The translations under genes and the position numbers were made by a program. Below are positions 1-64,000 of a DNA stretch of 64,000 bases, in pieces; position 1 is the stretch's first letter, and the number at the start of each line of letters is the position of its first letter. The notes under the pieces were generated by a model. That model saw nothing but the letters and a program-made list of their open reading frames with translations, did no database searches and was not told the DNA's origin. Location of the stretch: assembly GCF_017876395.1 (NCBI RefSeq), contig NZ_JAGINX010000001.1, positions 930,001-994,000 of the forward strand, in the 5' to 3' direction. The stretch comes from Nesterenkonia lacusekhoensis (GTDB taxonomy: Bacteria; Actinomycetota; Actinomycetes; Actinomycetales; Micrococcaceae).

Positions 1-1
1 G

Positions 2-37
2 CGCTCCTTCACCGTCTCCGGCGGCGGCGGAGTCTGA
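2..37 (+). CDS. C-terminal tail of an upstream gene (partial), possibly clpP1
   Basis: An open frame runs in from the window edge and ends at a TGA at 35-37, encoding a short Ser/Gly-rich tail. In actinobacteria a second clpP gene usually sits directly upstream of clpP2, so this may be the end of clpP1. Only eleven codons are visible, so the assignment rests on gene order and not on sequence. Confidence 0.25.
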
Positions 38-84
38 GAGAACGAAAGAGTCAGCGGCCAGAACAGGACATCCAAGGAGCTTTC

Positions 85-756
85 ATGAACTTCGATCTCA
101 ACAAGACTCCGCAGGCAGCCCCCATGCCGGGCGCCCCCGCGGCACCGGGCGTGGACAGCCGCTACATCCTCCCGCAGTTCGAGGAGCGGACCCCCTACGG
201 TTTCAAGCGCAACGATCCCTACGCCAAGCTCTTCGAGGATCGCATCATCTTCCTGGGCACCCAGGTGGACGACGCCTCCGCCGATGACATCATGGCGCAG
301 CTGCTGGTGCTGGAGTCCATGGACTCGGAGCGGGACATCACCCTCTACATCAACTCGCCCGGCGGCTCCTTCACTGCGATGACCGCCATCTACGACACCA
401 TCCAGTTCATCCGTCCGCATGTGCAGACGGTCTGCCTGGGTCAGGCCGCCTCCGCAGCCGCAGTGCTGCTGGCCGCCGGCACCCCGGGCAAGCGGCTGGC
501 GCTGCCCAACGCCCGCGTGCTGATCCACCAGCCGGCCATGGGCGGCCAGCGCGGAACCGCCACCGACCTGGCCATCCAGGCCGATGAGGTCCGCCGCATC
601 CGCACCTGGATGGAGGAGGTGCTGGCCCAGCACACCGATAAGACGGCTGAGCAGGTCAGCGAGGATATCGACCGCGATAAGTTCCTCTCCGCCGCCGAGG
701 CCGAGGCCTACGGCCTGGTGGACGAGGTCCTGGAGTCCCGCAAGCTGCCCGTGTGA
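85..756 (+). CDS. clpP2: ATP-dependent Clp protease proteolytic subunit (ClpP2 type)
   Basis: This is the serine peptidase subunit of the cytoplasmic Clp protease, which forms a barrel that degrades proteins fed in by ClpX or ClpC. The 223-residue protein has the catalytic Ser in GQAASAA (about residue 123), the catalytic His in LIHQP (about 148) and the Asp in the EDIDRDKF region (about 194). The N-terminal 25 residues are Ala/Pro-rich and resemble an actinobacterial propeptide. The ATG at 85 follows a good Shine-Dalgarno (AAGGAG, 74-79). clpX follows in the same direction after a 137-bp gap that holds a strong stem-loop. The '2' is assigned from position next to clpX and from actinobacterial practice. 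Confidence 0.95.
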
Positions 757-787
757 GCTGCGGAATCCACGGCACAGCCACACTCTG

Positions 788-831
788 AGCACCGGCGGTG
801 ACCTGCCTGCATGGCGGTCACCGCCGGTGCT
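788..831 (+). terminator. Stem-loop between clpP2 and clpX
   Basis: Two perfect 16-nt inverted arms (788-803 and 816-831) flank a 12-nt loop, starting about 30 nt after the clpP2 stop. There is no long U-tract, so it may end or attenuate clpP2 transcription, or protect its 3' end. Confidence 0.6.
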
Positions 832-842
832 GTCTCTGTCAC

Positions 843-859
843 GTACCCTAGACGGGTAC
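843..859 (+). promoter_or_regulatory. Dyad upstream of clpX, operator-like
   Basis: GTACCC and GGGTAC flank the 5-nt centre TAGAC, 34 bp upstream of the clpX ATG. The perfect 6-bp dyad sits where a promoter or operator would be expected. The cognate regulator is not identifiable by eye, and the site does not look like a classical ClgR box. Confidence 0.3.
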
Positions 860-893
860 TACGTTTCGTCAGTCGCTGAGGGGATTCACGTCC

Positions 894-2186
894 ATGGCAC
901 GTATCGGGGAGAGCGCAGATCTGCTGAAGTGCTCGTTCTGCGGCAAGAGCCAGAAGCAGGTCCGCTATAAGCTCATCGCCGGACCCGGCGTCTATATCTG
1001 TGACGAATGCATCGAGCTCTGCAACGAGATCATCGAGGAGTACCTCAACGAGGTGCAGGAGCCCGATGACTTCGAGCTCCCCACTCCGGCGGAGATCAAG
1101 AGCTACCTGGACGAATATGTGATCGGCCAGGATCCCGCCAAGCGTTCCCTGGCCGTGGCGGTGCACAACCACTACAAGCGCATCCAGGCCACCGGCTCCG
1201 CCAAGAAGACCGCATCCCTGGAGAAGGGCCCGCTGGACGACGTCGAGATCGGCAAGTCCAACATCCTGATGCTGGGCCCCACCGGCTCCGGCAAGACCTA
1301 TCTGGCCCAGTCCCTGGCGCGGAAGCTGCAGGTTCCGTTCGTCGTCGCCGATGCCACCTCGCTGACCGAGGCCGGCTATGTGGGCGAGGACGTGGAGAAC
1401 ATCCTGCTGAAGCTGATCCAGGCTGCCGACGGCGATGTGAAGAAGGCCGAGCAGGGCATCATCTACATCGACGAGATCGATAAGATCTCGCGCAAATCGG
1501 AGAACCCCTCCATCACCCGCGACGTCTCCGGCGAGGGCGTGCAGCAGGCGCTGCTGAAGATCCTCGAGGGCACCACCGCCTCGGTGGCCCCGCAGGGCGG
1601 GCGCAAGCACCCCCAGCAGGAGTACGTCCAGATCGACACCACCAATGTGCTCTTCATCGTGGCCGGCGCCTTCGCCGGTCTGGAGGAGCTCATCGAGTCC
1701 CGCGCCGGCCGCAAGGGCATCGGCTTCGGCGCTCCGCTGAACACCATCACCAAGGGCGAGGCCAGCTACGCCGACGTCGAGCCGGAGGATCTGCACAAAT
1801 TCGGTCTGATCCCCGAGTTCATCGGTCGCCTGCCTGTGGTCGCCACTGTTGAGGACCTGGACTCCGATGCTCTGGTCAGCATCCTGACCGAGCCGAAGAA
1901 CGCACTGCTGAAGCAGTACCAGAAGATGTTCGCCATCGACGGCGTCGAGCTGGAGTTCTCCGAGGGTGCGCTCCGTGCCGTGGTGGAGCAGGCCGAGGCT
2001 CGGGGGACCGGTGCCCGTGGGCTGCGCTCCATCCTGGAGGGCGTGCTGAACCCGCTGATGTTCGACCTGCCCTCCCGCGACGACGTCGCCGCTGTGACGG
2101 TGACCGAGGAGACGGTGCGCGAGGGCGCTGAGCCTGAGCTGATCACCCACGACGAGCAGAAGAAGCTGCGCAAGAAGTCGGCCTGA
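894..2186 (+). CDS. clpX: ATP-dependent Clp protease ATP-binding subunit ClpX
   Basis: ClpX is the AAA+ unfoldase that recognises substrates and threads them into ClpP. The 430-residue protein has the N-terminal zinc-binding domain with four Cys (13, 16, 36, 39). It has the Walker A motif GPTGSGKT (128-135), Walker B IIYIDEID, and an IGF loop for docking on ClpP in the RKGIGFG segment. Length and domain order are normal for the family. The ATG at 894 is preceded by GAGGGG about 10 nt upstream. It lies directly after clpP2, the usual actinobacterial order. Confidence 0.97.
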
Positions 2187-2194
2187 CCCTCTGG

Positions 2195-2216
2195 CCTGGA
2201 TCGACCAGGAATTTTT
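2195..2216 (+). terminator. Weak rho-independent terminator after clpX
   Basis: CCTGG and CCAGG form a 5-bp stem with a 5-nt loop, followed by AATTTTT, 9 nt past the clpX stop. The stem is short but the U-tract is one of the few in this GC-rich window. Confidence 0.45.
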
Positions 2217-2358
2217 CCCCATCTCATTCATTGAGAACGTGTGGCGGAACGTGTCCCGCACCACGTCACCGGTGTATATTCGGCCGGAACTGTGAACGTG
2301 AGCGGAGTCACTGAGGCACTGCTATGCTCGGAGGCTCCACGAGGGGAAGGTGCGATCC

Positions 2359-3666
2359 ATGACGGAACCGCGACAGATCCCCACCAAGCTCGCCCTGAGG
2401 GGTGCTGGTGCGGCTTCCGCGGCCATGCTGCTGCTGACCGGATGCGGGGCCGATGACGGCGCCCCCGTTCTGACCTGGTACATCAACCCCGACGACGGCG
2501 GCCAGCGCGTCATCGCGGAGCAGTGCACCGAAGAGGCCGACGGCGAATACGAGATCCGCACCTCTCTGCTTCCGGCTGATGCACCCTCCCAGCGTGAACA
2601 GCTGGCCCGCCGCCTGGCCGCGGGGGACTCTTCGCTGGACATCATGTCCCTGGATCCTGTCTTCGTCCCCGAGTTCGCCGAGCCGGACTTCCTGGCTCCG
2701 GTGCCCGATGATGTGGCCGAGCGGACCACGGAGGACACTCTGGAGGGCTCTCTGCAGAGCGCCATCTGGGATGACGAGATCGTCTCCATCCCGTTCTGGG
2801 CCAACACGCAGCTGCTCTGGTATCGCGAGTCGGTGGCCGAGGAGGCCGGCCTGGACATGGAGGGCGAGGTCACCTGGGACGACATCATGGAGGCCGCTGA
2901 GAGCACCGACACCTACCTGGGCGTCCACGGCGTGCGGGGAGAGTCGATCTCCGTGTGGATCAATGCGCTGGTGGAGTCTCAGGGTGAGTCCATCCTGGAG
3001 GATCCGCAGGCTCCGGCCGAGGAGCTGGAGACCTCGCTGGACTCCGAGGCCGGACAGCAGGCCGCCGAAGTCTTCTCCACCATCGGTGAGGAGGGCCTGG
3101 GCGGACCGGGCATCTCCTCGATGGACGAGGAGCAGGCCATGCGTCTCTTCCAGGGCGACAACGGCTCCTTCATGGTCAACTGGCCCTTCATCTGGGCAGC
3201 CACCAACGCCGCCGTGGAGGAGGGCACGCTGGATCAGGAGGTCCTCGACGACATCGCCTGGACCCAGTACCCGCAGATGGAGGAGGGCACTCCGACGGCA
3301 CCGCCGCTGGGCGGCATCAACCTCGGCGTCGGGGCAGATTCGGAGCACCAGGATCTGGCCTATGACGCGGTGGAGTGCATCGTGTCCCCGGAGCGGCAGA
3401 CCGAGTACTTCCTGACCAACGGCAACCCGCCCTCTTCCGAGGCGGCCTTCGAGGATCCGGCCATCGCCGAGGAGTTCCCCATGGCCGATGACATCCGTGA
3501 GGCTATCGACAACGGCGCCCCGCGTCCTCAGACCCCGTTCTACAACGAGATCTCCGAGACGCTGCAGGATCAGTTCAGCCCGCTCAGCGGCGTGGATCCG
3601 GAGACGACGCCGGGCACTGCGGATGAGCACATCGGTGAGGTACTGCGAGGGGAGCGTCTGCTGTGA
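2359..3666 (+). CDS. lpqY: Trehalose/sugar ABC transporter substrate-binding lipoprotein (LpqY-like)
   Basis: This is the extracellular solute-binding protein of a carbohydrate ABC importer, tethered as a lipoprotein. The signal peptide ends in a lipobox LTGC with the acylated Cys at residue 29. Several segments resemble mycobacterial LpqY (from memory of that family): QLARRLAAGD, LDIMSLD, NTQLLWYR, VNWPF, GGINL and a C-terminal SPLSGVDPE. LpqY binds trehalose, so trehalose or a related disaccharide is the probable ligand. The ATG at 2359 has a GGGGAAGG Shine-Dalgarno 8 nt upstream; an in-frame GTG at 2350 is less likely. The stop overlaps the start of the first permease. Confidence 0.85.
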   Translation: MTEPRQIPTKLALRGAGAASAAMLLLTGCGADDGAPVLTWYINPDDGGQRVIAEQCTEEADGEYEIRTSLLPADAPSQREQLARRLAAGDSSLDIMSLDPVFVPEFAEPDFLAPVPDDVAERTTEDTLEGSLQSAIWDDEIVSIPFWANTQLLWYRESVAEEAGLDMEGEVTWDDIMEAAESTDTYLGVHGVRGESISVWINALVESQGESILEDPQAPAEELETSLDSEAGQQAAEVFSTIGEEGLGGPGISSMDEEQAMRLFQGDNGSFMVNWPFIWAATNAAVEEGTLDQEVLDDIAWTQYPQMEEGTPTAPPLGGINLGVGADSEHQDLAYDAVECIVSPERQTEYFLTNGNPPSSEAAFEDPAIAEEFPMADDIREAIDNGAPRPQTPFYNEISETLQDQFSPLSGVDPETTPGTADEHIGEVLRGERLL

Positions 3667-4631
3667 GCACTGCGACCACTGATAAGCGCGCCAAGCTGGT
3701 GACCCAGCAGGATCGGCGCAGGCAGGAGGTGCGGCTCGGCTGGATGCTGGCCGGCCCGGCCTTCGTGGTGATGCTGCTGGTCACCGCCTATCCCATCGCC
3801 CAGGCGGTCTATGACTCGCTGTTCAGCCTGCGCCTCACGGCCCCGGATGAGCGGGACTTCGTCGGCCTGCAGAACTATCTGACGGTCTTCTCCAGCACCG
3901 ACGTGTTCTGGAGGGCGATGATCGTGACCGTCCTGATCACAGTGGTCGCCGTGTCGGTGCAGCTGGTCATCGGATTCGCCCTGGCGCTGCTGATGCACCG
4001 GGCCATCGCCCGGCTGCGCGGCCCGCTGCGCACCGCCATCCTGGTGCCCTATGGCATCATCACAGTGGTCTCGGCCTTCGCCTGGTACTACATGTTCGAC
4101 ATCAACTCCGGGTTCGTGAACAGCTGGTTCTCCTGGGTTCCAGGCATCAGCGAAGAGATGGACTGGTTCGCCGAGACCTGGAGCGCCCTGGCGGTCATCA
4201 TCGCCTCTGAGATCTGGAAGAACACCCCCTTCATCGCGCTGCTGCTGCTGGCCGGTCTGGCGCAGGTCTCCGACGACCTGCTGGAGGCCGCCAAGGTGGA
4301 CGGCGCGAACTGGTGGCAGCAGCTGACCCGTGTGGTCATCCCGAATATGAAGGCCGCGATCATGGTGGCGGTGCTCTTCCGCACCCTGGACTCGTTCCGC
4401 ATCTTCGACAACGTCTTCATCATGACCAACGGCGACGCCGGCACCGAAGTCCTCTCACTGCTGGCCTACCGCCAGTCGATCATGCGCCTGGAGATCGGCC
4501 TGGGTTCGGCCGTCTCGGTGATCATGTTCGTCTGCGTGGTGCTCATCGCAGTGATCGCAGTCAAGGGATTCAAGGTGAATCTGGCCGAGGGGACCGGCTC
4601 CAACGCCGGGCAGAAGAAGGAGACCAAGTAG
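3663..4631 (+). CDS. sugA: Sugar ABC transporter permease (SugA-like)
   Basis: Inner-membrane permease of the binding-protein-dependent importer, MalF family. The 322 residues contain about six membrane segments after a charged N-terminus. The EAA loop that contacts the ATPase is visible as EAAKVDGANWWQQ near residues 208-220. The GTG start at 3663 overlaps the upstream TGA by 4 nt, which indicates translational coupling with the binding protein. It pairs with the following permease to make the channel. Confidence 0.88.
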   Translation: MSTATTDKRAKLVTQQDRRRQEVRLGWMLAGPAFVVMLLVTAYPIAQAVYDSLFSLRLTAPDERDFVGLQNYLTVFSSTDVFWRAMIVTVLITVVAVSVQLVIGFALALLMHRAIARLRGPLRTAILVPYGIITVVSAFAWYYMFDINSGFVNSWFSWVPGISEEMDWFAETWSALAVIIASEIWKNTPFIALLLLAGLAQVSDDLLEAAKVDGANWWQQLTRVVIPNMKAAIMVAVLFRTLDSFRIFDNVFIMTNGDAGTEVLSLLAYRQSIMRLEIGLGSAVSVIMFVCVVLIAVIAVKGFKVNLAEGTGSNAGQKKETK

Positions 4632-5480
4632 ATGATCAACACTCGTCTCACACCCAAGCAGAAGGGCATCTGGGCCCTGATCGCCGTCGTCGTGTTCATC
4701 TACGCGCTGTTCCCGGTGGTCGCGATCTTCGCCAACAGCTTCAAGACCCCGGCCGATGTCGGCGCCGGCACGTTCTGGCCGCAGAATTGGACCTGGCAGA
4801 ACTACGAGATGATCTTCGTGGGGCAGGCCCAGACGCTCTTCCTGAGCGCGCTGCGCAACTCCATCGGCATCACGCTGATCTCCACGGTCATCGCCGTGGT
4901 GCTGGCCACGCTGTGCGCCTATGCGATCGCGCGGCTGGACTTCCCGGGCAAGCGGTTTATCCTCTTCACCTCCCTGGCGGTCTCGATCTTCCCGGTGATC
5001 TCGGTGGTGACCCCGCTGTTCAACCTGTGGCGCAGCATCGGGCTCTATGACACCTGGCTCGGTCTGATCATCCCGTATCTGTCGCTGACCCTGCCGATCT
5101 CCATCTGGACGCTCTCGGCCTTCTTCAAGCAGATCCCCTGGGAGCTGGAGCAGGCGGCCTCGATCGACGGCGCCACCCAGTGGCAGGCCTTCCGACTGGT
5201 GATCGTCCCGCTGGCGGCGCCCGGCGTGTTCACCGCGGCGATCATCGCCTTCTTCATCGCCTGGAACGACTTCGTCTACGGAATCTCGCTGACCTCTACA
5301 GAGGCCGCGCGCCCGGTGCCCGCGGCACTGGCGTTCTTCACCGGATCCTCGCAGTTCGAACAGCCCACCGGGGCGATCTCGGCGGCGGCCATCGTGGTGA
5401 CCATCCCTGTGGTCATCCTGGTGATCCTCTTCCAGCGCCAGATCGTCTCCGGTCTGACCCAGGGCGCCGTCAAGGACTGA
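4632..5480 (+). CDS. sugB: Sugar ABC transporter permease (SugB-like)
   Basis: Second permease subunit, MalG family, 282 residues with six membrane segments. Its EAA-type loop reads EQAASIDGATQWQAF near residues 173-187. It starts at the base after the stop of the first permease, so the two are co-translated. No sugC-like ATPase follows; the next gene is gcvH. The ATP-hydrolysing subunit must be encoded elsewhere, perhaps a shared MsmK-type ATPase. Confidence 0.88.
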   Translation: MINTRLTPKQKGIWALIAVVVFIYALFPVVAIFANSFKTPADVGAGTFWPQNWTWQNYEMIFVGQAQTLFLSALRNSIGITLISTVIAVVLATLCAYAIARLDFPGKRFILFTSLAVSIFPVISVVTPLFNLWRSIGLYDTWLGLIIPYLSLTLPISIWTLSAFFKQIPWELEQAASIDGATQWQAFRLVIVPLAAPGVFTAAIIAFFIAWNDFVYGISLTSTEAARPVPAALAFFTGSSQFEQPTGAISAAAIVVTIPVVILVILFQRQIVSGLTQGAVKD

Positions 5481-5498
5481 CCTGAGGTGCTAAGTTGT

Positions 5499-5526
5499 CT
5501 GGTGAGAGAAATCGATGTCTCACCAG
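5499..5526 (+). promoter_or_regulatory. Leader hairpin overlapping the gcvH ribosome-binding site
   Basis: CTGGTGAGA and TCTCACCAG form a perfect 9-bp stem (5499-5507 and 5518-5526) with a 10-nt loop. The 3' arm runs into the AGGAG Shine-Dalgarno of gcvH at 5525-5529. It could modulate gcvH translation or end the sug transcript. It does not have the architecture of a glycine riboswitch. Confidence 0.4.
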
Positions 5527-5542
5527 GAGCGGAGCCGAACCG

Positions 5543-5929
5543 ATGAGCAATATCCCAGCTGAGCTGAAGTACAGCGCCGAGCACGAGTGGGTGGCCACCA
5601 CCGACACCGACGGTGTGGTGCGCATCGGCATCACCGACTTCGCTCAGGATGCCCTGGGTGACGTCGTCTACGTCGAGCACCCTGAGATCGGCTCCTCCGC
5701 ATCCGCCGGCGATGTCATCGGTGAGGTGGAGTCCACCAAGTCGGTCTCCGACATCTACGCTCCGGTCAGCGGTGAGATCGTGGCGGTCAACGAGTCGCTG
5801 GACGAGAACCCGGGGGCGATCAACACGGACCCCTACGGTGCCGGCTGGCTCTTCGATGTCAGGCTCAGCGACGCCTCCGAGCTGGATTCCCTGCTCACTG
5901 CCGACGACTATGAAAACCAGGTAGGCTGA
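5543..5929 (+). CDS. gcvH: Glycine cleavage system H protein
   Basis: The H protein carries the lipoyl arm that shuttles the aminomethyl group between the P, T and L proteins in glycine breakdown. From the ATG at 5543 it has 128 residues, the normal length. The lipoylated Lys is in the VESTKSVSD motif near residue 64. An upstream in-frame GTG (5495) would add 16 unlikely residues, and AGGAG at 5525-5529 supports 5543. The P and T genes are not in the window. It heads the conserved block with the GarA-like protein, as in mycobacteria. Confidence 0.95.
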   Translation: MSNIPAELKYSAEHEWVATTDTDGVVRIGITDFAQDALGDVVYVEHPEIGSSASAGDVIGEVESTKSVSDIYAPVSGEIVAVNESLDENPGAINTDPYGAGWLFDVRLSDASELDSLLTADDYENQVG

Positions 5930-5959
5930 GAGAACATCGCCGCACGGGGAGAGGAGGTC

Positions 5960-6451
5960 ATGATGGAGACCGCACCTTTCGGCCAGGACGACGGCCGGAC
6001 TTCTGAAGGATCCGATAAGCAAGGACAGGCTCACCCTGCAGCTCATGAGAGCGCCTCGGAGACCACGAGCATCGGGCTTCCGCCTGCTGCGGCCGCCCCT
6101 TCTGAGCCCAGCCTCTCCGAGAACGACCATGAGGCGATCAGCGCTCTGCCGTCCGGCTCGGCGCTGCTGATCGCCCACAGCGGGGCCAACCAGGGGGCTC
6201 GCTTCCTGCTGGATCAGGATGTGACCACAGTGGGCCGCCATCCCGACGCCGAGATCTTCCTCGACGATGTGACGGTCTCGCGTCGGCACCTGAACTTCCA
6301 CCGTGTGGACAGCGGCTTCGAGATCGAAGACCTGGGAAGCCTCAACGGCACCTACGTCAATCACGACCGGGTGGACCGTTATCAGCTCAAGTCCGGCGAC
6401 GAGGTCCAGATCGGCAAGTTCCGTCTGACCTACTACGCCGGCTCCAAATAG
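5960..6451 (+). CDS. garA: FHA-domain regulator, GarA/OdhI type
   Basis: A small forkhead-associated protein of the family that inhibits 2-oxoglutarate dehydrogenase and controls glutamate metabolism in mycobacteria and corynebacteria. The FHA fold covers about residues 65-160, with VGRHPDAEIFLDD, VSRRHL and LGSLNGTYVN as the phosphothreonine-binding core. The N-terminal tail has ETTSI (Thr35/Thr36), matching the phospho-acceptor motif of GarA/OdhI. The AGGAGG at 5952-5957 is only 2 nt from the ATG at 5960, so the adjacent ATG at 5963 may be the real start. It lies between gcvH and a MerR gene, the same order as Rv1826-Rv1828. Confidence 0.9.
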   Translation: MMETAPFGQDDGRTSEGSDKQGQAHPAAHESASETTSIGLPPAAAAPSEPSLSENDHEAISALPSGSALLIAHSGANQGARFLLDQDVTTVGRHPDAEIFLDDVTVSRRHLNFHRVDSGFEIEDLGSLNGTYVNHDRVDRYQLKSGDEVQIGKFRLTYYAGSK

Positions 6452-6563
6452 GGCCTGACCCCGCAGCGGTGCGCGGCTGTTCCAAATACCGACCATTTCT
6501 TCCTCAGCACGTTATCCTGGGGCTGACTTCTTTCCTTCCCCTGAGCCCGAAAGAGGATACGCA

Positions 6564-7322
6564 GTGAGTGTTTCGCCTGTGCCGAAGCCGAAGCCGTCGG
6601 CTGATGCCGACGATCCGGCGAACTCGCATGTCTTTACGATCTCCGAAGTTCTGCGCGAGCTGCAGAACGAGTTCCCTGATCTGACAGCGTCGAAGCTGCG
6701 TTTCCTCGAGGAGCGGGATCTCGTGGAACCGGCGCGTACGGCGTCGGGCTACCGCAAGTACTCGGCAGCGGATGTGGAGCGGCTGCGTTTCATCTTGGCG
6801 CTGCAGCGCGACCGCTATATGCCGCTGGACGTCATCAAGAAGACGATGGACGCCCTGGATGCGGGGGAGCAGCCCGAAGAGCTCCCCGACGCCGCCCCGG
6901 TGGGTCCGCGCGATGTCACCAATGAGATGGCAGCCCAGATCACTGGGCGGATCCGGCCGCTGACCCGCAAAGAGCTGCGGGCGCAGTCGGGGGCGACGCG
7001 CGGCATGCTCGACACGCTGGAGAAGTTCCGGATCATCCGGGCTGACGCTCAGGGCAACTACAGCCACCACGACCTCAAAGCGGTGAAGTCGGTGCGCGTG
7101 CTGGCACGCTACGGCCTGGAGCCTAAGCACCTGGTGACCCTGCGCCGTTCGGCCGATGCTGAACTGGATCTGATCGGGCGGGCCATGGCCCCCCACGCTG
7201 CGCGCAAGGATGCCGCCGCCCGGGCGCGCGTGGCCGAGTCCTCCAAGGAGATGCTGCAGTGCCTGAAGGACCTGCGCTCCTCGATGATGGACTCTGCGGT
7301 GGAGCAGCTCGACAAGAACTGA
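6564..7322 (+). CDS. ftsR: MerR-family transcriptional regulator (FtsR/Rv1828-like)
   Basis: A 252-residue DNA-binding protein with an N-terminal MerR winged helix-turn-helix (FTISEVLRELQ...LRFLEERDLVEP...YRKYSAADVERL, about residues 25-85) followed by a helical C-terminal region. Order and sequence match Rv1828 and corynebacterial FtsR, which activates ftsZ; that function is inferred from the family. The start is GTG at 6564 after GAAAGAGGATA. It sits between the FHA gene and the DUF151 gene. Confidence 0.8.
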   Translation: MSVSPVPKPKPSADADDPANSHVFTISEVLRELQNEFPDLTASKLRFLEERDLVEPARTASGYRKYSAADVERLRFILALQRDRYMPLDVIKKTMDALDAGEQPEELPDAAPVGPRDVTNEMAAQITGRIRPLTRKELRAQSGATRGMLDTLEKFRIIRADAQGNYSHHDLKAVKSVRVLARYGLEPKHLVTLRRSADAELDLIGRAMAPHAARKDAAARARVAESSKEMLQCLKDLRSSMMDSAVEQLDKN

Positions 7323-7367
7323 TCCTCGTCAGCTGACGCCAGCCGCGCCACTGCCTACACTGGACGC

Positions 7368-7928
7368 ATGGATGACCAGCAGATCCCGCTGGATGTGATC
7401 GGAGTGCGCGTGGAGCTCCCCGCCGAGCAGCCGGTCCTGGTGCTGCGCGGTGCCGCCGAAGGCACCCAGGCTCAGCATGTGGCCATCATGGTCGGAGCCG
7501 CGGAGGCCAACGCGGTCGCTGCTGCGCTGGAGGGGAAGACCCCACCCCGTCCGCTCACCCACGATCTGCTCGTGGAGGCACTCACCAGCCTCGGCGGGGG
7601 AGTGGAGACCATCGAGATCGGACTGCTGGACAGTCAGACCTATTTCGGAACCATCACCCTGGCCGGGGGCCATACCTTGGATGCCCGCGCGTCGGATGCC
7701 ATCGCGGTGGCCGTGCGCGTCCAGTGTCCGGTGACCATGGATGCGGACACCCTGGCCGCGGTGGCCGTCACCCCGCGCTTCAGAACCGTCTCGGCCGACG
7801 GCGAGGAGACGACGGCGGCGGATCCGGCAGATCGGGCCCCGCAGTCCAAGGGGCCCATCTCGGAGGCGGAGATCGCGGAGTTCCAGAAGTTCCTCGGTTC
7901 GGCCGGCCCGGATGACTTTCGCAGCTGA
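7368..7928 (+). CDS. DUF151 / bifunctional nuclease family protein
   Basis: A 186-residue protein of the DUF151 family, corresponding to Rv1829 in gene order. The core (about residues 5-125) shows the family features ILL-like strands, GAAEANAVAAALEG, PLTHDLL and the signature DARASDAIAVAVR. Some plant relatives have reported nuclease activity, but bacterial function is uncertain. The C-terminal 60 residues are acidic and low in conservation. The ATG at 7368 starts 45 nt after the upstream MerR gene. Confidence 0.85.
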   Translation: MDDQQIPLDVIGVRVELPAEQPVLVLRGAAEGTQAQHVAIMVGAAEANAVAAALEGKTPPRPLTHDLLVEALTSLGGGVETIEIGLLDSQTYFGTITLAGGHTLDARASDAIAVAVRVQCPVTMDADTLAAVAVTPRFRTVSADGEETTAADPADRAPQSKGPISEAEIAEFQKFLGSAGPDDFRS

Positions 7929-8033
7929 CTGTGGCGCTTCCGGACGACACGCCGTAGGCTGAGGAGCGAATGTCTTTGGCCGCGGTCCCTCAGGGCAATA
8001 CCGTGGAGGAAGAAGACTTCAGGAGGGTATGAG

Positions 8034-8660
8034 GTGAGTCTGGATTCCCACTCGCGCGCATCGCGTGAGGCTACCGAGAACGCTGCGGCACCCGTGCAGC
8101 AGCGCCTCTTCGACGACGGTATGCCCGAGCTCGACGAGCAGATGGGCTACCGCGGTCCCATCGCATGCTCGGCCGCCGGGATCACCTACCGTCAGCTGGA
8201 CTATTGGGCACGCACCAAGCTGGTCCAGCCCTCCCTCCGCAACGCCTCGGGCTCCGGCTCGACGCGGCTCTACTCCTTCCGGGACGTCCTGGTGCTGAAG
8301 GTGGTCAAGCGGCTGCTGGACACCGGGGTCTCCCTGCAGCAGATCCGCAGCGCCATCGATCATCTGCGGGAGCGCGGCGTGGACGATCTGGCGCAGATCA
8401 CTCTGATGTCCGACGGTGCCTCGGTCTACGAGTGCACCTCCCCGGACGAGGTCATCGACCTGGTCCAGGGCGGGCAGGGCGTCTTCGGCATCGCCGTGGG
8501 TCGTGTCTGGCGGGAGGTCGAGGGAAGCCTGGCTGAGTTCCCCCGCGAGCGTTCTGAAGATCCGGAGGCACCAGCGGCGGAGGCCGTGCAGGCTCCGCTG
8601 GACGCCTTCGAAGGCCAGGACGAGCTGGCTAAGATGCGCGCGCGTCGCCAGGCGTCCTGA
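8034..8660 (+). CDS. MerR-family transcriptional regulator (Rv1830-like)
   Basis: A second MerR-type regulator, 208 residues. The helix-turn-helix begins near residue 45 (GPIACSAAGITYRQLDYWARTKLVQPS...RLYSFRDVLVLKVVKRLLDTGVSLQQIR). It corresponds to Rv1830 by position, completing the five-gene block. The GTG at 8034 has a strong AGGAGGG 6 nt upstream. A perfect bidirectional terminator follows. Target genes are not evident. Confidence 0.85.
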   Translation: MSLDSHSRASREATENAAAPVQQRLFDDGMPELDEQMGYRGPIACSAAGITYRQLDYWARTKLVQPSLRNASGSGSTRLYSFRDVLVLKVVKRLLDTGVSLQQIRSAIDHLRERGVDDLAQITLMSDGASVYECTSPDEVIDLVQGGQGVFGIAVGRVWREVEGSLAEFPRERSEDPEAPAAEAVQAPLDAFEGQDELAKMRARRQAS

Positions 8661-8702
8661 CCAACCAGCTTCGGCTGTCCGCTCAGAGAACATGCACCAC
8701 CT

Positions 8703-8736
8703 ATGAGAAAAGCGCCCCGAGGGGCGCTTTTCTCAT
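8703..8736. terminator. Bidirectional terminator between the MerR gene and parA
   Basis: Perfect 16-nt arms (8703-8718 and 8721-8736) form a stem with a GC-rich core and A/T-rich outer flanks, so each strand gives a U-run. It lies between convergent genes. Confidence 0.9.
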
Positions 8737-8773
8737 GTTCTGAGCCGGACGATGCAGACCGGTACGGCCGCGC

Positions 8774-9550
8774 TCAGACGAGCTGGCGCAACAGCTGGTC
8801 GAAGGACTTCGCCAGATCGCGGGCCTGGTCGCCGGGCCAGTGGTGGATGGGGTAGGCCGCCCCCTGGATCTGCTGCCAGTAGGCGTTCTCCTCCAGCACC
8901 GGCAGCATCAGCTTGTCCTTGTAGAGCCGCTCCATCTCCAGCAGGCGGTACTCGTGTTCGGCCGAATCGGCGCGGGCGCGGTTGACCACCACGCCTGCCT
9001 GGGTCAGCTGCGGGGCGTATTCGTTGGAGAACATCCGGATCGCACGCATCGTACGTTCGGTTCCGGCCACAGAGAACAGGCTCGGCTCGGCCACCAGCAG
9101 CACCTGGGTCGATGCAGCCCACGCGATGCGGGTCAGTCCGGCCAGAGAGGGCGGGCAGTCCACCAGGACCAGGTCGTAGCCGCTGACGCCGTCGAGCAGA
9201 GTGCGCAGGCGGCGCATGTCGCGGGGGCGGATGTCTGGGCGATCGAAGGTCGCCGAGAGCGCAGAGCCGGGGATCACGTCCAGAACGGCTTCGGCGCGCT
9301 CCTCCTCGGAGAGGAAGTCCACCCAGCCGGAGCGGACGGTGTGCTGGTTGACCTCGGCCTTCTTGGCATCGCGCAGCAGCTGACCGGCCTCGGTGCCGGC
9401 GCCGCGGGAGACGGCCAGGCCCGTAGTGGAATCAGCATGTGGGTCGAGGTCGATGACAAGAGTCCTGACGCCGCGCTGGAGGGCGGCTGACGCCAGGCCC
9501 ATGGTGACCGAGGTCTTCCCGACCCCGCCTTTCAAGCTGGACACGCTCAT
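8774..9550 (-). CDS. ParA-family ATPase (orphan)
   Basis: A deviant-Walker ATPase of the ParA/MinD superfamily, 258 residues from the ATG at 9550. Motifs are KGGVGKTS (Walker A with the signature Lys), VIDLDPHADST (Walker A') and LVLVDCPPS (Walker B). No parB gene or parS-like site is adjacent, so this is an orphan ParA, of the kind that positions cell-pole or division complexes in other actinobacteria. The GTG at 9559 is too close to the GGAGGG, so 9550 is preferred. Confidence 0.85.
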   Translation of the reverse strand: MSVSSLKGGVGKTSVTMGLASAALQRGVRTLVIDLDPHADSTTGLAVSRGAGTEAGQLLRDAKKAEVNQHTVRSGWVDFLSEEERAEAVLDVIPGSALSATFDRPDIRPRDMRRLRTLLDGVSGYDLVLVDCPPSLAGLTRIAWAASTQVLLVAEPSLFSVAGTERTMRAIRMFSNEYAPQLTQAGVVVNRARADSAEHEYRLLEMERLYKDKLMLPVLEENAYWQQIQGAAYPIHHWPGDQARDLAKSFDQLLRQLV

Positions 9551-9577
9551 GATCTGCACCCCTCCATCATAGGGATA

Positions 9578-9615
9578 GATCGGGCCCCCGTGGCGATCAC
9601 CACGGGGGCCCGATC
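9578..9615 (-). terminator. Stem-loop downstream of the monooxygenase gene
   Basis: Perfect 16-nt arms (9578-9593 and 9600-9615) enclose a 6-nt loop. It follows the minus-strand monooxygenase gene and precedes the parA Shine-Dalgarno, so it probably separates the two transcripts. Confidence 0.75.
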
Positions 9616-9647
9616 AGATCGGCGCAGGTCTTTGCGATGCAGGCGGG

Positions 9648-9977
9648 TCAGGAGACCTTCATCTCGCCCATCTCACCCCAGTCGTCGCCCTCGATCTGGC
9701 GGGAGATGATCTTCGGGGTGGAGGCCAGGGCGTCGAACATCGGGCCCTCTTCGCTGGTGGCCTTCTTGAAGTGCTCCGAGTTCACGTGCGGCTCGGCGCC
9801 GTCGTCGTCGAAGGCCTCCAGCAGCACGTACTCGTTGGGATCCTCCAGGCTGCGGGACCACTCGAAGAACTTGTTCTTGGGCTCCTTGCGGGTCTCTTCG
9901 GTGAACTCGCGGGTGAGCTCGGGCCACTGATCGGCGAACTCTGGCTTCACTTGGAACTTCACGACGATGAAGATCAT
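9648..9977 (-). CDS. Antibiotic biosynthesis monooxygenase (ABM) / putative quinol monooxygenase
   Basis: A 109-residue dimeric alpha-beta barrel protein. The start MIFIVVKFQVKPEFADQW, the central FFEWSRSLEDPNEYVLLEAF and the HFKKA segment near residue 70 are typical of YgiN-like ABM proteins. Substrates in this family range from quinols to heme, so no specific reaction is claimed. It is divergent from pyc and shares a promoter region with paired dyads. Confidence 0.75.
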   Translation of the reverse strand: MIFIVVKFQVKPEFADQWPELTREFTEETRKEPKNKFFEWSRSLEDPNEYVLLEAFDDDGAEPHVNSEHFKKATSEEGPMFDALASTPKIISRQIEGDDWGEMGEMKVS

Positions 9978-10050
9978 GGTCTCTCCTCGATGCAGGGGTG
10001 GGACTTTCCTGTGGTCCCAACACTAATCAGGACCTGATCTTCCCGCACCC

Positions 10051-10093
10051 ACTGTGGAACGCGCCACAGTCATGTGGCGTAGCACATACCACA
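10051..10093. promoter_or_regulatory. Paired TGTGG/CCACA dyads in the pyc promoter region
   Basis: ACTGTGG-6 nt-CCACAGT is a perfect 7-bp inverted repeat (10051-10070). A second TGTGG-11 nt-CCACA follows at 10073-10093. The two dyads lie 80-125 bp upstream of pyc and 75-115 bp upstream of the divergent ABM gene, suggesting an operator cluster. Confidence 0.45.
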
Positions 10094-10175
10094 GCGGTCT
10101 TCGGCGCGGTATCGTCATCTCCGGCAGGTCACAAAGGCGTGGTCTGCTTCTCACGTTTGGCAGAGAGGAACATGA

Positions 10176-13100
10176 ATGTTCTCCAAGATTCTGGTCGCCA
10201 ACCGCGGCGAGATCGCGATCCGAGCGCTGCGGGCCGGCGTCGAGCTCGGCGCCCGCACTGTGGCCGTATACCCCCACGAGGACCGCAACTCCTTCCACCG
10301 TCAGAAGGCCGATGAGGCCTACCGCATCGGCCAGGAGGGCCATCCCGTCCGGGCCTACCTCGATGTCGAGGAGATCATCCGGGTGGCCAAGGACGCCGAG
10401 GTGGATGCCATCTACCCCGGCTACGGCTTCCTCTCGGAGAATCCGGAGCTGGCGCGCGCAGCCGAACAGGCAGGGATCACCTTCGTCGGGCCCCCGGCCG
10501 ATGTCCTGGAGTCCACCGGGGACAAGATCCGTGCGCTGCGTGCCGCCAAGCAGGCCGGCATTCCGGTGCTGGAGAGCTCCGACCCCTCAGATGATCCTGA
10601 GCAGCTGATCGCCGAGGCCGACCGCATCGGCTTCCCCATCTTCGTCAAGGCAGTCGCCGGCGGCGGAGGCCGCGGCATGCGCCGGGTGGAGCACAGGGAG
10701 GACCTGCCGGAGGCGCTGCGGGCCGCCATGAACGAGGCCCAGACGGCCTTCGGCAACGCCACCGTCTTCCTGGAGCAGGCAGTGGTCCGTCCGCGCCACG
10801 TCGAGGTCCAGATCCTCGCCGATGGGGAGGGCGACGTCGTCCACCTCTTCGAGCGTGACTGCTCCCTGCAGCGCCGCCACCAGAAGGTGGTGGAGATCGC
10901 CCCGGCGCCTCATCTGGACGAAGAGGTCCGGCAGGCGCTGTACCGGGATGCGGTGGCCTTCGCCAAGGCCATGGGCTACCGCAATGCCGGCACGGTCGAG
11001 TTCCTGCTGGACACCGCCGGCGAGCGGGCGGGCCAGCACGTGTTCATCGAGATGAACCCGCGCATCCAGGTCGAACACACAGTGACCGAGGAGATCACCG
11101 ACATCGACCTGGTCTCCTCTCAGCTGCGCATCGCCGCCGGCGAGACCCTGGAGGACCTGGGGATCCGGCAGGAAGAGCTGCACGTGCGCGGCTCGGCCAT
11201 GCAGTGCCGGATCACCACTGAGGACCCGGCCAATGACTTCCGTCCCGACGTCGGCACGGTCTCGGCCTACCGATCGGCCGGCGGCTCCGGCATCCGGCTC
11301 GACGGCGGCACCGTCTACGCCGGGGCGGAGATCAGTCCGCACTTCGACTCCATGCTGGTGAAGCTGACCTGCCGCGGCCGCGACTATCTGACCGCGGTCC
11401 GCCGGGCTCGCCGCGCTCTGGCCGAGTTCCGGATCCGCGGGGTGGCCACCAACATCCCCTTCCTGATGAACGTGCTGGATGAGCCGGAGTTCCTCGCCGG
11501 GGATGTGGCCACCGACTTCATCGATCGGCACCCGGAGCTGACCCAGGTCAACCGTTCACAGAACCGCGGGTCCAAGGCGCTGCAGTACCTGGCCCACGTC
11601 ACGGTCAATCAGCCCCACGGCCCCCGGATCCACGGCATCGACCCGAGGGACAAGCTGCCCCGCTTCCCCGGCGACAAATACGAGGAGCCCGACCGCAGCC
11701 CCTTCGACGGCCCCTCCAAACACCCCAAGCCCGAGGGTTGGCGTCAGGTTCTCCAGGCCGAAGGGCCGGAGGGCTTCGCGCAGCGTCTGAGGCAGCAGCA
11801 GGCACTGGCGGTCACCGACACCACCTTCCGGGATGCCCACCAGTCGCTGCTGGCGACCCGCGTGCGCACCCGTGACCTGCTGGCCGCAGCCCCAGCGGTG
11901 GCGCATGTGACCCCCGGGCTGCTCTCGGTGGAGGCCTGGGGAGGTGCCACCTACGACGTGGCCCTGCGCTTCCTCTCCGAGGACCCGTGGCAGCGTCTGG
12001 CCCTGCTGCGTGCCGAGCTGCCCAACATCCCGATCCAGATGCTGCTGCGCGGTCGCAACACCGTGGGCTACACGCCCTACCCGTTGGAGGTCACCGACGC
12101 CTTCGTCGCCGAGGCCGCCGCCACCGGAGTGGACATCTTCCGGATCTTCGACGCTCTCAACGACGTCGACCAGATCATCCCCGCCATCGAGGCGGTCAGG
12201 AAGACCGGAACCGCGGTGGCAGAGGCCGCACTGTGCTACACCGGCGACCTCTCGGACCCCCAGGAGAGCCTCTACACCCTGGACTACTACCTGGACCTGG
12301 CCCAGCGGATGGTCGACGCCGGCGCCCACATCCTGGCCATCAAGGACATGGCCGGGCTCCTGCGTCCGGCTGCGGCCACGACTCTGGTCACCGCTCTGCG
12401 CGAACGGTTCGAGGTGCCGGTGCATCTGCACACCCACGACACCGCCGGGGGACAGCTGGCCACTCTGCTGGCCGCGGCCGAGGCAGGAGTCGACGCCGTC
12501 GACGTCGCCACCGCCTCCATGGCCGCCACCACCTCCCAGCCGCCGGCCTCAGCTCTGGTGGCCGCGCTGGAGCACACAGAGCGCGACACCGGTCTGGGCC
12601 TGGATGCCGTGGCCTCCATGGAGCCCTACTGGGAAGCGGTGCGGGCGATCTACCGGCCCTTCGAATCCGGTCTGCCCAGCCCCACCGGCCGGGTCTACCG
12701 CCACGAGATCCCCGGCGGCCAGCTCTCCAACCTGCGGCAACAGGCCATGGCGCTGGGCCTGGGGGAGCGGTTCGAAGACATCGAGGACATGTACCACGCC
12801 GCAGACACCATGCTCGGACGCCTGGTCAAAGTCACCCCCTCCTCCAAAGTGGTGGGAGACCTCGCGCTGCAGCTGGTCGGCATGGGAGTGGACCCGGCGG
12901 AGTTCGAGCAGAACCCGCAGGACTTCGATCTGCCCGACTCGGTCATCCAGTTCCTCGCCGGACAGCTCGGAGACCCGCCCGGCGGCTGGCCCGAGCCCTT
13001 CCGCAGCAGGGCCTTGGAGGGCCGCACGGTCAAGCCGGTGGACGAACACCTCGACGCCGAAGACGCCGCCGCGCTCGCAGAACCGGGCCCCACCCGGCGA

Positions 13101-13619
13101 GCCACGCTGAACCGTCTGCTCTTCCCGGGGCCCACACGGGACTACGAGGCCGATAAGGAGCGCTACGGCGACATCATCGTCCTGCACACCCGGGACTTCC
13201 TCTACGGCATGACACCCGGGGAGGAGCACGTCATCTCCCTGGGGACCGGAGTGCGTCTGCTGGTGACCCTGCAGACCATCTCGGAGCCCGACGAGAAGGG
13301 GATGCGCGCGGTCATCTGCACCCTGAACGGCCAGCAGCGTCAGGTCATGGTCCGTGACGAGAGCGTCGAGGCCGTGGTGCGCTCGGCCGAGAAGGCCGAC
13401 CCCAGCTGTGAAGGCCATGTGGCCGCGCCCTTCGCCGGGGCCGTCACCCTCACCGTGGAGGAGGGTCAGACGGTCGAGGCCGGGCAGACGATCGCCACGA
13501 TCGAGGCCATGAAGATGGAGGCCGGGATCACCACTGCCGTCGGCGGAACGGTGAGCCGCGCGGTCATCGACGGGGTCCAGCAGGTCGACGGCGGAGATCT
13601 CCTCGTGGTGATCGGATGA
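10176..13619 (+). CDS. pyc: Pyruvate carboxylase
   Basis: This biotin enzyme carboxylates pyruvate to oxaloacetate and refills the TCA cycle. The 1147 residues hold, in order, biotin carboxylase (about 1-450; KAVAGGGGRGMR, EMNPRIQVEHTVTE), the carboxyltransferase (about 535-810; DTTFRDAHQSLLATRVRT, with the Lys of ILAIKDMAGLL), the PYC-type allosteric region, and the C-terminal biotinyl domain with EAMKMEAG near residue 1113. It is full length for the single-chain enzyme. An overlapping ATG at 10172 is out of frame. The start has AGAGGAAC upstream. Confidence 0.97.
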   Translation: MFSKILVANRGEIAIRALRAGVELGARTVAVYPHEDRNSFHRQKADEAYRIGQEGHPVRAYLDVEEIIRVAKDAEVDAIYPGYGFLSENPELARAAEQAGITFVGPPADVLESTGDKIRALRAAKQAGIPVLESSDPSDDPEQLIAEADRIGFPIFVKAVAGGGGRGMRRVEHREDLPEALRAAMNEAQTAFGNATVFLEQAVVRPRHVEVQILADGEGDVVHLFERDCSLQRRHQKVVEIAPAPHLDEEVRQALYRDAVAFAKAMGYRNAGTVEFLLDTAGERAGQHVFIEMNPRIQVEHTVTEEITDIDLVSSQLRIAAGETLEDLGIRQEELHVRGSAMQCRITTEDPANDFRPDVGTVSAYRSAGGSGIRLDGGTVYAGAEISPHFDSMLVKLTCRGRDYLTAVRRARRALAEFRIRGVATNIPFLMNVLDEPEFLAGDVATDFIDRHPELTQVNRSQNRGSKALQYLAHVTVNQPHGPRIHGIDPRDKLPRFPGDKYEEPDRSPFDGPSKHPKPEGWRQVLQAEGPEGFAQRLRQQQALAVTDTTFRDAHQSLLATRVRTRDLLAAAPAVAHVTPGLLSVEAWGGATYDVALRFLSEDPWQRLALLRAELPNIPIQMLLRGRNTVGYTPYPLEVTDAFVAEAAATGVDIFRIFDALNDVDQIIPAIEAVRKTGTAVAEAALCYTGDLSDPQESLYTLDYYLDLAQRMVDAGAHILAIKDMAGLLRPAAATTLVTALRERFEVPVHLHTHDTAGGQLATLLAAAEAGVDAVDVATASMAATTSQPPASALVAALEHTERDTGLGLDAVASMEPYWEAVRAIYRPFESGLPSPTGRVYRHEIPGGQLSNLRQQAMALGLGERFEDIEDMYHAADTMLGRLVKVTPSSKVVGDLALQLVGMGVDPAEFEQNPQDFDLPDSVIQFLAGQLGDPPGGWPEPFRSRALEGRTVKPVDEHLDAEDAAALAEPGPTRRATLNRLLFPGPTRDYEADKERYGDIIVLHTRDFLYGMTPGEEHVISLGTGVRLLVTLQTISEPDEKGMRAVICTLNGQQRQVMVRDESVEAVVRSAEKADPSCEGHVAAPFAGAVTLTVEEGQTVEAGQTIATIEAMKMEAGITTAVGGTVSRAVIDGVQQVDGGDLLVVIG

Positions 13620-13643
13620 GCTCTGCGGTGGTTGAATAGGGGC

Positions 13644-15137
13644 ATGTCCACACCAGTCACCGCAGATCTCGGAATCATCGGCTCCGGCTCCGGCAACTCA
13701 CTGATCACTCCCTTCTGGGAGGACAAGCGCGTGGTCCTCGCTGATAAGGGCACCGGCTCCACCGGTGCCTTCGGCGGCACGTGCCTGAACGTCGGATGCA
13801 TCCCCACCAAGATGTTCGTCCGTCCCTCCGCCCTGGCCCGCGGGCCCGAGGAGGCGGCCAAAGTCGATGTGGGCCTGAAGCTCCACAGCGTCGACTGGCC
13901 GACGATGCGAGATCGGATCTTCTCGCGGGTGGACGCCATCTCGGAGGGAGGCCGCAGCTACCGGGACGTGGAACTGGAGAACGTGGAGCTGCTCTCACAG
14001 AAGGTGACCCTGGCTCCCGACCTGCTCAGCCGGCGTCGGGAGTCAGGGCGCTTCGCCTTCACCGCCGAGGACGGCACCTCTGCCGAGACTGAGCAGCTGG
14101 TGATCGCCGCCGGCTCCCGACCGGTGAAGCCGCAGGTGCCCGGCGTGGACCTGCCGCAGGTGCACACCTCGGACTCGATCATGCGGATCGAGGACCTGCC
14201 GCAGCGGGTGCTGATCCTGGGCGGCGGATATATCGCCTGCGAGTTCGCCGGCATCTTCTCCGGACTGGGCAGCGAGGTCATCCAGGTCAACCGCAGCCTG
14301 GGCCTGATGTCTGTGCTGGACGAGGACATCCAGAAGGCCTACTCCGCCGAGGCTGAGAAGAACTGGACCGTGCTCTACCAGCGGACCCTGGGCGCCGTCG
14401 TCGAACGTCAGGAGGGAGGGGTCGGCGAGCACCCCGGGGTGACCGCCCAGCTGGTCACCTCCGACGGGCGCGAAGAGGACTACGACGTCGACCTGGTCCT
14501 GGTGGCCATCGGCCGCCGCCCCAACACGGACCTGGTCGGCGCCGAAGAGGCCGGTCTGGACCTGGAGTCCGACGGGCGCCTGGTCGTGGACGACTACCAG
14601 CGGGTCCTCGCCCAGGGGGAGCCGGTCGAGGGCCTCTACGCGCTGGGGGACATCTCCTCCGAGGCGCAGCTGAAGCACGTGGCCAACCACGAGGCTCGAG
14701 TGGTCGCCCACAACCTGGAGAACCCGCAGCGCCTGCGGACCTCCCGGCACCAGGCCGTCCCCTCGGCGATCTTCTCCTACCCTGAGATGGCCCAGGTGGG
14801 TCTGACCGAGGCCCAGGCCAGCGAGAGGATCGGCGGGCAGAACATCACCACCAAGGTCCAGAACTACGGCGACACCGCCTACGGCTGGGCCATGGAGGAC
14901 AGCTACGGGATCTTCAAGATCATCGCCGACCGGCGCGACGGCACCATCCTGGGCGCCCACGCCATGGGCTACCAGTCCTCCAACCTGATCCAGCCGATCG
15001 TCCAAGCCATGAGCTTCGGCCAGGATGCCCACACGGTGGCCCGCGGGCAGTTCTGGATCCACCCGGCGCTCATGGAGGTCGTGGAGAACGCGCTGCTCGG
15101 CCTGGAGGTCCCCATTCCGGAGGACGCACCGCTGTGA
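13644..15137 (+). CDS. mtr: Mycothione reductase
   Basis: A flavoprotein disulfide reductase that uses NADPH to reduce mycothione (mycothiol disulfide), keeping the actinobacterial thiol pool reduced. The redox-active Cys pair is in GGTCLNVGCIPTKM (about residues 46-51), the NAD(P) motif is GGGYIACEFAG, and the C-terminal dimer/active-site His is in WIHPALMEVVE. The choice over other members of the class rests on overall resemblance and on the mycothiol-linked neighbour at 15241. The ATG at 13644 is preferred over an upstream in-frame TTG at 13632. Confidence 0.88.
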   Translation: MSTPVTADLGIIGSGSGNSLITPFWEDKRVVLADKGTGSTGAFGGTCLNVGCIPTKMFVRPSALARGPEEAAKVDVGLKLHSVDWPTMRDRIFSRVDAISEGGRSYRDVELENVELLSQKVTLAPDLLSRRRESGRFAFTAEDGTSAETEQLVIAAGSRPVKPQVPGVDLPQVHTSDSIMRIEDLPQRVLILGGGYIACEFAGIFSGLGSEVIQVNRSLGLMSVLDEDIQKAYSAEAEKNWTVLYQRTLGAVVERQEGGVGEHPGVTAQLVTSDGREEDYDVDLVLVAIGRRPNTDLVGAEEAGLDLESDGRLVVDDYQRVLAQGEPVEGLYALGDISSEAQLKHVANHEARVVAHNLENPQRLRTSRHQAVPSAIFSYPEMAQVGLTEAQASERIGGQNITTKVQNYGDTAYGWAMEDSYGIFKIIADRRDGTILGAHAMGYQSSNLIQPIVQAMSFGQDAHTVARGQFWIHPALMEVVENALLGLEVPIPEDAPL

Positions 15138-15240
15138 GCCGAGACCTTCTCGCCGCTGGAAGGAAGTCCGCTGAAGGAATGTCTGCCCCGGGCGGGCAGT
15201 TGCGATGACTGGAACCGATCCCCTTGAAAGGAGCCTGACG

Positions 15241-15843
15241 ATGGCTGAGCGTGTTGATTTCTGGTTCGACCCCCTGTGCCCCTTCGCCTGGGTGACCTCC
15301 CGCTGGATCCTCGAAGTGGAGAAGATCCGCGACATCGAGGTCCACTGGAACGTCATGAGCCTGGGCGTGCTCAACGAGGACAAGAACCCCTCGCCGGAGG
15401 AGGACCCGGAGCAGCGCTCGCGGTGGATCCCCTCCCGCGCGGCCACCGCGGTGAAGCTGAAGTACGGCCAGGAGAAGGTCGGCGAGTTCTACACCGCCGT
15501 GGGCACCGAGATCCACAACAACGGCAACAAGGAGTTCGAGTCCGCCACGCTGAACGCGCTGCGACAGCTGGACCTGGACGAGGAGCTCATCTACGAGGCC
15601 AAGTCGGACGCCAACGACGACGCCATGCGCGCCTCCCATGAGGAGGGCATCTCCCTGGTGGGTCAGGACGTGGGAACCCCGGTGGTGGCCTTCCGCGGCA
15701 CCGCCTTCTTCGGCCCGGTGATCACCCGGATCCCCACCGGCGAGGAGGCGGGCCAGATCTTCGACGGCGCCGTCGCCCTGGCCAGCTACCCGTACTTCTT
15801 CGAACTGAAGCGCTCCCGCACCGAGTTCCCCCAGTTCGACTGA
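15241..15843 (+). CDS. DsbA-fold mycothiol-dependent nitroreductase-like protein (Rv2466c family)
   Basis: A 200-residue thioredoxin/DsbA-like oxidoreductase without a signal peptide, so cytoplasmic. The family signature starts at the N-terminus with VDFWFDPLCPFAWVTSRWI. Rv2466c, as I recall it, has a CPWC active site and reduces nitro compounds with mycothiol. Here the motif is CPFA, keeping only the first Cys (residue 13), consistent with a monothiol mechanism. It lies about 100 bp after mycothione reductase in the same direction. AAGGAG precedes the ATG at 15241. Confidence 0.8.
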   Translation: MAERVDFWFDPLCPFAWVTSRWILEVEKIRDIEVHWNVMSLGVLNEDKNPSPEEDPEQRSRWIPSRAATAVKLKYGQEKVGEFYTAVGTEIHNNGNKEFESATLNALRQLDLDEELIYEAKSDANDDAMRASHEEGISLVGQDVGTPVVAFRGTAFFGPVITRIPTGEEAGQIFDGAVALASYPYFFELKRSRTEFPQFD

Positions 15844-15901
15844 TCTGGGGTTGTGGCGACGGACTCGGCGGAGGGGGCGCAGCAGCCGGCGTCGGGCGTC
15901 G

Positions 15902-15954
15902 ATTGGCACGTCTGAGTGGGGTCGGGTGCGTTCTGACGACTCAACCGTGCCAAT
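15902..15954. repeat. Inverted repeat 1 of the 15.9-16.3 kb intergenic region
   Basis: Arms at 15902-15917 and 15939-15954 are 16 nt long, with two mismatches and an outer 9-nt perfect core ATTGGCACG/CGTGCCAAT. The loop is 21 nt. Confidence 0.65.
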
Positions 15955-15997
15955 GGATGGTGTTGGGATCAGGGCCTCCGGGCGGGGCCCGCGCCAA

Positions 15998-16062
15998 GTG
16001 TGATCAGATAAGGCCGTTATATCGCCCGATTCGGCGCTGATGACGCGCGTATCTGATCACAC
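15998..16062. repeat. Inverted repeat 2, arms GTGTGATCAGATA
   Basis: Perfect 13-nt arms (15998-16010 and 16050-16062) are separated by 39 nt. Each arm contains the palindrome TGATCA. GGGCCC sits just outside both arms (15985-15990 and 16066-16071), which makes the symmetry larger than the arms alone. Confidence 0.75.
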
Positions 16063-16160
16063 CTCGGGCCCTTCAGCCTGTCGGGCGTCGGAGGAGAAAG
16101 CCCACGCCCAAGACCTCTGAGCCTTACCCCCTCGACGGCTGACACGTCCTGACGAGCAGA

Positions 16161-16265
16161 GAGCGGCCGCTGACTCTCAAGGATTCCTTGTCGAACGGAG
16201 GGTTTCGCGACACGCGGCAGCGTGGCGCACTCCGTGAGCTGAGGAAGGAGAGTCAGCGGCCGCTC
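16161..16265. repeat. Inverted repeat 3, 18-nt perfect arms
   Basis: Perfect arms at 16161-16178 and 16248-16265 (GAGCGGCCGCTGACTCTC and its complement) enclose 69 nt. The loop starts with a smaller palindrome AAGGATTCCTT and contains a CGGAG/CTCCG pair. The right arm ends 15 bp from the SDR stop, so it could also act as its terminator. Confidence 0.75.
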
Positions 16266-16280
16266 GACCTCAGTAGGGCG

Positions 16281-17045
16281 TCAGCCCTTGCGGATCACTT
16301 TGTGCTGCGCCGCCTGAGCGACGGGACGTACGACGATCTGGTCCAGGTTGATGTGGTGCGGCAGGCTCACCGAGTGGGCGATGACCTCGGCGACGTCCTC
16401 GGCGGTCAGGGGCTTGTCCACTCCGGCGTAGACGGCCTCGGCGGCGGCTGCGTCCCCGCGCAGGCGCTTGGCGGAGAACTCTTCGGTGTGGACCATCCCG
16501 GGGAGGACTTCGATGACCCGGATGTTGTGCTCGGCCTCTTCGAGGCGCAGCGCTCCGGTCATGCCGTGTTCGCCGAACTTGGCGGCGTTGTAGCCGCCCC
16601 CTCCCTCGTAGGAGACGATGCCGGCGGTGGAGGTGAGGTTCAGGACGGTGCCCTCTCCGTGTTCGCGCAGCATCGGCAGGAAGGCCTGGGTGATGTTGAG
16701 GGTGCCCAGGACGTTGACCTCGAACATCCAGCGCCAGTCGTCGACGCTGCCCTCACCGACGGTCTCCACGCCGAGTGCGCCGCCAGCGTTGTTGACCAGA
16801 GTGTCGATCCCGCCGGCCTCGGCGACCTGCGCATAGGCCTGCCGGACGGCGTCGGGGTCGGTGATGTCGCAGACGATCGGGATGATGCCCTCCTGCTCGG
16901 CCAGGTGCTCGAGCTTCTCAGCGCGGCGGGCCAGCGCGAAGACCTGCCAGCCATCGGTGCTGAGCCGGTGTGCGGTGGCGGCGCCGATGCCGGAGGAGGC
17001 GCCGGTGACGAGGGCGGATCGGGGTGAACTCTCGCTGGTGAACAT
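16281..17045 (-). CDS. SDR-family NAD(P)-dependent oxidoreductase
   Basis: A classical short-chain dehydrogenase of 254 residues from the ATG at 17045. It has the cofactor motif TGASSGIGAAT near residue 15, NNAGG near residue 88, the catalytic Ser in NLTSTAGI and the YxxxK in YNAAKFG. The YdfG-like class commonly acts on hydroxy acids or small alcohols, but the substrate is not predictable. A GTG at 17054 would add three residues. It is convergent with the nitroreductase gene and divergent from valS. Confidence 0.88.
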   Translation of the reverse strand: MFTSESSPRSALVTGASSGIGAATAHRLSTDGWQVFALARRAEKLEHLAEQEGIIPIVCDITDPDAVRQAYAQVAEAGGIDTLVNNAGGALGVETVGEGSVDDWRWMFEVNVLGTLNITQAFLPMLREHGEGTVLNLTSTAGIVSYEGGGGYNAAKFGEHGMTGALRLEEAEHNIRVIEVLPGMVHTEEFSAKRLRGDAAAAEAVYAGVDKPLTAEDVAEVIAHSVSLPHHINLDQIVVRPVAQAAQHKVIRKG

Positions 17046-17168
17046 GATTCCCACGGTAGTGTCAGGCGCGCAGGGTCACCATGGGCGACCGCAATCTGAG
17101 ATGACAGGCTGAGACCACTCCGCGTCCTCAGGGGCGCTGGGCGTGCGGCGGCGGTCCAGCATGAAACA

Positions 17169-19796
17169 ATGGGCCGCATGGCTGAAGAGATCGCGGGCAC
17201 AGACGCGCCCATCAAGACCCCTGACGTTCCTGACAAGCCGGCCCTGGAGGGCCTGGAGGACAAGCTCAACTCCGCCTGGCGTGAGGAGCAGGTCTACCAC
17301 TTCGACGAGGACACCGATCGTTCGCAGGTCTACTCGATCGACACCCCGCCGCCCACGGCCTCCGGCTCTCTGCACGTGGGGCACATGTTCTCCTACACGC
17401 AGACCGACGTGATGGCCCGCTATAAGCGGATGAGCGGCTACAACGTGTTCTACCCGCTGGGCTGGGACGACAACGGTCTGCCCACGGAGCGCCGTGTGCA
17501 GAACTACTACGGGGTGCGTTGCGATCCCTCCAAGCCCTACATCGAGGACTACACCCCGCCGGAGAAGCCGGCGAAGAACCAGCGCGACTGGGATGTGATC
17601 TCCCGCCGGAACTTCATCGAGCTCTGCGAGGCCCTCACTGTGGAGGACGAGAAGGTCTTCGAGGACCTCTTCACCCGCCTGGGGCTCTCCGTGGACTGGC
17701 GCCAGACCTACCGGACCATCGACGACGCCTCCCGGGCGGCCTCCCAGAAGGCGTTCATCCGCGACGTGCAGTCCGGCAACGCCTACACCGCCCAGGCCCC
17801 CACGCTGTGGGACATCACCTTCCGCACAGCGGTGGCCCAGGCTGAGCTGGAGGCCAAGGAGCGCCCCGGCGCCTACCACCGCTACCCGTTCACCACGGCC
17901 GAGGGTGAGCAGGTCTTCATCGAGACCACTCGTCCTGAACTGCTGCCCTCCTGCGTGGCACTGGTGGCCCACCCGGAGGACGAGCGTTACCAGGGCCTGT
18001 TCGGCACCACGGTGACCTCTCCGCTGTTCGGTGTCGAGGTGGAGGTCAAGGCGCATCATCTGGCCGATCCGGAGAAGGGCTCCGGCATCGCGATGATCTG
18101 TACCTTCGGCGATATGACCGACGTGACCTGGTGGCGTGAGCTGCAGCTGCCCACCCGCGCGCTCATCGGCCGTGACGGCCGCTTCTCCCGCGAGACTCCG
18201 GAGTGGATCACCACGGAGGAGGGGCGCGCGAACTACGAGCAGCTGGCCGGCAAGACCGTCCACTCCGCCAAGGAGGCCGTGGTCGAGATGCTCAAGGCGC
18301 AGGATCTGCTCGACGGCGAGCCCACGCCGATCACCCACGCAGTGCACTTCTACGAGAAGGGCGATAAGCCGCTGGAGGTCGTCACCTCGCGTCAGTGGTA
18401 CATCCGGAACGGCGGACGCGACGCCGACCGGCGCGAGCAGATGCTGGCCCGTGGCCGCGAGATCGACTGGCACCCCAGCTTCATGCGTTCCCGCTACGAG
18501 AACTGGGTGGAGGGCCTCAACGGCGACTGGCTGGTCTCCCGTCAGCGTTTCTTCGGTGTGCCGATCCCGGTCTGGTACCCCCTGGATGCATCCGGTGAGC
18601 CCGACTACGACAACCCGATCCTGCCGAGCGAGGAACAGCTGCCGGTGGACCCGGCCTCGGAGGCTCCTGCCGGCTATGACGAATCCCAGCGGGATGCGGC
18701 CGGCGGCTTCACCGGCGAGGCCGATGTGCTCGACACCTGGGCGACCTCGGCGATCACCCCGCACATCGCGGGCCGCTGGGAGCGGGAGAACGACTTCTTC
18801 GACAAGGTCTTCCCCTATGACCTGCGCCCACAGGGCCATGACATCATCCGGACCTGGCTCTTCGCCTCGGCGGTGCGGGCCAACAGCCTCAACGGCTCGG
18901 TGCCGTGGACCAATGCGGCCATCTCCGGCTGGATCTTGGACCCTGACCGCAAGAAGATGTCCAAGTCCAAGGGCAACGTGGTGGTTCCCAACGACGTGTT
19001 GGACAAGTTCGGCACCGATGCCGTGCGCTACTGGGCGGCCTCAGCCAAGCTGGGCGCAGACACCGCCTACGAGGAGGGGCAGTTCAAGATCGGCCGCCGC
19101 CTGGCCATCAAGCTGCTCAACGCCTCGAAGTTCGCCTTCGGCATGGGTGTCACCGAGGAGCACATCGTCACCGATGAGGCCGGATCCGCCGCAGTGGACC
19201 AGCCGCTGGACCAGGCTCTGCTGGCCCGGCTGAAGGCCCTGGTGGAGGAGGTCACCGCGCGCTTCGAGGACTATGACTACGCCCGAGCGCTGTCGATGAC
19301 CGAAAGCTTCTTCTGGCAGTTCACCGATGACTACGTGGAGCTGGTCAAGGACCGTGCCTACGGCGGGCAGGGTGAGCAGGCCCAGGCTTCGGTCCGGGCC
19401 GCCATGGCCACCACGCTGGACACGCTGCTGCGGCTCTTCGCCCCTGTGCTGCCCTTCGCCACCGATGAGATCTGGCGCTGGTGGCGCAGCGGCTCGGTGC
19501 ACGCGGCGGCCTGGCCCACCGCGGCGGGCTTCGAGGCGGCTGCCGGGAACGCCGAGACGCTCGATGCTGTGGCGGAGTCCCTGGCTGCTATCCGCCGCGC
19601 CAAGTCTGAGGCTGAGGTGAAGCAGCGCCACGCGATCACCGCCGGCACGCTGACCCTGCCCCAGGCGCAGGTCTCCCACGTGGAGTCCGCGCTGGAGGAC
19701 CTGAAGGCGGCCACCAAGGCTGAGGCGCTGACGCTGAGCTCCGGGGGAGAGGCCCCTGAGCTCACTGAGGCAGAGTACGCCGCCCCGGAGGCCTGA
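17169..19796 (+). CDS. valS: Valine--tRNA ligase
   Basis: Class I aminoacyl-tRNA synthetase charging tRNA-Val. The 875-residue protein has the HIGH-type motif as HVGHM near residue 72 and KMSKSKGN near residue 596, with the CP1 editing domain between them (TTRPELLPSCVALVAHP). A tRNA-binding helical domain follows. The C-terminal coiled coil seen in many ValS proteins appears short. Both ATG 17169 and ATG 17178 are possible and neither has a clear Shine-Dalgarno. No T-box was found upstream. Confidence 0.95.
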   Translation: MGRMAEEIAGTDAPIKTPDVPDKPALEGLEDKLNSAWREEQVYHFDEDTDRSQVYSIDTPPPTASGSLHVGHMFSYTQTDVMARYKRMSGYNVFYPLGWDDNGLPTERRVQNYYGVRCDPSKPYIEDYTPPEKPAKNQRDWDVISRRNFIELCEALTVEDEKVFEDLFTRLGLSVDWRQTYRTIDDASRAASQKAFIRDVQSGNAYTAQAPTLWDITFRTAVAQAELEAKERPGAYHRYPFTTAEGEQVFIETTRPELLPSCVALVAHPEDERYQGLFGTTVTSPLFGVEVEVKAHHLADPEKGSGIAMICTFGDMTDVTWWRELQLPTRALIGRDGRFSRETPEWITTEEGRANYEQLAGKTVHSAKEAVVEMLKAQDLLDGEPTPITHAVHFYEKGDKPLEVVTSRQWYIRNGGRDADRREQMLARGREIDWHPSFMRSRYENWVEGLNGDWLVSRQRFFGVPIPVWYPLDASGEPDYDNPILPSEEQLPVDPASEAPAGYDESQRDAAGGFTGEADVLDTWATSAITPHIAGRWERENDFFDKVFPYDLRPQGHDIIRTWLFASAVRANSLNGSVPWTNAAISGWILDPDRKKMSKSKGNVVVPNDVLDKFGTDAVRYWAASAKLGADTAYEEGQFKIGRRLAIKLLNASKFAFGMGVTEEHIVTDEAGSAAVDQPLDQALLARLKALVEEVTARFEDYDYARALSMTESFFWQFTDDYVELVKDRAYGGQGEQAQASVRAAMATTLDTLLRLFAPVLPFATDEIWRWWRSGSVHAAAWPTAAGFEAAAGNAETLDAVAESLAAIRRAKSEAEVKQRHAITAGTLTLPQAQVSHVESALEDLKAATKAEALTLSSGGEAPELTEAEYAAPEA

Positions 19797-19849
19797 GCCT
19801 CCACCGCCGCATTCCCTCACCGCCGCATCGGAGCTCCCACCCCTGAACT

Positions 19850-19857
19850 CACCCCCC
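19850..19857. repeat. Left copy of the IS flanking repeat CACCCCCC
   Basis: CACCCCCC here is repeated at 21422-21429 on the other side of the IS element. It is a candidate recombination core or target repeat, although low-complexity C-runs can match by chance. Confidence 0.4.
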
Positions 19858-20176
19858 GTTAGCTTCTAAGGGCACCAGTTCTCCGGCAGGATAAGTGGTG
19901 TTGTCCGGTCCGGCTCCTCGGCATGATCGTTTGCCCCCAGTCACGCAATGATCCGGGGGGTGTTGTCACCCAGGAGCTGGTCACGGGCGGATCGTGGATC
20001 GCTGATAGAGGCACGACAGCCCCAGCAATGAGGGCTTGTTTTCTAACGTGGATGCCGAGCATGACCCGTCCACCGACTCCACCCCAGGACCTGGGGATGG
20101 CAGGGCTGGGCAGCTGGCTGCCCAGACGCCCCGTTCTGGGCGGTGACAGGACTCCACAATTGATGAGGAGAAGCTC
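19858..20176 (+). ncRNA. Candidate bridge RNA region of the IS110 element
   Basis: IS110-group elements encode a bridge (seek) RNA in the non-coding end upstream of the recombinase. This stretch lacks a credible gene and has successive hairpins: GGGTG/CACCC (19958-19971), CCCCAGG/CCTGGGG (20082-20096), TGGGCAG/CTGCCCA (20107-20124) and CGCCC/GGGCG (20127-20142). A 10-nt segment ATAGAGGCAC (20005-20014) is identical to the element's right end (21415-21424), as expected if it is part of a donor-recognition guide. RNA boundaries cannot be set by eye. Confidence 0.5.
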
Positions 20177-21406
20177 GTGGCCTGGAATCTTCAGGACTTT
20201 GCCCTGTTCATCGGCTTAGACGTCGGCAAAAGTGAGCATCACGCCACCGCACTGACCACCACCGGTGAGAAGGCCTATGACAAGCCCCTGCCCAACGACG
20301 AGGCCAAACTCCAAGACCTGCTGGGCGAGCTGACTGCCGGACATGGGCCTGCCCTGTTGGTGGTCGATCAGCCCGCGACCATCGGCGCACTGCCGGTGGC
20401 TGTTGCCCAGGAGGCTGAGGATGTTGAGGTGGCTTACCTGCCGGGGCTGACCATGCGCAGAATGGCTGACCTGCACGCCGGTTCAGCCAAGACTGATGCC
20501 CGGGATGCATTCATCATCGCTGAGACCGCCCGGACCATGCCCACCGCGTTGCGGCAGATCGCAACATCTGATGAGCAGGTCGCCGAGCTGGCGGTACTGA
20601 CCGGGTTCGATGATGACCTACTGGCCCAGACAACTGCCGCCAGGAACCGGCTGCGCGGGCTGCTGACCCAGATCCACCCCGGCCTGGAACGGGTCATAGG
20701 GCCACGGCTGCATCACTACGGGGTCCTGGATGTGCTGAGCAGGTGGCCTACTCCGCAGCGGATCAAAGACGCCGGCCGAGGCCATGTGCGCAACCGGATC
20801 ACCAAACACAACCCACGGTTGGCTGAGCCACTCACTGAGGAGATCTTCGTCGCCTTGGCCGCACAGACTGTGGTAGTTCCCGGCACCGAGGCGGCAGCAA
20901 CCATCGTGCCGATCATCGCCGGACAGCTGAAGGACCTGTACTCACAGCGTCAGCAGGTCCTGGCCCAGGTCGATGCCCTGGTGGAGGCCCACCCTCTTCG
21001 CCAGGTCCTGACTTCGATGCCCGGAATCGGGGTCAGGACCGCCGCCAGAATCCTCACCGAAGTCGTGGGTAAGGACTTCAAGACCGCAGGCCATCTGGCT
21101 TCCTATGCGGGGATCGCGCCGACGACTAGGCGTTCCGGGACCTCGATCAGAGGTGAATTCGCCAACCGCGGCGGCAACAAGAGATTGAAATCATCGTTGT
21201 TCAACAGCGCCTTCGCAGCCCTGCACCACCGCCCATCGAGGGCTTACTACGACAAGAAGCGCGCCGAAGGAAAGACCCATAAACAGGCCGTCATCGCCCT
21301 AGCCCGCAGACGCCTGGATACCCTCTACGCGATGCTGCGTGATGGGACCTTCTACCAAGACCCCGAGACCATCAGAGGCGGCACCGGCCACGCCCTAGCG
21401 GCTTGA
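20177..21406 (+). CDS. IS110-family transposase
   Basis: A 409-residue recombinase. The N-terminal RuvC-like domain has Asp15 (IGLDVGKSEH), Asp64 (LVVDQPA) and Asp107/Asp110 (KTDARDA); the second acidic residue is Asp where many IS110 proteins have Glu. The C-terminal Tnp_20 domain runs from about 270 to 360 (LTSMPGIG, ASYAGIAPTTRRSGTS, RGGNKRLKSSLF) and includes the Ser of the SGTS segment expected to be catalytic. The GTG at 20177 has GAGGAG 6 nt upstream. The gene is intact and has no frameshift. Confidence 0.95.
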   Translation: MAWNLQDFALFIGLDVGKSEHHATALTTTGEKAYDKPLPNDEAKLQDLLGELTAGHGPALLVVDQPATIGALPVAVAQEAEDVEVAYLPGLTMRRMADLHAGSAKTDARDAFIIAETARTMPTALRQIATSDEQVAELAVLTGFDDDLLAQTTAARNRLRGLLTQIHPGLERVIGPRLHHYGVLDVLSRWPTPQRIKDAGRGHVRNRITKHNPRLAEPLTEEIFVALAAQTVVVPGTEAAATIVPIIAGQLKDLYSQRQQVLAQVDALVEAHPLRQVLTSMPGIGVRTAARILTEVVGKDFKTAGHLASYAGIAPTTRRSGTSIRGEFANRGGNKRLKSSLFNSAFAALHHRPSRAYYDKKRAEGKTHKQAVIALARRRLDTLYAMLRDGTFYQDPETIRGGTGHALAA

Positions 21407-21421
21407 CGAAAACCATAGAGG

Positions 21422-21429
21422 CACCCCCC
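21422..21429. repeat. Right copy of the IS flanking repeat CACCCCCC
   Basis: Matches 19850-19857. The C-run continues two bases further here, so exact ends are ambiguous. Confidence 0.4.
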
Positions 21430-21462
21430 CCGGGTGACAGGGGTGGGGGCAGAGCTGGCCCC

Positions 21463-22170
21463 TCAGTCGTGGGTCTCCTCGACGGCGCGGATCTCGAGCA
21501 CCCCGTCGAGCTCGCTGAGACGCCGGACCAGGTCCTCATCAGGCCGGCGCTGCAGGCGCGTGAAGCGCATGCTGGCCTCGACGGCGTCGCCCGCCTCGCT
21601 CTCGATCCGCTTGGTGTGGGACAGCGCTGCCTCATATCCCTGTTCGGAGGCGGTGCGGAGGATGTCGCGCAGCACCCCGCGCCCGTCCACGTACCGCACC
21701 GAGTAGAGGCTGCTGCGGCCGTGCCGCGGCAGACTCCTGGCCAGACTGGAGACCACGGTGACCGCCAGGAGGTAGAGCACCACGGTCAATGCGGCGATCA
21801 GCGGCATCCCTGCCCCGCAGGCCATGCCCACTGAGGCCGTGACCCAGATGGAGGCGGCTGTGGTCAGGCCGGAGACGATGTTCTGACGCACGAAGATCAC
21901 GCCGGCGCCGATGAAGCCGATGCCTGAGACGATCTGCGCGGCGATGCGCGAGGGATCCAGGACGACGTCGTCGCCGAGCAGATGAGAGAACCCGTAGGCA
22001 GAGACCAGGGTGAACAGTGCCGTGCCCAGGCCGACCAGGATATGGGTCCGTGCCCCGGCGGACTTCTGGCGGACCTCGCGCTCCACTCCGATCACGGCGG
22101 AGAGGATGAAGGCGCAGACCAGCAGGACAGCTTCGGTGACAAAGGTGTCGGGCAGCAGCTCGATCTCCAT
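21463..22170 (-). CDS. mgtC: MgtC/SapB-family membrane protein
   Basis: An integral membrane protein of 235 residues. The N-terminal half has about five hydrophobic segments with the family hallmarks AFILSAVIGVEREVRQKSAG, RTHILVGLGTALFTLVS, and RIAAQIVSGIGFIGAGVIF. The C-terminal half is a soluble ACT-like domain of the kind seen in longer MgtC proteins. MgtC proteins are linked to growth at low magnesium and to membrane-potential control, but the mechanism varies. The ATG at 22170 begins the conserved membrane part; the longer frame to 22380 runs across the ileS leader on the other strand and is rejected. Confidence 0.88.
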   Translation of the reverse strand: MEIELLPDTFVTEAVLLVCAFILSAVIGVEREVRQKSAGARTHILVGLGTALFTLVSAYGFSHLLGDDVVLDPSRIAAQIVSGIGFIGAGVIFVRQNIVSGLTTAASIWVTASVGMACGAGMPLIAALTVVLYLLAVTVVSSLARSLPRHGRSSLYSVRYVDGRGVLRDILRTASEQGYEAALSHTKRIESEAGDAVEASMRFTRLQRRPDEDLVRRLSELDGVLEIRAVEETHD

Positions 22171-22181
22171 GATTCCCGAGA

Positions 22182-22211
22182 TTACGCGTGATACGGCCTG
22201 GGCGATACACT
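22182..22211 (+). promoter_or_regulatory. Possible promoter of the ileS T-box leader
   Basis: TTACGC (22182-22187) and TACACT (22206-22211) are separated by 18 nt and would start transcription just before the first T-box stem. The -35 match is poor, so this is tentative. Confidence 0.4.
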
Positions 22212-22217
22212 TTTGTG

Positions 22218-22452
22218 CAACAGCATCGACCCGGCCATCACCGGTGAGCTTCCGGAAGAACAGGCCCAGCAGATGGGGAGCAGAGCCTCCGCGACGCCGG
22301 CCCCAGTAGACCCGGACGGGTAAGCCCGTCACAGCAGTCATGGAGAGGTCCGAGGCCCGCTTCGGCGGCGCAGCGGACAAGCAAGGTGGTACCGCGCTGA
22401 TCAGCGTCCTTGCGCGAAGACCGGACCGTCGAACACAGCAGGATGGACCTCC
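22218..22452 (+). promoter_or_regulatory. T-box riboswitch (isoleucine specifier) upstream of ileS
   Basis: The leader has the hallmarks of an actinobacterial, translation-controlling T-box. A very short stem I (CCGG/CCGG at 22231-22244) presents the specifier ATC at 22237-22239, reading tRNA-Ile. A GACGGG/CCCGTC stem follows near 22312-22328, and the T-box proper AAGGTGGTACCGCG is at 22383-22396, with TGGT (22387-22390) able to pair with the ACCA end of uncharged tRNA. GCAAGG/CCTTGC closes the antisequestrator. There is no terminator with a U-run before the ileS start, which favours translational control. The match to the class is clear by eye; covariance scoring was not possible. Confidence 0.92.
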
Positions 22453-25400
22453 ATGACCGAGAACTCCTCGCCCACCTATCCGCGCACTCCTGCCTCCGGG
22501 GACGCCTCAGCCGCCTCCGAGCAGCGCCGCATCCCGGCCTCCCCGCGCTTCCCGGAGATCGAGGAGCGCATCCTGAAGTACTGGGCGCAGGACGGGACCT
22601 TCCAGGCCTCCATCGACAACCGTCCGGCCGATCAGGGAAGCCGTGAAAGCGAGTTCGTCTTCTACGACGGGCCGCCCTTCGCCAACGGTCTGCCGCACTA
22701 CGGCCACCTGCTGACCGGTTACGTGAAGGACCTCGTGGCCCGGTATCAGACTCAGCGGGGCAAGCGCGTGGAGCGCCGCTTCGGCTGGGACACCCACGGC
22801 CTGCCCGCCGAGCTCACCGCCATGAAGGAGCTCGGCATGACCGACAAGGCCGAGATCGAGTCGATGGGCATCGACACGTTCAACGACGCCTGCCGCGCCT
22901 CTGTGCTGCGCTACACCTCCGAATGGGAGTCCTACGTCCACCGTCAGGCCCGCTGGGTGGACTTCGAGAACGACTACCGCACGCTCAACGTGGAGTACAT
23001 GGAGTCGGTCATCTGGGCCTTCAAGCAGCTGCACGAGAAGGGCCTGACCTATCAGGGCTTCCGCGTGCTGCCCTACTGCTGGAAGGACGAGACCCCGCTG
23101 TCCAACCACGAGCTGCGCATGGACGACGAGGTCTACCAGGAGCGTCAGGACCCGTCGGTGACCGTGGCCTTCCCGATCACCGGCGGAGGACAGCACGGCG
23201 ATGCCCTGGCCGGGGTCAACCTGCTGGCCTGGACCACCACGCCCTGGACCCTGCCCACCAACTTCTCCGTGGCGGTGGGCCCGGATCTCGAGTACGCCGT
23301 GGTGGAGGCGCCGGAGGACGGCCCGATGCCGGGTCGGCACCTGCTGGCCGCCGAGCTGCTGGGCGCCTACGCCAAGGACCTGGGCTTCACCGACTCGGAG
23401 GACGGCACCGACGGGGAGACCACGGCAGCCGATGCTGCGGCCGCCGCCGTCGTCGCCCGCTACCAGGGCAGCGACCTGGCGAACATCGAGTACCAGCCGC
23501 TGTGGGGCTACTACACCGACACCGAGCGGTGGGGCACCGAGAACGCCTTCCGTGTGCTCGTGGAGGACTACGTCACCACCACCGACGGCACCGGGCTGGT
23601 CCACCAGGCCAGCGCCTACGGTGAGGAGGATCAGCGCTCCTCGGAGGAGGCCGGCATCCCGGTGATCCTCTCGGTGGACGAGGGCGCACGCTTCCTGGAC
23701 CTCTTCGCTGAGGAGACCCCCGACGGCGACGCCCCGCTGGCTGAGATCGCCGGGGTCCAGGTCTTCGAGGCCAACCGCACCATCATCAACCGGCTCAAGG
23801 CTGACGGCCGGCTGGTCCGCGAGCAGTCCTATGTGCACTCCTACCCGCGCTGCTGGCGCTGCCGCACCCCGCTGATCTACAAGGCGGTCACCTCCTGGTA
23901 CGTGGCGGTCACCCAGTTCAAGGACCGCATGCTCGAGCTCAACGAGCAGATCAACTGGATCCCCGAGAACGTCAAGCACGGCCAGTTCGGCAAGTGGCTG
24001 GAGAACGCCCGCGACTGGTCCATCTCCCGCAACCGCTACTGGGGCAGCCCCATCCCGGTGTGGGTCTCCGATGATCCGAACTACCCGCGCACGGAGGTCT
24101 ACGGCTCCCTGGAGGAGCTCAAGGAGGCCTTCGGGGACTACCCGCGCAACGCTGAGGGCGAGCCGGATCTGCACCGCCCGTGGATCGACAGCCTCACCCG
24201 CCCGAACCCGGACGACCCCACCGGCAGGTCCACGATGCGCCGCGTGGAGGATGTTCTGGACGTGTGGTTCGACTCCGGCTCCATGCAGTTCGCTCAGGTG
24301 CACTACCCGTTCGAGAACGCGGAGTGGTTCGAGGGTCACCACCCGGCAGACTTCATCGTGGAGTACATCGGCCAGACCCGCGGCTGGTTCTACACCATGC
24401 ACATCCTGGCCACTGCGCTCTTCGACCGCCCGGCGTTCACCAATGTCATCAGCCATGGGATCGTGCTGGGCTCGGACGGGCAGAAGATGTCCAAGTCGCT
24501 GCAGAACTACCCGGACGTCTCCGAAGTCCTGGACCGCGACGGCTCCGATGCCATGCGTTGGTTCCTGATGAGTTCGCCCATCCTGCGCGGCGGCAACCTC
24601 ATCGTCACTGAGGAGGGCATCCGGGAGAGCGTGCGTCAGGTGCTGCTGCCGATGTGGAACGCCTGGCACTTCTTCGCCCTCTACGCCAACACCGCCCAGG
24701 GCGGGGCCGGGTACCGGGCTAAGAAGGTCAGCGGCGATGAGGTGAAGAACCCCTTGGACCGCTACATCCTGGCCGCCACCGGAGACCTGGTCCGCGAGAC
24801 CACCCAGGCACTGGACGCCTATGAGGTCTCCGGTGCCTGCGAGGCGCTGCGCCGCTACTCCGAGACGCTGACCAACTGGTACATCCGCCGGTCCCGGACA
24901 CGGTTCTACGAGGAGGACTTCGCCGCCTATGACGTCCTCTACACCTGTCTGGAGACCTTCGCCCGGGTGGCGGCCCCGCTGCTGCCGCTGACCGCCGAGG
25001 AGATCTGGCAGGGGCTGACCGGTGAGCGTTCGGTCCATCTCTCCGAGTGGCCCGAGCCTTCGGACTACCTGCGCGACGACCGCGCCGTGGAGCTCATGGA
25101 GCTCACCCGTCAGATCAGCTCCGCGGGCTCAGGGCTGCGCAAGCAGGCCAACCGACGCGTGCGCCAGCCTCTGGCCAAGATGACGGTGGTGGTCCCCGAC
25201 GCCGACGCCCTGGCCGGGACCTATCAGCAGATCATCGCCGATGAGCTCAACCTCAAGGAGGTCGAGCTGCTCGACGCCGCCCAGACCGACGCCGAGGCCT
25301 GGGGCATCGGCCAGCAGCTGGTGGTCAACGCCCGCGCGGCCGGCCCACGCCTGGGTAAGGATGTCCAGCACGCCATCAAGGGTGCGAAGTCCGGTGACTG

Positions 25401-25800
25401 GTCGGTCCAGGACGGCGTGGTCACCGCCGGCGGTCTGGAGCTGGTCGAGGGCGAGTACACGCTCTCCACGACAGTCTCCGAGGAGCTGGGCGATAAGGCG
25501 GTCACCGTGCTGGAGACCCCGGCCGGCGGCGGGTTCCTGGTGCTGGACACCGAGGTGACCGAGGAGCTCGCAGCCGAGGGCGCCGCCCGGGATATGATCC
25601 GCAGCATCCAGCAGGCCCGCAAGGATGCTGACCTGCAGGTCTCGGACCGGATCGCCACCACGGTGAGCGCCCCGGCAGAGACCATCCGTGCCCTGGAAGC
25701 CCACCGTGAGCTGGTCTCCGCCGAGACCCTGACGGTGGAGCTGGCTCTGAACATCGACGACGCCGCAGCCGAGCCTGTGGTGGAAGTGAGGGTCGCATGA
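22453..25800 (+). CDS. ileS: Isoleucine--tRNA ligase
   Basis: Class I synthetase charging tRNA-Ile. The 1115-residue length and the sequence pattern ([13 protein letters not shown] near residue 36, [14 protein letters not shown] as the HIGH region, [11 protein letters not shown] near 677) fit the long, eukaryote-like type 2 form usual in actinobacteria. The CP1 editing domain starts near [12 protein letters not shown]. Translation starts at ATG 22453 after AGGATGG, directly downstream of the T-box, so synthesis should rise when tRNA-Ile is uncharged. The stop overlaps the folC start, so folC, the DUF4233 gene and ndk may share the transcript. Confidence 0.97.
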
Positions 25801-27338
25801 CCGATTCGGAATCCATGATCCCGGCAGGCGGTGAGCCGCTGGACAAGTTCTCGGTGGCCAGCGTCTACGCCGAGCTGCTCTCCCGCGCGCCGGAGAACAA
25901 GATGGAGCCCCGCATGGAGCCCATGCGGATGGCCATGGATGTGCTGGGTGAGCCCAACCGCTCCGCCCCGGTGATCCACCTGACCGGCACCAACGGCAAG
26001 ACTTCCACGGCTCGGATGATCGAGGCCGGCCTGCTGGCCCACGACCTGCGGGTGGGTCGCTACACCTCGCCGCATCTGTCCAAGGTCACCGAGCGGATCT
26101 GCATCGACGGACGCCCGGTCGACGATGACACCTTTGTGCGCATCTGGGACGAGATCCGTCCGCATCTGACGCTGGTGGATCATCAGCTCGAGGCTCAGGG
26201 TGAGGTGCCGCTGACCTACTTCGAGTGCGTGACCATCCTGGCCTTCGCGATCTTCGCCGACGCTCCGGTCGACGTCATGGTCCTGGAGGTCGGCCTGGGC
26301 GGCATCACCGATGCCACCAACGTCGCCGACGGCACGGTCTCGGTGGTGACTCCGATCAGCTTGGACCACACCGATCTGCTGGGTGACACCGAGCGTGACA
26401 TCGCCCTGGAGAAGGCCGGCATCATCAAGGAGGACGGCTTCCTGATCTCGGCCGCCCAGGTTCCCGACGCTGCCGACGTGCTGCTGGAGACTGCCCGGGA
26501 GAAGGGCGCCCAGTACCGGTTCGAAGGCGTCGAGTTCGGTGTGGAGTCCCGAGTCCCCGGCGTCGGTGGTCAGCAGGTGACCGTCCAGGGGATCGCGGGG
26601 CGCTACCCGGACATCCTGCTTCCGCTGCACGGTGCGCACCAGGCGGAGAACTTCGCTGTGGCCGTCTCCGCGCTGGAGGCCTTCATCGGCGGCGGTCAGC
26701 AGGAGCTGAACATCGAGAACCTGCAGCTGGCCGCGGAGAACATCACCTCTCCGGGCCGCCTGGAGACTCTGCGGACCGGCCCGAGCATCGTGGTCGACGC
26801 CGCCCACAACCCAGCCGGCATCGAGGCCAGCGCTCAGGCGCTCAAGGAGAGCTTCGGCCTGGCCCAGCTGGTGCTGGTGGTGGGCATCCTCCAGGAGAAG
26901 GACGCCCGGGAGATCCTGACCACGCTGTACCGCGAGTATGACGGAATGGTGGAGGACATCTGCCTGACCCAGTCCACCTCGCCGCGCTCCATCCCCGCTG
27001 CGGACCTCGCGGCCCTTGCGGTCGACGTGGGCTTCCGCGAGGAGGACATCCACATCACCGAGCGCCTGGACGAGGCCATCGATTGGGCCGTGGGCCGCTC
27101 CGATGCCTCTGACTCCGGTGACGCCGGGGGAGTGCTGATCACCGGTTCGATCACAGTGGTCGGGGAGGCCCGGACCCTGCTGGGCGCCCCGGAGGCTGAA
27201 GAGATCGACACCGGTGCGGCCGCTCAGCCGACCTCCCGTCCGGACGCGGCTGACCTCAGCGACGTGGACCTCGGACGCTTCGGCATCGAGGACGTCCGGC
27301 CCGAAGACGGCGAGGAGGACCTCGATGGCCCGGCGTGA
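25797..27338 (+). CDS. folC: Bifunctional folylpolyglutamate synthase / dihydrofolate synthase
   Basis: A Mur-ligase-family enzyme that adds L-glutamate to dihydropteroate and extends folate polyglutamate tails. The P-loop is [11 protein letters not shown] near residue 62, followed by [13 protein letters not shown], and the central domain has [12 protein letters not shown] and the C-terminal HNPAGIEAS. The 513-residue protein carries an extra acidic C-terminal tail of about 60 residues. Its ATG overlaps the ileS TGA by 4 nt, and its end overlaps the next gene by 14 nt. Confidence 0.93.
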
Positions 27339-27774
27339 GTCCCGTCTGGAGCAGAAGCGCCGGCAGTGGCAGCCCGGTCAGACGGCACCGCCGCGTTCGG
27401 TCAAGATCCTCTTCGCCTCCTCCGTGCTGTGCCTGGAAGCGCTGCTGATGTTCTTCTACGGCCTCATGGCCTGGGGCCTCTACCAGAACGAGTGGTTCGC
27501 CTGGTGGCTCTTCGGCGGCTCACTGGTGGTCGCCGCGCTGCTGGTGGTCAGCTGCGCGTTCCTGAGCCGGCCGCTGGGGTATCGCATGGGCTGGGCCCTG
27601 CAGCTGGTCATCATCGCCGGGGGCATCTTCGAGTGGATGATGATCCCGGTGGGCATCGCTTTCCTGCTCTGCTGGTGGTACGCGGTGACCAAGGGTGCGC
27701 AGCTGGATCGCGAAAAGATGGAAAGATACAGGATGGAAGAGGCTCTGGCAGCCGAAAGTGAGGAAGAGAACTGA
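27325..27774 (+). CDS. DUF4233 membrane protein
   Basis: A small membrane protein of 149 residues, the DUF4233 family commonly found between folC and ndk in actinobacteria. After a basic N-terminus ([13 protein letters not shown]) it has about four hydrophobic segments. The C-terminus is charged and cytoplasmic-looking. The ATG at 27325 lies inside the end of folC. Its stop overlaps the ndk start by one base. Function unknown. Confidence 0.8.
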   Translation: MARRESRLEQKRRQWQPGQTAPPRSVKILFASSVLCLEALLMFFYGLMAWGLYQNEWFAWWLFGGSLVVAALLVVSCAFLSRPLGYRMGWALQLVIIAGGIFEWMMIPVGIAFLLCWWYAVTKGAQLDREKMERYRMEEALAAESEEEN

Positions 27775-28187
27775 TGACTGAACGTACCCTGATCCTGGTC
27801 AAGCCCGACGGCGTCGAGCGTGGTCTGACCGGTGAGATCTTGCGCCGTGTGGAGGCCAAGGGCTACCGCATCGCCGAGCTGAAGCAGCTCAACGCCAGCA
27901 CTGAGCAGCTGGCCGCACACTACGCGGAGCACGAGGGCAAGCCCTTCTACCAGCCGCTGGTGGACTTCATGCTCTCCGGCCCGGTGGTCGCAGCCATCCT
28001 GGAGGGCGACCGCGTGATCGAGGGCTTCCGTTCCCTGGCCGGCACCACAGAACCGACGACGGCGGTGCCGGGAACCATCCGCGGCGACCTCGGCCGGGAC
28101 TGGGGCGAGAAGGTCCAGAAGAACCTCGTCCACGGTTCGGACTCGGTGGAGTCGGCCGAGCGGGAGATCGGCATCTGGTTCGCCTGA
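27774..28187 (+). CDS. ndk: Nucleoside diphosphate kinase
   Basis: A 137-residue enzyme that balances nucleoside triphosphate pools through a phosphohistidine intermediate. The catalytic His lies in NLVHGSDSVESA near residue 119. The N-terminus ERTLILVKPDGVERG and the GTIRGDLG loop are typical. It ends the ileS-folC-DUF4233-ndk run and is followed by a strong terminator. Confidence 0.97.
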   Translation: MTERTLILVKPDGVERGLTGEILRRVEAKGYRIAELKQLNASTEQLAAHYAEHEGKPFYQPLVDFMLSGPVVAAILEGDRVIEGFRSLAGTTEPTTAVPGTIRGDLGRDWGEKVQKNLVHGSDSVESAEREIGIWFA

Positions 28188-28205
28188 TCCGCTTCGGACA
28201 CCCTA

Positions 28206-28244
28206 CAGAAGTGCCCCCGGTGAGATTCACCGGGGGCACTTCTG
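28206..28244. terminator. Terminator after ndk
   Basis: Perfect 18-nt arms (28206-28223 and 28227-28244) with a 3-nt loop. It lies between the convergent ndk and ABC ATPase genes and can serve both strands. Confidence 0.92.
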
Positions 28245-28269
28245 TATCTGCAGCTCTGGACTGAGAGGA

Positions 28270-29295
28270 TCAGCCGGCGCGCCTAGGGCGGGTGCCCTCC
28301 TTGAAGCGGACCTGGACCGGGCTGTGCTTGAGCAGCGTGCGGTCATAGACGATCTGCGCCGAACGCTTGCGCTCCTGAGACTTGTGGGCGGTGTACTCCT
28401 CGTACTGCTGGCAGACCCATTCCGGATCGCCGTCGGCCAGCAGCCGGCCCTGCTCCACCCAGAGCACACGCGTGCACATCTGCTTGATCGTGCCCAACGA
28501 GTGGGAGACCAGGAACACACAGCCGGCCTGGGCGCGGACCTCGTCCAGGCGCTTCTTGGTCCGGGCCCGGAACTGGGCATCGCCGGTGTTCAGCGCCTCA
28601 TCGATGAGCAGGATGTCGGGATCCACCGCTGTGGCGATGGCGAACTGCAGGCGGGACTGCATACCGGAGGAGTAGGTCTTCAGCGGCATGTCCAGGGCGT
28701 CCTTGAGCCCTGAGATCTCCACGATCAGGTCGTACTTCTCCTCGGCCTGCTTGGGGCTCAGCCCCATGGCCAGACAGCCCAGGCGGATGTTCTCACGGCC
28801 GGAGATGGTCTTGACCAGTGCTGCGTTGACGCCCAGCATGATCGGCGTGGAGGTGGCGTAGACCTCCCCGGAGCTGGGCCGGACCTTGCCGGTCAGCAGC
28901 TTCATCAGGGTGGACTTGCCGGAGCCGTTGGTGCCGATGACTCCCACGGTCTCGCCGTGGTTGACGATGAAGCTCATCGGCTCCAGGGCGGGGACCTCGG
29001 CCCAGCCGGAGCCCAGGACCTTCTTGACCTGGCGGGCGAACCAGTTCGTGGACTTTCGATATTCGGTCTGGGACCGAACCCGGTAGGTCATCGAGGCCTG
29101 ATCGACCACCACGGAGACTTCGTCGGGGTCCACCGTCTCGACGACCGGGACCTGCTCGGTCAGCGGGTTGGAGCCCAGGGTGAGCTCCTCGACGGCCTCG
29201 TCGTCCTCGAAGTCCCATTGGGCGCCGTCGCGCTGAGGGGCTCGGGACTTCGCGTTCCAGTTGACGCGACGGGGGATGTAGCTGGTGGCGCTCAT
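28270..29295 (-). CDS. tagH: Polysaccharide/teichoic acid ABC exporter ATPase (TagH-like)
   Basis: ATP-binding subunit of a surface-polymer exporter, 341 residues. Motifs are GTNGSGKST (Walker A), the unusual signature YSSGMQSRL characteristic of Wzt/TagH ATPases, and ILLIDEALNTGD (Walker B). About 70 extra N-terminal residues precede the ATPase domain. There is no long C-terminal carbohydrate-binding domain, so it is TagH-like and not Wzt-like. The start overlaps the permease stop by 4 nt, and the two form a unit opening the surface-glycopolymer locus. Confidence 0.9.
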   Translation of the reverse strand: MSATSYIPRRVNWNAKSRAPQRDGAQWDFEDDEAVEELTLGSNPLTEQVPVVETVDPDEVSVVVDQASMTYRVRSQTEYRKSTNWFARQVKKVLGSGWAEVPALEPMSFIVNHGETVGVIGTNGSGKSTLMKLLTGKVRPSSGEVYATSTPIMLGVNAALVKTISGRENIRLGCLAMGLSPKQAEEKYDLIVEISGLKDALDMPLKTYSSGMQSRLQFAIATAVDPDILLIDEALNTGDAQFRARTKKRLDEVRAQAGCVFLVSHSLGTIKQMCTRVLWVEQGRLLADGDPEWVCQQYEEYTAHKSQERKRSAQIVYDRTLLKHSPVQVRFKEGTRPRRAG

Positions 29296-30227
29296 CGTTC
29301 CCTCCCGTAGGTCTCTTCACCGTGCCAGAAGATCAGGAAGCCGATGATCAGCGAGCCGGCCGCCCAGGCGCCCAGGACCACCCAGCGGTAGGGGTCGATG
29401 TCACCGTCGTAGAGCCATGCCCCGCGGATGATGTCCAGCACGCAGAAGAGCGGGTTGTGGTGCATGATCGTGGTGATCCAGTCCTGACCGGCATTGGCCC
29501 AACGATCAGGGTGGAAGAACACCGCCGAGGTGTAGAAGAGGATGCGGGTGCCGAAGCTGATCAGGTGCTTGACGTCGTTGTACGCGTTGACCGCGCGGGC
29601 CAGCGCCAGGCTCCACCCGGCCATGACCAGCAGGGCCAGCGCGACGCAGGGGAAGAACAGCAGCCAGTGCCAGTTCAGGTGGATCTCGATGCGCGGTGAG
29701 CCCTCCAGGGGAGTGTCGCCCAGCAGGTAGACCAGGCCGGCCATGACCAGGAACACCGGTACAGAGGAGAACAGCTCCCGGATGGTGCTGGAGAGCACCA
29801 GACAGGCGCGCGGGAAGTTGAAGGCTTGGACGACCTTCTGGTTTCCGGCGATGGCGTTGGAACCTCCGTTCACCGCAGAGGTGAAGAACCGGAACATGAA
29901 CACGCCGATGACCAGGTAGCCGATGAAGTTCGAGATGCCTCGTCCGGTCTCCAGCAGTATGCCGAAGACGAAGAAGTAGGCCGAACCGAACAGGATCGGG
30001 TTGAACACCATCCACAGGCGTCCCAGCGAGTCGTAGCTGTTCGCCGAAGAGACTCGGGAGTGAGAGTCGTAGTAGAGGAAATGGCGGAAGCGCCAGATGT
30101 CACGCAGATACTGGAGCAATCCGGGGCGCGCCCCGACACGGACCAGCGGGGTGCCGTCCAGCTGAACAGTGCGCTGCTGTCCCGCAGTGAATGCGGGGGT
30201 TTCGCGCTCTGTGGTGGGAGCGGCCAT
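29292..30227 (-). CDS. tagG: Polysaccharide/teichoic acid ABC exporter permease (TagG-like)
   Basis: ABC-2 type permease of 311 residues with about six membrane segments, partner of the downstream ATPase. It exports lipid-linked polymer to the outer face of the membrane. FNPILFGSAYFFVFGILL and a late RILFYTSAVFF are typical. Two adjacent ATGs (30230 and 30227) follow GGAAGG; the second has the better spacing (7 nt). It is divergent from the glycosyltransferase at 30424. Confidence 0.9.
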   Translation of the reverse strand: MAAPTTERETPAFTAGQQRTVQLDGTPLVRVGARPGLLQYLRDIWRFRHFLYYDSHSRVSSANSYDSLGRLWMVFNPILFGSAYFFVFGILLETGRGISNFIGYLVIGVFMFRFFTSAVNGGSNAIAGNQKVVQAFNFPRACLVLSSTIRELFSSVPVFLVMAGLVYLLGDTPLEGSPRIEIHLNWHWLLFFPCVALALLVMAGWSLALARAVNAYNDVKHLISFGTRILFYTSAVFFHPDRWANAGQDWITTIMHHNPLFCVLDIIRGAWLYDGDIDPYRWVVLGAWAAGSLIIGFLIFWHGEETYGRER

Positions 30228-30251
30228 CATCAGTCCTTCCAACGTCATCAT

Positions 30252-30279
30252 GCGCCGGGACAAGACACACTCCCGGCGC
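30252..30279 (-). promoter_or_regulatory. Leader hairpin upstream of tagG
   Basis: GCGCCGGGA and TCCCGGCGC are perfect 9-nt arms with a 10-nt loop, 25 nt upstream of the permease start. If the transcript begins further upstream, this would be a leader hairpin or attenuator. Confidence 0.4.
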
Positions 30280-30349
30280 GAAACGTGTGCCAGTCTAGCA
30301 GTGGGCCATCGTGGCTCCGCTGAGGCAGAGCACCGCCTGGCGGGTCTGC

Positions 30350-30385
30350 CTGAGGTGCCCGAAGTGCTGGTCTAGACTGACCAGC
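30350..30385 (+). promoter_or_regulatory. Possible promoter with overlapping dyad upstream of the GT2 gene
   Basis: A -10-like TAGACT (30373-30378) is flanked by a perfect dyad GCTGGTC/GACCAGC (30366-30385). CTGAGG (30350-30355) is 17 nt upstream as a weak -35. A repressor binding the dyad would block the -10. Another TAGACT lies on the minus strand at 30292-30297. Confidence 0.35.
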
Positions 30386-30423
30386 GCTGTCCGAGATCGC
30401 CGAAGGTTGAAAGTAGCGTATTT

Positions 30424-33222
30424 GTGAGCATTGTTGGAGGACTCCGACGGAGGGTGCAGAGCCTCACCCTGCTGCACTGGACTGTTCTGGGAGTGTTCGG
30501 CTTCTTTGCCGCTGCTTCCTTCGTGTTCGCTGTGCTGCAGCTGACACCGCTGGTCGTGCTCAGTGTGATGGGAGCGATCGGCACTCTGCTGCTCGTCCAG
30601 ATCTACGGTGTCCGTGTGCTCTCGCGTCGTGTCCGCGGACGCAGCGCCGCCGTGGTGGCCAAACGCAGCCCCAGCACTGCCCAGCCCGCCAAGCAGAGCG
30701 TGGAGCCGGCCGGTCCGCCCTCGGCGCTCTCCGCCTGGGCCGCCAATCTGCGCTCCCGTCCTGGACAGCTCACCTGGTTCACCCGCATGGCCCGCGAGAC
30801 CAAGAATGTCGGTGCGCGTGACGTCCTCGCCCTGACTGCCAGCAGCGGTGCCCTGGACTATCGCGCCCTGATGCGGGCGGTCGACGCTGCTCGGGTGGGT
30901 CGGCGTCGCAGTGAATCGGCTGCAGCTCTTCAGCGTCGACTCTGGAAGCCTGCCCTCTTCTCGCTCGCCCGAGTGCTCTACAGTCAGCGGCTGAGCACGC
31001 AGGACCTCATGGACTGCCTCAAGCTCTATGAGCTGGCTGAGGACCTCTACGACGTCGAGAACTTCTTGGAGGGCCAGGACCGTTCCTTCTACGCGGACCT
31101 GCTCACCTGGGACGGTCAGACACTGAAGGCGGAGCAGGTCCTGTCCCTGCCCGAAGAGAGACCGGATCGCGCCTACTCCCAGGCGTTCCTCGGGCTCAAC
31201 GCGGTGAATCCTGTGGTCGCACGCAATCCGCACAAGGCCGGGGAGTGGCTGAGTCGCCTCAACGAGAAGTTCGAGGAGGCAGGGTTCGCGCCGCTGTCCT
31301 TCAAAGATCCGCAGAACCCGTCCTTCTACGAGATCGTGACGAACGCCTCGCCGGTCGAGGGCGAGGAGATGCCGCTGGTCACTGTGATCATGCCCATCTA
31401 TGAGCCCAACGAGGCCACTGATGTGGCCATCCGCTCCCTGCTGAACCAGACGTGGAGCAACCTCGAGATTCTGATCGTCGACGACGCCTCCCCGCAGTAC
31501 GACGCCGATGGCAACCCCACCGGTTTCCGTGAGCAGCTCAGTGCGTGGGAGCGCGAGGACGATCGCATCCGTGTGGTCTTCTGTGAGGAGAACCGCGGAG
31601 CCTACTCCGTGCGCAATGACGCCTTCGACATGGCCCGAGGCGACTTCGTGACCATCGCAGACAAGGACGACTGGCACCATCCGCAGAGGATCGAGTACCA
31701 GGCACGGGATCTGCGAGACACTCCTGAGAAGGCCGGAAACATCGTCAACTGGGTGCGTGTGGACGAATCGATGAAGTTCCTCGTCCGGTGGGGTCCCGAC
31801 CGGGTCATCCACCCCAGCTTTGCCTCCATCATGTATCGCACCCAGGAGGTCAAAGAGACCCTCGGCTACTGGGACCCGGTTCGGAAGTCAGCGGACAACG
31901 AGTACCGCACCCGATTCGAGTTGGCGTACGGAACCAAGCTGATCGCCGATGTGTCTGTCCCGCTGGCCTTTTCATTGCTGGGAGAGGGCAATCTGACCAG
32001 CAACGACTTCGGTCTCGGGTACCGGCATCCCGATCGTGAGATCTACCAGGACGCATACCGGGTCTGGCATGAGAACATCACCGCTGGAGCGTCATCGCAT
32101 CTGGACTACACGCCGGGTGAGCGACGTTGGGTGGCCCCGCCGTCCTTCCTGCCGCAGCGCAACAAAGATCACATTCCCCATTACGACGTCGTCTACCTCT
32201 CGGAGTTCGGACTGTGGGGCGGCAACACGCTCTCACTGCTTCAGGAGATCGAAGCGGCACTGGCCCAGGGGCTCTCAGTGGGCATCATTCCGCTGCAGAA
32301 CGGCCTGATCTCGACCGCCGCCAAACGGCGGATGATCCCTGAACTTCAGCAGATGTTCTTGGACGGGCGGGTGGACCGCCTGACGTTGGACCGCAAGGCC
32401 ACGGCTGGTCGTCTGATCATCCACTGGCCGCCGGTGGTGCAGCTGCTGCAGGGGACCGAAGCCGCCTTGGTGCCGCAGGACGTCATCGTCGTGGCCAACC
32501 GTGCCCCGGCGGTCCTCTCCGCAGGCAGCGCGAGCTACGACCTCAGCGACGTTGCGGCAAACGTCGCGGCGATGTTCGGCCGGCGGCCGCGTTGGGCGGC
32601 ACCCTCGCCGCACGCGATCAGGGAGCTGCGGTCTCTGATCCCCACCGACGATGTCTTGTCCGACCCATGGGACTCGCCCGCTGAGCCCCTGCGCCGTCCT
32701 CTTCCAACGGGGATCGCCGACGGCCGAGCTCCTATGGTCGGTCGACCGTGGAGTGAGGAGGAGGCCAATTGGCCGGAGCCGTCCCGTCGCGACGTCATGT
32801 TTCCGCGCGACGGCGCGTACGGAGTCTCCCTGCGTGCCAACCTCAACACCTTGTACACACAGAAGATCCTGGCCAGGGGTGAGATGCCTGAGAGCTGGTC
32901 GGTGCGCGACCATTCGGTCACCGGCTTCGCAGAGTATCTCGACGAGCTGGACTTCCTGCTCGTCCATACTCGTGAGCTGTGGGACGAGTCGGTGGAGCCC
33001 AGCATCGTGGCAGCCCTGCGGGCCGGCGTGGTCTGCATCGCACCTGTGGAACTTCAAGAACAGTACGGTGACGCCTTGGTGTATGCAGGCCCGAAGGACG
33101 TCCCCTCGGCCGTGTCTGAACTGTGGGAGGCGGATCTCTACGCCACCCAGCAGGAACGAGGCTTCAGGTTCTTGGAAGACCACCGCACGGCAGCCGGGTA
33201 CGCAGGACGTGTGAAGGCGTAG
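30424..33222 (+). CDS. Large membrane-anchored glycosyltransferase (GT2 plus C-terminal GT-like region)
   Basis: A 932-residue protein. Two membrane segments lie near residues 18-62. The GT2 domain starts near 317 with PLVTVIMPIYEPNEATDVAIRS, followed by LEILIVDDASP and an acidic metal-binding ADKDDWHH. The region from about 575 to 930 (HYDVVYLSEFGLWGGNT..., HTRELWDESVEPSIVAALRAG) resembles a GT-B fold, so the protein may carry two transferase units. The GTG start at 30424 has a GGTTGAAAG upstream. The acceptor is unknown. It is followed at 2 bp by another glycosyltransferase. Confidence 0.82.
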   Translation: MSIVGGLRRRVQSLTLLHWTVLGVFGFFAAASFVFAVLQLTPLVVLSVMGAIGTLLLVQIYGVRVLSRRVRGRSAAVVAKRSPSTAQPAKQSVEPAGPPSALSAWAANLRSRPGQLTWFTRMARETKNVGARDVLALTASSGALDYRALMRAVDAARVGRRRSESAAALQRRLWKPALFSLARVLYSQRLSTQDLMDCLKLYELAEDLYDVENFLEGQDRSFYADLLTWDGQTLKAEQVLSLPEERPDRAYSQAFLGLNAVNPVVARNPHKAGEWLSRLNEKFEEAGFAPLSFKDPQNPSFYEIVTNASPVEGEEMPLVTVIMPIYEPNEATDVAIRSLLNQTWSNLEILIVDDASPQYDADGNPTGFREQLSAWEREDDRIRVVFCEENRGAYSVRNDAFDMARGDFVTIADKDDWHHPQRIEYQARDLRDTPEKAGNIVNWVRVDESMKFLVRWGPDRVIHPSFASIMYRTQEVKETLGYWDPVRKSADNEYRTRFELAYGTKLIADVSVPLAFSLLGEGNLTSNDFGLGYRHPDREIYQDAYRVWHENITAGASSHLDYTPGERRWVAPPSFLPQRNKDHIPHYDVVYLSEFGLWGGNTLSLLQEIEAALAQGLSVGIIPLQNGLISTAAKRRMIPELQQMFLDGRVDRLTLDRKATAGRLIIHWPPVVQLLQGTEAALVPQDVIVVANRAPAVLSAGSASYDLSDVAANVAAMFGRRPRWAAPSPHAIRELRSLIPTDDVLSDPWDSPAEPLRRPLPTGIADGRAPMVGRPWSEEEANWPEPSRRDVMFPRDGAYGVSLRANLNTLYTQKILARGEMPESWSVRDHSVTGFAEYLDELDFLLVHTRELWDESVEPSIVAALRAGVVCIAPVELQEQYGDALVYAGPKDVPSAVSELWEADLYATQQERGFRFLEDHRTAAGYAGRVKA

Positions 33223-33224
33223 AG

Positions 33225-34307
33225 ATGCGCACTCTGGTCTCCTTCCCACGGGCGGGGATGAACCCCTATTCCAGGATGCTCTACCTGCTTCCCAGGGCTG
33301 CGCAATGGAATGTTCGGGAGACCAGCGTCCTTACGCGCTTCGTCGAGCTTTTGGACGAGATCGGCGCAGGTGACGTCATCCACGTCCAGTGGAGCTGGCC
33401 GATCTTTCGGACAGATGCGGACCCTCAGGAGGTGGAGGAGAACCTCAGATCCTTCTGCACCGCTGTGGCGCGCGCCCGCAGCCGTGGTTCCTTCCTCCTC
33501 TGGACGGTGCACAACCTGGTCTCACACGACTCGGAGTTCCTCAGTCTGGAGCGACGGTTCAGCAATTTCATGGGGGCCTACGCCGATCATGTGATTCAGC
33601 TCAACTGCCGCACTGAAGAGTTGGTCCGCGAACACTGTTCCGTGGGCGAGGCAGAGTTCGTCACCATCGAACACTCCACGTATCGCGGGGTCTATCCGCA
33701 GGAGATCACGCGCGATCAGGCACGCGAGTCGCTGGGCATCCGGCCGGATCGTCCTGTGGTCGGTTTCGTGGGTCAGGTCCGGCCGTATAAGGGAATCGAG
33801 CGCCTCCTGGAGGCGGTCGGCTCTCTGAAGACACAGGGCCAGGAGATCACTGTCCTACTGGCTGGAAAGCCCCAGGCAGGGGTGGAGGAGGAGCTGGACA
33901 GCATTGTTGATCGGCAGGGCATCGACTGTGTGCGCCTCTATGAGTTTGTGCCGGACCACGAGCTGCAGACCTGGTTCCGTGCCGCAGATCTCATGGTCTT
34001 CCCCTACGCCAAAGTCTTGAACTCTGGCAGTGCCTATCTCTCTGCAACGTTCAGCACACCGTGCGTGCTGCCTCGTGAACCTCAGTTCGAGACTCTCTTC
34101 GAAGATGAAGACTGGGTGCATCTCTTCGACGAATCAGACCCAGAGGGGCTGAAGCACGCCATCTCCGAGGGGATCGCGGCGGCGTCGGCCTCCCGTGGCG
34201 CGGCCGATGCCTTCGCCCGCAGACATCTGCCGTGGCATATGTCCCACGGCTTCTTGGACCTGCTTCAGAGCCTGCCGGCCGGCGGAGCGGAACGGGGGCA
34301 AGGGTGA
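33225..34307 (+). CDS. Glycosyltransferase family 4-like protein
   Basis: A 360-residue GT-B enzyme. The N-terminal domain contains VIHVQWSW and LWTVHNLVSHD. The C-terminal Rossmann domain begins with VVGFVGQVRPYKGIERLLEAV near 185, typical of GT4. The donor is not predictable. The ATG is 2 bp after the upstream stop, and its stop overlaps the next start, so three glycosyltransferases form one operon. Confidence 0.85.
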   Translation: MRTLVSFPRAGMNPYSRMLYLLPRAAQWNVRETSVLTRFVELLDEIGAGDVIHVQWSWPIFRTDADPQEVEENLRSFCTAVARARSRGSFLLWTVHNLVSHDSEFLSLERRFSNFMGAYADHVIQLNCRTEELVREHCSVGEAEFVTIEHSTYRGVYPQEITRDQARESLGIRPDRPVVGFVGQVRPYKGIERLLEAVGSLKTQGQEITVLLAGKPQAGVEEELDSIVDRQGIDCVRLYEFVPDHELQTWFRAADLMVFPYAKVLNSGSAYLSATFSTPCVLPREPQFETLFEDEDWVHLFDESDPEGLKHAISEGIAAASASRGAADAFARRHLPWHMSHGFLDLLQSLPAGGAERGQG

Positions 34308-36007
34308 TCAGGCCTGATATTTCCGTGCTGCTGATGGCCCAGGAGCAGGACGCCGTATGGCTGGACGAATGCCTGGCCTCCCTCACGGCCCAGCGCGGTG
34401 CCTCACTGGAGGTTCTCGTGGCGGGGCCCGAACCGCTGCTGGACTCTCTGCCGAAGCAGCCCGCCGGTGATTCGGTGAGTGTTCGAGCAATTCGCTCGGA
34501 CTCGGGACCTGCCGGGTGGCGTCAGCTCCAGGAGGAAGCCCAGGGCGAGTTCCTCGCGTTCCTGCGCCCTGCGGATATGGCGGCACCTGCAGGGCTGGTC
34601 ACTCTGCTCGCTGCCGCGCTGCGCCAGGGGGCGGACCTGGTCGTCGGACGCCACCTCGAGCACTCGGCCACCCGCACCGTCCAGCCGGTCGGCCGATGGA
34701 AGCATCTGCAGATCAGCGACCCGCACCACGTGACGGATCTGCGCCGTTCGCCTGGTCTGATCGGTCTGCGGGGTGCGCCCTGTTTTCTTCTCCGAGCGCA
34801 GTGGGCCCGTCAAGTCGGCATCGTGCCCGGTACACACGTGCTGGGAGAGGATCTGGCGCTGTCGGTGAACCTGCTGGAGAGACGTCCCCGCACGCTGCTC
34901 GTGTCCGAAGTCTGTCTGATCCAGCGGGATACCAGGCCGGCTCTTCCGCCGGGAGACAGCGCAGAGTCTCAGGGCTGGAACCGAGACGTCGTGCTGCTCC
35001 TGGAACAGGAGCTGGAGGCGGCGCAGCGTCTCATGCCGCAGGGCGGTCCTGTATGGGCGGCCTTCTGGAGGACCAGTTTGGAAGGACATGTCCGGGGTTT
35101 CCTGACTCCTCTGCTCAGGGCGGATTCCGAGGTGACTGTCGGCTCTGAGGCCCGGAGCCTTCTGCGGCGGCTGCTCGAGCTCAGGGACATCGAGGAATGG
35201 CGGAAGCTTCCAGCCCGACTGCAGTACGCCTACGCGCTGGTGGTGGACGCGGAGGTGGAGCTGCTGAGACTCGTATGGGAAGCCTGGGACAAGCGGCGCA
35301 CCGTTGAGGGTATGAGCGAGCTGCGGCGGCGCGCGGCTCTGCTGGGTAGGCTGTCCCGAGTTCGTCAGCCCTCACTGGAGGCAGCGTCACGTCTGTATCA
35401 CGAGTTGATCCTGGTGCCAGGGGGCCCGAAACAGCTCAGCGACGAGCAGCTCCGAGACCTCTCCCAGCTGCTGCGGCGACGGGAGACCAGCACCCTGTTC
35501 GTGCCCGCAGAATCTGTGGGACGCCATCAGAACGCGCTTCACCTCAGCCTGAGCACGGGCGATCCGGACTACGTCAACCCGCCCCAAAGGCTTCCACACG
35601 TCATGACCTGTTCGGAGGTCGTGCTGAGGGAGGACGGGGGCGTCGACGTGGAGCTCGTCGTTCCCCCGGGAGTCGAAGTCCTTGACAGTGCTGTCTTGCA
35701 GACTGTGGAGAAGGCCTGCAATGTCACTGTGCACGTGGCAGTGCGTACCGAGGGGGAGAGGCATCGGATCCGCATCAGCCCGGAGGAGGTCCGGGAGGAA
35801 GGGCGGTACCTCCTCACCTTGAGCCTGCGCGGATACAAAGCCTCGACCGAGGCTTCTGTCTCGCTGCATCCGGCGGTGGAGCTTCCTGAAGCTTCGGCCT
35901 TCGCGCCGTTAGCTCCCCAGAGGGACGAAGACGGCGGCTTGGAGATCCTTCGGCGTGCACCGCTCGTCCAGAGAGCCGTCAGGGTCTTTCGAGGCTCGCG
36001 GGGCTGA
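34304..36007 (+). CDS. Glycosyltransferase family 2-like protein with long C-terminal region
   Basis: 567 residues from the GTG at 34304, which overlaps the upstream TGA by 4 nt. The first 220 residues look like a GT-A domain (ISVLLMAQEQDAVWLDECLASL), but the usual acidic DXD is degenerate (FLRPADM). Beyond residue 250 there are Leu- and Arg-rich helical segments and a beta-rich C-terminus that I do not recognise. It may be a TagF-like polymerase accessory or an acceptor-binding region. Confidence 0.7.
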   Translation: MIRPDISVLLMAQEQDAVWLDECLASLTAQRGASLEVLVAGPEPLLDSLPKQPAGDSVSVRAIRSDSGPAGWRQLQEEAQGEFLAFLRPADMAAPAGLVTLLAAALRQGADLVVGRHLEHSATRTVQPVGRWKHLQISDPHHVTDLRRSPGLIGLRGAPCFLLRAQWARQVGIVPGTHVLGEDLALSVNLLERRPRTLLVSEVCLIQRDTRPALPPGDSAESQGWNRDVVLLLEQELEAAQRLMPQGGPVWAAFWRTSLEGHVRGFLTPLLRADSEVTVGSEARSLLRRLLELRDIEEWRKLPARLQYAYALVVDAEVELLRLVWEAWDKRRTVEGMSELRRRAALLGRLSRVRQPSLEAASRLYHELILVPGGPKQLSDEQLRDLSQLLRRRETSTLFVPAESVGRHQNALHLSLSTGDPDYVNPPQRLPHVMTCSEVVLREDGGVDVELVVPPGVEVLDSAVLQTVEKACNVTVHVAVRTEGERHRIRISPEEVREEGRYLLTLSLRGYKASTEASVSLHPAVELPEASAFAPLAPQRDEDGGLEILRRAPLVQRAVRVFRGSRG

Positions 36008-36058
36008 GGGCAGGGAGCCGGGAACTCTGGGGTAACCGGGGTACGATGGATCGCTGGA

Positions 36059-36078
36059 CACGGCCGGAACCGGCCGTG
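36059..36078 (+). terminator. Short perfect hairpin after the glycosyltransferase operon
   Basis: CACGGCCGG-AA-CCGGCCGTG is a perfect 9-bp stem with a 2-nt loop, 52 bp after the stop and 29 bp before the acyltransferase start. There is no U-tract; it could be a terminator or a regulator of the next gene. Confidence 0.5.
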
Positions 36079-36106
36079 CTGATCGTTCCCGAAAGTCTCG
36101 TGACCT

Positions 36107-38182
36107 ATGCCCAACACCACCGCTGCCCCCGCTGTGCAGGGGAAGCTGACCCGTGACCTGCCCGAGCGTCGCTTCCGTCCAGAGCTCCATGGAGTACGCG
36201 GAATGGCGATCCTCGGGGTGGTGCTCTTCCACCTTTTCGGCAACGGCCGGGTCTCAGGCGGGATCGACATCTTCCTGGCAATCTCAGGATTCCTCTTCTG
36301 CGCCATGGTGCTCCGCGAGGTCGCCGAGAGCGGCGGCCGATTTCGGCCGGGTCGATATCTGGCACGGTTGGCTCGAAGGCTCGTCCTGCCCGCAGCGCTG
36401 GTCATCGCGGTCACCGCTGCGGCGGGCTGGCTCCTGCTCCCTGCCACACAGCACGAGCAGCTCTTCCGCGAAGCACGGTCCTCCCTTCTCTACTTCGAGA
36501 ACTGGGAACTGATCAGCTCCCAACTGGCCTACGAGGCTGCGGGGGCTGACACCAGTCCCTTCCAACATTTCTGGTCGCTCTCGGTCCAGGGCCAGTTCTA
36601 TCTGGTCTGGCCTCTGCTGGTGCTGCTCGCCGTATGGATCGCCAAGGCCCTCGGCGCTTCCGCTGTGCGCACCACAGTGGTTCTGATGACAGTTCTGCTG
36701 GGCCTCTCCCTTGCGTACGCCATCCACATGCAGGGCATCGACCAGGAGCGGACCTATTTCATGACCGAAACACGCCTGTGGGAGTTTGCCTTCGGCGCGC
36801 TTCTGGCACTGGTGGGAGTGCGGATCGTTCTGCCTCGCGCTCTTCGGTTCGTGGCCGGGTGGCTCGGGATCGCGCTCATCGTCAGCACCGGCTTCGTCCT
36901 GGACGGGGCCCAGCAGTTCCCGGGGCCGCTGGCGCTGTGGCCCTTGATGGGCCTGGCACTGGTGCTGATCTCAGCAGGATCAGGGCAGACCGAGGACGAG
37001 TCTGCGTTCTCCGCGTCTCGAGTGCTCTCCACGCGGCCGTTCGCATGGGTCGGTGACCTGGCCTATGGGCTGTACCTCTGGCATTGGCCGCTGCTCATCT
37101 TCTACCTCGAGGTCAGGGACTATCCGGCCATCGGGGCCCGTGGTGCCGCGGCAGTCTTCCTGGTCTCTTTGGGTCTGGCTTGGATGACCCATCGTTGGGT
37201 GGAGCAGCCGGTGGCGCGATTCTCTCCCGGTGCGGTGAAGACTCCGCTGCTCTGGGGCGTCAGCACGTTGGGGGCCGGCGCGGCCGCGTTCTCTCTCGTG
37301 CTCTCGTCCACGCATACCCCTCTGCCGGAGGGCTACTCCATGACGGATATGGACCCGGATGACTATCCCGGCGCCGCCGTCACAACCGCCGACGGACCGG
37401 AGACGCCCGAAGGGGTGGACTACCACCCCCAGCCTGAGGCTGTGGCTCAGGATCAGCCGATGTATGTGGGCTGGGGATGTATGCAGGACTTCAGCAATGA
37501 TCCCGGCACAGGGGACGTCTTAGTCTGTGAAGATCCAGAAGCACCCGAGGATCCGGAGGCGACGCTGATGCTGGCCGGAGGCTCCCATGCCGGTATGTGG
37601 CAGCACGCCTTTGCTCTGCTGGCCAAGGAGAACAACTGGGAGCTGCTGATCGCTGACAAGAGTGGCTGCCGCTTCGGGGTGGTCAGCGAGCCGGAGACCG
37701 ATACCTGCCATGAATGGCGGGCGGGATTCCCCGAAGTGGTCGAGGAACGGCAGCCGGACGTAGTCATCACCCCGGGCACGTTGTCACAGCCGGCCGGCTC
37801 TGACGAGCGGATCGCGCCGGACGCTGAGGAACGCTGGAATGAGATCCTCGACGCCGGGTCAGAGCTGCTCCTGCTCCGCGGCACGTCACGTCCGGAGGAG
37901 CGTGTCGGCGACTGTCTGGCGGAGGGAGGCTCGCCCGCAGAATGTGGGCCGGACTATGGTGTCTACGCAGAGACGAACCCGCTGGAAGAGATGGACCTGC
38001 CTGAGGGCATCCACACTGTCGACATGCTCGACCACATCTGTCCCGAGGGATCCTGCCCCGCGGTGATCGGCAACGTGGTGGTCTACCGCGATGCCAGCCA
38101 CCTGACCAACAGCTACGTGGAGACCCTGGCGCCGATTCTGGACGAGAAGCTGCGTGAGGAGATGCCGCACCTCTACCGGTGA
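36107..38182 (+). CDS. Acyltransferase-3 / SGNH O-acetyltransferase (OatA-like), copy 1
   Basis: A 691-residue surface-sugar O-acetylase. Residues 25-400 form the acyltransferase-3 membrane domain with about 10-11 segments, starting RPELHGVRGMAILGVVLFHLF and carrying FQHFWSLSVQGQFYLVWP. The extracytoplasmic SGNH domain (about 455-691) has AGGSHAGMW around the nucleophile and ends with the DxxH motif in YRDASHL. The conserved SVEEQFY stretch is SVQGQFY here and the usual GDSH is GGSH, so activity needs testing. It probably acetylates the polymer of this locus or peptidoglycan. Confidence 0.88.
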   Translation: MPNTTAAPAVQGKLTRDLPERRFRPELHGVRGMAILGVVLFHLFGNGRVSGGIDIFLAISGFLFCAMVLREVAESGGRFRPGRYLARLARRLVLPAALVIAVTAAAGWLLLPATQHEQLFREARSSLLYFENWELISSQLAYEAAGADTSPFQHFWSLSVQGQFYLVWPLLVLLAVWIAKALGASAVRTTVVLMTVLLGLSLAYAIHMQGIDQERTYFMTETRLWEFAFGALLALVGVRIVLPRALRFVAGWLGIALIVSTGFVLDGAQQFPGPLALWPLMGLALVLISAGSGQTEDESAFSASRVLSTRPFAWVGDLAYGLYLWHWPLLIFYLEVRDYPAIGARGAAAVFLVSLGLAWMTHRWVEQPVARFSPGAVKTPLLWGVSTLGAGAAAFSLVLSSTHTPLPEGYSMTDMDPDDYPGAAVTTADGPETPEGVDYHPQPEAVAQDQPMYVGWGCMQDFSNDPGTGDVLVCEDPEAPEDPEATLMLAGGSHAGMWQHAFALLAKENNWELLIADKSGCRFGVVSEPETDTCHEWRAGFPEVVEERQPDVVITPGTLSQPAGSDERIAPDAEERWNEILDAGSELLLLRGTSRPEERVGDCLAEGGSPAECGPDYGVYAETNPLEEMDLPEGIHTVDMLDHICPEGSCPAVIGNVVVYRDASHLTNSYVETLAPILDEKLREEMPHLYR

Positions 38183-38187
38183 GCCAG

Positions 38188-38221
38188 CGGCGCGCCTGAT
38201 CGAGGCTGATCAGGCGCGCCG
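38188..38221. terminator. Bidirectional terminator between acyltransferase and pyruvyl transferase
   Basis: Perfect 14-nt arms (38188-38201 and 38208-38221) with a 6-nt loop between convergent genes. Confidence 0.8.
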
Positions 38222-38261
38222 AACGCGACGATCGGGTCGAACTCGGGTCCGCCGTCGTGGC

Positions 38262-39578
38262 TCAGCTGTGGTGACGGCTCGGGAGGAGCTTCCTCACGGC
38301 CTGCTTCATACGGCGGGCGGCCCTGCGGTCGACGCGCTGCCGGAGACGTTCATCGGCCAGAGTGCGGTGCGGCAGCGCTGCTTCGAGCGCATCGAGGTCG
38401 ATGGCAGTGCTCGGTAGAGCCGCCTTCTCTGCGATCGCCTGCAGATCGAGGTTCTCCAGATCCGCGGAGGTGACGTCCACACGCGCAGGAGCCCCGCCGG
38501 GCAGCGAGGAGCTGTCCAGAGTGGAGAAGAAGTCCTCGAACTTGAAGTCAGCGCCACCCAGGGGCGCATCGGAGATGTTCAGCCACACCCAGGGCACGCC
38601 GTAGGCCTGCGCCACGATGAGGCCGTGCATGGAGGTCGAGACGCAGGCACGTGCGCCTGCGATCTGAGAGACCACAGTAGTGAGGTCGTCCCGGACGTCG
38701 CAGACGTCGAAGACGGCTTCGTCGATCGTGGAGAAGCGTGTGCGGTGCTTCATGTGCGGGACGAAGGCGATGCGCCGGTCCCCGTCGGGCGAGTTGGGGG
38801 TGAACAGCCGTGGCAGAAGCAGCGCCGGGTCGCCATAGACCTCCGGAACTGTCCATCCGAGCTTCTCCTGCAGCTCATGCCGAGTGAGATGGCCGCGCAC
38901 CGCGTGAACCTCTGTGGTTCTGCGTCGGCGCAGGCCGCTGTCCTCGCTGAGCGGGCGCATCAGACCCGAACCCCAGATATCGACCCGGGGTCGGTTGATC
39001 ATCTGGACGATGGAACCCACGAGAGCCGAGGCGCGGCCCACCGCGGGGATGGGTGAGTCCTTGGTGGACCGCACGTTCACCACATGTCTGCCGGTCATCG
39101 TCGAGACGATCCACGGACCGATCGCGTCTCCGAAGTTGGCCTTCCGGTCCCACCAGAAGCCCCGGATGATGTCCTCGTCCGGGGTCTCTCCGTGCTCCAC
39201 CTGGGAGACGGTCTGCATCCGGGAACAGATGAACGACACCCATCCCGCCACGGTGGTCAGCGCGGCACGTCTGGTGGCGCGGCGGCCGCTGAGGACCTCG
39301 AGCTCGTGATGCTCCTTCGGCGCGGCCTTCAGCAGAGCATCGGTGACCAGCACGTTGCGCAGCACGCGGCGATTCTCGTCGCCGGATCCGTGGCAGGTCA
39401 GGCGGAGGCCAGCCGGGATCTGGGTGGCTCGAACGGTGACCTCGCCGAAAGCGGTCGGGAACTCCCAGCTGAGCGAGTCACCTGAGGTGGTCAGTGACAC
39501 CTGCGTGTCCTGTGGGAAGGGGGACCGGTCTCCTACGCTGTCGGTGAGCAGATCGGTCAGAGCGGTATGGCGCGGCAT
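38262..39578 (-). CDS. Polysaccharide pyruvyl transferase family protein
   Basis: A 438-residue protein whose middle and C-terminal parts match the pyruvyl transferase family (CsaB/GumL type): WWDRKANFGDAIGPWIVS near 145, VDIWGSGL near 205, VHAVRGHLTRHEL, VYGDPALLLPRLF and STSMHGLIVAQAYGVP near 335. These enzymes add a pyruvate ketal from phosphoenolpyruvate to a sugar. The first 130 residues form an extra domain I do not recognise. It is last in a five-gene minus-strand operon and paralogous to the N-terminal half of the fusion at 43576-45906. Confidence 0.82.
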   Translation of the reverse strand: MPRHTALTDLLTDSVGDRSPFPQDTQVSLTTSGDSLSWEFPTAFGEVTVRATQIPAGLRLTCHGSGDENRRVLRNVLVTDALLKAAPKEHHELEVLSGRRATRRAALTTVAGWVSFICSRMQTVSQVEHGETPDEDIIRGFWWDRKANFGDAIGPWIVSTMTGRHVVNVRSTKDSPIPAVGRASALVGSIVQMINRPRVDIWGSGLMRPLSEDSGLRRRRTTEVHAVRGHLTRHELQEKLGWTVPEVYGDPALLLPRLFTPNSPDGDRRIAFVPHMKHRTRFSTIDEAVFDVCDVRDDLTTVVSQIAGARACVSTSMHGLIVAQAYGVPWVWLNISDAPLGGADFKFEDFFSTLDSSSLPGGAPARVDVTSADLENLDLQAIAEKAALPSTAIDLDALEAALPHRTLADERLRQRVDRRAARRMKQAVRKLLPSRHHS

Positions 39579-39610
39579 GGGGAAGCTTTCCGTGGGGTGG
39601 GAGACGGGTC

Positions 39611-40915
39611 TCAGGTCAGGGAATAGGTAGCCAGCGTTTCAAGGTGTCCGGCATCGTCGTCGCCGCTGAGAGTCAGCTGTCCAATGCGGTGACCGGGAGC
39701 CGGCTCGATCACAGTCTCGAAGACGCCCGCGGAGGCACCGTCGTTCTCGGCCTCAGCGGTCTGCGTCTCCACGGTGGTCGAATATCCGCCGGCTTGGTCA
39801 GGGGAGAAACCCGCACGCTTCATGAACGCCTGCGGGGCGGGTGCCTCCGGATCGGTCTGCTCCAGTGCCACAGACACAGTGATCTTCGCACTCTCGCTGT
39901 AGGAATCCGTCCTCCCGAAGAGCAGGAATGCACCGTGAAGCTGCGGTTCGAAGCTTGCGCCCTGCGTCCCCAGCGGCGCCCCCTCAACGTCTGCGATGCT
40001 CACAGCGTTCTCTTGAGGGCACAGATGGAGTCGACGGAACACATGGGGGTAGTACTTCTCCAGAAGGGACGGATCTGCCTCCGGCTTCTTCTCGGCCTCC
40101 TTGATCATCTTGGAGAAGAAGGGTGTCTCGTCCTCGGAGAGCGTGCTGTCCTGGCTGACGTGGCGCGATTGGAAGAACCCGGGTTCCCTCGAGTCCAGAA
40201 CCGTGGGGAACTGGGTGTCGAGATAGAGATGGCCCTTCTTGGGCGGGCTGGTTTGGAGCCCGAGGAAGTCTCCGTCCGGCGTCTTCTTGTGGATCGATAC
40301 GAGCCCCGCCGCGGCTTTCGGGAAGTAGCGATACCAGGGTTTGATGTAGCTCTGGGAAGTGCGCAGAGCCGAATACGAGTGGGGGAACGAGATGCGCCAG
40401 CCCACGTGCTCCGGATCCACATAGGGGATCATCCGCTCGAAGAAGTTGATCGGCAGGACGTCGTCGTCATCCAGACGGTAGATGGCGAAGAGCCTGTCTT
40501 CCGGCAGGCGCCCTTTGAGCACCCGGTTGAGCACCTTCTTGTTCGGAGCACTGGGCGCGACGAAGGAAGGCGCCACGTTGATGTGCAGGAAGGGGTGGCG
40601 CTGGGCCGCCTCTTCCAGAGCCCGGCGATATGTGGAGGGCAGCGAATCGGAGATGTGCACGATGTGCACCAGGTCGCAGTCCTCAGCCGCTTCCAGGGAT
40701 TCGGCCAGCTGGGGAAGGCTCTCGTCGATGAAGAGCTCAGTGCGAGGAGCCATGCGATCGTCCGAGTACAGCCAGCGGGTGTACTCCTCCTCCGAGAAGC
40801 GGCTGTCCTTCCGGGTGGCCTTGAAGCTGCCCGAGCTGTAGGCGTGGACGCTGAATCGCGTGTGGCCGATAAAGAGCCTGCGCATGCGGTGGCGTGTCTC
40901 CTCCGGGATAGTCAT
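39611..40915 (-). CDS. Putative glycosyltransferase (rhamnosyltransferase-like)
   Basis: A 434-residue protein with LFIGHTRFSVH near the N-terminus, an EEYTRWLYSDDRMAPRTELF segment, and the acidic cluster YRLDDDDVLP near residue 155 that looks like a metal-dependent GT-A centre. The family resembles a putative rhamnosyltransferase group, but that is from memory and the donor is not established. The last 130 residues are beta-rich. Its ATG overlaps the upstream stop by 4 nt. It shares the same block order with the C-terminal half of the fusion protein. Confidence 0.65.
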   Translation of the reverse strand: MTIPEETRHRMRRLFIGHTRFSVHAYSSGSFKATRKDSRFSEEEYTRWLYSDDRMAPRTELFIDESLPQLAESLEAAEDCDLVHIVHISDSLPSTYRRALEEAAQRHPFLHINVAPSFVAPSAPNKKVLNRVLKGRLPEDRLFAIYRLDDDDVLPINFFERMIPYVDPEHVGWRISFPHSYSALRTSQSYIKPWYRYFPKAAAGLVSIHKKTPDGDFLGLQTSPPKKGHLYLDTQFPTVLDSREPGFFQSRHVSQDSTLSEDETPFFSKMIKEAEKKPEADPSLLEKYYPHVFRRLHLCPQENAVSIADVEGAPLGTQGASFEPQLHGAFLLFGRTDSYSESAKITVSVALEQTDPEAPAPQAFMKRAGFSPDQAGGYSTTVETQTAEAENDGASAGVFETVIEPAPGHRIGQLTLSGDDDAGHLETLATYSLT

Positions 40916-42516
40916 GATCTGAGCCTGAGGCGCAGCTGGGCCTCGTAGAGGTTTCGCGGCAGCACCTGGCTGTCCAGGGCTTCGGTCGCGGAGTGAAGGA
41001 TACCGCGGAACTCCGGTTCCTGCTGCGAGATCTTATCGGTGCCCCGGATCCCCACCATGGCGCTGTACGGTGCGTGTTCTTCCAGCCGCAGCGCATAGGA
41101 GCGATTGTTTCGGACCTCGATGTTCCAGTGGCAGAATCGGGCGCCCCAGTGGGGGCCGGCCTTCTTCGCTCCGCCGACCACGCCGCGGTTGGTGATGCGG
41201 ATATCGGTGCGCACGTTGTCGAAGGGGATCCTGCGGTGAGAGTCGAAGGTCCCTACCATCTCCCCGTCGGCCCACGCATTCCCAGAGGAATAGCCTTCCA
41301 CGTTCAATCCGTGGGTCAGGGAGCCCTTCGGGAGCTTGGTGGTGGGGGATTCGATGGCGAAGGTCCGGACCAAGTTGTCGTGGGACTGCTCACGGCAGAT
41401 ATAGCTGTGGTGATGTGCTCTGCCCCGGACAGTGGTCTCTTGGAGCGTCACGCCTTTGGTGGAGGTGAGACCGAAAGCGTTGTCGCTGTTCTCCACGGTC
41501 ACCCGCCGAGCCCAGCAGTTCAATGCGGCCTGGAAGTGGGGTCCGTTGTAGCCCAGATCCTGATTATGCGGCTGAGGATCCACCACCGGCATGTGCAGGG
41601 TGACGTCCTCGAGACCGGACTCTTCGATCCGAGGGCCCAGGGTCAGGAAGCGCGGATTCCATTCAGGTCGCAGATCGAACCGGAGCGGTTGGGCCAGGGT
41701 CACGGTTTCGGCCCCTGTCTGAGCGATCTGCACCGGCCAGCGCAGTGCGGAGTAATTGGGCTGACGGTGCAGTGAGGATGCCCCGGTCTGCCAGTCGTAG
41801 CTGGACTCGGGAAGATCCCCGCAGAGGTGCCGCAGTAGGCTGTGGTCTGCGATGTTGTCCACAACCAGTAGGACATGATCACCTACGGAGAAGTCTCCGG
41901 GGTTCTCCACCCGGACGCGGCTGGCTCCGCGTGGTGCCGCAGCAGCCGCGCTGAGTATAGCGTTCCCCCGCCACCCTTCATTGGATCCCCAGGCCCAGTC
42001 CTGTTCCTCGAGGCCGTGTCGCACAGCCTGAGGCAGGAACCAGATCAGTCCTCCGGCCCACGACCATTCGCCGCTGCGCGAGGTGCGGTAGCAGTGCTCG
42101 AGCGGCCGGCGGAAGTGGAGCCGAGTGTTCTCCTGGCCTTCTCCGCTGAGCAGCACACGAGAGTGCTGGACCCAGACGACACCGTCGAGGGCATAATCCC
42201 CGGCAGGGATTCGAACGGTGCCGCCACCGGCAGCACCGGCGGCTTCGATCGCTGAATTGAAGGCTGCGGTGTCGTCAGTATGCCCGTCCGCCGTTGCCCC
42301 ATAGGCCCGCACGTCGAAGACCGGAGAGGACTCTTCCTGTCCTTCGGGTGTGGAATTCGGAAGCGGTCTCTCTCCACGGTGGTAGCCGGCATACGAGACG
42401 TTGGGCACCTGGGGGTGTGTATCAGGACGGCGGCGGTACTCGCGCCAGAGACGGGCCGAACGGTCTCTGTGGAACAGTCGACGGACTGCTCGGGCGCCTT
42501 GGGAGACTAGCGTCAT
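40912..42516 (-). CDS. Pectate-lyase-like right-handed beta-helix protein
   Basis: A 534-residue protein with the Pectate_lyase_3 signature FDVRAYGATADGHTDDTAAF (about residues 66-85) and GGGTVRIPAGDY, followed by irregular beta-helix coils with HHHSYICREQ in the middle. Family members act on polysaccharides as lyases, hydrolases or epimerases. There is no signal peptide, only a basic N-terminus with RRLFHRDRSARLWREYRRR, so export by a standard route is not apparent. It is translationally coupled to the genes on both sides. Confidence 0.78.
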   Translation of the reverse strand: MTLVSQGARAVRRLFHRDRSARLWREYRRRPDTHPQVPNVSYAGYHRGERPLPNSTPEGQEESSPVFDVRAYGATADGHTDDTAAFNSAIEAAGAAGGGTVRIPAGDYALDGVVWVQHSRVLLSGEGQENTRLHFRRPLEHCYRTSRSGEWSWAGGLIWFLPQAVRHGLEEQDWAWGSNEGWRGNAILSAAAAAPRGASRVRVENPGDFSVGDHVLLVVDNIADHSLLRHLCGDLPESSYDWQTGASSLHRQPNYSALRWPVQIAQTGAETVTLAQPLRFDLRPEWNPRFLTLGPRIEESGLEDVTLHMPVVDPQPHNQDLGYNGPHFQAALNCWARRVTVENSDNAFGLTSTKGVTLQETTVRGRAHHHSYICREQSHDNLVRTFAIESPTTKLPKGSLTHGLNVEGYSSGNAWADGEMVGTFDSHRRIPFDNVRTDIRITNRGVVGGAKKAGPHWGARFCHWNIEVRNNRSYALRLEEHAPYSAMVGIRGTDKISQQEPEFRGILHSATEALDSQVLPRNLYEAQLRLRLRS

Positions 42517-42517
42517 C

Positions 42518-43561
42518 TCAAGCTCCTGAGCGGCTGATCATGCCCTGGACCAGAGAGTCGGCCACAGGACGGCCGCGACCGATCCAGGGGTAGTGGTGTA
42601 CGGCGATGCTGGCGCGGGTGTTCACGTGCAGCACGTGTGCGCCGTCAGTGCTCTCCAGGTCGGGGACCAGGAGGTCGACTGCTGCGGCGCGGCATCCGGG
42701 GACCGCCCAGCAGCTTTCGATGGCCAGTTCCCGAAGGGCCGACCCCAGTCCGGCGGTGACATCGACGGTGACGCCGCCGAGGCGCATATTGACTCCCGCG
42801 GAGAACTGGTAGATCTCACCGGTGCGGCTGACCTCATCTGCGATCCCGCCGTGCTCCTCGCTTGGGGTCAGAAGATCGGGCGCGAAACGGCCGAAGAGCG
42901 GGTGAAGGCTGCGTGCCTCTTCTGCGGCTCGGAAGATCTGATCAGTGGTCCGCTTCCCGTCGCCGACGCCGAACAGCGGCAGCCGGATGAGCGCACTGAC
43001 GACTTTCTCTCCGACGACGAACGCGCGCAGGTCGATACCGGAGCACTGTTCCTCGATGACGACTTGGTCGCTGGCATCCGGGGTCCCCAGCTGACGTGCC
43101 TGGAGGGCCAGGTTCCAGGCAGCTCCCACATCTGACTCGGCCGTGACCCCCAGGGAGACTCCGGCACCGGACTGGCCGGAGGCTGGTTTGACCACCGCAG
43201 GCCGGTTCAGCGACTTCAGGTATGACTGAGCCTCCTCGCCTTGTTGTGGGGAGAAAGCTCGTCCCCGGGGAACTGCGATCCCCGCGGACTTGAGGAAGCG
43301 CTTGCCCAGGTCGATGTCTGAGGCGCTGAGGCGGGCTTGTTCGCTGGCCAGCGAGGTCTGGTTGATCTCGAAGCCGCCGACGGTGCGGCTTCCACGCCCC
43401 AAGACGTAGAGGTTTCCCTGAACGTTCTGGATGCTGAGCCGCTGGCGCCGGGCTGCTCGACTCAGCAGCGCGCTGGGCGCGTCGGCCCGACGCCCGCCGT
43501 AATCGGTGGGCGAGACGCCGGAGAGCTGTTCCGCGATGTATGTCCTGACCTCGGGATCCAT
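42518..43561 (-). CDS. ATP-grasp ligase-like protein
   Basis: A 347-residue protein with an ATP-grasp fold resembling the ATP-binding part of cyanophycin synthetase or GshF: RPAVVKPASGQSGAGVSLG (about residues 134-152), VVIEEQCSGIDLRAFVVG (about 177-194), and C-terminal VLHVNTRASIAVHHYP. The first 60 residues are not recognised. ATP-grasp enzymes join a carboxylate to an amine or thiol through an acyl phosphate, so here it could attach an amino acid or small acid to a nucleotide sugar or polymer. That role is inferred from context only. Its stop is one base before the beta-helix start. Confidence 0.72.
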   Translation of the reverse strand: MDPEVRTYIAEQLSGVSPTDYGGRRADAPSALLSRAARRQRLSIQNVQGNLYVLGRGSRTVGGFEINQTSLASEQARLSASDIDLGKRFLKSAGIAVPRGRAFSPQQGEEAQSYLKSLNRPAVVKPASGQSGAGVSLGVTAESDVGAAWNLALQARQLGTPDASDQVVIEEQCSGIDLRAFVVGEKVVSALIRLPLFGVGDGKRTTDQIFRAAEEARSLHPLFGRFAPDLLTPSEEHGGIADEVSRTGEIYQFSAGVNMRLGGVTVDVTAGLGSALRELAIESCWAVPGCRAAAVDLLVPDLESTDGAHVLHVNTRASIAVHHYPWIGRGRPVADSLVQGMISRSGA

Positions 43562-43575
43562 GGCGAGACCTCGGC

Positions 43576-45906
43576 TCAGGCGCGTCGCGGAGGCAACGGG
43601 TATCCGACGATCTCGTCGAGCTCGATGGTCTCCGCCTTGTCCGGGACCAGGCGGACAGAGGTCACGTTGACCCCGGCAGGGGGCTCGATGGGAAGGACAT
43701 GCCCGAATCCGCTGGACTTGTTCGGCATATAGCGCCAGTAGGTGCCGTCGCGTTCGGAGTAGCGCAGCTTGGCCGCAGACAGGAACTTCTGGTGGACCTC
43801 ACGCTGGCTTTCAGGGATGTCGAGGGTCAGGCGCACCTGGATCTGGTTGGGCTTCAACGACTTCCCGCCTGCCGGCACCACCTGCAGACTCAGCGGGCCC
43901 TGCTGGTCCCAGGACAAGTCCAATCCGGGGCGCTCCAGAGTGCATGCTGCCTGCAGCTGGACGTCTCGGCCCTCGGGGCCGGGGGTCAGAGTGGTCTTGT
44001 CCGCCACCAGCGGGAAGAGCTCAGCCACTTTGTCGAGGTCGGCAGGGCCCTCGCTGAGAATGCGTCCCATGGCCTCCGGGTAGAACGGACGGACCTCGCC
44101 TTCGACGGTGCTGTCCTGGCTTTCATGCCTGATATGGAAGAAAGCGGGTTCGCGGGAGTCGATGATCGTCGGGTTGTACTGGTCGAGGATCGTGTGTTTG
44201 GGGGCTTTGAGGTTCAGGATCTCACCGTCGGTGTCCTGGGCGCAGATGGCCATGGGCCCGAATGCGCTCTTGGGGTAGTAGTAGTCCCGGGCGAACGTGA
44301 ACTCGCCGTCCATGCGGATGGCCGAGATGCCGCTTCCCAAGGAGACCCACCAACCGATGTGCTTAGGCGTGACGTAGGGGGCCATCTGAGAGAAGTAGTT
44401 GACCGAGAGCAGGTCGTCGTCGTCCAACCGGTAGACACCGAAGGGTGCGTCGGTGACGTTGTGCTTCTGCAGCGCGCGGCGGACCAGAGTCTTGGAGGGC
44501 GTGGAGCTCACTGCGTTCTTCGTCTCGTTGAGCTCCAGGAAGTCGTACTTCTGAGCCGCGTCGATCAGCTGCTGCTTGTGCTCCTGCGGGAGCGAGGGGG
44601 AGAACGAGACGAAGTGGACGACGTCGTGGTGCTCAGCCGCCTTGGCCAGCTGGGGGAGGGAGAGCTGAGTGAAGATCTCGGTGCGGGGTGCGAGGCGGGC
44701 ATCGCTGTACAGCCAGTCGGTGTATTCCTTCTCGCTGAAGCCGGCGCCTCGGCTGCTGTCACGGGTGGCGTTGAAGTAGCCGGACCCGTGCTGGTGGACG
44801 CTGAAACGGGTGTGACCGATGAAGAGACGGCGCTCAGTCACCGCTGGGTTCGTGGCCGCGGGCTCTGCCGTCTTCTGCGCGGGTCCCTGCGATGTGACCT
44901 TCCGGGCGATGCGTCGGCCGACGGAGAGTCCGCGGCGGATGGTCCCGGAGAGGGTAGACATGGAGAAGGCCTTTCGGTCTGGAGCTGCGGTGCCGGCCGG
45001 CGCTGGGGGCTCAGTTCGGCCCGCTGCAGCGGCGTCTTGCGCCGCCGAGTATAACAACGGGGACTCGGCTGAATCCGGCGCCACGGCGGGGGCGTCGGAG
45101 TCCGTCTCCTCCCACAGGTGTGCAGGAAACGCGGCCAGCAGAGCGTCGGCGTCGAACTCTGGGGCGGGCAGCGGGCCCAGTCGCTGCGCCTCCTCGAGAT
45201 CCTTGGCGACTTCGGCCTGCGGACGACCGGTCCCTTCGAGATAGTCCCGGTACTTGAACTCAGGCTCGACGTCAGAGGCGACCGGGCGGGCAGGTACGCC
45301 ATAGGCCTCAGCCACCACCGTTCCGTGCAGGGACGAGCCGATGACGAACCTGCTGTGCGCCAGAGTGGCCAGGCACTGTTCCAACGGGGTGCGCGGGTTC
45401 AGCACATTGGGCAGATGCGCCACAGCGGGGTAGTCGTGGAAGTTTGGCACGATGGTGACATCGGAATGGAACAACGGGTCGCCGAGTTCCTTACGGGGGA
45501 AGAGCTGCGCACAGAGCAGGCCCGGGTCACCGTAGATCTCAGGCACCTGCAGGCCTTGCTCCTGCAGGAAGGCTCGCGTCCGCGGACCACGGACGGCGTG
45601 GACCTGAGTTCCCTCCAGGCGATACCGCTTCTCAAGAGCCTTGCCGTTCACCCCGCTGCCCCAGACATGTGCTCCGGGACGGGAGAAATGCAGGATCGAT
45701 CCCACAGAGAGCAGGTCGTGTGCAGCGTCCACATCCGAGTCCCAGGTGATGCCTCGGGAGATGAGGATCCTGCGCACCAGCTCTGGGCCCAAGACGTCGC
45801 CGAAGTTGTTCAGCGGAGTCTTCTCCGGGAAGGCAGGGTCGGTCGGGATGACGCGCTCTGGGTTGAAATGGATGACGCGCACAGGACCCAGGGCGAGGGA
45901 CTGCAC
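43576..45906 (-). CDS. Fusion of polysaccharide pyruvyl transferase and glycosyltransferase
   Basis: A 776-residue protein. The N-terminal pyruvyl transferase domain (about 10-250) shows NNFGDVLGPELVRR, AHVWGSGV, VHAVRGPRT, EIYGDPGLL and SSLHGTVVAEAYGVP. An Ala/Pro-rich linker (about 265-370) follows. The C-terminal domain (about 370-776) has LFIGHTRFSVH, EKEYTDWLYSDARLAPRTE and YRLDDDDLL, like the gene at 39611. GTG 45906 is chosen because AGGAG lies 6 nt upstream; an ATG at 45993 gives a poorly supported N-terminus. An internal ATG at 44961 could yield the glycosyltransferase alone. It is first in the five-gene operon. Confidence 0.8.
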   Translation of the reverse strand: MQSLALGPVRVIHFNPERVIPTDPAFPEKTPLNNFGDVLGPELVRRILISRGITWDSDVDAAHDLLSVGSILHFSRPGAHVWGSGVNGKALEKRYRLEGTQVHAVRGPRTRAFLQEQGLQVPEIYGDPGLLCAQLFPRKELGDPLFHSDVTIVPNFHDYPAVAHLPNVLNPRTPLEQCLATLAHSRFVIGSSLHGTVVAEAYGVPARPVASDVEPEFKYRDYLEGTGRPQAEVAKDLEEAQRLGPLPAPEFDADALLAAFPAHLWEETDSDAPAVAPDSAESPLLYSAAQDAAAAGRTEPPAPAGTAAPDRKAFSMSTLSGTIRRGLSVGRRIARKVTSQGPAQKTAEPAATNPAVTERRLFIGHTRFSVHQHGSGYFNATRDSSRGAGFSEKEYTDWLYSDARLAPRTEIFTQLSLPQLAKAAEHHDVVHFVSFSPSLPQEHKQQLIDAAQKYDFLELNETKNAVSSTPSKTLVRRALQKHNVTDAPFGVYRLDDDDLLSVNYFSQMAPYVTPKHIGWWVSLGSGISAIRMDGEFTFARDYYYPKSAFGPMAICAQDTDGEILNLKAPKHTILDQYNPTIIDSREPAFFHIRHESQDSTVEGEVRPFYPEAMGRILSEGPADLDKVAELFPLVADKTTLTPGPEGRDVQLQAACTLERPGLDLSWDQQGPLSLQVVPAGGKSLKPNQIQVRLTLDIPESQREVHQKFLSAAKLRYSERDGTYWRYMPNKSSGFGHVLPIEPPAGVNVTSVRLVPDKAETIELDEIVGYPLPPRRA

Positions 45907-46064
45907 AGGCGGCTCCTGTCTGGTCGAAGGGTGAGGAGGCTCAGCCGGACAAGGGGCGTGCGAGCCGTGTCCCGAGTCTAATGCTGCAGGCATCCGGCAC
46001 TGCAGTCCGGTCCTGACGCCGTGTCCGTACCGGGCCCGCGGGAAGGCCCTAATAGACTGGCGGC

Positions 46065-47213
46065 ATGAAGAGGATCATGCCGATCTATGGCACCCGGCCC
46101 GAGGCGATCAAGATGGCCCCGATCGTCAAAGCGCTCCAGTCCAGTGAGCACTTCGACTGTGAGGTGACTGTCACCGGTCAGCACAGGGAGATGCTCGATC
46201 AGGTCAATGAGCTCTTCGGGATCGTGCCTGATCATGATCTCAACATCATCCAGCCCCGCCAGACCCTCAACGGGGTGCTGACCCGCACGGTCAACGGCCT
46301 TGATGAGCTCTTCACCGCGCAGAAGCCTGATGCGGTGATCGTCCAGGGTGATACCACTACGACCACCGCTGGGGCGATGGCGGCCTTCTACAGCGGTATT
46401 CCGGTGATCCATGCCGAGGCGGGTCTGCGCTCGTTCGATCTGTTCTCTCCGTTCCCGGAGGAGGCCAATCGGAAGATGACCTCGCAGATCACTTCGCTGC
46501 ATCTGGCTCCGACCTCGCAGTCGAAGGCGAATCTGCTGCGGGAGTCGCTGCCGGAGCAGGACATCGTGGTCACCGGCAATACGGTCATCGATGCTCTGCT
46601 GGAGGTTGCTCAGAAGCAGGTGCCCTTCTCGGATCCGCAGCTGGAGGAGGCTGCGGCCTCGGGCCGTGAGGTGCTGTTGGTGACTACCCATCGTCGGGAG
46701 AATCAGGGTGCGGCGATGGAGGGTGTGGGCCGGGCGTTGGCTCGGTTGGCTGATGCGTATCCGCAGAAGCTGATCGTGCTGCCGGCGCATCGGAATCCGG
46801 TGGTGCGTGAGGCGATCCTGCCGGCCCTGGCTGGGCACAGCAATGTGATCGTCACTGAGCCGTTGCCGTATGGGGAGTTCACGCGGTTGATGAATCTGGC
46901 CACGGTGGTGCTGACTGATTCTGGTGGGGTCCAGGAGGAGGCGCCGTCGTTGGGTAAGCCGGTGTTGGTGATGCGGGAGAACACGGAGCGTCCTGAGGCG
47001 GTTGATGCCGGTACGGTGCGGCTGATCGGTACTGATGAGGAGCGTGTGGTTCAGGAGGTCTGCAATCTGTTCGACTCTGCTGAGTCGTATCGGGCGATGG
47101 CCAATGCGGTGAATCCGTACGGGGACGGTCAGGCGGCTGCCCGGACTGTCGCGGCTGTTGAGAAGCTCTTCGATCTGGGGCCCCGCCTGGACGACTTCGA
47201 CCCGCAGGTGTGA
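46065..47213 (+). CDS. wecB: UDP-N-acetylglucosamine 2-epimerase (non-hydrolysing)
   Basis: Interconverts UDP-GlcNAc and UDP-ManNAc. The 382-residue protein has GTRPEAIKMAPIV at the N-terminus, QGDTTTTTAG, HAEAGLRSFD, TTHRREN and SGGVQEEAPSLGKPVL, the complete family pattern. With wecC at 55002 it would supply UDP-ManNAcA. The 3' two-thirds of the gene has more T- and G-ending codons than the neighbours, hinting at a different origin or recombination. smc starts 10 bp after the stop. Confidence 0.95.
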   Translation: MKRIMPIYGTRPEAIKMAPIVKALQSSEHFDCEVTVTGQHREMLDQVNELFGIVPDHDLNIIQPRQTLNGVLTRTVNGLDELFTAQKPDAVIVQGDTTTTTAGAMAAFYSGIPVIHAEAGLRSFDLFSPFPEEANRKMTSQITSLHLAPTSQSKANLLRESLPEQDIVVTGNTVIDALLEVAQKQVPFSDPQLEEAAASGREVLLVTTHRRENQGAAMEGVGRALARLADAYPQKLIVLPAHRNPVVREAILPALAGHSNVIVTEPLPYGEFTRLMNLATVVLTDSGGVQEEAPSLGKPVLVMRENTERPEAVDAGTVRLIGTDEERVVQEVCNLFDSAESYRAMANAVNPYGDGQAAARTVAAVEKLFDLGPRLDDFDPQV

Positions 47214-47223
47214 TCACCCCTCC

Positions 47224-50200
47224 ATGCATCTGAAGACCCTCACCGTCCGCGGCTTCAAGTCCTTCGCCTCTGCCACGACCTTCGAGTTCGAGCCCGGCGT
47301 GACCGCAGTGGTGGGCCCCAACGGCTCGGGAAAATCCAATGTGGTGGACGCTCTGGCCTGGGTGATGGGTGAGCAGGGAGCCAAGACCCTGCGCGGCGGG
47401 TCCATGGAGGATGTGATCTTCGCCGGCACCGCCGAGCGCCAGCCCCTCGGCAGGGCCTCGGTCAGCCTGACCATCGACAACACCGACGGCGCCCTGCCCA
47501 TCGAGTACACCGAAGTCACCATCAGCCGGACCATGTTCCGCACCGGCGGCTCCGAATACACCATCAACGGCCAGAAGTGCCGCCTGCTCGACATCCAGGA
47601 GCTGCTCTCCGACTCCGGCCTGGGCCGGGAGATGCACGTGATCGTCGGCCAGGGACAGCTGGACCAGATCCTCCACGCCACTCCAGAACAGCGCCGCGGC
47701 TTCATCGAAGAGGCCGCCGGCGTGCTCAAGCACCGACGCCGGCGCGAGCGCACCGTCCGCAAGCTCGACTCCATGCAGGGCAACCTGGACCGACTCGAAG
47801 ACCTGATCAGCGAGATCTCCCGGCAGCTGGCCCCGCTGGGACGGCAGGCCAAAGTGGCGCGTCGCGCCCAGCGGATCCAACACGATGTCCGCGATGCCCT
47901 GTCGCGGCTCATCGCCGATGACCTGCTTCAGGCCGCCACAGCCCTGAACGAGTCCAGTCAGGGGGAGGAGACCGACCGCGCCCGCGCCGCCGAGCTCAAG
48001 GACTCCCTGGAGCGCCAGGACGCCGAGATCTCCGCACTCTCACAGCAGGCCGAAGCTCTGCGCCAGCGTGGCGAGAAGCTGGTGGGCGGCCATCACCGGT
48101 TGGAGCAGGTCCAGGAGCGGCTGCGCTCGGTGGCCTCCCTGGCCGCAGAGCGCGCCCGCAGCCTCTACGCCTCCGCTGTGGTGGACACCTCCGGGCGGGA
48201 CCCGGAGGACCTGCGGGCCCAGGCCGAGCAGGTCACGGCTCAGGCCCAGGAGCAGAAGGCCGAAGTCGATGACGCCGCCGCTCGGTTGGAGAGCATCACG
48301 GCCCAGCGAGAGCAGGCGGAGACTCAGCTGAAGGCCGAGGAGACCCGGCTGACCGAACAGCTGCGTGCCGTGGCCGACCGCAAGGCGGGCCTGGCCACCC
48401 TCCAGGGCAAGGCGGACACCGCTCAGGGGCGCATTGATGCTGCCGAATCCCGGCGACGCCGTGCCCTGGAGCAGCAGGAACAGGCTCAGGAGTCCCAGCA
48501 GAGGGCCCGTTCCGAGTTCGCCGAGCTGGAGCAGAAGGTCGTCGGCATCGAGACCGGCGAGGAGAGCCTCGACGCCGCCTACGAATCCGCCCAGCAGCGC
48601 TATGACGGCCTGCGCCAGCGCCATGACGAGCTGCTGGCTGAACAGCGCCGCCTCCAGAATGTGGTCAGCGAGGACCGTGCACGCCTCTCCGGGCTCTCCG
48701 CCGCCCGGACCCCGCGGGACGGTGCGGCCGCCCTGCAGAAGGACTATGCCCAGGGGATCGAATCTTCCCTGGCCGAGAAGCTCTCCCTCACTTCCGGCTG
48801 GGAGAAGGCCCTGGCCGCAGTGTTGGGTTCCCTGGACACTGCGCTGATCACCGCCGACGCCGACGCCGCCGCCCGGGCTCTGGACTGGTTGGCCGAGCAG
48901 GACGGCGGTCGCGCCCACCTGGTCTACCCGGAGCCCGGCGCCTCCGCAGCCCCCGAGCTGCCTTCCCTGCCCGCAGAGGTGGACGGTGCGCTCTGGGCGC
49001 TGGATGCCATCACGGTGCCCGAGGAGTTGGCCGCCCCGCTGCGGACCGCACTGACCGGCGTCGTGCTCTGCGCCGATCAGCCCAGTGCCCAGACTCTGCT
49101 GAAGCAGCCCGAGGTCTCCACAGCCGTGACCGCAGACGGGACCATCCTGCGGGCCGGTGAGCGGATCGGCGGTACGGCGCTGGAGAACTCCGATCTGGCC
49201 ATCACCGCCCAGATCAACGATCTCACCGCCACGCTGGAGCAGGCCGAGAAGGACCTGGAGAAGGTCACCCAGCAGGCCGAGAGCTCAGGAGCGGAGGTGG
49301 CTGCGGCCGAGCTGAAGGTGGACGAGGCCATGGGGGCCCTCCACGCCAACGACGCCGAGCTCAGCGCCATCACCGAGCAGCTGGGCCAGCTCAGCGCCGA
49401 GGTCTCCCGCGCCGAGGAACGCATCAGCTCTGCGCAGAAAGAGATCGCCGAGGCGGCTCAGGCCGAGCAGGACGCCGAGGAGCAGCTCCAGGAGGTCACC
49501 CAACGGCTGGAGGCCGCGCAGAACGAGGAGATCGAAGAGGATCCCTCCACACAGCTGCGCGATGAGCTGGCCGAACAGGCCTCCGCCCGACGGCGCGAGG
49601 AGGTCGACGCTCGGCTGGCTCTGCGCGCCGCCGAGGAGCAGCACAAGCAGATGCTCGAGCGGGCCGCCTCGTTCCGGCGCAGCGCCCAAGCGGAGGAGCA
49701 CCGCCGGGAGCAGGCACAGAAGATCGCCGAGGCCCGGAACAAGCGGGGCCAGGAGGCTGAGGCCGTCCAGGCCGAGGCTGAGGCCGCCGTCGAGCGTCTC
49801 AGCTCAGTGCTGGACCAGGCTCGCGCGGCTCAGGACGCCACTCAGCAGCAGCACCAGCAGCTCACCGAGCAGCTGCGCACTCTGCGGCAGGCGCGCTCCG
49901 GAGAGGCGGAGGAGCTCGAGGCCGTCACCGGCCGGCTGCACCAGGCCGAGCTCACCCGCACCGAGCTGCGCCTGGCGCTGGAGGCCGCCGAACAGCGCGG
50001 ACGCGACGAGCTCAGCCTGACGCCCGAGTACCTCATCGAGCATTACGGTCCGGACCAGCCGATCCCTGACCCCGATGCCGAAACTGGCGATGCCGAATCA
50101 GGTGAGGACGCGGCAGAGGGCGAGCCTCAGGGGACCCCCTATGTGCGGGCTGAGCAGGAGAAGCGTCTGGAGAAGGCACGCCGAGATCTCAAAGCCCTGG

Positions 50201-50817
50201 GCAAGGTCAACCCCCTGGCGTTGGAGGAGCACGCCGCCCTGGAGGAGCGCCACACCTACCTGCAGGAGCAGCTGACCGACCTGAAGAAGTCCAAGCAGGA
50301 CCTGCTGGACATCATCGCCGACGTCGATCAGACCGTGGAACGGGTCTTCACCGAGGCGTGGGAGGACACCAAGGTGCAGTTCGAGCGGGTCTTCGGCCGG
50401 CTCTTCCCCGGCGGCGAAGGACGCCTGGAGCTGACCAATCCCGTAGACATGCTCAACACCGGCATCGAAGTCCACGCCCGTCCGCCCGGCAAACGGATCC
50501 GCCGGCTCTCGCTGCTCTCAGGCGGGGAACGGTCCCTGACGGCGGTGGCGCTGCTGGTGGCGATCTTCAAGGCGCGGCCTTCGCCGTTCTACGTGATGGA
50601 CGAGGTCGAGGCGGCCCTGGACGACACCAACCTCTCGCGGCTGCTGGTGATCTTCGAAGAGCTGCGGGCCTCCTCGCAGCTGATCGTCATCACCCACCAG
50701 AAGCGCACGATGGAGATCGCCGACGCGCTCTACGGCGTGTCCATGCGTCAGGACGGCTCCACCCGGGTGGTGTCACAGAAGATGGCGTCACGGGAGCAGG
50801 AACAAGAGACGGTCTGA
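47224..50817 (+). CDS. smc: Chromosome segregation protein SMC
   Basis: The SMC ATPase compacts and aligns the chromosome with ScpA and ScpB. The 1197-residue protein from ATG 47224 has the N-terminal Walker A (VVGPNGSGKSN), two long coiled coils rich in Glu/Gln/Ala, a hinge near residues 500-640, and the C-terminal LLSGGERSLTAVALL signature and FYVMDEVEAALDD Walker B. A Ser/Glu-rich insertion sits near residue 950. The longer frame to 47158 lies inside wecB and is rejected. Confidence 0.97.
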   Translation: MHLKTLTVRGFKSFASATTFEFEPGVTAVVGPNGSGKSNVVDALAWVMGEQGAKTLRGGSMEDVIFAGTAERQPLGRASVSLTIDNTDGALPIEYTEVTISRTMFRTGGSEYTINGQKCRLLDIQELLSDSGLGREMHVIVGQGQLDQILHATPEQRRGFIEEAAGVLKHRRRRERTVRKLDSMQGNLDRLEDLISEISRQLAPLGRQAKVARRAQRIQHDVRDALSRLIADDLLQAATALNESSQGEETDRARAAELKDSLERQDAEISALSQQAEALRQRGEKLVGGHHRLEQVQERLRSVASLAAERARSLYASAVVDTSGRDPEDLRAQAEQVTAQAQEQKAEVDDAAARLESITAQREQAETQLKAEETRLTEQLRAVADRKAGLATLQGKADTAQGRIDAAESRRRRALEQQEQAQESQQRARSEFAELEQKVVGIETGEESLDAAYESAQQRYDGLRQRHDELLAEQRRLQNVVSEDRARLSGLSAARTPRDGAAALQKDYAQGIESSLAEKLSLTSGWEKALAAVLGSLDTALITADADAAARALDWLAEQDGGRAHLVYPEPGASAAPELPSLPAEVDGALWALDAITVPEELAAPLRTALTGVVLCADQPSAQTLLKQPEVSTAVTADGTILRAGERIGGTALENSDLAITAQINDLTATLEQAEKDLEKVTQQAESSGAEVAAAELKVDEAMGALHANDAELSAITEQLGQLSAEVSRAEERISSAQKEIAEAAQAEQDAEEQLQEVTQRLEAAQNEEIEEDPSTQLRDELAEQASARRREEVDARLALRAAEEQHKQMLERAASFRRSAQAEEHRREQAQKIAEARNKRGQEAEAVQAEAEAAVERLSSVLDQARAAQDATQQQHQQLTEQLRTLRQARSGEAEELEAVTGRLHQAELTRTELRLALEAAEQRGRDELSLTPEYLIEHYGPDQPIPDPDAETGDAESGEDAAEGEPQGTPYVRAEQEKRLEKARRDLKALGKVNPLALEEHAALEERHTYLQEQLTDLKKSKQDLLDIIADVDQTVERVFTEAWEDTKVQFERVFGRLFPGGEGRLELTNPVDMLNTGIEVHARPPGKRIRRLSLLSGGERSLTAVALLVAIFKARPSPFYVMDEVEAALDDTNLSRLLVIFEELRASSQLIVITHQKRTMEIADALYGVSMRQDGSTRVVSQKMASREQEQETV

Positions 50818-50835
50818 GGGCGTTGTCCAGTCGAT

Positions 50836-52068
50836 GTGACTACTGAGGCTGAAGGTACCCGCATCCCCATCCCCGCCGAACTGCGGATCATGATCTTTGC
50901 GGCGTTCATCGTCGCCATCGGATTCGGCATCGTGGCACCCATCCTGCCGCAGTACGCCTCCGACTTCGGCGTCTCAGCCATGGCCGTCTCCGCGGTGGTC
51001 TCAGCCTTCGGTCTGTTCAGGCTGCTCTTCGCACCAGCCTCCGGCAAGCTCACCCAGATGCTCGGCGAGACCCCGGTCTACACCATCGGCCTGTTGATCG
51101 TGGCGGCCTCCATGATCGCCACCGCCTTTGCGCCCACCTATGAGCTGCTGCTGATCTTCCGCGCTCTCGGCGGCATCGGCTCCACCTTCTTCACCGTCTC
51201 CGCCATGACGTTCTTGGCGCGCAAGGCGCCCCCGCAGATCCGCGGTAAGGTCTCCGGAGCCTACGCCTCGGCCTTCCTGTTCGGGAATGTGGCCGGGCCC
51301 CTGGTGGGATCAGGTCTGCTGGTCTTCGGACCGCACGTCCCCTTCCTGGTCTATGGAGCGGCACTGGTGGTGGCGGCGCTGGTGGTCTTCGTGATGCTGC
51401 GGAAGTCTCGGCTGGTCGACGGGAAGACCGGAGACACGCGGGAGAAGGCCACCCTGGCCGAGGCGTGGAGCGTGCGCGGCTACCGGGCGGCACTCACCGC
51501 AGGGTTCGCCAACGGCTGGGCCACCTTCGGCCTGCGGAACTCGGTGATCCCGCTCTTCGCCGCCTCAGCCTTCGCCGGCAGCGCATGGTTCACGGAGAAC
51601 CCCTGGCTTGAGCCCGGTCAGCTGGCCGGTCTGGTGCTGGCCGTCTTCGCCGCCGGCAATGTGGCCACAGTGCTGACCTTCTCCCGGCGCTCAGATCGCT
51701 GGGGCCGCAGACCGCCCATCCTGTGTGGGCTGATCATCGCGGCGGTGGCCACCGGACTCCTGGGACTGGCGCCCGAGCCCTGGACCCTTCTGCTGCTGAG
51801 CGCGATCGCCGGTGCCGGCACCGGCCTGGTGGTACCGGCCCAGCAGGCTGCGCTGGCCGATGTGGTCGGCCAGGGACGCAACGGGGGACCGGTGGTCTCC
51901 GTCTTCCAGATGACTCAGGACCTCGGGGCGATCATCGGCCCGCTGGTGGCCGGACTCATCGTGGACCACCTCGGCTTCGTCTGGGCCTTCGCCCTGACCG
52001 GAGTGATCCTGATGATCGGCGCGGCGGCCTGGAGCAGGGCCCCAGAGACCATGCAGCGCTCGGCCTAG
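50836..52068 (+). CDS. MFS transporter
   Basis: A 410-residue major facilitator transporter with about 12 membrane segments and two six-helix halves. RLLFAPASGKLTQMLGETPVY and SRRSDRWGRRPPIL carry the loop 2-3 type motifs in each half. It resembles drug-efflux members, but the substrate is unknown. The start is GTG 50836, 18 bp after smc. It ends at a shared terminator with amt. Confidence 0.85.
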   Translation: MTTEAEGTRIPIPAELRIMIFAAFIVAIGFGIVAPILPQYASDFGVSAMAVSAVVSAFGLFRLLFAPASGKLTQMLGETPVYTIGLLIVAASMIATAFAPTYELLLIFRALGGIGSTFFTVSAMTFLARKAPPQIRGKVSGAYASAFLFGNVAGPLVGSGLLVFGPHVPFLVYGAALVVAALVVFVMLRKSRLVDGKTGDTREKATLAEAWSVRGYRAALTAGFANGWATFGLRNSVIPLFAASAFAGSAWFTENPWLEPGQLAGLVLAVFAAGNVATVLTFSRRSDRWGRRPPILCGLIIAAVATGLLGLAPEPWTLLLLSAIAGAGTGLVVPAQQAALADVVGQGRNGGPVVSVFQMTQDLGAIIGPLVAGLIVDHLGFVWAFALTGVILMIGAAAWSRAPETMQRSA

Positions 52069-52123
52069 TCACTCGTACGGGACGGGGAGACCCCGCAGGC
52101 GCTGAAGCTGCCGAGGACGCAGA

Positions 52124-52163
52124 AGGGGCCGGGAACCGATCATCAGATCGGCTCCCGGCCCCT
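52124..52163. terminator. Bidirectional terminator between the MFS gene and amt
   Basis: 17-nt arms with one mismatch (52124-52140 and 52147-52163) and a 6-nt loop, between convergent genes. Confidence 0.85.
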
Positions 52164-52194
52164 CTCAGCGTGCGAGTGATCCTGCCCTCAGCCC

Positions 52195-52248
52195 GACATC
52201 GCTGCCGAACCGGACGTCACTGCCGAGCCATAGGTCACTGCTGAGTGG
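52195..52248. repeat. Three imperfect tandem copies of an 18-bp unit at the amt 3' end
   Basis: The 18-bp period is seen in GACATCGCTGCCG, GACGTCACTGCCG and AGGTCACTGCTG starts. The repeats overlap the last codons and the stop of amt and extend past it. In another frame they give a repeated Ser-Asp-Val-type peptide, but no gene is claimed. Confidence 0.55.
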
Positions 52249-53482
52249 CAGCAGGAGTCGGCAGAGTTCCGTAGGCCTCGGTCTGGTGGGCCACTGCGTC
52301 GATGCCGCCCTCTTCGACGTCCTCATCCACGCGGAATCCGATGGTCTTATGGATGACCATGCCGATGATGTAGGTGGCGACGAAGGCGAAGACCAGGGTG
52401 ACCACGCAGGCCACGATCTGAGCCCAGAGCAGGTCGAACCCGCCGCCCAGGAAGATGCCGGCACGACCGTCGTCGATGAGCTCCTCACGGCCGAACAGGC
52501 CGATGGCGATGGTGCCCCACAGGCCGGCGACGAAGTGCAGTCCGACCACGTCGAGGGTGTCGTCATACTTGCCGTACTTGAAGTCCACGGCGAAGCAGCA
52601 CAGGATGCCGGCCACGGCGCCGAGGATGATCGCGCCCAGTGGGGAGACGAAGGCCACGGCCGGAGTGATGCCGACCAGGCCGGCCACGATGCCGGAGGCA
52701 GCGCCCACCGGGGTGGGCTTCTTGCCGCGGGCCCACTCGGTGAGCAGCCAGGCGACCAGAGCGGCGGCCGGGGAGAGCATCGTGTTGATCCAGTTCAGCG
52801 ACATCTGCGCGCCGTCGGCGGCCTCACCGAGGTTGAAGCCGAACCAGCCGAACCACAGGATGGAGGCGCCCAGCAGAACGAACGGGACGTTATGGGGCTT
52901 GACCGGCGCGAAGTGGCTGCGCGGACCGATGACCAGCACCAGGGCCAGTGCGGCGAGACCGGCGCACATGTGGACCACCAGGCCGCCGGCGAAGTCGACT
53001 GCCTCGCCCACGGCGTCACCGATGATGCCGCCCTCGACCAGCAGGCCGCCGTCGCCCCAGACCCAGTGAGCCAGGGGAGCGTAGACCAGAGTCAGCCAGA
53101 TGGGCACGAAGATCATCCAGGCGGAGAACTTCACGCGGTCGGCGATCGCACCGGAGATCAGTGCGGTGGTGATGATGGCGAAGGTGCCGCCGAAGCCGAC
53201 CCACACCAGGGTGTCTCCCCCAGCCTCGAGGGAGGGGTAGAGGGCGAAGTTGTCCGCCGGGTTGCCGAACAGGCCTCCGGCCATCGAACCGCCGAAGGAG
53301 ATGCCGTCGCCCCAGAGGGCCCAGACGATGGAGACCAGGCCCATGGCCGCGAAGCTCATCATCATCATGTTGACGGCTGACTTCGTCTGCGTCAGACCCC
53401 CATAGAACAGCGCCAGACCAGGTGTCATGAACAGAACCAGAGCACCTGCGACGACGACCCACACAACGTCAGGTATTTCCAT
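52235..53482 (-). CDS. amt: Ammonium transporter
   Basis: An Amt/MEP/Rh-family ammonium channel of 415 residues with about 11 membrane segments. VVVAGALVLFMTPGLALFYGG at the N-terminus and FAGGLVVHMCAGLAAL with the pore His near the middle are typical. The ATG at 53482 follows GGAGGG; an earlier in-frame start would add 13 residues. No glnB/glnD genes follow. A GlnR-type box lies upstream. Confidence 0.95.
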   Translation of the reverse strand: MEIPDVVWVVVAGALVLFMTPGLALFYGGLTQTKSAVNMMMMSFAAMGLVSIVWALWGDGISFGGSMAGGLFGNPADNFALYPSLEAGGDTLVWVGFGGTFAIITTALISGAIADRVKFSAWMIFVPIWLTLVYAPLAHWVWGDGGLLVEGGIIGDAVGEAVDFAGGLVVHMCAGLAALALVLVIGPRSHFAPVKPHNVPFVLLGASILWFGWFGFNLGEAADGAQMSLNWINTMLSPAAALVAWLLTEWARGKKPTPVGAASGIVAGLVGITPAVAFVSPLGAIILGAVAGILCCFAVDFKYGKYDDTLDVVGLHFVAGLWGTIAIGLFGREELIDDGRAGIFLGGGFDLLWAQIVACVVTLVFAFVATYIIGMVIHKTIGFRVDEDVEEGGIDAVAHQTEAYGTLPTPAATQQ

Positions 53483-53555
53483 GTGTCCCTCCAGGAAACG
53501 TCGTGCACCGATGTACCTCATCGGCGCTAACTGGGTTCCATCGTGGTCCTGACGT

Positions 53556-53593
53556 GTTTCACAACGAGCGCGTCGATGTTTCCGGAACGTAAA
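53556..53593 (-). promoter_or_regulatory. GlnR-type binding box upstream of amt
   Basis: Read on the minus strand, the site is TTTAC-6-GAAAC-6-GCGCT-6-GAAAC, with the 6-nt spacing of the actinobacterial GlnR consensus (gTnAC-n6-GaAAC-n6-GtnAC-n6-GAAAC). Three of four half-sites match; the third is degenerate. It lies 74 bp upstream of the amt ATG, the expected position for nitrogen control. Confidence 0.75.
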
Positions 53594-53624
53594 AGTTATC
53601 CGAGGGTCCGCCTCTGCTGACAGA

Positions 53625-53697
53625 ACAGCCCCCGGGTCGCCGCAGGTCAGTGGTCCTCAGACCCTGCTGCGGCCCTCCGGGGGCTGTCTGATGTGAT
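53625..53697 (-). terminator. Long stem-loop after ftsY
   Basis: ACAGCCCCCGG (53625-53635) pairs with CCGGGGGCTGT (53687-53697), with an inner GCCGCAG/CTGCGGC stem (53639-53645 and 53677-53683). It follows the ftsY stop on the minus strand and separates it from the amt promoter. Confidence 0.75.
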
Positions 53698-53715
53698 GTT
53701 GTGGTGCGTCGCTGA

Positions 53716-54915
53716 TCAGCCCTCGAGCAGGGCGTCCACGAACTTCTCCGCCTCGAATGGTGCGAGGTCATCGGGACCCTCACCGAGTCCGATCAGCTTG
53801 ACCGGGACACCCAGCTGACGCTGGATGGCCACGACGATGCCGCCGCGAGCGGTCCCGTCCAGCTTGGTCAGCACGATGCCGCTGACGTCGACCACCTCGG
53901 AGAAGACCTTGGCCTGGTTCAGGCCGTTCTGCCCGGTGGTGGCATCCAGGACCAGCAGGACCTCGTCCACCTCGGACTTCTTCTCGACCACGCGCTTGAC
54001 CTTGCCGAGCTCGTCCATGAGGTTGGCCTTGTTCTGCAGGCGCCCTGCAGTGTCGATCATGACCACGTCGGACTCGTTCTCGATGCCTGCGGTGACCGCC
54101 TCGAAGGCCACGGACGCCGGGTCTGCGCCTTCTGTGTCCGACTTGACGGTGGGCACACCCACGCGGGATCCCCAGGTGGTCAGCTGTTCGGCGGCGGCGG
54201 CACGGAAGGTGTCGGCCGCGCCCAAGGTCACGGTCTTGTCCTCGGCCACGAGCACACGGGCCAGCTTGCCCACCGTGGTGGTCTTGCCCACGCCGTTGAC
54301 GCCGACCACCATCATCACGGCTGGGCGGCCCTCGGCGGTGACCGTGAGGCGGCGGTCCAGGGACGGGTCGATGAGCGCGGTCAGCTCCTCGCGCAGCAAG
54401 TCCTTGACCTTCGCGGCGTCCTGAGTGCCCTCGACGGTGACGCGCTCCTTGAGCTTGTCCACCAGTTCCAGAGTCGGCTCAGTGCCGAGGTCTGCCATGA
54501 GGAGGGTCTCCTCGATCTCGTCCCAGACGTCGTCGTCGACCTTGTCCTGAGACAGCAGAGCCAGCAGGGACTTGCCGAAGACGTTGTTGGACTTGACCAG
54601 GCGGGCACGCAGCCGGGCCAGACGGCCGGCCACCGGTTCCGGAGTCTCGACCTCGGGTGCGGCGGGTGCGGCGGGTTCGGCCTCCGCCTCAGGCTCCTCC
54701 GGCTCGGCGACCAATGTGTCGCCGTCGTCCGCGGGCTCCTCTGCGGCCGTCTCCGCGTCGTCGTCGGGTGGGAGGTCATCCTCATCCCGCTGCGAGCTGT
54801 ACTTCCGGCGCTTCTCGGCAGGCAGGATCTTGCCGCCCTGCACCAGGAAGAAGCCCAGCACGCCGGCCAGGACGAGGGCAAGGATGATGAAGAGAATCAG
54901 TACGTCGAAATCCAC
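53716..54915 (-). CDS. ftsY: Signal recognition particle receptor FtsY
   Basis: GTPase that docks the SRP-ribosome complex at the membrane for co-translational insertion. 399 residues: an N-terminal membrane helix (LILFIILALVLAGVLGFFLV), an acidic Glu/Ala/Pro-rich A domain, then the NG domain with GVNGVGKTTTVGKLA, VMIDTAGR and LTKLDGTARGG. It is near smc, as in many actinobacteria, but is on the opposite strand. Confidence 0.96.
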   Translation of the reverse strand: MDFDVLILFIILALVLAGVLGFFLVQGGKILPAEKRRKYSSQRDEDDLPPDDDAETAAEEPADDGDTLVAEPEEPEAEAEPAAPAAPEVETPEPVAGRLARLRARLVKSNNVFGKSLLALLSQDKVDDDVWDEIEETLLMADLGTEPTLELVDKLKERVTVEGTQDAAKVKDLLREELTALIDPSLDRRLTVTAEGRPAVMMVVGVNGVGKTTTVGKLARVLVAEDKTVTLGAADTFRAAAAEQLTTWGSRVGVPTVKSDTEGADPASVAFEAVTAGIENESDVVMIDTAGRLQNKANLMDELGKVKRVVEKKSEVDEVLLVLDATTGQNGLNQAKVFSEVVDVSGIVLTKLDGTARGGIVVAIQRQLGVPVKLIGLGEGPDDLAPFEAEKFVDALLEG

Positions 54916-55001
54916 TCCACCAGTCTGGCACAGGCGCAGCGAAATCCAGTGCTGGGCTCAGGGGCGGGGCTGACGAGGAGGGCAGCCCGCCCGGAGGCGG
55001 T

Positions 55002-56252
55002 TCAGCGCCAGACGCCCCGGGAGTCGATGAGCCGTGCCTCGCCCAGCTGCTCGGCGGGGATGGCTTTGAACACGTCATGATCGACCAGCAGCACCACCAC
55101 ATCGGCAGCCGCGATCGCCTCCTCGGTCTGGGCCAGACGCACATTGGAAGCCCCAGCCAGCGAGGCCGGCAGCTGATCGATATGCGGCTCCACCGCCAAC
55201 AGATTCGCCTGCGGGGCACGCAGCGCCAGCGACTCGGCGATCTGCAGAGCAGGGGACTCGCGCAGATCATCGATGTTGGCCTTGAACGCCAGCCCCAACA
55301 GCGCGACTGTCGCATCCTGTCCGCACTCAGCGATGGCATCCTCGATGCGACTGAGCACCCAGGTCGGCTTGGCGTCATTGGTCTCGCGGGCCGCGCGGAT
55401 CAGATTGGCCTGCTGGGGGGCTGCATCGACGATGAACCACGGATCCACCGCAATGCAGTGTCCACCGACCCCGGGGCCGGGCTGGAGGATGTTGACCCGC
55501 GGGTGGTGGTTGGCCAGCTCGATGAGCTCCCAGACGTTGATGTCCAGCTCATCGCAGATCACCGAGAGCTCGTTGGCGAAGGCGATGTTGACATCACGGA
55601 AGCTGTTCTCGGTCAGCTTGGCCATCTCTGCGGTCTTCGCACCGGTCAGCAGGATCTCGCCCCGGCAGAAGCTGCGGTAGAGGGTCTTCGCCGCCTCGGC
55701 GGCCTCCTGGGTGATCCCGCCGATGATCCGATCGTTGGTGATCATCTCCTCCATGATCTTGCCTGGCAGCACCCGTTCCGGGCAGTGGGCCACCAGCAGA
55801 TGATCCGCACGGGAGGCATCGGTGCTCAGGTCTGGGCGGGAGGCCAGGATGCGGGCGGCCATGTGTTCGGTCGCCCCTGGAGGGGAGGTCGACTCCAGCA
55901 CGATCAGTTCACCGCCGCGCAGCTGCGGGGCGATGCCGTCGGCGGCGGCTTCGATATAGCTCAGGTCCGCCGAGTGGGTATCGGTGAACGGGGTCGGGAC
56001 CGCCACGATGTAGGCATCTGCTGCCGGTGTGCGGTCCTGGGCGCTGAGCTGCCCGGAGGCGACTGCTCGTTCGAGGACCTCGCGCAGCCCGGGCTCCACG
56101 AAGGGCACCTCGCCGCGGTTGACCGCCTCGACGGTGCCGGCGGAGACGTCGACTCCGATGGTGTTCACCCCGTGATCGGCGAGGATGGCAGCGGTCGGCA
56201 GGCCGATGTAGCCCAGTCCGATGACCGCGACGGTGGAGAACTCTCTGCTCAA
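55002..56252 (-). CDS. wecC: UDP-N-acetyl-D-mannosamine dehydrogenase
   Basis: Oxidises UDP-ManNAc to UDP-ManNAcA with NAD. The 416-residue protein has the NAD motif VIGLGYIGLPTA near residue 10, AVPTPF, the CPERVLPG segment, and GPGVGGHCIAVDPW around the catalytic Cys near 267. It belongs to the UDP-glucose/GDP-mannose dehydrogenase family. The start is TTG at 56252 after TTGAGG. With wecB it supplies a teichuronic-acid-type precursor. Confidence 0.93.
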   Translation of the reverse strand: MSREFSTVAVIGLGYIGLPTAAILADHGVNTIGVDVSAGTVEAVNRGEVPFVEPGLREVLERAVASGQLSAQDRTPAADAYIVAVPTPFTDTHSADLSYIEAAADGIAPQLRGGELIVLESTSPPGATEHMAARILASRPDLSTDASRADHLLVAHCPERVLPGKIMEEMITNDRIIGGITQEAAEAAKTLYRSFCRGEILLTGAKTAEMAKLTENSFRDVNIAFANELSVICDELDINVWELIELANHHPRVNILQPGPGVGGHCIAVDPWFIVDAAPQQANLIRAARETNDAKPTWVLSRIEDAIAECGQDATVALLGLAFKANIDDLRESPALQIAESLALRAPQANLLAVEPHIDQLPASLAGASNVRLAQTEEAIAAADVVVLLVDHDVFKAIPAEQLGEARLIDSRGVWR

Positions 56253-56291
56253 CGTGGCCTCAATTCTGCAGGTCGAAACGCGCGTCTTGAC

Positions 56292-56321
56292 TCTATAGCA
56301 AGCACGACCGGTTACAGTAAA
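56292..56321 (-). promoter_or_regulatory. Probable promoter of wecC
   Basis: Minus-strand TTTACT (plus 56316-56321) and TATAGA (56292-56297) are separated by 18 nt, about 40-70 bp upstream of the TTG start. A plus-strand TACAGT (56313-56318) lies 9 nt before the acyltransferase ATG and would give a nearly leaderless transcript, but its -35 is unclear. Confidence 0.5.
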
Positions 56322-56327
56322 TCAGTT

Positions 56328-58484
56328 ATGCGGACACGGACCAGGACCCCGGACGCCCCACCGGCCTCAGCAGCCACAGTGCAGGACCGCGGCAGCCGCG
56401 GGGCAGCTTTCCAGCCGGAGATCCAGGGACTGCGCGCCCTGGCCGTCCTTCTGGTGGTGATCTATCACTTCTGGCCGGGGCGCCTCAGCGGAGGCTACGT
56501 CGGCGTCGACGTCTTCTTCGTGATCTCCGGCTACCTGATCACCGCCCACCTGTTCAAAGAGGCGGCCACTCGCGGTGCCGTGCGTCTGGGTCGGTTCTGG
56601 GCCCGCCGCATCCGCCGGCTGCTGCCGCTGAGCCTGCTGGTGCTGCTGCTGACCGCCGTGCTGACGGTTCTGGTCATGCCCAGCACCGAGTGGTCGGCAG
56701 CACGCCGGCAGATCATCGCCTCCACCCTCTACGTCCAGAACTGGATCCTCGCTGAGGATTCGGTGGACTACTCCAAGCTGGATCAGGGCGCCACAGCCGT
56801 CCAACACTTCTGGTCGCTGTCGGTGGAGGAGCAGTTCTACGTGCTCTGGCCGCTGCTGCTGGCCCTGGTCCTGGCCGTGGCGGCACTGATCCTGAAGGGC
56901 CGTGAGAAGCTCGCCGAGCCCACAGTGCGCCGGCTCTTCCTCTGGACGCTGGGGCTTCTGGCCGCGGCGTCGCTGGTGTTCTCTATCTGGTACACCGCCC
57001 AGGACCAGGCGCAGGCCTACTTCGTCACTCCGACCCGCATCTGGGAGTTCGCCGCCGGCGGTCTGCTGGCCCTGATCATGGGTTCGCGCCAGTTCACCGG
57101 CGCCTGGGGCAATCTGCTGGGCTGGCTGGGTCTGGCCATGGTGCTGGCCTCTGCTGTGCTCTACGACGATCAGACCCCGTTCCCAGGCTGGACAGCGCTG
57201 CTGCCTGTGCTGGGCACTGTGCTGATGATCCTCTGCGGCGGCAAGCAGCAGGGCACTGGGATGCACTGGTGGATGTCCTTGAGGCCTGCGACCAAACTGG
57301 GAGACTGGTCCTACGCGATCTACCTGTGGCACTGGCCTGTGGTGGTGATGGCCCCCCACGTGCATGAGGGGGCCGAGCGGCTGCCCGTCCAGGTGCTCCT
57401 GATCGGAGGAATCATCGTGATCTCTGCGCTGAGCACCGAATACTTCGAGAAGCCGCTGCGCTACGCCAAGATCATCCTGCCCACCTGGCGCTCTCTGGCC
57501 GCCGCCGCGGCCGGCATGGCCGTGGTCGTCTCGACCGCCTACTGGACGGTGGAGCAGGAGGAACAGGGCTTCCACGAGCCGGGGCTCTCTGAGGATCACC
57601 CCTGCTACGGCTACCGCGCCTTGGAGAATCCGCAGGAGTGCACTCCGCCAGAGGGCGACATGGGGCTCTATCCTTCACCGGCCGAGGTGGCCCAGCAGCC
57701 GCAGGAACCTGTCTACCCGGACTGCCAGGCCGAGGCCGAGGAGGCAGGTCTGCACGAATGCTGGCTCGGAGTCGAGGAGGAGGACGCTGAGGGCACCATT
57801 GCGGTGTTCGGCGACTCGCACGCCACGATGTGGCTGCCCGCGTTGGATGAGATCGCCCAGCAGGAGAACCAGCAGCTGCTGGTCATGACCCGCTCAGCCT
57901 GTTCCCCGCGCGCTTCCCTCTCCGAGGGTGAGGATCCCTGCGGGGAGGCCAACCTGGAGATCCTGGACCGGGTGGCTGAAGACGAGGAGATCGACACCGT
58001 CGTGGTGGCCGGCTCCCAGAAGCACAGTGAGTTCGGCGATCCTGAGGAAGAGGTCGACCTGCCCGAGGGCGTCGGAGACTCCTCCACCGGGGCCAGCATG
58101 CTGACCCCCATCCAGTATTGGCTGGACGCGGATAAGGAGGTGGTGGTCTTCGGCGAGGTCCCGCGTATGAACGAAGAGCGCAACGAGGATGAGACGCTTC
58201 CCGAATGCGTGGACGTCAACCGGGACGACCTCACCGCCTGCCATGACGACCTCGAAGACACCCGCGTGGGCGACCGGTGGCTGACCCAGTCCGAAGAGAT
58301 CTTCGCCGACGAGCAGAACTACCACTTCGTCGGCACCGAGGACCTGGTCTGCGACGAGGACGAGGAGACCTGCTACGCGGTGCTCGGCGGCGCCATCACC
58401 TATAACGACAACAGCCACCTCTCCCAGGGCCTGGTGCGTTCGGTGACTGACGAGATCCACGAGCGGATGGAACCCGCCCTCTGA
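56328..58484 (+). CDS. Acyltransferase-3 / SGNH O-acetyltransferase (OatA-like), copy 2
   Basis: A 718-residue O-acetylase with the same architecture as the copy at 36107. The membrane domain starts QPEIQGLRALAVLLVVIYHFWP and has the canonical VQHFWSLSVEEQFYVLWP. The SGNH domain has AVFGDSHATMW and ends with YNDNSHL. It therefore keeps the consensus residues that copy 1 has changed. The ATG at 56328 starts the conserved part; a much longer upstream frame is a shadow of wecC. There is no clear Shine-Dalgarno. Confidence 0.9.
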   Translation: MRTRTRTPDAPPASAATVQDRGSRGAAFQPEIQGLRALAVLLVVIYHFWPGRLSGGYVGVDVFFVISGYLITAHLFKEAATRGAVRLGRFWARRIRRLLPLSLLVLLLTAVLTVLVMPSTEWSAARRQIIASTLYVQNWILAEDSVDYSKLDQGATAVQHFWSLSVEEQFYVLWPLLLALVLAVAALILKGREKLAEPTVRRLFLWTLGLLAAASLVFSIWYTAQDQAQAYFVTPTRIWEFAAGGLLALIMGSRQFTGAWGNLLGWLGLAMVLASAVLYDDQTPFPGWTALLPVLGTVLMILCGGKQQGTGMHWWMSLRPATKLGDWSYAIYLWHWPVVVMAPHVHEGAERLPVQVLLIGGIIVISALSTEYFEKPLRYAKIILPTWRSLAAAAAGMAVVVSTAYWTVEQEEQGFHEPGLSEDHPCYGYRALENPQECTPPEGDMGLYPSPAEVAQQPQEPVYPDCQAEAEEAGLHECWLGVEEEDAEGTIAVFGDSHATMWLPALDEIAQQENQQLLVMTRSACSPRASLSEGEDPCGEANLEILDRVAEDEEIDTVVVAGSQKHSEFGDPEEEVDLPEGVGDSSTGASMLTPIQYWLDADKEVVVFGEVPRMNEERNEDETLPECVDVNRDDLTACHDDLEDTRVGDRWLTQSEEIFADEQNYHFVGTEDLVCDEDEETCYAVLGGAITYNDNSHLSQGLVRSVTDEIHERMEPAL

Positions 58485-58487
58485 GCG

Positions 58488-61178
58488 TCAGCCCCTCATC
58501 CGCTCCTTATTGCGGGCGACCTCCAGCTGGGCGAAGAAGTCCTGGATGCGGGTGCTCTTCCAGGTCCGTGGGCCATAGCAGTTCAGCAGGGCCGCGAGAT
58601 TCTCCGCAGCCTCCAACCATTGGTCCTCCGGCACACGCCGCAGCTTGGGCAGGTGCCACTGCTCGGTGAAGCGCTCCAGCCGCGTCTCGTTGTAGGTCTG
58701 GAGCAGTCCGACCTCGCGCAGCCACTGGGAACGTGCCTCGTCCAGCGCTCGATACTTGTCGAAGTAGCGGGCGTTGATCGTGTTGACCGTGGAGTTGCTG
58801 ACCACGGCGTAATAGGTGTGGATCGGTGTGTCCACCGTCCGGATCTTCTGCGCGTAGTGCAGCATCTGCTGGAAGAAGTAGGTGTCCTGACCCACCGCCC
58901 CCACCGGCTGGGCCAGGCCCAGGGACTGCAGCCATCCGGTGCGCGCCGCCAGGGTCTGGATGCCGAAGGGCCGGAAGCGAAGCCGTGCCAGCGCGTCCTC
59001 TGGGACGTCGATGGTCCCGGAGGCATCCACACAGTCGGCGAACGCGTCCATCAGCACCTGGTGATAGTCCTGCATGCGCAGGCCGGTGGACCAGATGGTC
59101 ATCCCACCCACGGCGAAGTCGATCTCCGGGTGCTCCTCCAGCTCCTGCAGCAGCCGAGCGAAACCGTCCTCGACCATCTCATTATCGGGATCCAGGTACG
59201 TCACATAGGGGGTCTCGGTCAGCTCCAGGCCCGTGTTCCGCGGCCGGGAGGCTGACCCGGATCCGCCGGGGGCGTGACGATAGGCGGTCACGTTGGGCCA
59301 CTCGGCCGCCAGCTCCTCCACGGTGGCCACCGTCAGAGGATCGGTGGAGCCGTCGTCCACCAGCAGGATGTGCATCCGGGAGAAGATGCTGGAGCGGCGC
59401 AGTGAGGCGAAGGCCTTATGCCGCAGATGTGCCCCGTTGTTGTAGACCGGGACCACAACGGTCAGCTCCAGCTCGGCATCCTGCGGTCCGCGTGCGGCGG
59501 CGGCATCCTTGACGCCGACAGGCCGCCGGTCCGCGGCACGGCGATGCTCCAGATGATCCAGCGCGTAGATCCGGGTGCTCTGCGCCGCAGTGCGCAGCGC
59601 CTCCGCGGTGAGCTGCGGGGCCGTGGGTCTCCACCAGGCGGTCAGCTCCAGGGGCACATCCAGCGCGGCGAAGCCCTCGTGATGGCGGTGTGCCTGAGCG
59701 TCAGCGGCGGGTGCGTCGGCGTCGAGCTTTGCCGTGATCTTGGCGGACTGATATGTGAAGGCGGCCAGATGATCGGCCACATAGCTCGGCGAGTAGTGGC
59801 GTTCGGCGGAGACGGGGAGCAGCACGTCGTAGTGGCTGTCTGCAGAGTCTCGGCCATAGTCCTGGAGCTGATCCCAGGTGACGAGGTCCTGGACCGGGTG
59901 GCTCTGCTGAACCGACAGGGCCTCGTGCAGCGCATCAGTGACCTGATCGGTCACGGCGAGCACCCGAGGCTCGGCCAGCTCCTGGACGTTCAGACCTGCG
60001 GCACGGCACAGCGAGCGCAGCTGCGCAGCTGCGTGATGGTCGAGGAAGACCTTGCGCAGGCCGTCGGCCTGGACCCGGCGCATCTCCTCCAGGGTGAGGC
60101 TGCGCAGCGCATCCGCCACGTCCTGCTGCGAGTTGGCCAGGTGCACCTCAGGCAGATAGGAGTTCACGCCCTGGTTGTAGCTGGCCAGCACCATCGTGCC
60201 TGAGGCCAGCATCTGCAGGACCCGTGGGGCGACGGCGGACTGGGAATCGGCAACCGGGTTCAGCGTGATCCCGACGTCGGCGCGCCGGTCCGCCGCGGCC
60301 GTCTCCTCAGCGGTGCGCGGGGAGGTCACATAGGGGCGGTGCCGGATGGGCAGATCCGCCAGGGGATCTGTCCCGTCGGCGGCTGTGCCCTGTGCGTGCG
60401 AGCCGTCGGCGGCCAGGACCAACGGGAGTTCGGCCTCGATGACGGCGTCGAGGATCCACTGCAGGTGATCACCGGCCTGATGAGGACGCCGGGGCATCCA
60501 CGCATCGGCGAAGGTGACGGTGTGTGCGGCGGCAGTGCCGGCGGCTGTGCGGGAGCCGATGGGGGAGTGCTGCAACGGGTTCACCGCCGAGGGCAGCAGG
60601 TGCACCTGCGGCGGACGTGAGCCGCCGAAGCTGACGGCTTCTCCGGTCAGCTGCTCCTCATAGCGTCGGACCTGCTCCTCGGAGGCGGCGGCGACTGTCC
60701 CGGCCTGCCGAGCGACGGTCAAGACATGTTCCGAGGGATCCTCGAAGCTGTAGTCCCAGAAGACCACCGGGGTTCCGGCAGGCAGCAGCGACTCAGGCAC
60801 TCCCTCGCCGAAGGCGGCCGCGGCGACGGGGGAGAGGACCACCAGATCAGCCTGCTCGCTGAGCCTCTCTTCGGGATCCCACGAGATGACCTCGCAGAGG
60901 CCCTGGAGATGCTCGCTCAGCGTCTCATCTGCCAGCACAGCGACCCGCAGATCGAGCCGGGGTACGGCCGGGCCGAGCTCTCCCGGACTGTGGTGCTCTC
61001 CCGGACTGTGGTGCTCGCCGGCGTCGGCCTCGTGATTCTGCTGCACTGTGCGCAGGAAGGGTGCCGAGCGCAGCGGGCCGAGCAGCCCCGCCCGCGCCAC
61101 CTCATCGGCCGACGGGTTCTGCAGCAGCTGCCGGACGTGGTCCAGGCTGCGGGTCAGCTGAGTCGTGCGTGCTGTCAT
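58488..61178 (-). CDS. Large two-domain glycosyltransferase
   Basis: An 896-residue protein. The N-terminal half (about 60-420) resembles a GT-B glycosyltransferase or a spore-protein-like carbohydrate-binding region with a repeated LASGTMVLASYNQGVNSYLPEV and LTLEEMRRVQADGLRKVF. The C-terminal half starts with a GT2 domain near 575 (LTVVVPVYNNGAHLRHKAFASL, ILLVDDGSTD, YLDPDNEM). It is a paralogue of the partial gene at 61493. A short tandem duplication, EHHSPG twice, sits near residue 55-70. The role in the polymer is not known. Confidence 0.8.
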   Translation of the reverse strand: MTARTTQLTRSLDHVRQLLQNPSADEVARAGLLGPLRSAPFLRTVQQNHEADAGEHHSPGEHHSPGELGPAVPRLDLRVAVLADETLSEHLQGLCEVISWDPEERLSEQADLVVLSPVAAAAFGEGVPESLLPAGTPVVFWDYSFEDPSEHVLTVARQAGTVAAASEEQVRRYEEQLTGEAVSFGGSRPPQVHLLPSAVNPLQHSPIGSRTAAGTAAAHTVTFADAWMPRRPHQAGDHLQWILDAVIEAELPLVLAADGSHAQGTAADGTDPLADLPIRHRPYVTSPRTAEETAAADRRADVGITLNPVADSQSAVAPRVLQMLASGTMVLASYNQGVNSYLPEVHLANSQQDVADALRSLTLEEMRRVQADGLRKVFLDHHAAAQLRSLCRAAGLNVQELAEPRVLAVTDQVTDALHEALSVQQSHPVQDLVTWDQLQDYGRDSADSHYDVLLPVSAERHYSPSYVADHLAAFTYQSAKITAKLDADAPAADAQAHRHHEGFAALDVPLELTAWWRPTAPQLTAEALRTAAQSTRIYALDHLEHRRAADRRPVGVKDAAAARGPQDAELELTVVVPVYNNGAHLRHKAFASLRRSSIFSRMHILLVDDGSTDPLTVATVEELAAEWPNVTAYRHAPGGSGSASRPRNTGLELTETPYVTYLDPDNEMVEDGFARLLQELEEHPEIDFAVGGMTIWSTGLRMQDYHQVLMDAFADCVDASGTIDVPEDALARLRFRPFGIQTLAARTGWLQSLGLAQPVGAVGQDTYFFQQMLHYAQKIRTVDTPIHTYYAVVSNSTVNTINARYFDKYRALDEARSQWLREVGLLQTYNETRLERFTEQWHLPKLRRVPEDQWLEAAENLAALLNCYGPRTWKSTRIQDFFAQLEVARNKERMRG
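60981..61016. repeat. 18-bp perfect tandem duplication in a glycosyltransferase gene
   Basis: The unit TCCCGGACTGTGGTGCTC occurs twice in a row, in frame, and doubles a GEHHSP peptide. Confidence 0.9.
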
Positions 61179-61492
61179 GAGCGCGAGATTCCGGCCTTCT
61201 TGGCGACACGGCTCAGCTTCTGGCGAGCCACGCGGGCAGCGCGGTCCGGATGCTGCAGCGTGAACTCCACACGGCGCTTGGTCTTCGCGGCGAAGCCCAG
61301 GTCTGGGATCAGCTGGCTGCTCTCGGCCTTGGCCATGCCTTCCTCCAGCTCAGCGACCCGCTGCTTGAGCTCGGCGATGTCGGAGTCCTGGAGGCGCTCG
61401 AGCTGGGCATAGGCCCACCGCAGCTCACTCAGCATCGCCTCCTGCTGCTCCAGCAGCGCGACGATGACATCCTGCTCAGACTGTGACGTCAT
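61175..61492 (-). CDS. Small coiled-coil protein (DUF6752-like)
   Basis: A 105-residue protein with a predicted coiled coil near residues 8-55 (VALLEQQEAMLSELRWAYAQLERLQ, IAELKQRVAELEEGM) and a basic C-terminus. I associate it tentatively with DUF6752 proteins near polysaccharide genes. Its stop overlaps the following glycosyltransferase start by 4 nt, and it starts immediately after the stop of the next upstream gene. It may scaffold or regulate the two paralogous transferases. Confidence 0.55.
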   Translation of the reverse strand: MTSQSEQDVIVALLEQQEAMLSELRWAYAQLERLQDSDIAELKQRVAELEEGMAKAESSQLIPDLGFAAKTKRRVEFTLQHPDRAARVARQKLSRVAKKAGISRS

Positions 61493-64000
61493 TTAGGCAT
61501 CCTTCAGTGGGTCGTTCAGCTGTTGACGGGGGCGACGCTTGAAGAAGCGTCTGGCTTCGAGGTCCTTCCACCGGTGATCCCCGTACAGGGCGGCGATCTC
61601 ATGGAGGACCTCGGCGGCCTCAGCGCGCTGGGCCTCAGGGACCTGATTGAGCTTCCTCAGGTACCAGGTGATGAAGAAGCGCTCGAAACGGGTCTCCAGG
61701 TATTCCTGTTTGAGACCGATCTCGTCCAACCACGCGGCACGGGCCTGCTCCAGGCCCAGGTATTTGCGGAAATAGTTCGGGGAGACCACGTTGACGATCG
61801 AGGTCTCCACCGCGCCGTAGTAGGTGTAGACCGGGCGGAACACCGGGACATAGGCCTCAGTGTGGTAGAGCAGCTGCTGGAAGAAGAACGTGTCCTGCCC
61901 GACTGCCCCCACCGGTTGCTCCAGGCCCAGGGACTGGAGCCAGTCGGTCCGGGCGACCATGGCCTCGATGCTGGCCGGGCGGAACCGGATCTTCACCAGC
62001 GAGTCCTTGGTGGGACGGAACAGCCCGTCGCGCTGTTCGATCTCCTGGGAGAACCACTCGTGGTAGTCCTGCACCAGCAGCCGGTTGGTCCAGACGGCCA
62101 TCGTGCCCAGGGCGAAGTTCGCCTCCGGTGCGGACTTCAGCTTCTCCAGAAGCTCGGAGTAGCCCTCGGCCAGCTCCTCATCATCGGGGTCCAGGTAGGT
62201 CACGTAGGGCGTGCGGGTCAGGGCCAGGCCCGTGTTCCGGGGGCGGGAGGCCGAGCCGGAGCCGCCCCGGGCATGATGGAAGGCTGAGACGTTCGGCCAG
62301 GCCGCGGCCAGCTCCTCGATGGTCTCAGTGGTCCCGGCGTCGGTTGAGCCGTCGTTGATGAGCAGCACGTGCATCCGCTCGAACATGCCGGAACGGCGCA
62401 GCGAGGCGAAGGCCTTGTGCCGCAGGTGGTCACCGTTGTTGTAGATCGGCACCACCACGGCCAGTTCGAGGCCCAGACGTTCGGCCGTGCGGCTGAAGCG
62501 TTCGCCCGCCGCCTCCATGTCCTCGCCCTCGGTCAGCTCGGCCGGGGTCCGCCGTCCGGCGCCGGCGGGGACCTCCGCCGCAGCCGAGCCCGGGCCGGCG
62601 CGCCTGCCCCGGGCTCCCGAGGGTGGTGGGGGCAGAGTGGCCTTCTGAGCCGCTCCTCCGAAGATGACCTCGTCGAAGCTGCGTCGCACTCGCTTCGGTG
62701 CGGCAGCAGGTGCGCGGCGGACTCCGATGTGGTCGCCGGCATAGATCACGGCGTCCTGAGCGGCCTCCCGAAGCCGCGACGCCGACTCCAGCAGGTCCCG
62801 ACCAGGCCTCCACCAGGCGCTGCGCTCCAGTGCGAAGACTTCGGAGGAGCTGCCGCTGTGGTGGCGGTGGGCCAGGTGGTCCGTCTGCTCGGCCGTGCCG
62901 AGCAGCTTGGTGACCACAGCGGCGTCCTGATAGGCGAAGGTGGTCAGCTGATCCAGGGCGTAGTTGGGCGAATAGTGCAGGTGGGCCGAGACCGGCAGCA
63001 GCATAGTGATCTGCTCCTGCTCGGGGTCCTCGGCGAGCTCCTCCCAGCTGAGCAGCTCCACCGGGATCGTCTGGGCCTCCATGGCCCCGCGCAGGGCATC
63101 GGTGATCTGCTCGGCCACTGCCACGACGCGCTCTTCGGGCTGATCGACCTGCAGCCCGGCCGCTGCGCAGAGTCGGCCCAGCGCATCGCGGGCGTGGTTG
63201 TCGCGGAAGACTTTGCGCAGCCCGTCGTTCTGGACGCGGCGCAGCTCCTCCAGGGTCAGGGTGTCCAGCGTCTTGGCGACGTCATCGGCGTCGTTGGCGA
63301 TGTAGACCTGCGGGTAGTAGGAGTTCATACCCTGGCTGTAGGTGGACAGGACCATGGTGCCGCAGGCCTGCAGATCCAACACCCGCTGCTCCACGGAGGT
63401 CTGGGAGGCAGGATCCGGGCTCACCGCAGCGGCGATGTCCACGCTGCGCAGCAGGGGCGCGAGGGCATCCTGCGCGCCTGACTCGCGCTGTGCCCCTGAC
63501 TCGCGCTGTGCCTCTGGCGCATTCTGCGCCTCGGACTGGATGGGGAGCTGCCGGAAGGTGGACAGCGCCTGGTCTGCGGGGATGTCCAGCGTGCCGTGCT
63601 CTGCGAAGAATGCGGCGGGGCGTTGGGCCGCGGCCAGGCCGGTGATGAGCGGCTGGGCATACTCGGCCACGTGCCCGGAGATCGGTTCAGCAGGAGAGCC
63701 GGCCAGCAGGACGAGGTCCGAAGCGGCGGGGCGGCTGTCGATGGGCGTGTGGGTCAGCGGGTTCACCGAGGCCGGCAGCACCTCCACGCTCTGGGTCTGC
63801 GGGCAGCGGGAGCGGTAGGCCTGCACCGATTCGGCGCGCGGAGTGGCGATGCGGTCACAGGCCGCTGCCAGATCGGCGAAGTGCTCGAAGGCCGCCGGCT
63901 CCGCCAGGGCGCTGAAGATCGTGGGCACAGCCGCGCGGCGGAAGGCAGGCAGCACTTCCTCGACAAGCGCCGGGTGGAGGGAACCTGCCTGACCCCAGCC
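61493..64000 (-). CDS. Large two-domain glycosyltransferase (partial, cut by window end)
   Basis: The frame stays open to the window end, so the true start lies beyond 64000. At least 835 codons are visible. The C-terminal part has a GT2 domain (LAVVVPIYNNGDHLRHKAFASL, VLLINDGSTDAGT, YLDPDDEEL), and the N-terminal part repeats LQACGTMVLSTYSQGMNSYYPQV and LTLEELRRVQNDGLRKVF. It is clearly paralogous to 58488-61178 and in the same order and strand. It also has a doubled AQRESG peptide from an 18-bp repeat. Confidence 0.8.
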   Translation of the reverse strand, partial: GWGQAGSLHPALVEEVLPAFRRAAVPTIFSALAEPAAFEHFADLAAACDRIATPRAESVQAYRSRCPQTQSVEVLPASVNPLTHTPIDSRPAASDLVLLAGSPAEPISGHVAEYAQPLITGLAAAQRPAAFFAEHGTLDIPADQALSTFRQLPIQSEAQNAPEAQRESGAQRESGAQDALAPLLRSVDIAAAVSPDPASQTSVEQRVLDLQACGTMVLSTYSQGMNSYYPQVYIANDADDVAKTLDTLTLEELRRVQNDGLRKVFRDNHARDALGRLCAAAGLQVDQPEERVVAVAEQITDALRGAMEAQTIPVELLSWEELAEDPEQEQITMLLPVSAHLHYSPNYALDQLTTFAYQDAAVVTKLLGTAEQTDHLAHRHHSGSSSEVFALERSAWWRPGRDLLESASRLREAAQDAVIYAGDHIGVRRAPAAAPKRVRRSFDEVIFGGAAQKATLPPPPSGARGRRAGPGSAAAEVPAGAGRRTPAELTEGEDMEAAGERFSRTAERLGLELAVVVPIYNNGDHLRHKAFASLRRSGMFERMHVLLINDGSTDAGTTETIEELAAAWPNVSAFHHARGGSGSASRPRNTGLALTRTPYVTYLDPDDEELAEGYSELLEKLKSAPEANFALGTMAVWTNRLLVQDYHEWFSQEIEQRDGLFRPTKDSLVKIRFRPASIEAMVARTDWLQSLGLEQPVGAVGQDTFFFQQLLYHTEAYVPVFRPVYTYYGAVETSIVNVVSPNYFRKYLGLEQARAAWLDEIGLKQEYLETRFERFFITWYLRKLNQVPEAQRAEAAEVLHEIAALYGDHRWKDLEARRFFKRRPRQQLNDPLKDA
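63477..63512. repeat. 18-bp perfect tandem duplication in the second glycosyltransferase gene
   Basis: The unit CCTGACTCGCGCTGTGCC occurs twice in a row, in frame, and duplicates the AQRESG peptide of the linker. Confidence 0.9.

Follow-up and report, generated by a model that had tools for sequence, protein, structure and literature searches.

Acidic wall polymers and ATP-grasp enzymes in described loci

Nesterenkonia belongs to the Micrococcaceae, a family that also includes Micrococcus. The teichuronic acid of Micrococcus luteus is a ManNAcA-containing wall polymer built at the membrane from UDP-ManNAcA, and the available part of its description mentions no pyruvate, amide or beta-helix enzyme (PMC3005890). 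A pyruvylated uronate in an actinobacterial wall is known from Promicromonospora sp. VKM Ac-1028, which has a teichuronic-type wall polymer with 2,3-pyruvyl-GlcA; amide, beta-helix part and gene locus go without mention in the portion of that source at hand (PMC6801904). As far as the excerpted sources go, amide-bearing uronates are represented by the teichuronopeptide of Bacillus halodurans (tupA), an acidic wall polymer, linked with alkaliphily, in which uronic acid is combined with peptide (PMC8153356), and by the capsule of Campylobacter jejuni HS:2, in which the TupA-like ATP-grasp domain of Cj1438C amidates GlcA before further chain growth (PMC11800379). ATP-grasp aminoacyl ligases also occur with glycosyltransferases in the CA_C2195-type loci described by Das et al. 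(2014), several of which contain an O-antigen/teichoic-type exporter and a pyruvyltransferase according to the available text (PMC4000134). The closest characterised beta-helix protein is BT3328, a surface lyase of a utilisation locus and a PL29 hyaluronan/chondroitin lyase (PMC9067506, in the part available).

The locus described here lies in a 64,000-nucleotide stretch of Nesterenkonia lacusekhoensis DNA (contig NZ_JAGINX010000001.1, positions 930,001 to 994,000), hereafter the window. Like Cj1438C, it has an ATP-grasp enzyme in a surface-polysaccharide locus; however, Cj1438C is, in the part of the source available, a TupA-like fold fused to GT2 and acts in a Gram-negative capsule, whereas the window enzyme is CphA/GshAB-like and separate (PMC11800379). 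The proposed product would resemble teichuronopeptide in being an acidic amide-bearing uronate polymer, but peptide is only a candidate substituent and no TupA-like (PF14305) gene was found in the window's island, the one in this genome being elsewhere (G000:C1:576136). The association of ATP-grasp enzymes and pyruvyltransferases in surface-polysaccharide loci is, on the available text, already known, although the CA_C2195-type loci centre on a peptidase-like protein and neither a beta-helix enzyme, a PF11316 pair nor a fixed genus-wide locus is mentioned there (PMC4000134).

A five-gene run within a probable wall-polymer island

The five ORFs of the run are all present on the minus strand and tightly packed, with gaps in reading order of 14, 1, -4 and 32 bp, in agreement with a sequence-only reading of this DNA that had put them at no more than 32 bp. 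The first encodes an 805 aa fusion (43576..45993) of a polysaccharide pyruvyltransferase domain (PvyTf, Pfam match at residues 102-241) and a Rhamno_transf domain (PF11316, residues 392-629), with an Ala/Pro-rich linker between them. The sequence-only reading had recognised this fusion gene but ended the run at 45906, 87 bp short of the first ATG at 45993. It is followed by a CphA/GshAB-like ATP-grasp ligase (42518..43561; 347 aa), which is matched by ATP-grasp models with GARS_A above its Pfam cut-off (31.8 vs 27), and by a parallel beta-helix protein (40912..42516; 534 aa) with a PF12708 match (44.1 bits; Pfam cut-off 27) and a DUF4955-like C-terminus. The fourth product, labelled simply a glycosyltransferase before, can be refined to a putative rhamnosyltransferase of family PF11316 with a DDDD motif (39611..40915; 434 aa), and it is one of two paralogous copies, the other being the C-terminal half of the fusion (45% identity over 292 residues; 63.8 and 53.5 bits, Pfam cut-off 23). 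The last gene (38262..39578; 438 aa) encodes a pyruvyltransferase of family PF04230. Both PF04230 domains pass the Pfam gathering cut-off of 25.3 (40.2 and 41.4 bits), with matches that reach only profile positions 124-279 and 91-279. CsaB, the ManNAc pyruvyltransferase of SLH anchoring, was rejected as an identity for either (TIGR03609 13.6 and 14.4 bits vs a cut-off of 213), and no SLH domain match was found in this genome (control positive in 4 of 14).

The surroundings bear out the surface-glycopolymer setting that had been proposed, through a TarG-like exporter, wecB and wecC. The exporter is of the TarGH/Wzm-Wzt type and pairs an ABC2 permease (TarG/Wzm-like; 29292..30263, minus strand; PF01061 over cut-off, phmmer to TarG 6jbh 1.9e-07) with a TagH-like ATPase (28270..29295, minus; PF00005 over cut-off) that stays under the TagH equivalog cut-offs (NF010065/NF010066 175.8/168.7 bits vs 538/320). 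Homologues of the permease at E 1e-40 or better occur in 29 of 30 Nesterenkonia genomes. On the plus strand lie a large GT2 glycosyltransferase (30424..33222; PF00535 79.4 bits), a GT4 glycosyltransferase whose true start is probably downstream of the listed GTG (33123..34307; PF00534 52.2 bits), a weak GT2-like protein (34232..36007; PF00535 12.5 bits, under cut-off) with homologues of 31-33% identity in the island of three genomes, and an acyltransferase-3/SGNH O-acyltransferase (36107..38182; PF01757 and PF19040 over cut-off) that is SucT-like (NF058601 374.6 bits vs a cut-off of 1275). Both enzymes of a ManNAcA-type teichuronic acid locus are present: wecB, the non-hydrolysing UDP-GlcNAc 2-epimerase that makes UDP-ManNAc (46065..47213, plus; TIGR00236 462 bits, cut-off 210), and wecC, the UDP-ManNAc dehydrogenase that makes UDP-ManNAcA (55002..56252, minus; NF008286 588 bits, cut-off 459), the latter 8 kb outside the island proper. 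A plus-strand ORF over 55077-58484 is spurious, the real wecC being on the minus strand there.

Distribution in Nesterenkonia and Micrococcales

The beta-helix gene is carried by 9 of 30 Nesterenkonia genomes. In all nine, the ATP-grasp gene and two Rhamno_transf genes belong to the same run, and a pyruvyltransferase does in eight, the cassette of G012 being without one. Among the 18 islands without the beta-helix gene, none has two Rhamno_transf genes and one has a single copy, while PvyTf was found in two by BLAST, and in two further places, one below cut-off, by Pfam. The five-gene set is not due to chance, and the co-occurrence test proposed with the sequence-only reading did not refute that reading when applied within the genus. 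Among the carriers, this genome alone has the PvyTf-GT fusion; the other eight have the Rhamno_transf part by itself.

However, the run is not the single unit that had been supposed. An ATP-grasp relative is found in the island of all 27 genomes read, whether the other four genes are there or not, adjoining the TarG-like exporter and/or wecB-smc in each, and the ATP-grasp genes of different beta-helix carriers fall in different clades. The run is two things, a resident ATP-grasp gene and a Rhamno_transf/beta-helix/Rhamno_transf/PvyTf cassette that comes and goes. The survey comprised 27 of the 30 genomes, leaving out G007, G016 and G025 (exporter and smc unmatched; genome 62% complete; contigs short and separate). 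In three of the 27 (G004, G024 and G026) the exporter and smc are on different contigs, so that a single flank could be read; G001 has its ATP-grasp gene on the opposite side of the exporter. Zero counts of the exporter for G015, G021, G020 and G013 reflect the ends of the stretches read, the exporter being on the same contig. Other ATP-grasp and amidotransferase-like families also recur in the island, namely TupA-like (6 of 27), PF14397 (7 of 27) and Asn-synthase-like (9 of 27) genes, counted with one or two reference copies of each as BLAST queries; PF00733 was above cut-off in the five Asn-synthase-like genes scanned with Pfam.

Nor does the co-occurrence extend across Micrococcales. A search of 396 genomes of this order with the beta-helix protein gave matches in 66 at E 0.001, almost always confined to a short stretch at the N-terminus, and a single genome outside Nesterenkonia has a full-length relative, which has an export-like start and sits among uronate-catabolism genes. 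What survives of the sequence-only interpretation is co-occurrence in the genus, a beta-helix enzyme lacking an export signal, the glycopolymer setting and amide-type ligation as the likeliest ATP-grasp chemistry; the single unit and the Micrococcales-wide spread do not. A contig scan by two short peptide patterns returned at least six loci.

Possible roles of the ATP-grasp ligase and the beta-helix protein

We consider the chances about even that the five genes serve to decorate the polymer of a wall-glycopolymer island that is fixed in the Nesterenkonia chromosome, with export by an ABC transporter and with the beta-helix enzyme acting in the cytoplasm. The polymer would be assembled inside the cell and exported by the neighbouring TarGH/Wzm-like transporter. 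It probably contains uronic acid, in this genome ManNAcA, since the window encodes both wecB and wecC. The PF11316 enzymes would attach sugars and the PvyTf domains pyruvate ketals, and the ATP-grasp enzyme would form an amide between an amino compound and the carboxylate of a uronate or of pyruvate. The beta-helix enzyme, a signal-less kin of secreted PL29-like uronan lyases, would act on uronates of the unexported chain, the reaction being probably C5-epimerisation, lyase trimming being the next candidate and a role without catalysis the last. What is directly observed comprises the genes and their co-occurrence, the fixed position of the locus, the kinship of the exporter, the missing signal and the conserved residues, while polymer identity, acceptors, amide bond, pyruvate ketals in the product and the beta-helix reaction are what we infer from them.

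The lack of a signal peptide noted earlier in the beta-helix protein was confirmed. The N-terminus is not hydrophobic (over the first 70 residues, the highest hydropathy of any 15-residue segment is 0.36, vs 2.25 in a relative whose start looks Tat-like), and a hydrophobic N-terminus is absent from all seven Nesterenkonia copies examined. The BT3328/PL29 hyaluronan endo-lyase model NF058554 scores 65 bits over residues 19-371 of the window copy, and 53 to 78 bits in five Nesterenkonia copies, against a curated cut-off of 1100, so the protein is a distant relative of that family and not a member; of four copies scanned, two match the model almost end to end (4.6e-22 in L052), and the G410 relative had no match at E 1e-5. 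Residues H317, N324, H370, H379, H402, D425, H427 and N434 are invariant in the ten aligned sequences, and F-D-S-H (424-427) may resemble the D-P-H motif of alginate epimerases. Lyase and C5-epimerase reactions share the initial H5 abstraction, which is why sequence alone cannot tell one from the other. A cytoplasmic lyase for trimming or recycling polymer that was assembled wrongly, for which AlgL of the alginate operon offers a comparison, is a possible but clearly less probable reading. It would fit the closest characterised family, an endo-lyase in the part of the source available (PMC9067506), and the distant relatives, three of which begin with export-like N-termini by eye; two of these three lie in degradation loci, one adjoining uxaC, Mannitol_dh, an FGGY kinase and GH3 and another near a sulfatase and GH43. 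However, an intracellular lyase would attack the product ahead of export, and the 4 bp overlap with the Rhamno_transf gene favours a synthetic step. Unlike BT3328, the Nesterenkonia copies have no signal and stand in a biosynthetic run. An AlphaFold model of the protein (7 rows) has a pLDDT of 44.6, and a PDB search with phmmer, using just the C-terminal half, returned nothing beyond chance matches.

Alternatively, the island could make a teichoic acid of the glycerol-phosphate type whose sugars, without uronic acid, are decorated by the five genes. We regard this as doubtful. The genome has a TagF/TagB-like gene (G000:C1:598301) with two TagD-like ORFs beside it by eye, so that the TarG-like exporter may serve teichoic acid, and wecB, found in 15 of 27 islands, is missing from four of the nine carrier islands; with wecB in only five carriers, ManNAc is not common to all. 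The TagF/TagB-like and TagD-like genes are, however, about 370 kb away, and the TagA/WecG linkage enzyme of classical wall teichoic acid loci (PF03808) was looked for genome-wide and not found (control positive in 7 of 14). Moreover, wecC is above cut-off in the window, 3 of 27 genomes have nucleotide-sugar dehydrogenases in the island (TIGR03026, not a ManNAc-specific model, over cut-off in the two scanned), and a uronan-lyase-like protein would need uronate. Among the matches listed, no literature on the chemistry of a Nesterenkonia wall polymer was found.

As for the ATP-grasp enzyme, amide-type ligation, already suggested by the sequence-only reading, appears to be the likeliest chemistry. 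Its closest relatives by sequence and fold are the cyanophycin synthetases and GshAB. CphA1 itself was rejected (NF010623/TIGR02068 112 and 108 bits vs cut-offs of 877 and 850; 347 aa vs a model of 871, with no Mur-ligase-like second half). The ligase retains K125, R193, N258, D296 and N314, but the Mg-ligand Glu450 of TeCphA1 is His312 (metal motif H-x-N) and the substrate-carboxylate residue Arg458 is Ala320, changes that could leave the enzyme with little activity or with a different reaction. That the island copies are catalytically dead, serving as binding or scaffold proteins, is nevertheless improbable. The E-x-N motif is kept in 3 of 29 island copies vs 20 of 27 elsewhere (the 20 including two sequences also classed as island in the tree set), and the genus has, in other places, degenerate tandem copies that are shorter and lack the Lys motif. 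Against this, Asp296 is kept in 29, Arg193 in 28 and K125 in 25 of the 29 island copies, Asp, which can bind Mg, is at the Glu position in 18 (D-x-D in 14), and a relative is retained in every island read. Least probable of all is a small peptide-like metabolite or storage polymer unrelated to the glycan, with a merely historical place in the island: the nearest relatives and the 2 to 15 ATP-grasp matches per Nesterenkonia genome, among the matches listed, would allow it, but occurrence in all 27 islands, the missing Mur-ligase half and the way in which island copies group together on the tree (4 changes vs a shuffled mean of 19.0, with 0 of 500 shuffles as low; 12 rows under 330 residues left out and two sequences entered twice, as island and as elsewhere) argue against it.

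The preferred decoration reading has a bolder form, which we think unlikely. In it, a domesticated uronan lyase would act as intracellular epimerase on the uronates of an undescribed wall polymer; these would also be pyruvylated, and an ATP-grasp family specific to the genus, with a metal motif of its own, would join amino acids to them through amide bonds. The result would be a second, independently built teichuronopeptide-like wall with CphA-like instead of TupA-like ligases. If the decoration reading itself is right, a degradative beta-helix enzyme family that lacks an export signal here would have been recruited for building a polymer, ATP-grasp ligases whose metal motif is altered would be a constant component of a TarGH-type wall-polymer locus genus-wide, and wall amidation would be tied to pyruvylation in Micrococcaceae. 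One could then also test whether acidic wall polymers with amide links are of use in alkaline or salty habitats to bacteria other than Bacillus.

PvyTf genes were near ATP-grasp genes in 18 of 34 places, 13 of which are the island itself, leaving 5 of 21 outside, in a survey whose scope was at least 95 ATP-grasp places and 28 of 54 TupA places; the expectation of 1.8 assumes uniform Poisson placing and ignores kinship, as does the Fisher test on these places. For the beta-helix protein, the phage collection held no matching record and the plasmid collection nine with weak or partial matches, and one of three plasmid records inspected, from Streptomyces and with no gene listed at the site, carries a C-terminal stretch.

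Resident ATP-grasp gene and beta-helix cassette

All five minus-strand ORFs of the sequence-only reading were found in the window (C1:930001-994000 of a 2.74-Mb genome in 2 contigs of Nesterenkonia, family Micrococcaceae), with gaps of 14, 1, -4 and 32 bp, and Pfam agrees with the family names given to them: a fusion of a PvyTf (PF04230) and a PF11316 glycosyltransferase (RhaT), an ATP-grasp enzyme, a beta-helix protein, a separate RhaT and a PvyTf. The fusion's second half and the separate glycosyltransferase, both 'putative rhamnosyltransferases' with a DDDD motif, are paralogues (45% identity over 292 residues), and among the nine carriers of the beta-helix gene the fusion occurs in the window's genome only. 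The genes belong to a probable wall-glycopolymer island that extends from an ABC exporter (28270-30263) to wecB-smc (46065 onwards). The best solved relative of the permease is TarG (6jbh, 1.9e-07), and the exporter ATPase is TagH-like with a score below the equivalog cut-off. The island further encodes two glycosyltransferases, one a large GT2 and the other a GT4, together with a weak GT2-like protein and an O-acyltransferase of the AT3-SGNH type. The gene wecB is identified with certainty (462 bits; cut-off 210) and the window also holds wecC, for UDP-ManNAc dehydrogenase (55002-56252; 588 bits, cut-off 459), so that UDP-ManNAcA can be made. In the window's genome neither a TagA/WecG family gene nor an SLH protein was found, and a TagF/TagB-like gene is present elsewhere. 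Across genomes, wecB occurs in 15 of the 27 islands read and in five of the nine carriers.

The five genes had been proposed to be one operon; instead, they fall into two parts, an ATP-grasp gene present in 27/27 islands and a RhaT/beta-helix/RhaT/PvyTf cassette present in the nine carriers. In each of the 27 genomes whose island was read, the ATP-grasp gene stands beside the exporter and/or wecB-smc, even in the minimal island of genome G028, which contains little beyond wecB, ATP-grasp and exporter. On a tree of 56 ATP-grasp copies, the label 'island' requires 4 changes; shuffled labels average 19.0, and none of 500 shufflings was as low. The island ATP-grasp genes of G006, G009 and G026 belong to another clade than that of the window, though all four are accompanied by the beta-helix cassette; the cassette has therefore joined with different resident ATP-grasp genes.

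Within Nesterenkonia, a scattering of the families with no co-occurrence, which would have refuted the sequence-only reading, was not observed. The beta-helix profile matches at E 1e-30 or better in 9/30 genomes of the genus, and in all nine carriers the same run includes an ATP-grasp gene and a pair of PF11316 genes; PvyTf is present in eight and absent from G012. The full set is present in N. sandarakina (locus L049). Of the 18 non-carrier islands read, only that of G018 contains a PF11316 gene, in a single copy; BLAST detects PvyTf in two of the 18, and Pfam adds two places, one under the cut-off. The order is RhaT1, ATP-grasp, beta-helix, RhaT2 in the window, G010, G015, G021, G027 and G012, and ATP-grasp, RhaT1, beta-helix, RhaT2, PvyTf in G006, G009 and G026. 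Some match to the beta-helix profile at E 0.001 occurs in 66 of 396 genomes of the order, the only full-length match outside the genus being that of G410 (5.6e-153) and the second-best covering 89 profile positions. In G018 the island (G018:C3:651735-655902 onwards) also carries several genes for AT3-SGNH acyltransferases, and the start of smc is partly repeated there.

Further ATP-grasp or amidotransferase-like families recur in the 27 islands, namely TupA-like (6), PF14397 (7) and asparagine-synthase-like (9) proteins. The latter, mostly ~570-580 aa, share the island with ATP-grasp in G001, G003-G006, G009, G014, G023 and G026; PF00733 exceeded the cut-off in all five scanned with Pfam, and these proteins might serve uronamide formation. 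CphA-like ATP-grasp genes are strongly multiplied in Nesterenkonia (2 to 15 matches per genome in 30/30 genomes), and among the genomes searched elsewhere a match was found in 1/6 of the family and 7/22 of the order.

Putative active sites of the ATP-grasp and beta-helix enzymes

The nearest kin of the window's ATP-grasp enzyme are the G domains of cyanophycin synthetases and GshAB, with which its AlphaFold model, of moderate confidence (pLDDT 63.8), agrees. Of the residues named for TeCphA1 in the part of that source consulted (PMC9427784), Asp431, Arg323 and Asn394 align with D296, R193 and N258 and are kept in the window copy, whereas the Mg-ligand Glu450 is replaced by H312 and Arg458 by A320. 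Because of this pattern of kept and changed residues, a cyanophycin synthetase can be ruled out, and the acceptor should differ accordingly from that of cyanophycin synthetase. Across 29 island copies, Asp296 is found in all and Arg193 in 28, while position 312 is occupied by D (18 copies), E (5), H (3), G (2) or Q (1); the E-x-N pair is kept in 3/29 island copies versus 20/27 copies from elsewhere. Judged by these residues, the island copies, which are putative enzymes, have diverged on their own at the metal site. Tandem ATP-grasp pairs occur at loci L017, L019-L024, L026 and L027, the first copy having an E-x-N (or E-x-S) motif, or one near it, and the second being shorter, lacking the Lys motif and having G-I-D where the metal residues would stand, which looks like an active/inactive pair.

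The beta-helix copies aligned within the genus share 55-63% identity. In that of locus L052, NF058554 (BT3328, PL29, hyaluronan endo-lyase) matches nearly the whole domain (4.6e-22), with a score well short of the equivalog cut-off, and DUF4955 is matched at E 0.01 or better in 7/7 copies scanned, that of the window lying slightly under the cut-off. The G410 copy (46% identity in the alignment) has a Tat-like signal at its start and adjoins uxaC, a Mannitol_dh family dehydrogenase, an FGGY kinase and GH3; it gave no match to NF058554 at E 1e-5, its hits being short and confined to two models of galacturonate-polymer hydrolases. Two plasmid relatives (25-27% identity), have signal-like N-termini by eye; one lies near a sulfatase and GH43 (Alteromonas), and the other has a TonB-dependent receptor and a sialate O-acetylesterase in its vicinity (Asticcacaulis). 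No export-like N-terminal signal was found in the seven Nesterenkonia copies examined. The 10 aligned sequences all agree at 52 positions, among them H317, N324, H370, H379, H402, D425, H427 and N434. The simplest reading is that a uronan-acting family would have moved into the cytoplasm with its active site kept.

A proposed cytoplasmic pathway and its precedents

Polymers exported by ABC transporters (the TarGH/Wzm-Wzt pathway) are finished inside the cell; therefore pyruvylation, amidation and modification of the chain by the beta-helix enzyme can all take place in the cytoplasm. In the proposed mechanism, pyruvyl groups would be added to the chain in the cytoplasm, where the chain would also be amidated and acted on by the beta-helix enzyme. 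From the genes, their neighbourhood, their conservation and the absent signal observed here, we infer the remaining elements, i.e., the polymer, the acceptors, the amide partner and an epimerase or a lyase activity.

Each chemistry of the set is already known singly. The portions consulted of four sources provide single-step precedents: amidation of capsular GlcA by a TupA-like ATP-grasp domain (PMC11800379), a wall polymer of Promicromonospora whose GlcA is pyruvylated (PMC6801904), ManNAcA in the teichuronic acid of M. luteus (PMC3005890) and, in alkaliphilic Bacillus, a wall polymer that is an acidic peptide-glycan (PMC8153356). ATP-grasp ligases in surface-polysaccharide neighbourhoods, several with a pyruvyltransferase and a teichoic-type exporter, are described in the text consulted of Das et al., 2014 (PMC4000134). 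No title or abstract among the matches listed in the open-licence PMC literature linked Nesterenkonia to these enzymes. Three things appear to be new: the set itself, the ATP-grasp with an altered metal motif that is fixed across the genus, and a PL29-like enzyme that lacks a signal and is encoded in a biosynthetic run.

Other genes of the window and its genome

The minus strand encodes, at 58488-61178 and 61493-63955, a pair of large paralogues that each combine a GT1-like domain with a GT2 domain; a small 105-aa ORF lies between them, and relatives of these genes adjoin ATP-grasp genes in G002. By eye, an ORF at 20177-21406 (plus strand) starts like an IS110-type transposase. A second cluster in the window's genome (G000:C1:555000-600000; loci L035, L036 and L121) contains a CphA-like and a TupA-like ATP-grasp, two PvyTf genes flanking a GT8 and, by eye, transposase-like ORFs; further on lie a TagF/TagB-like gene and two ORFs that are TagD-like by eye.
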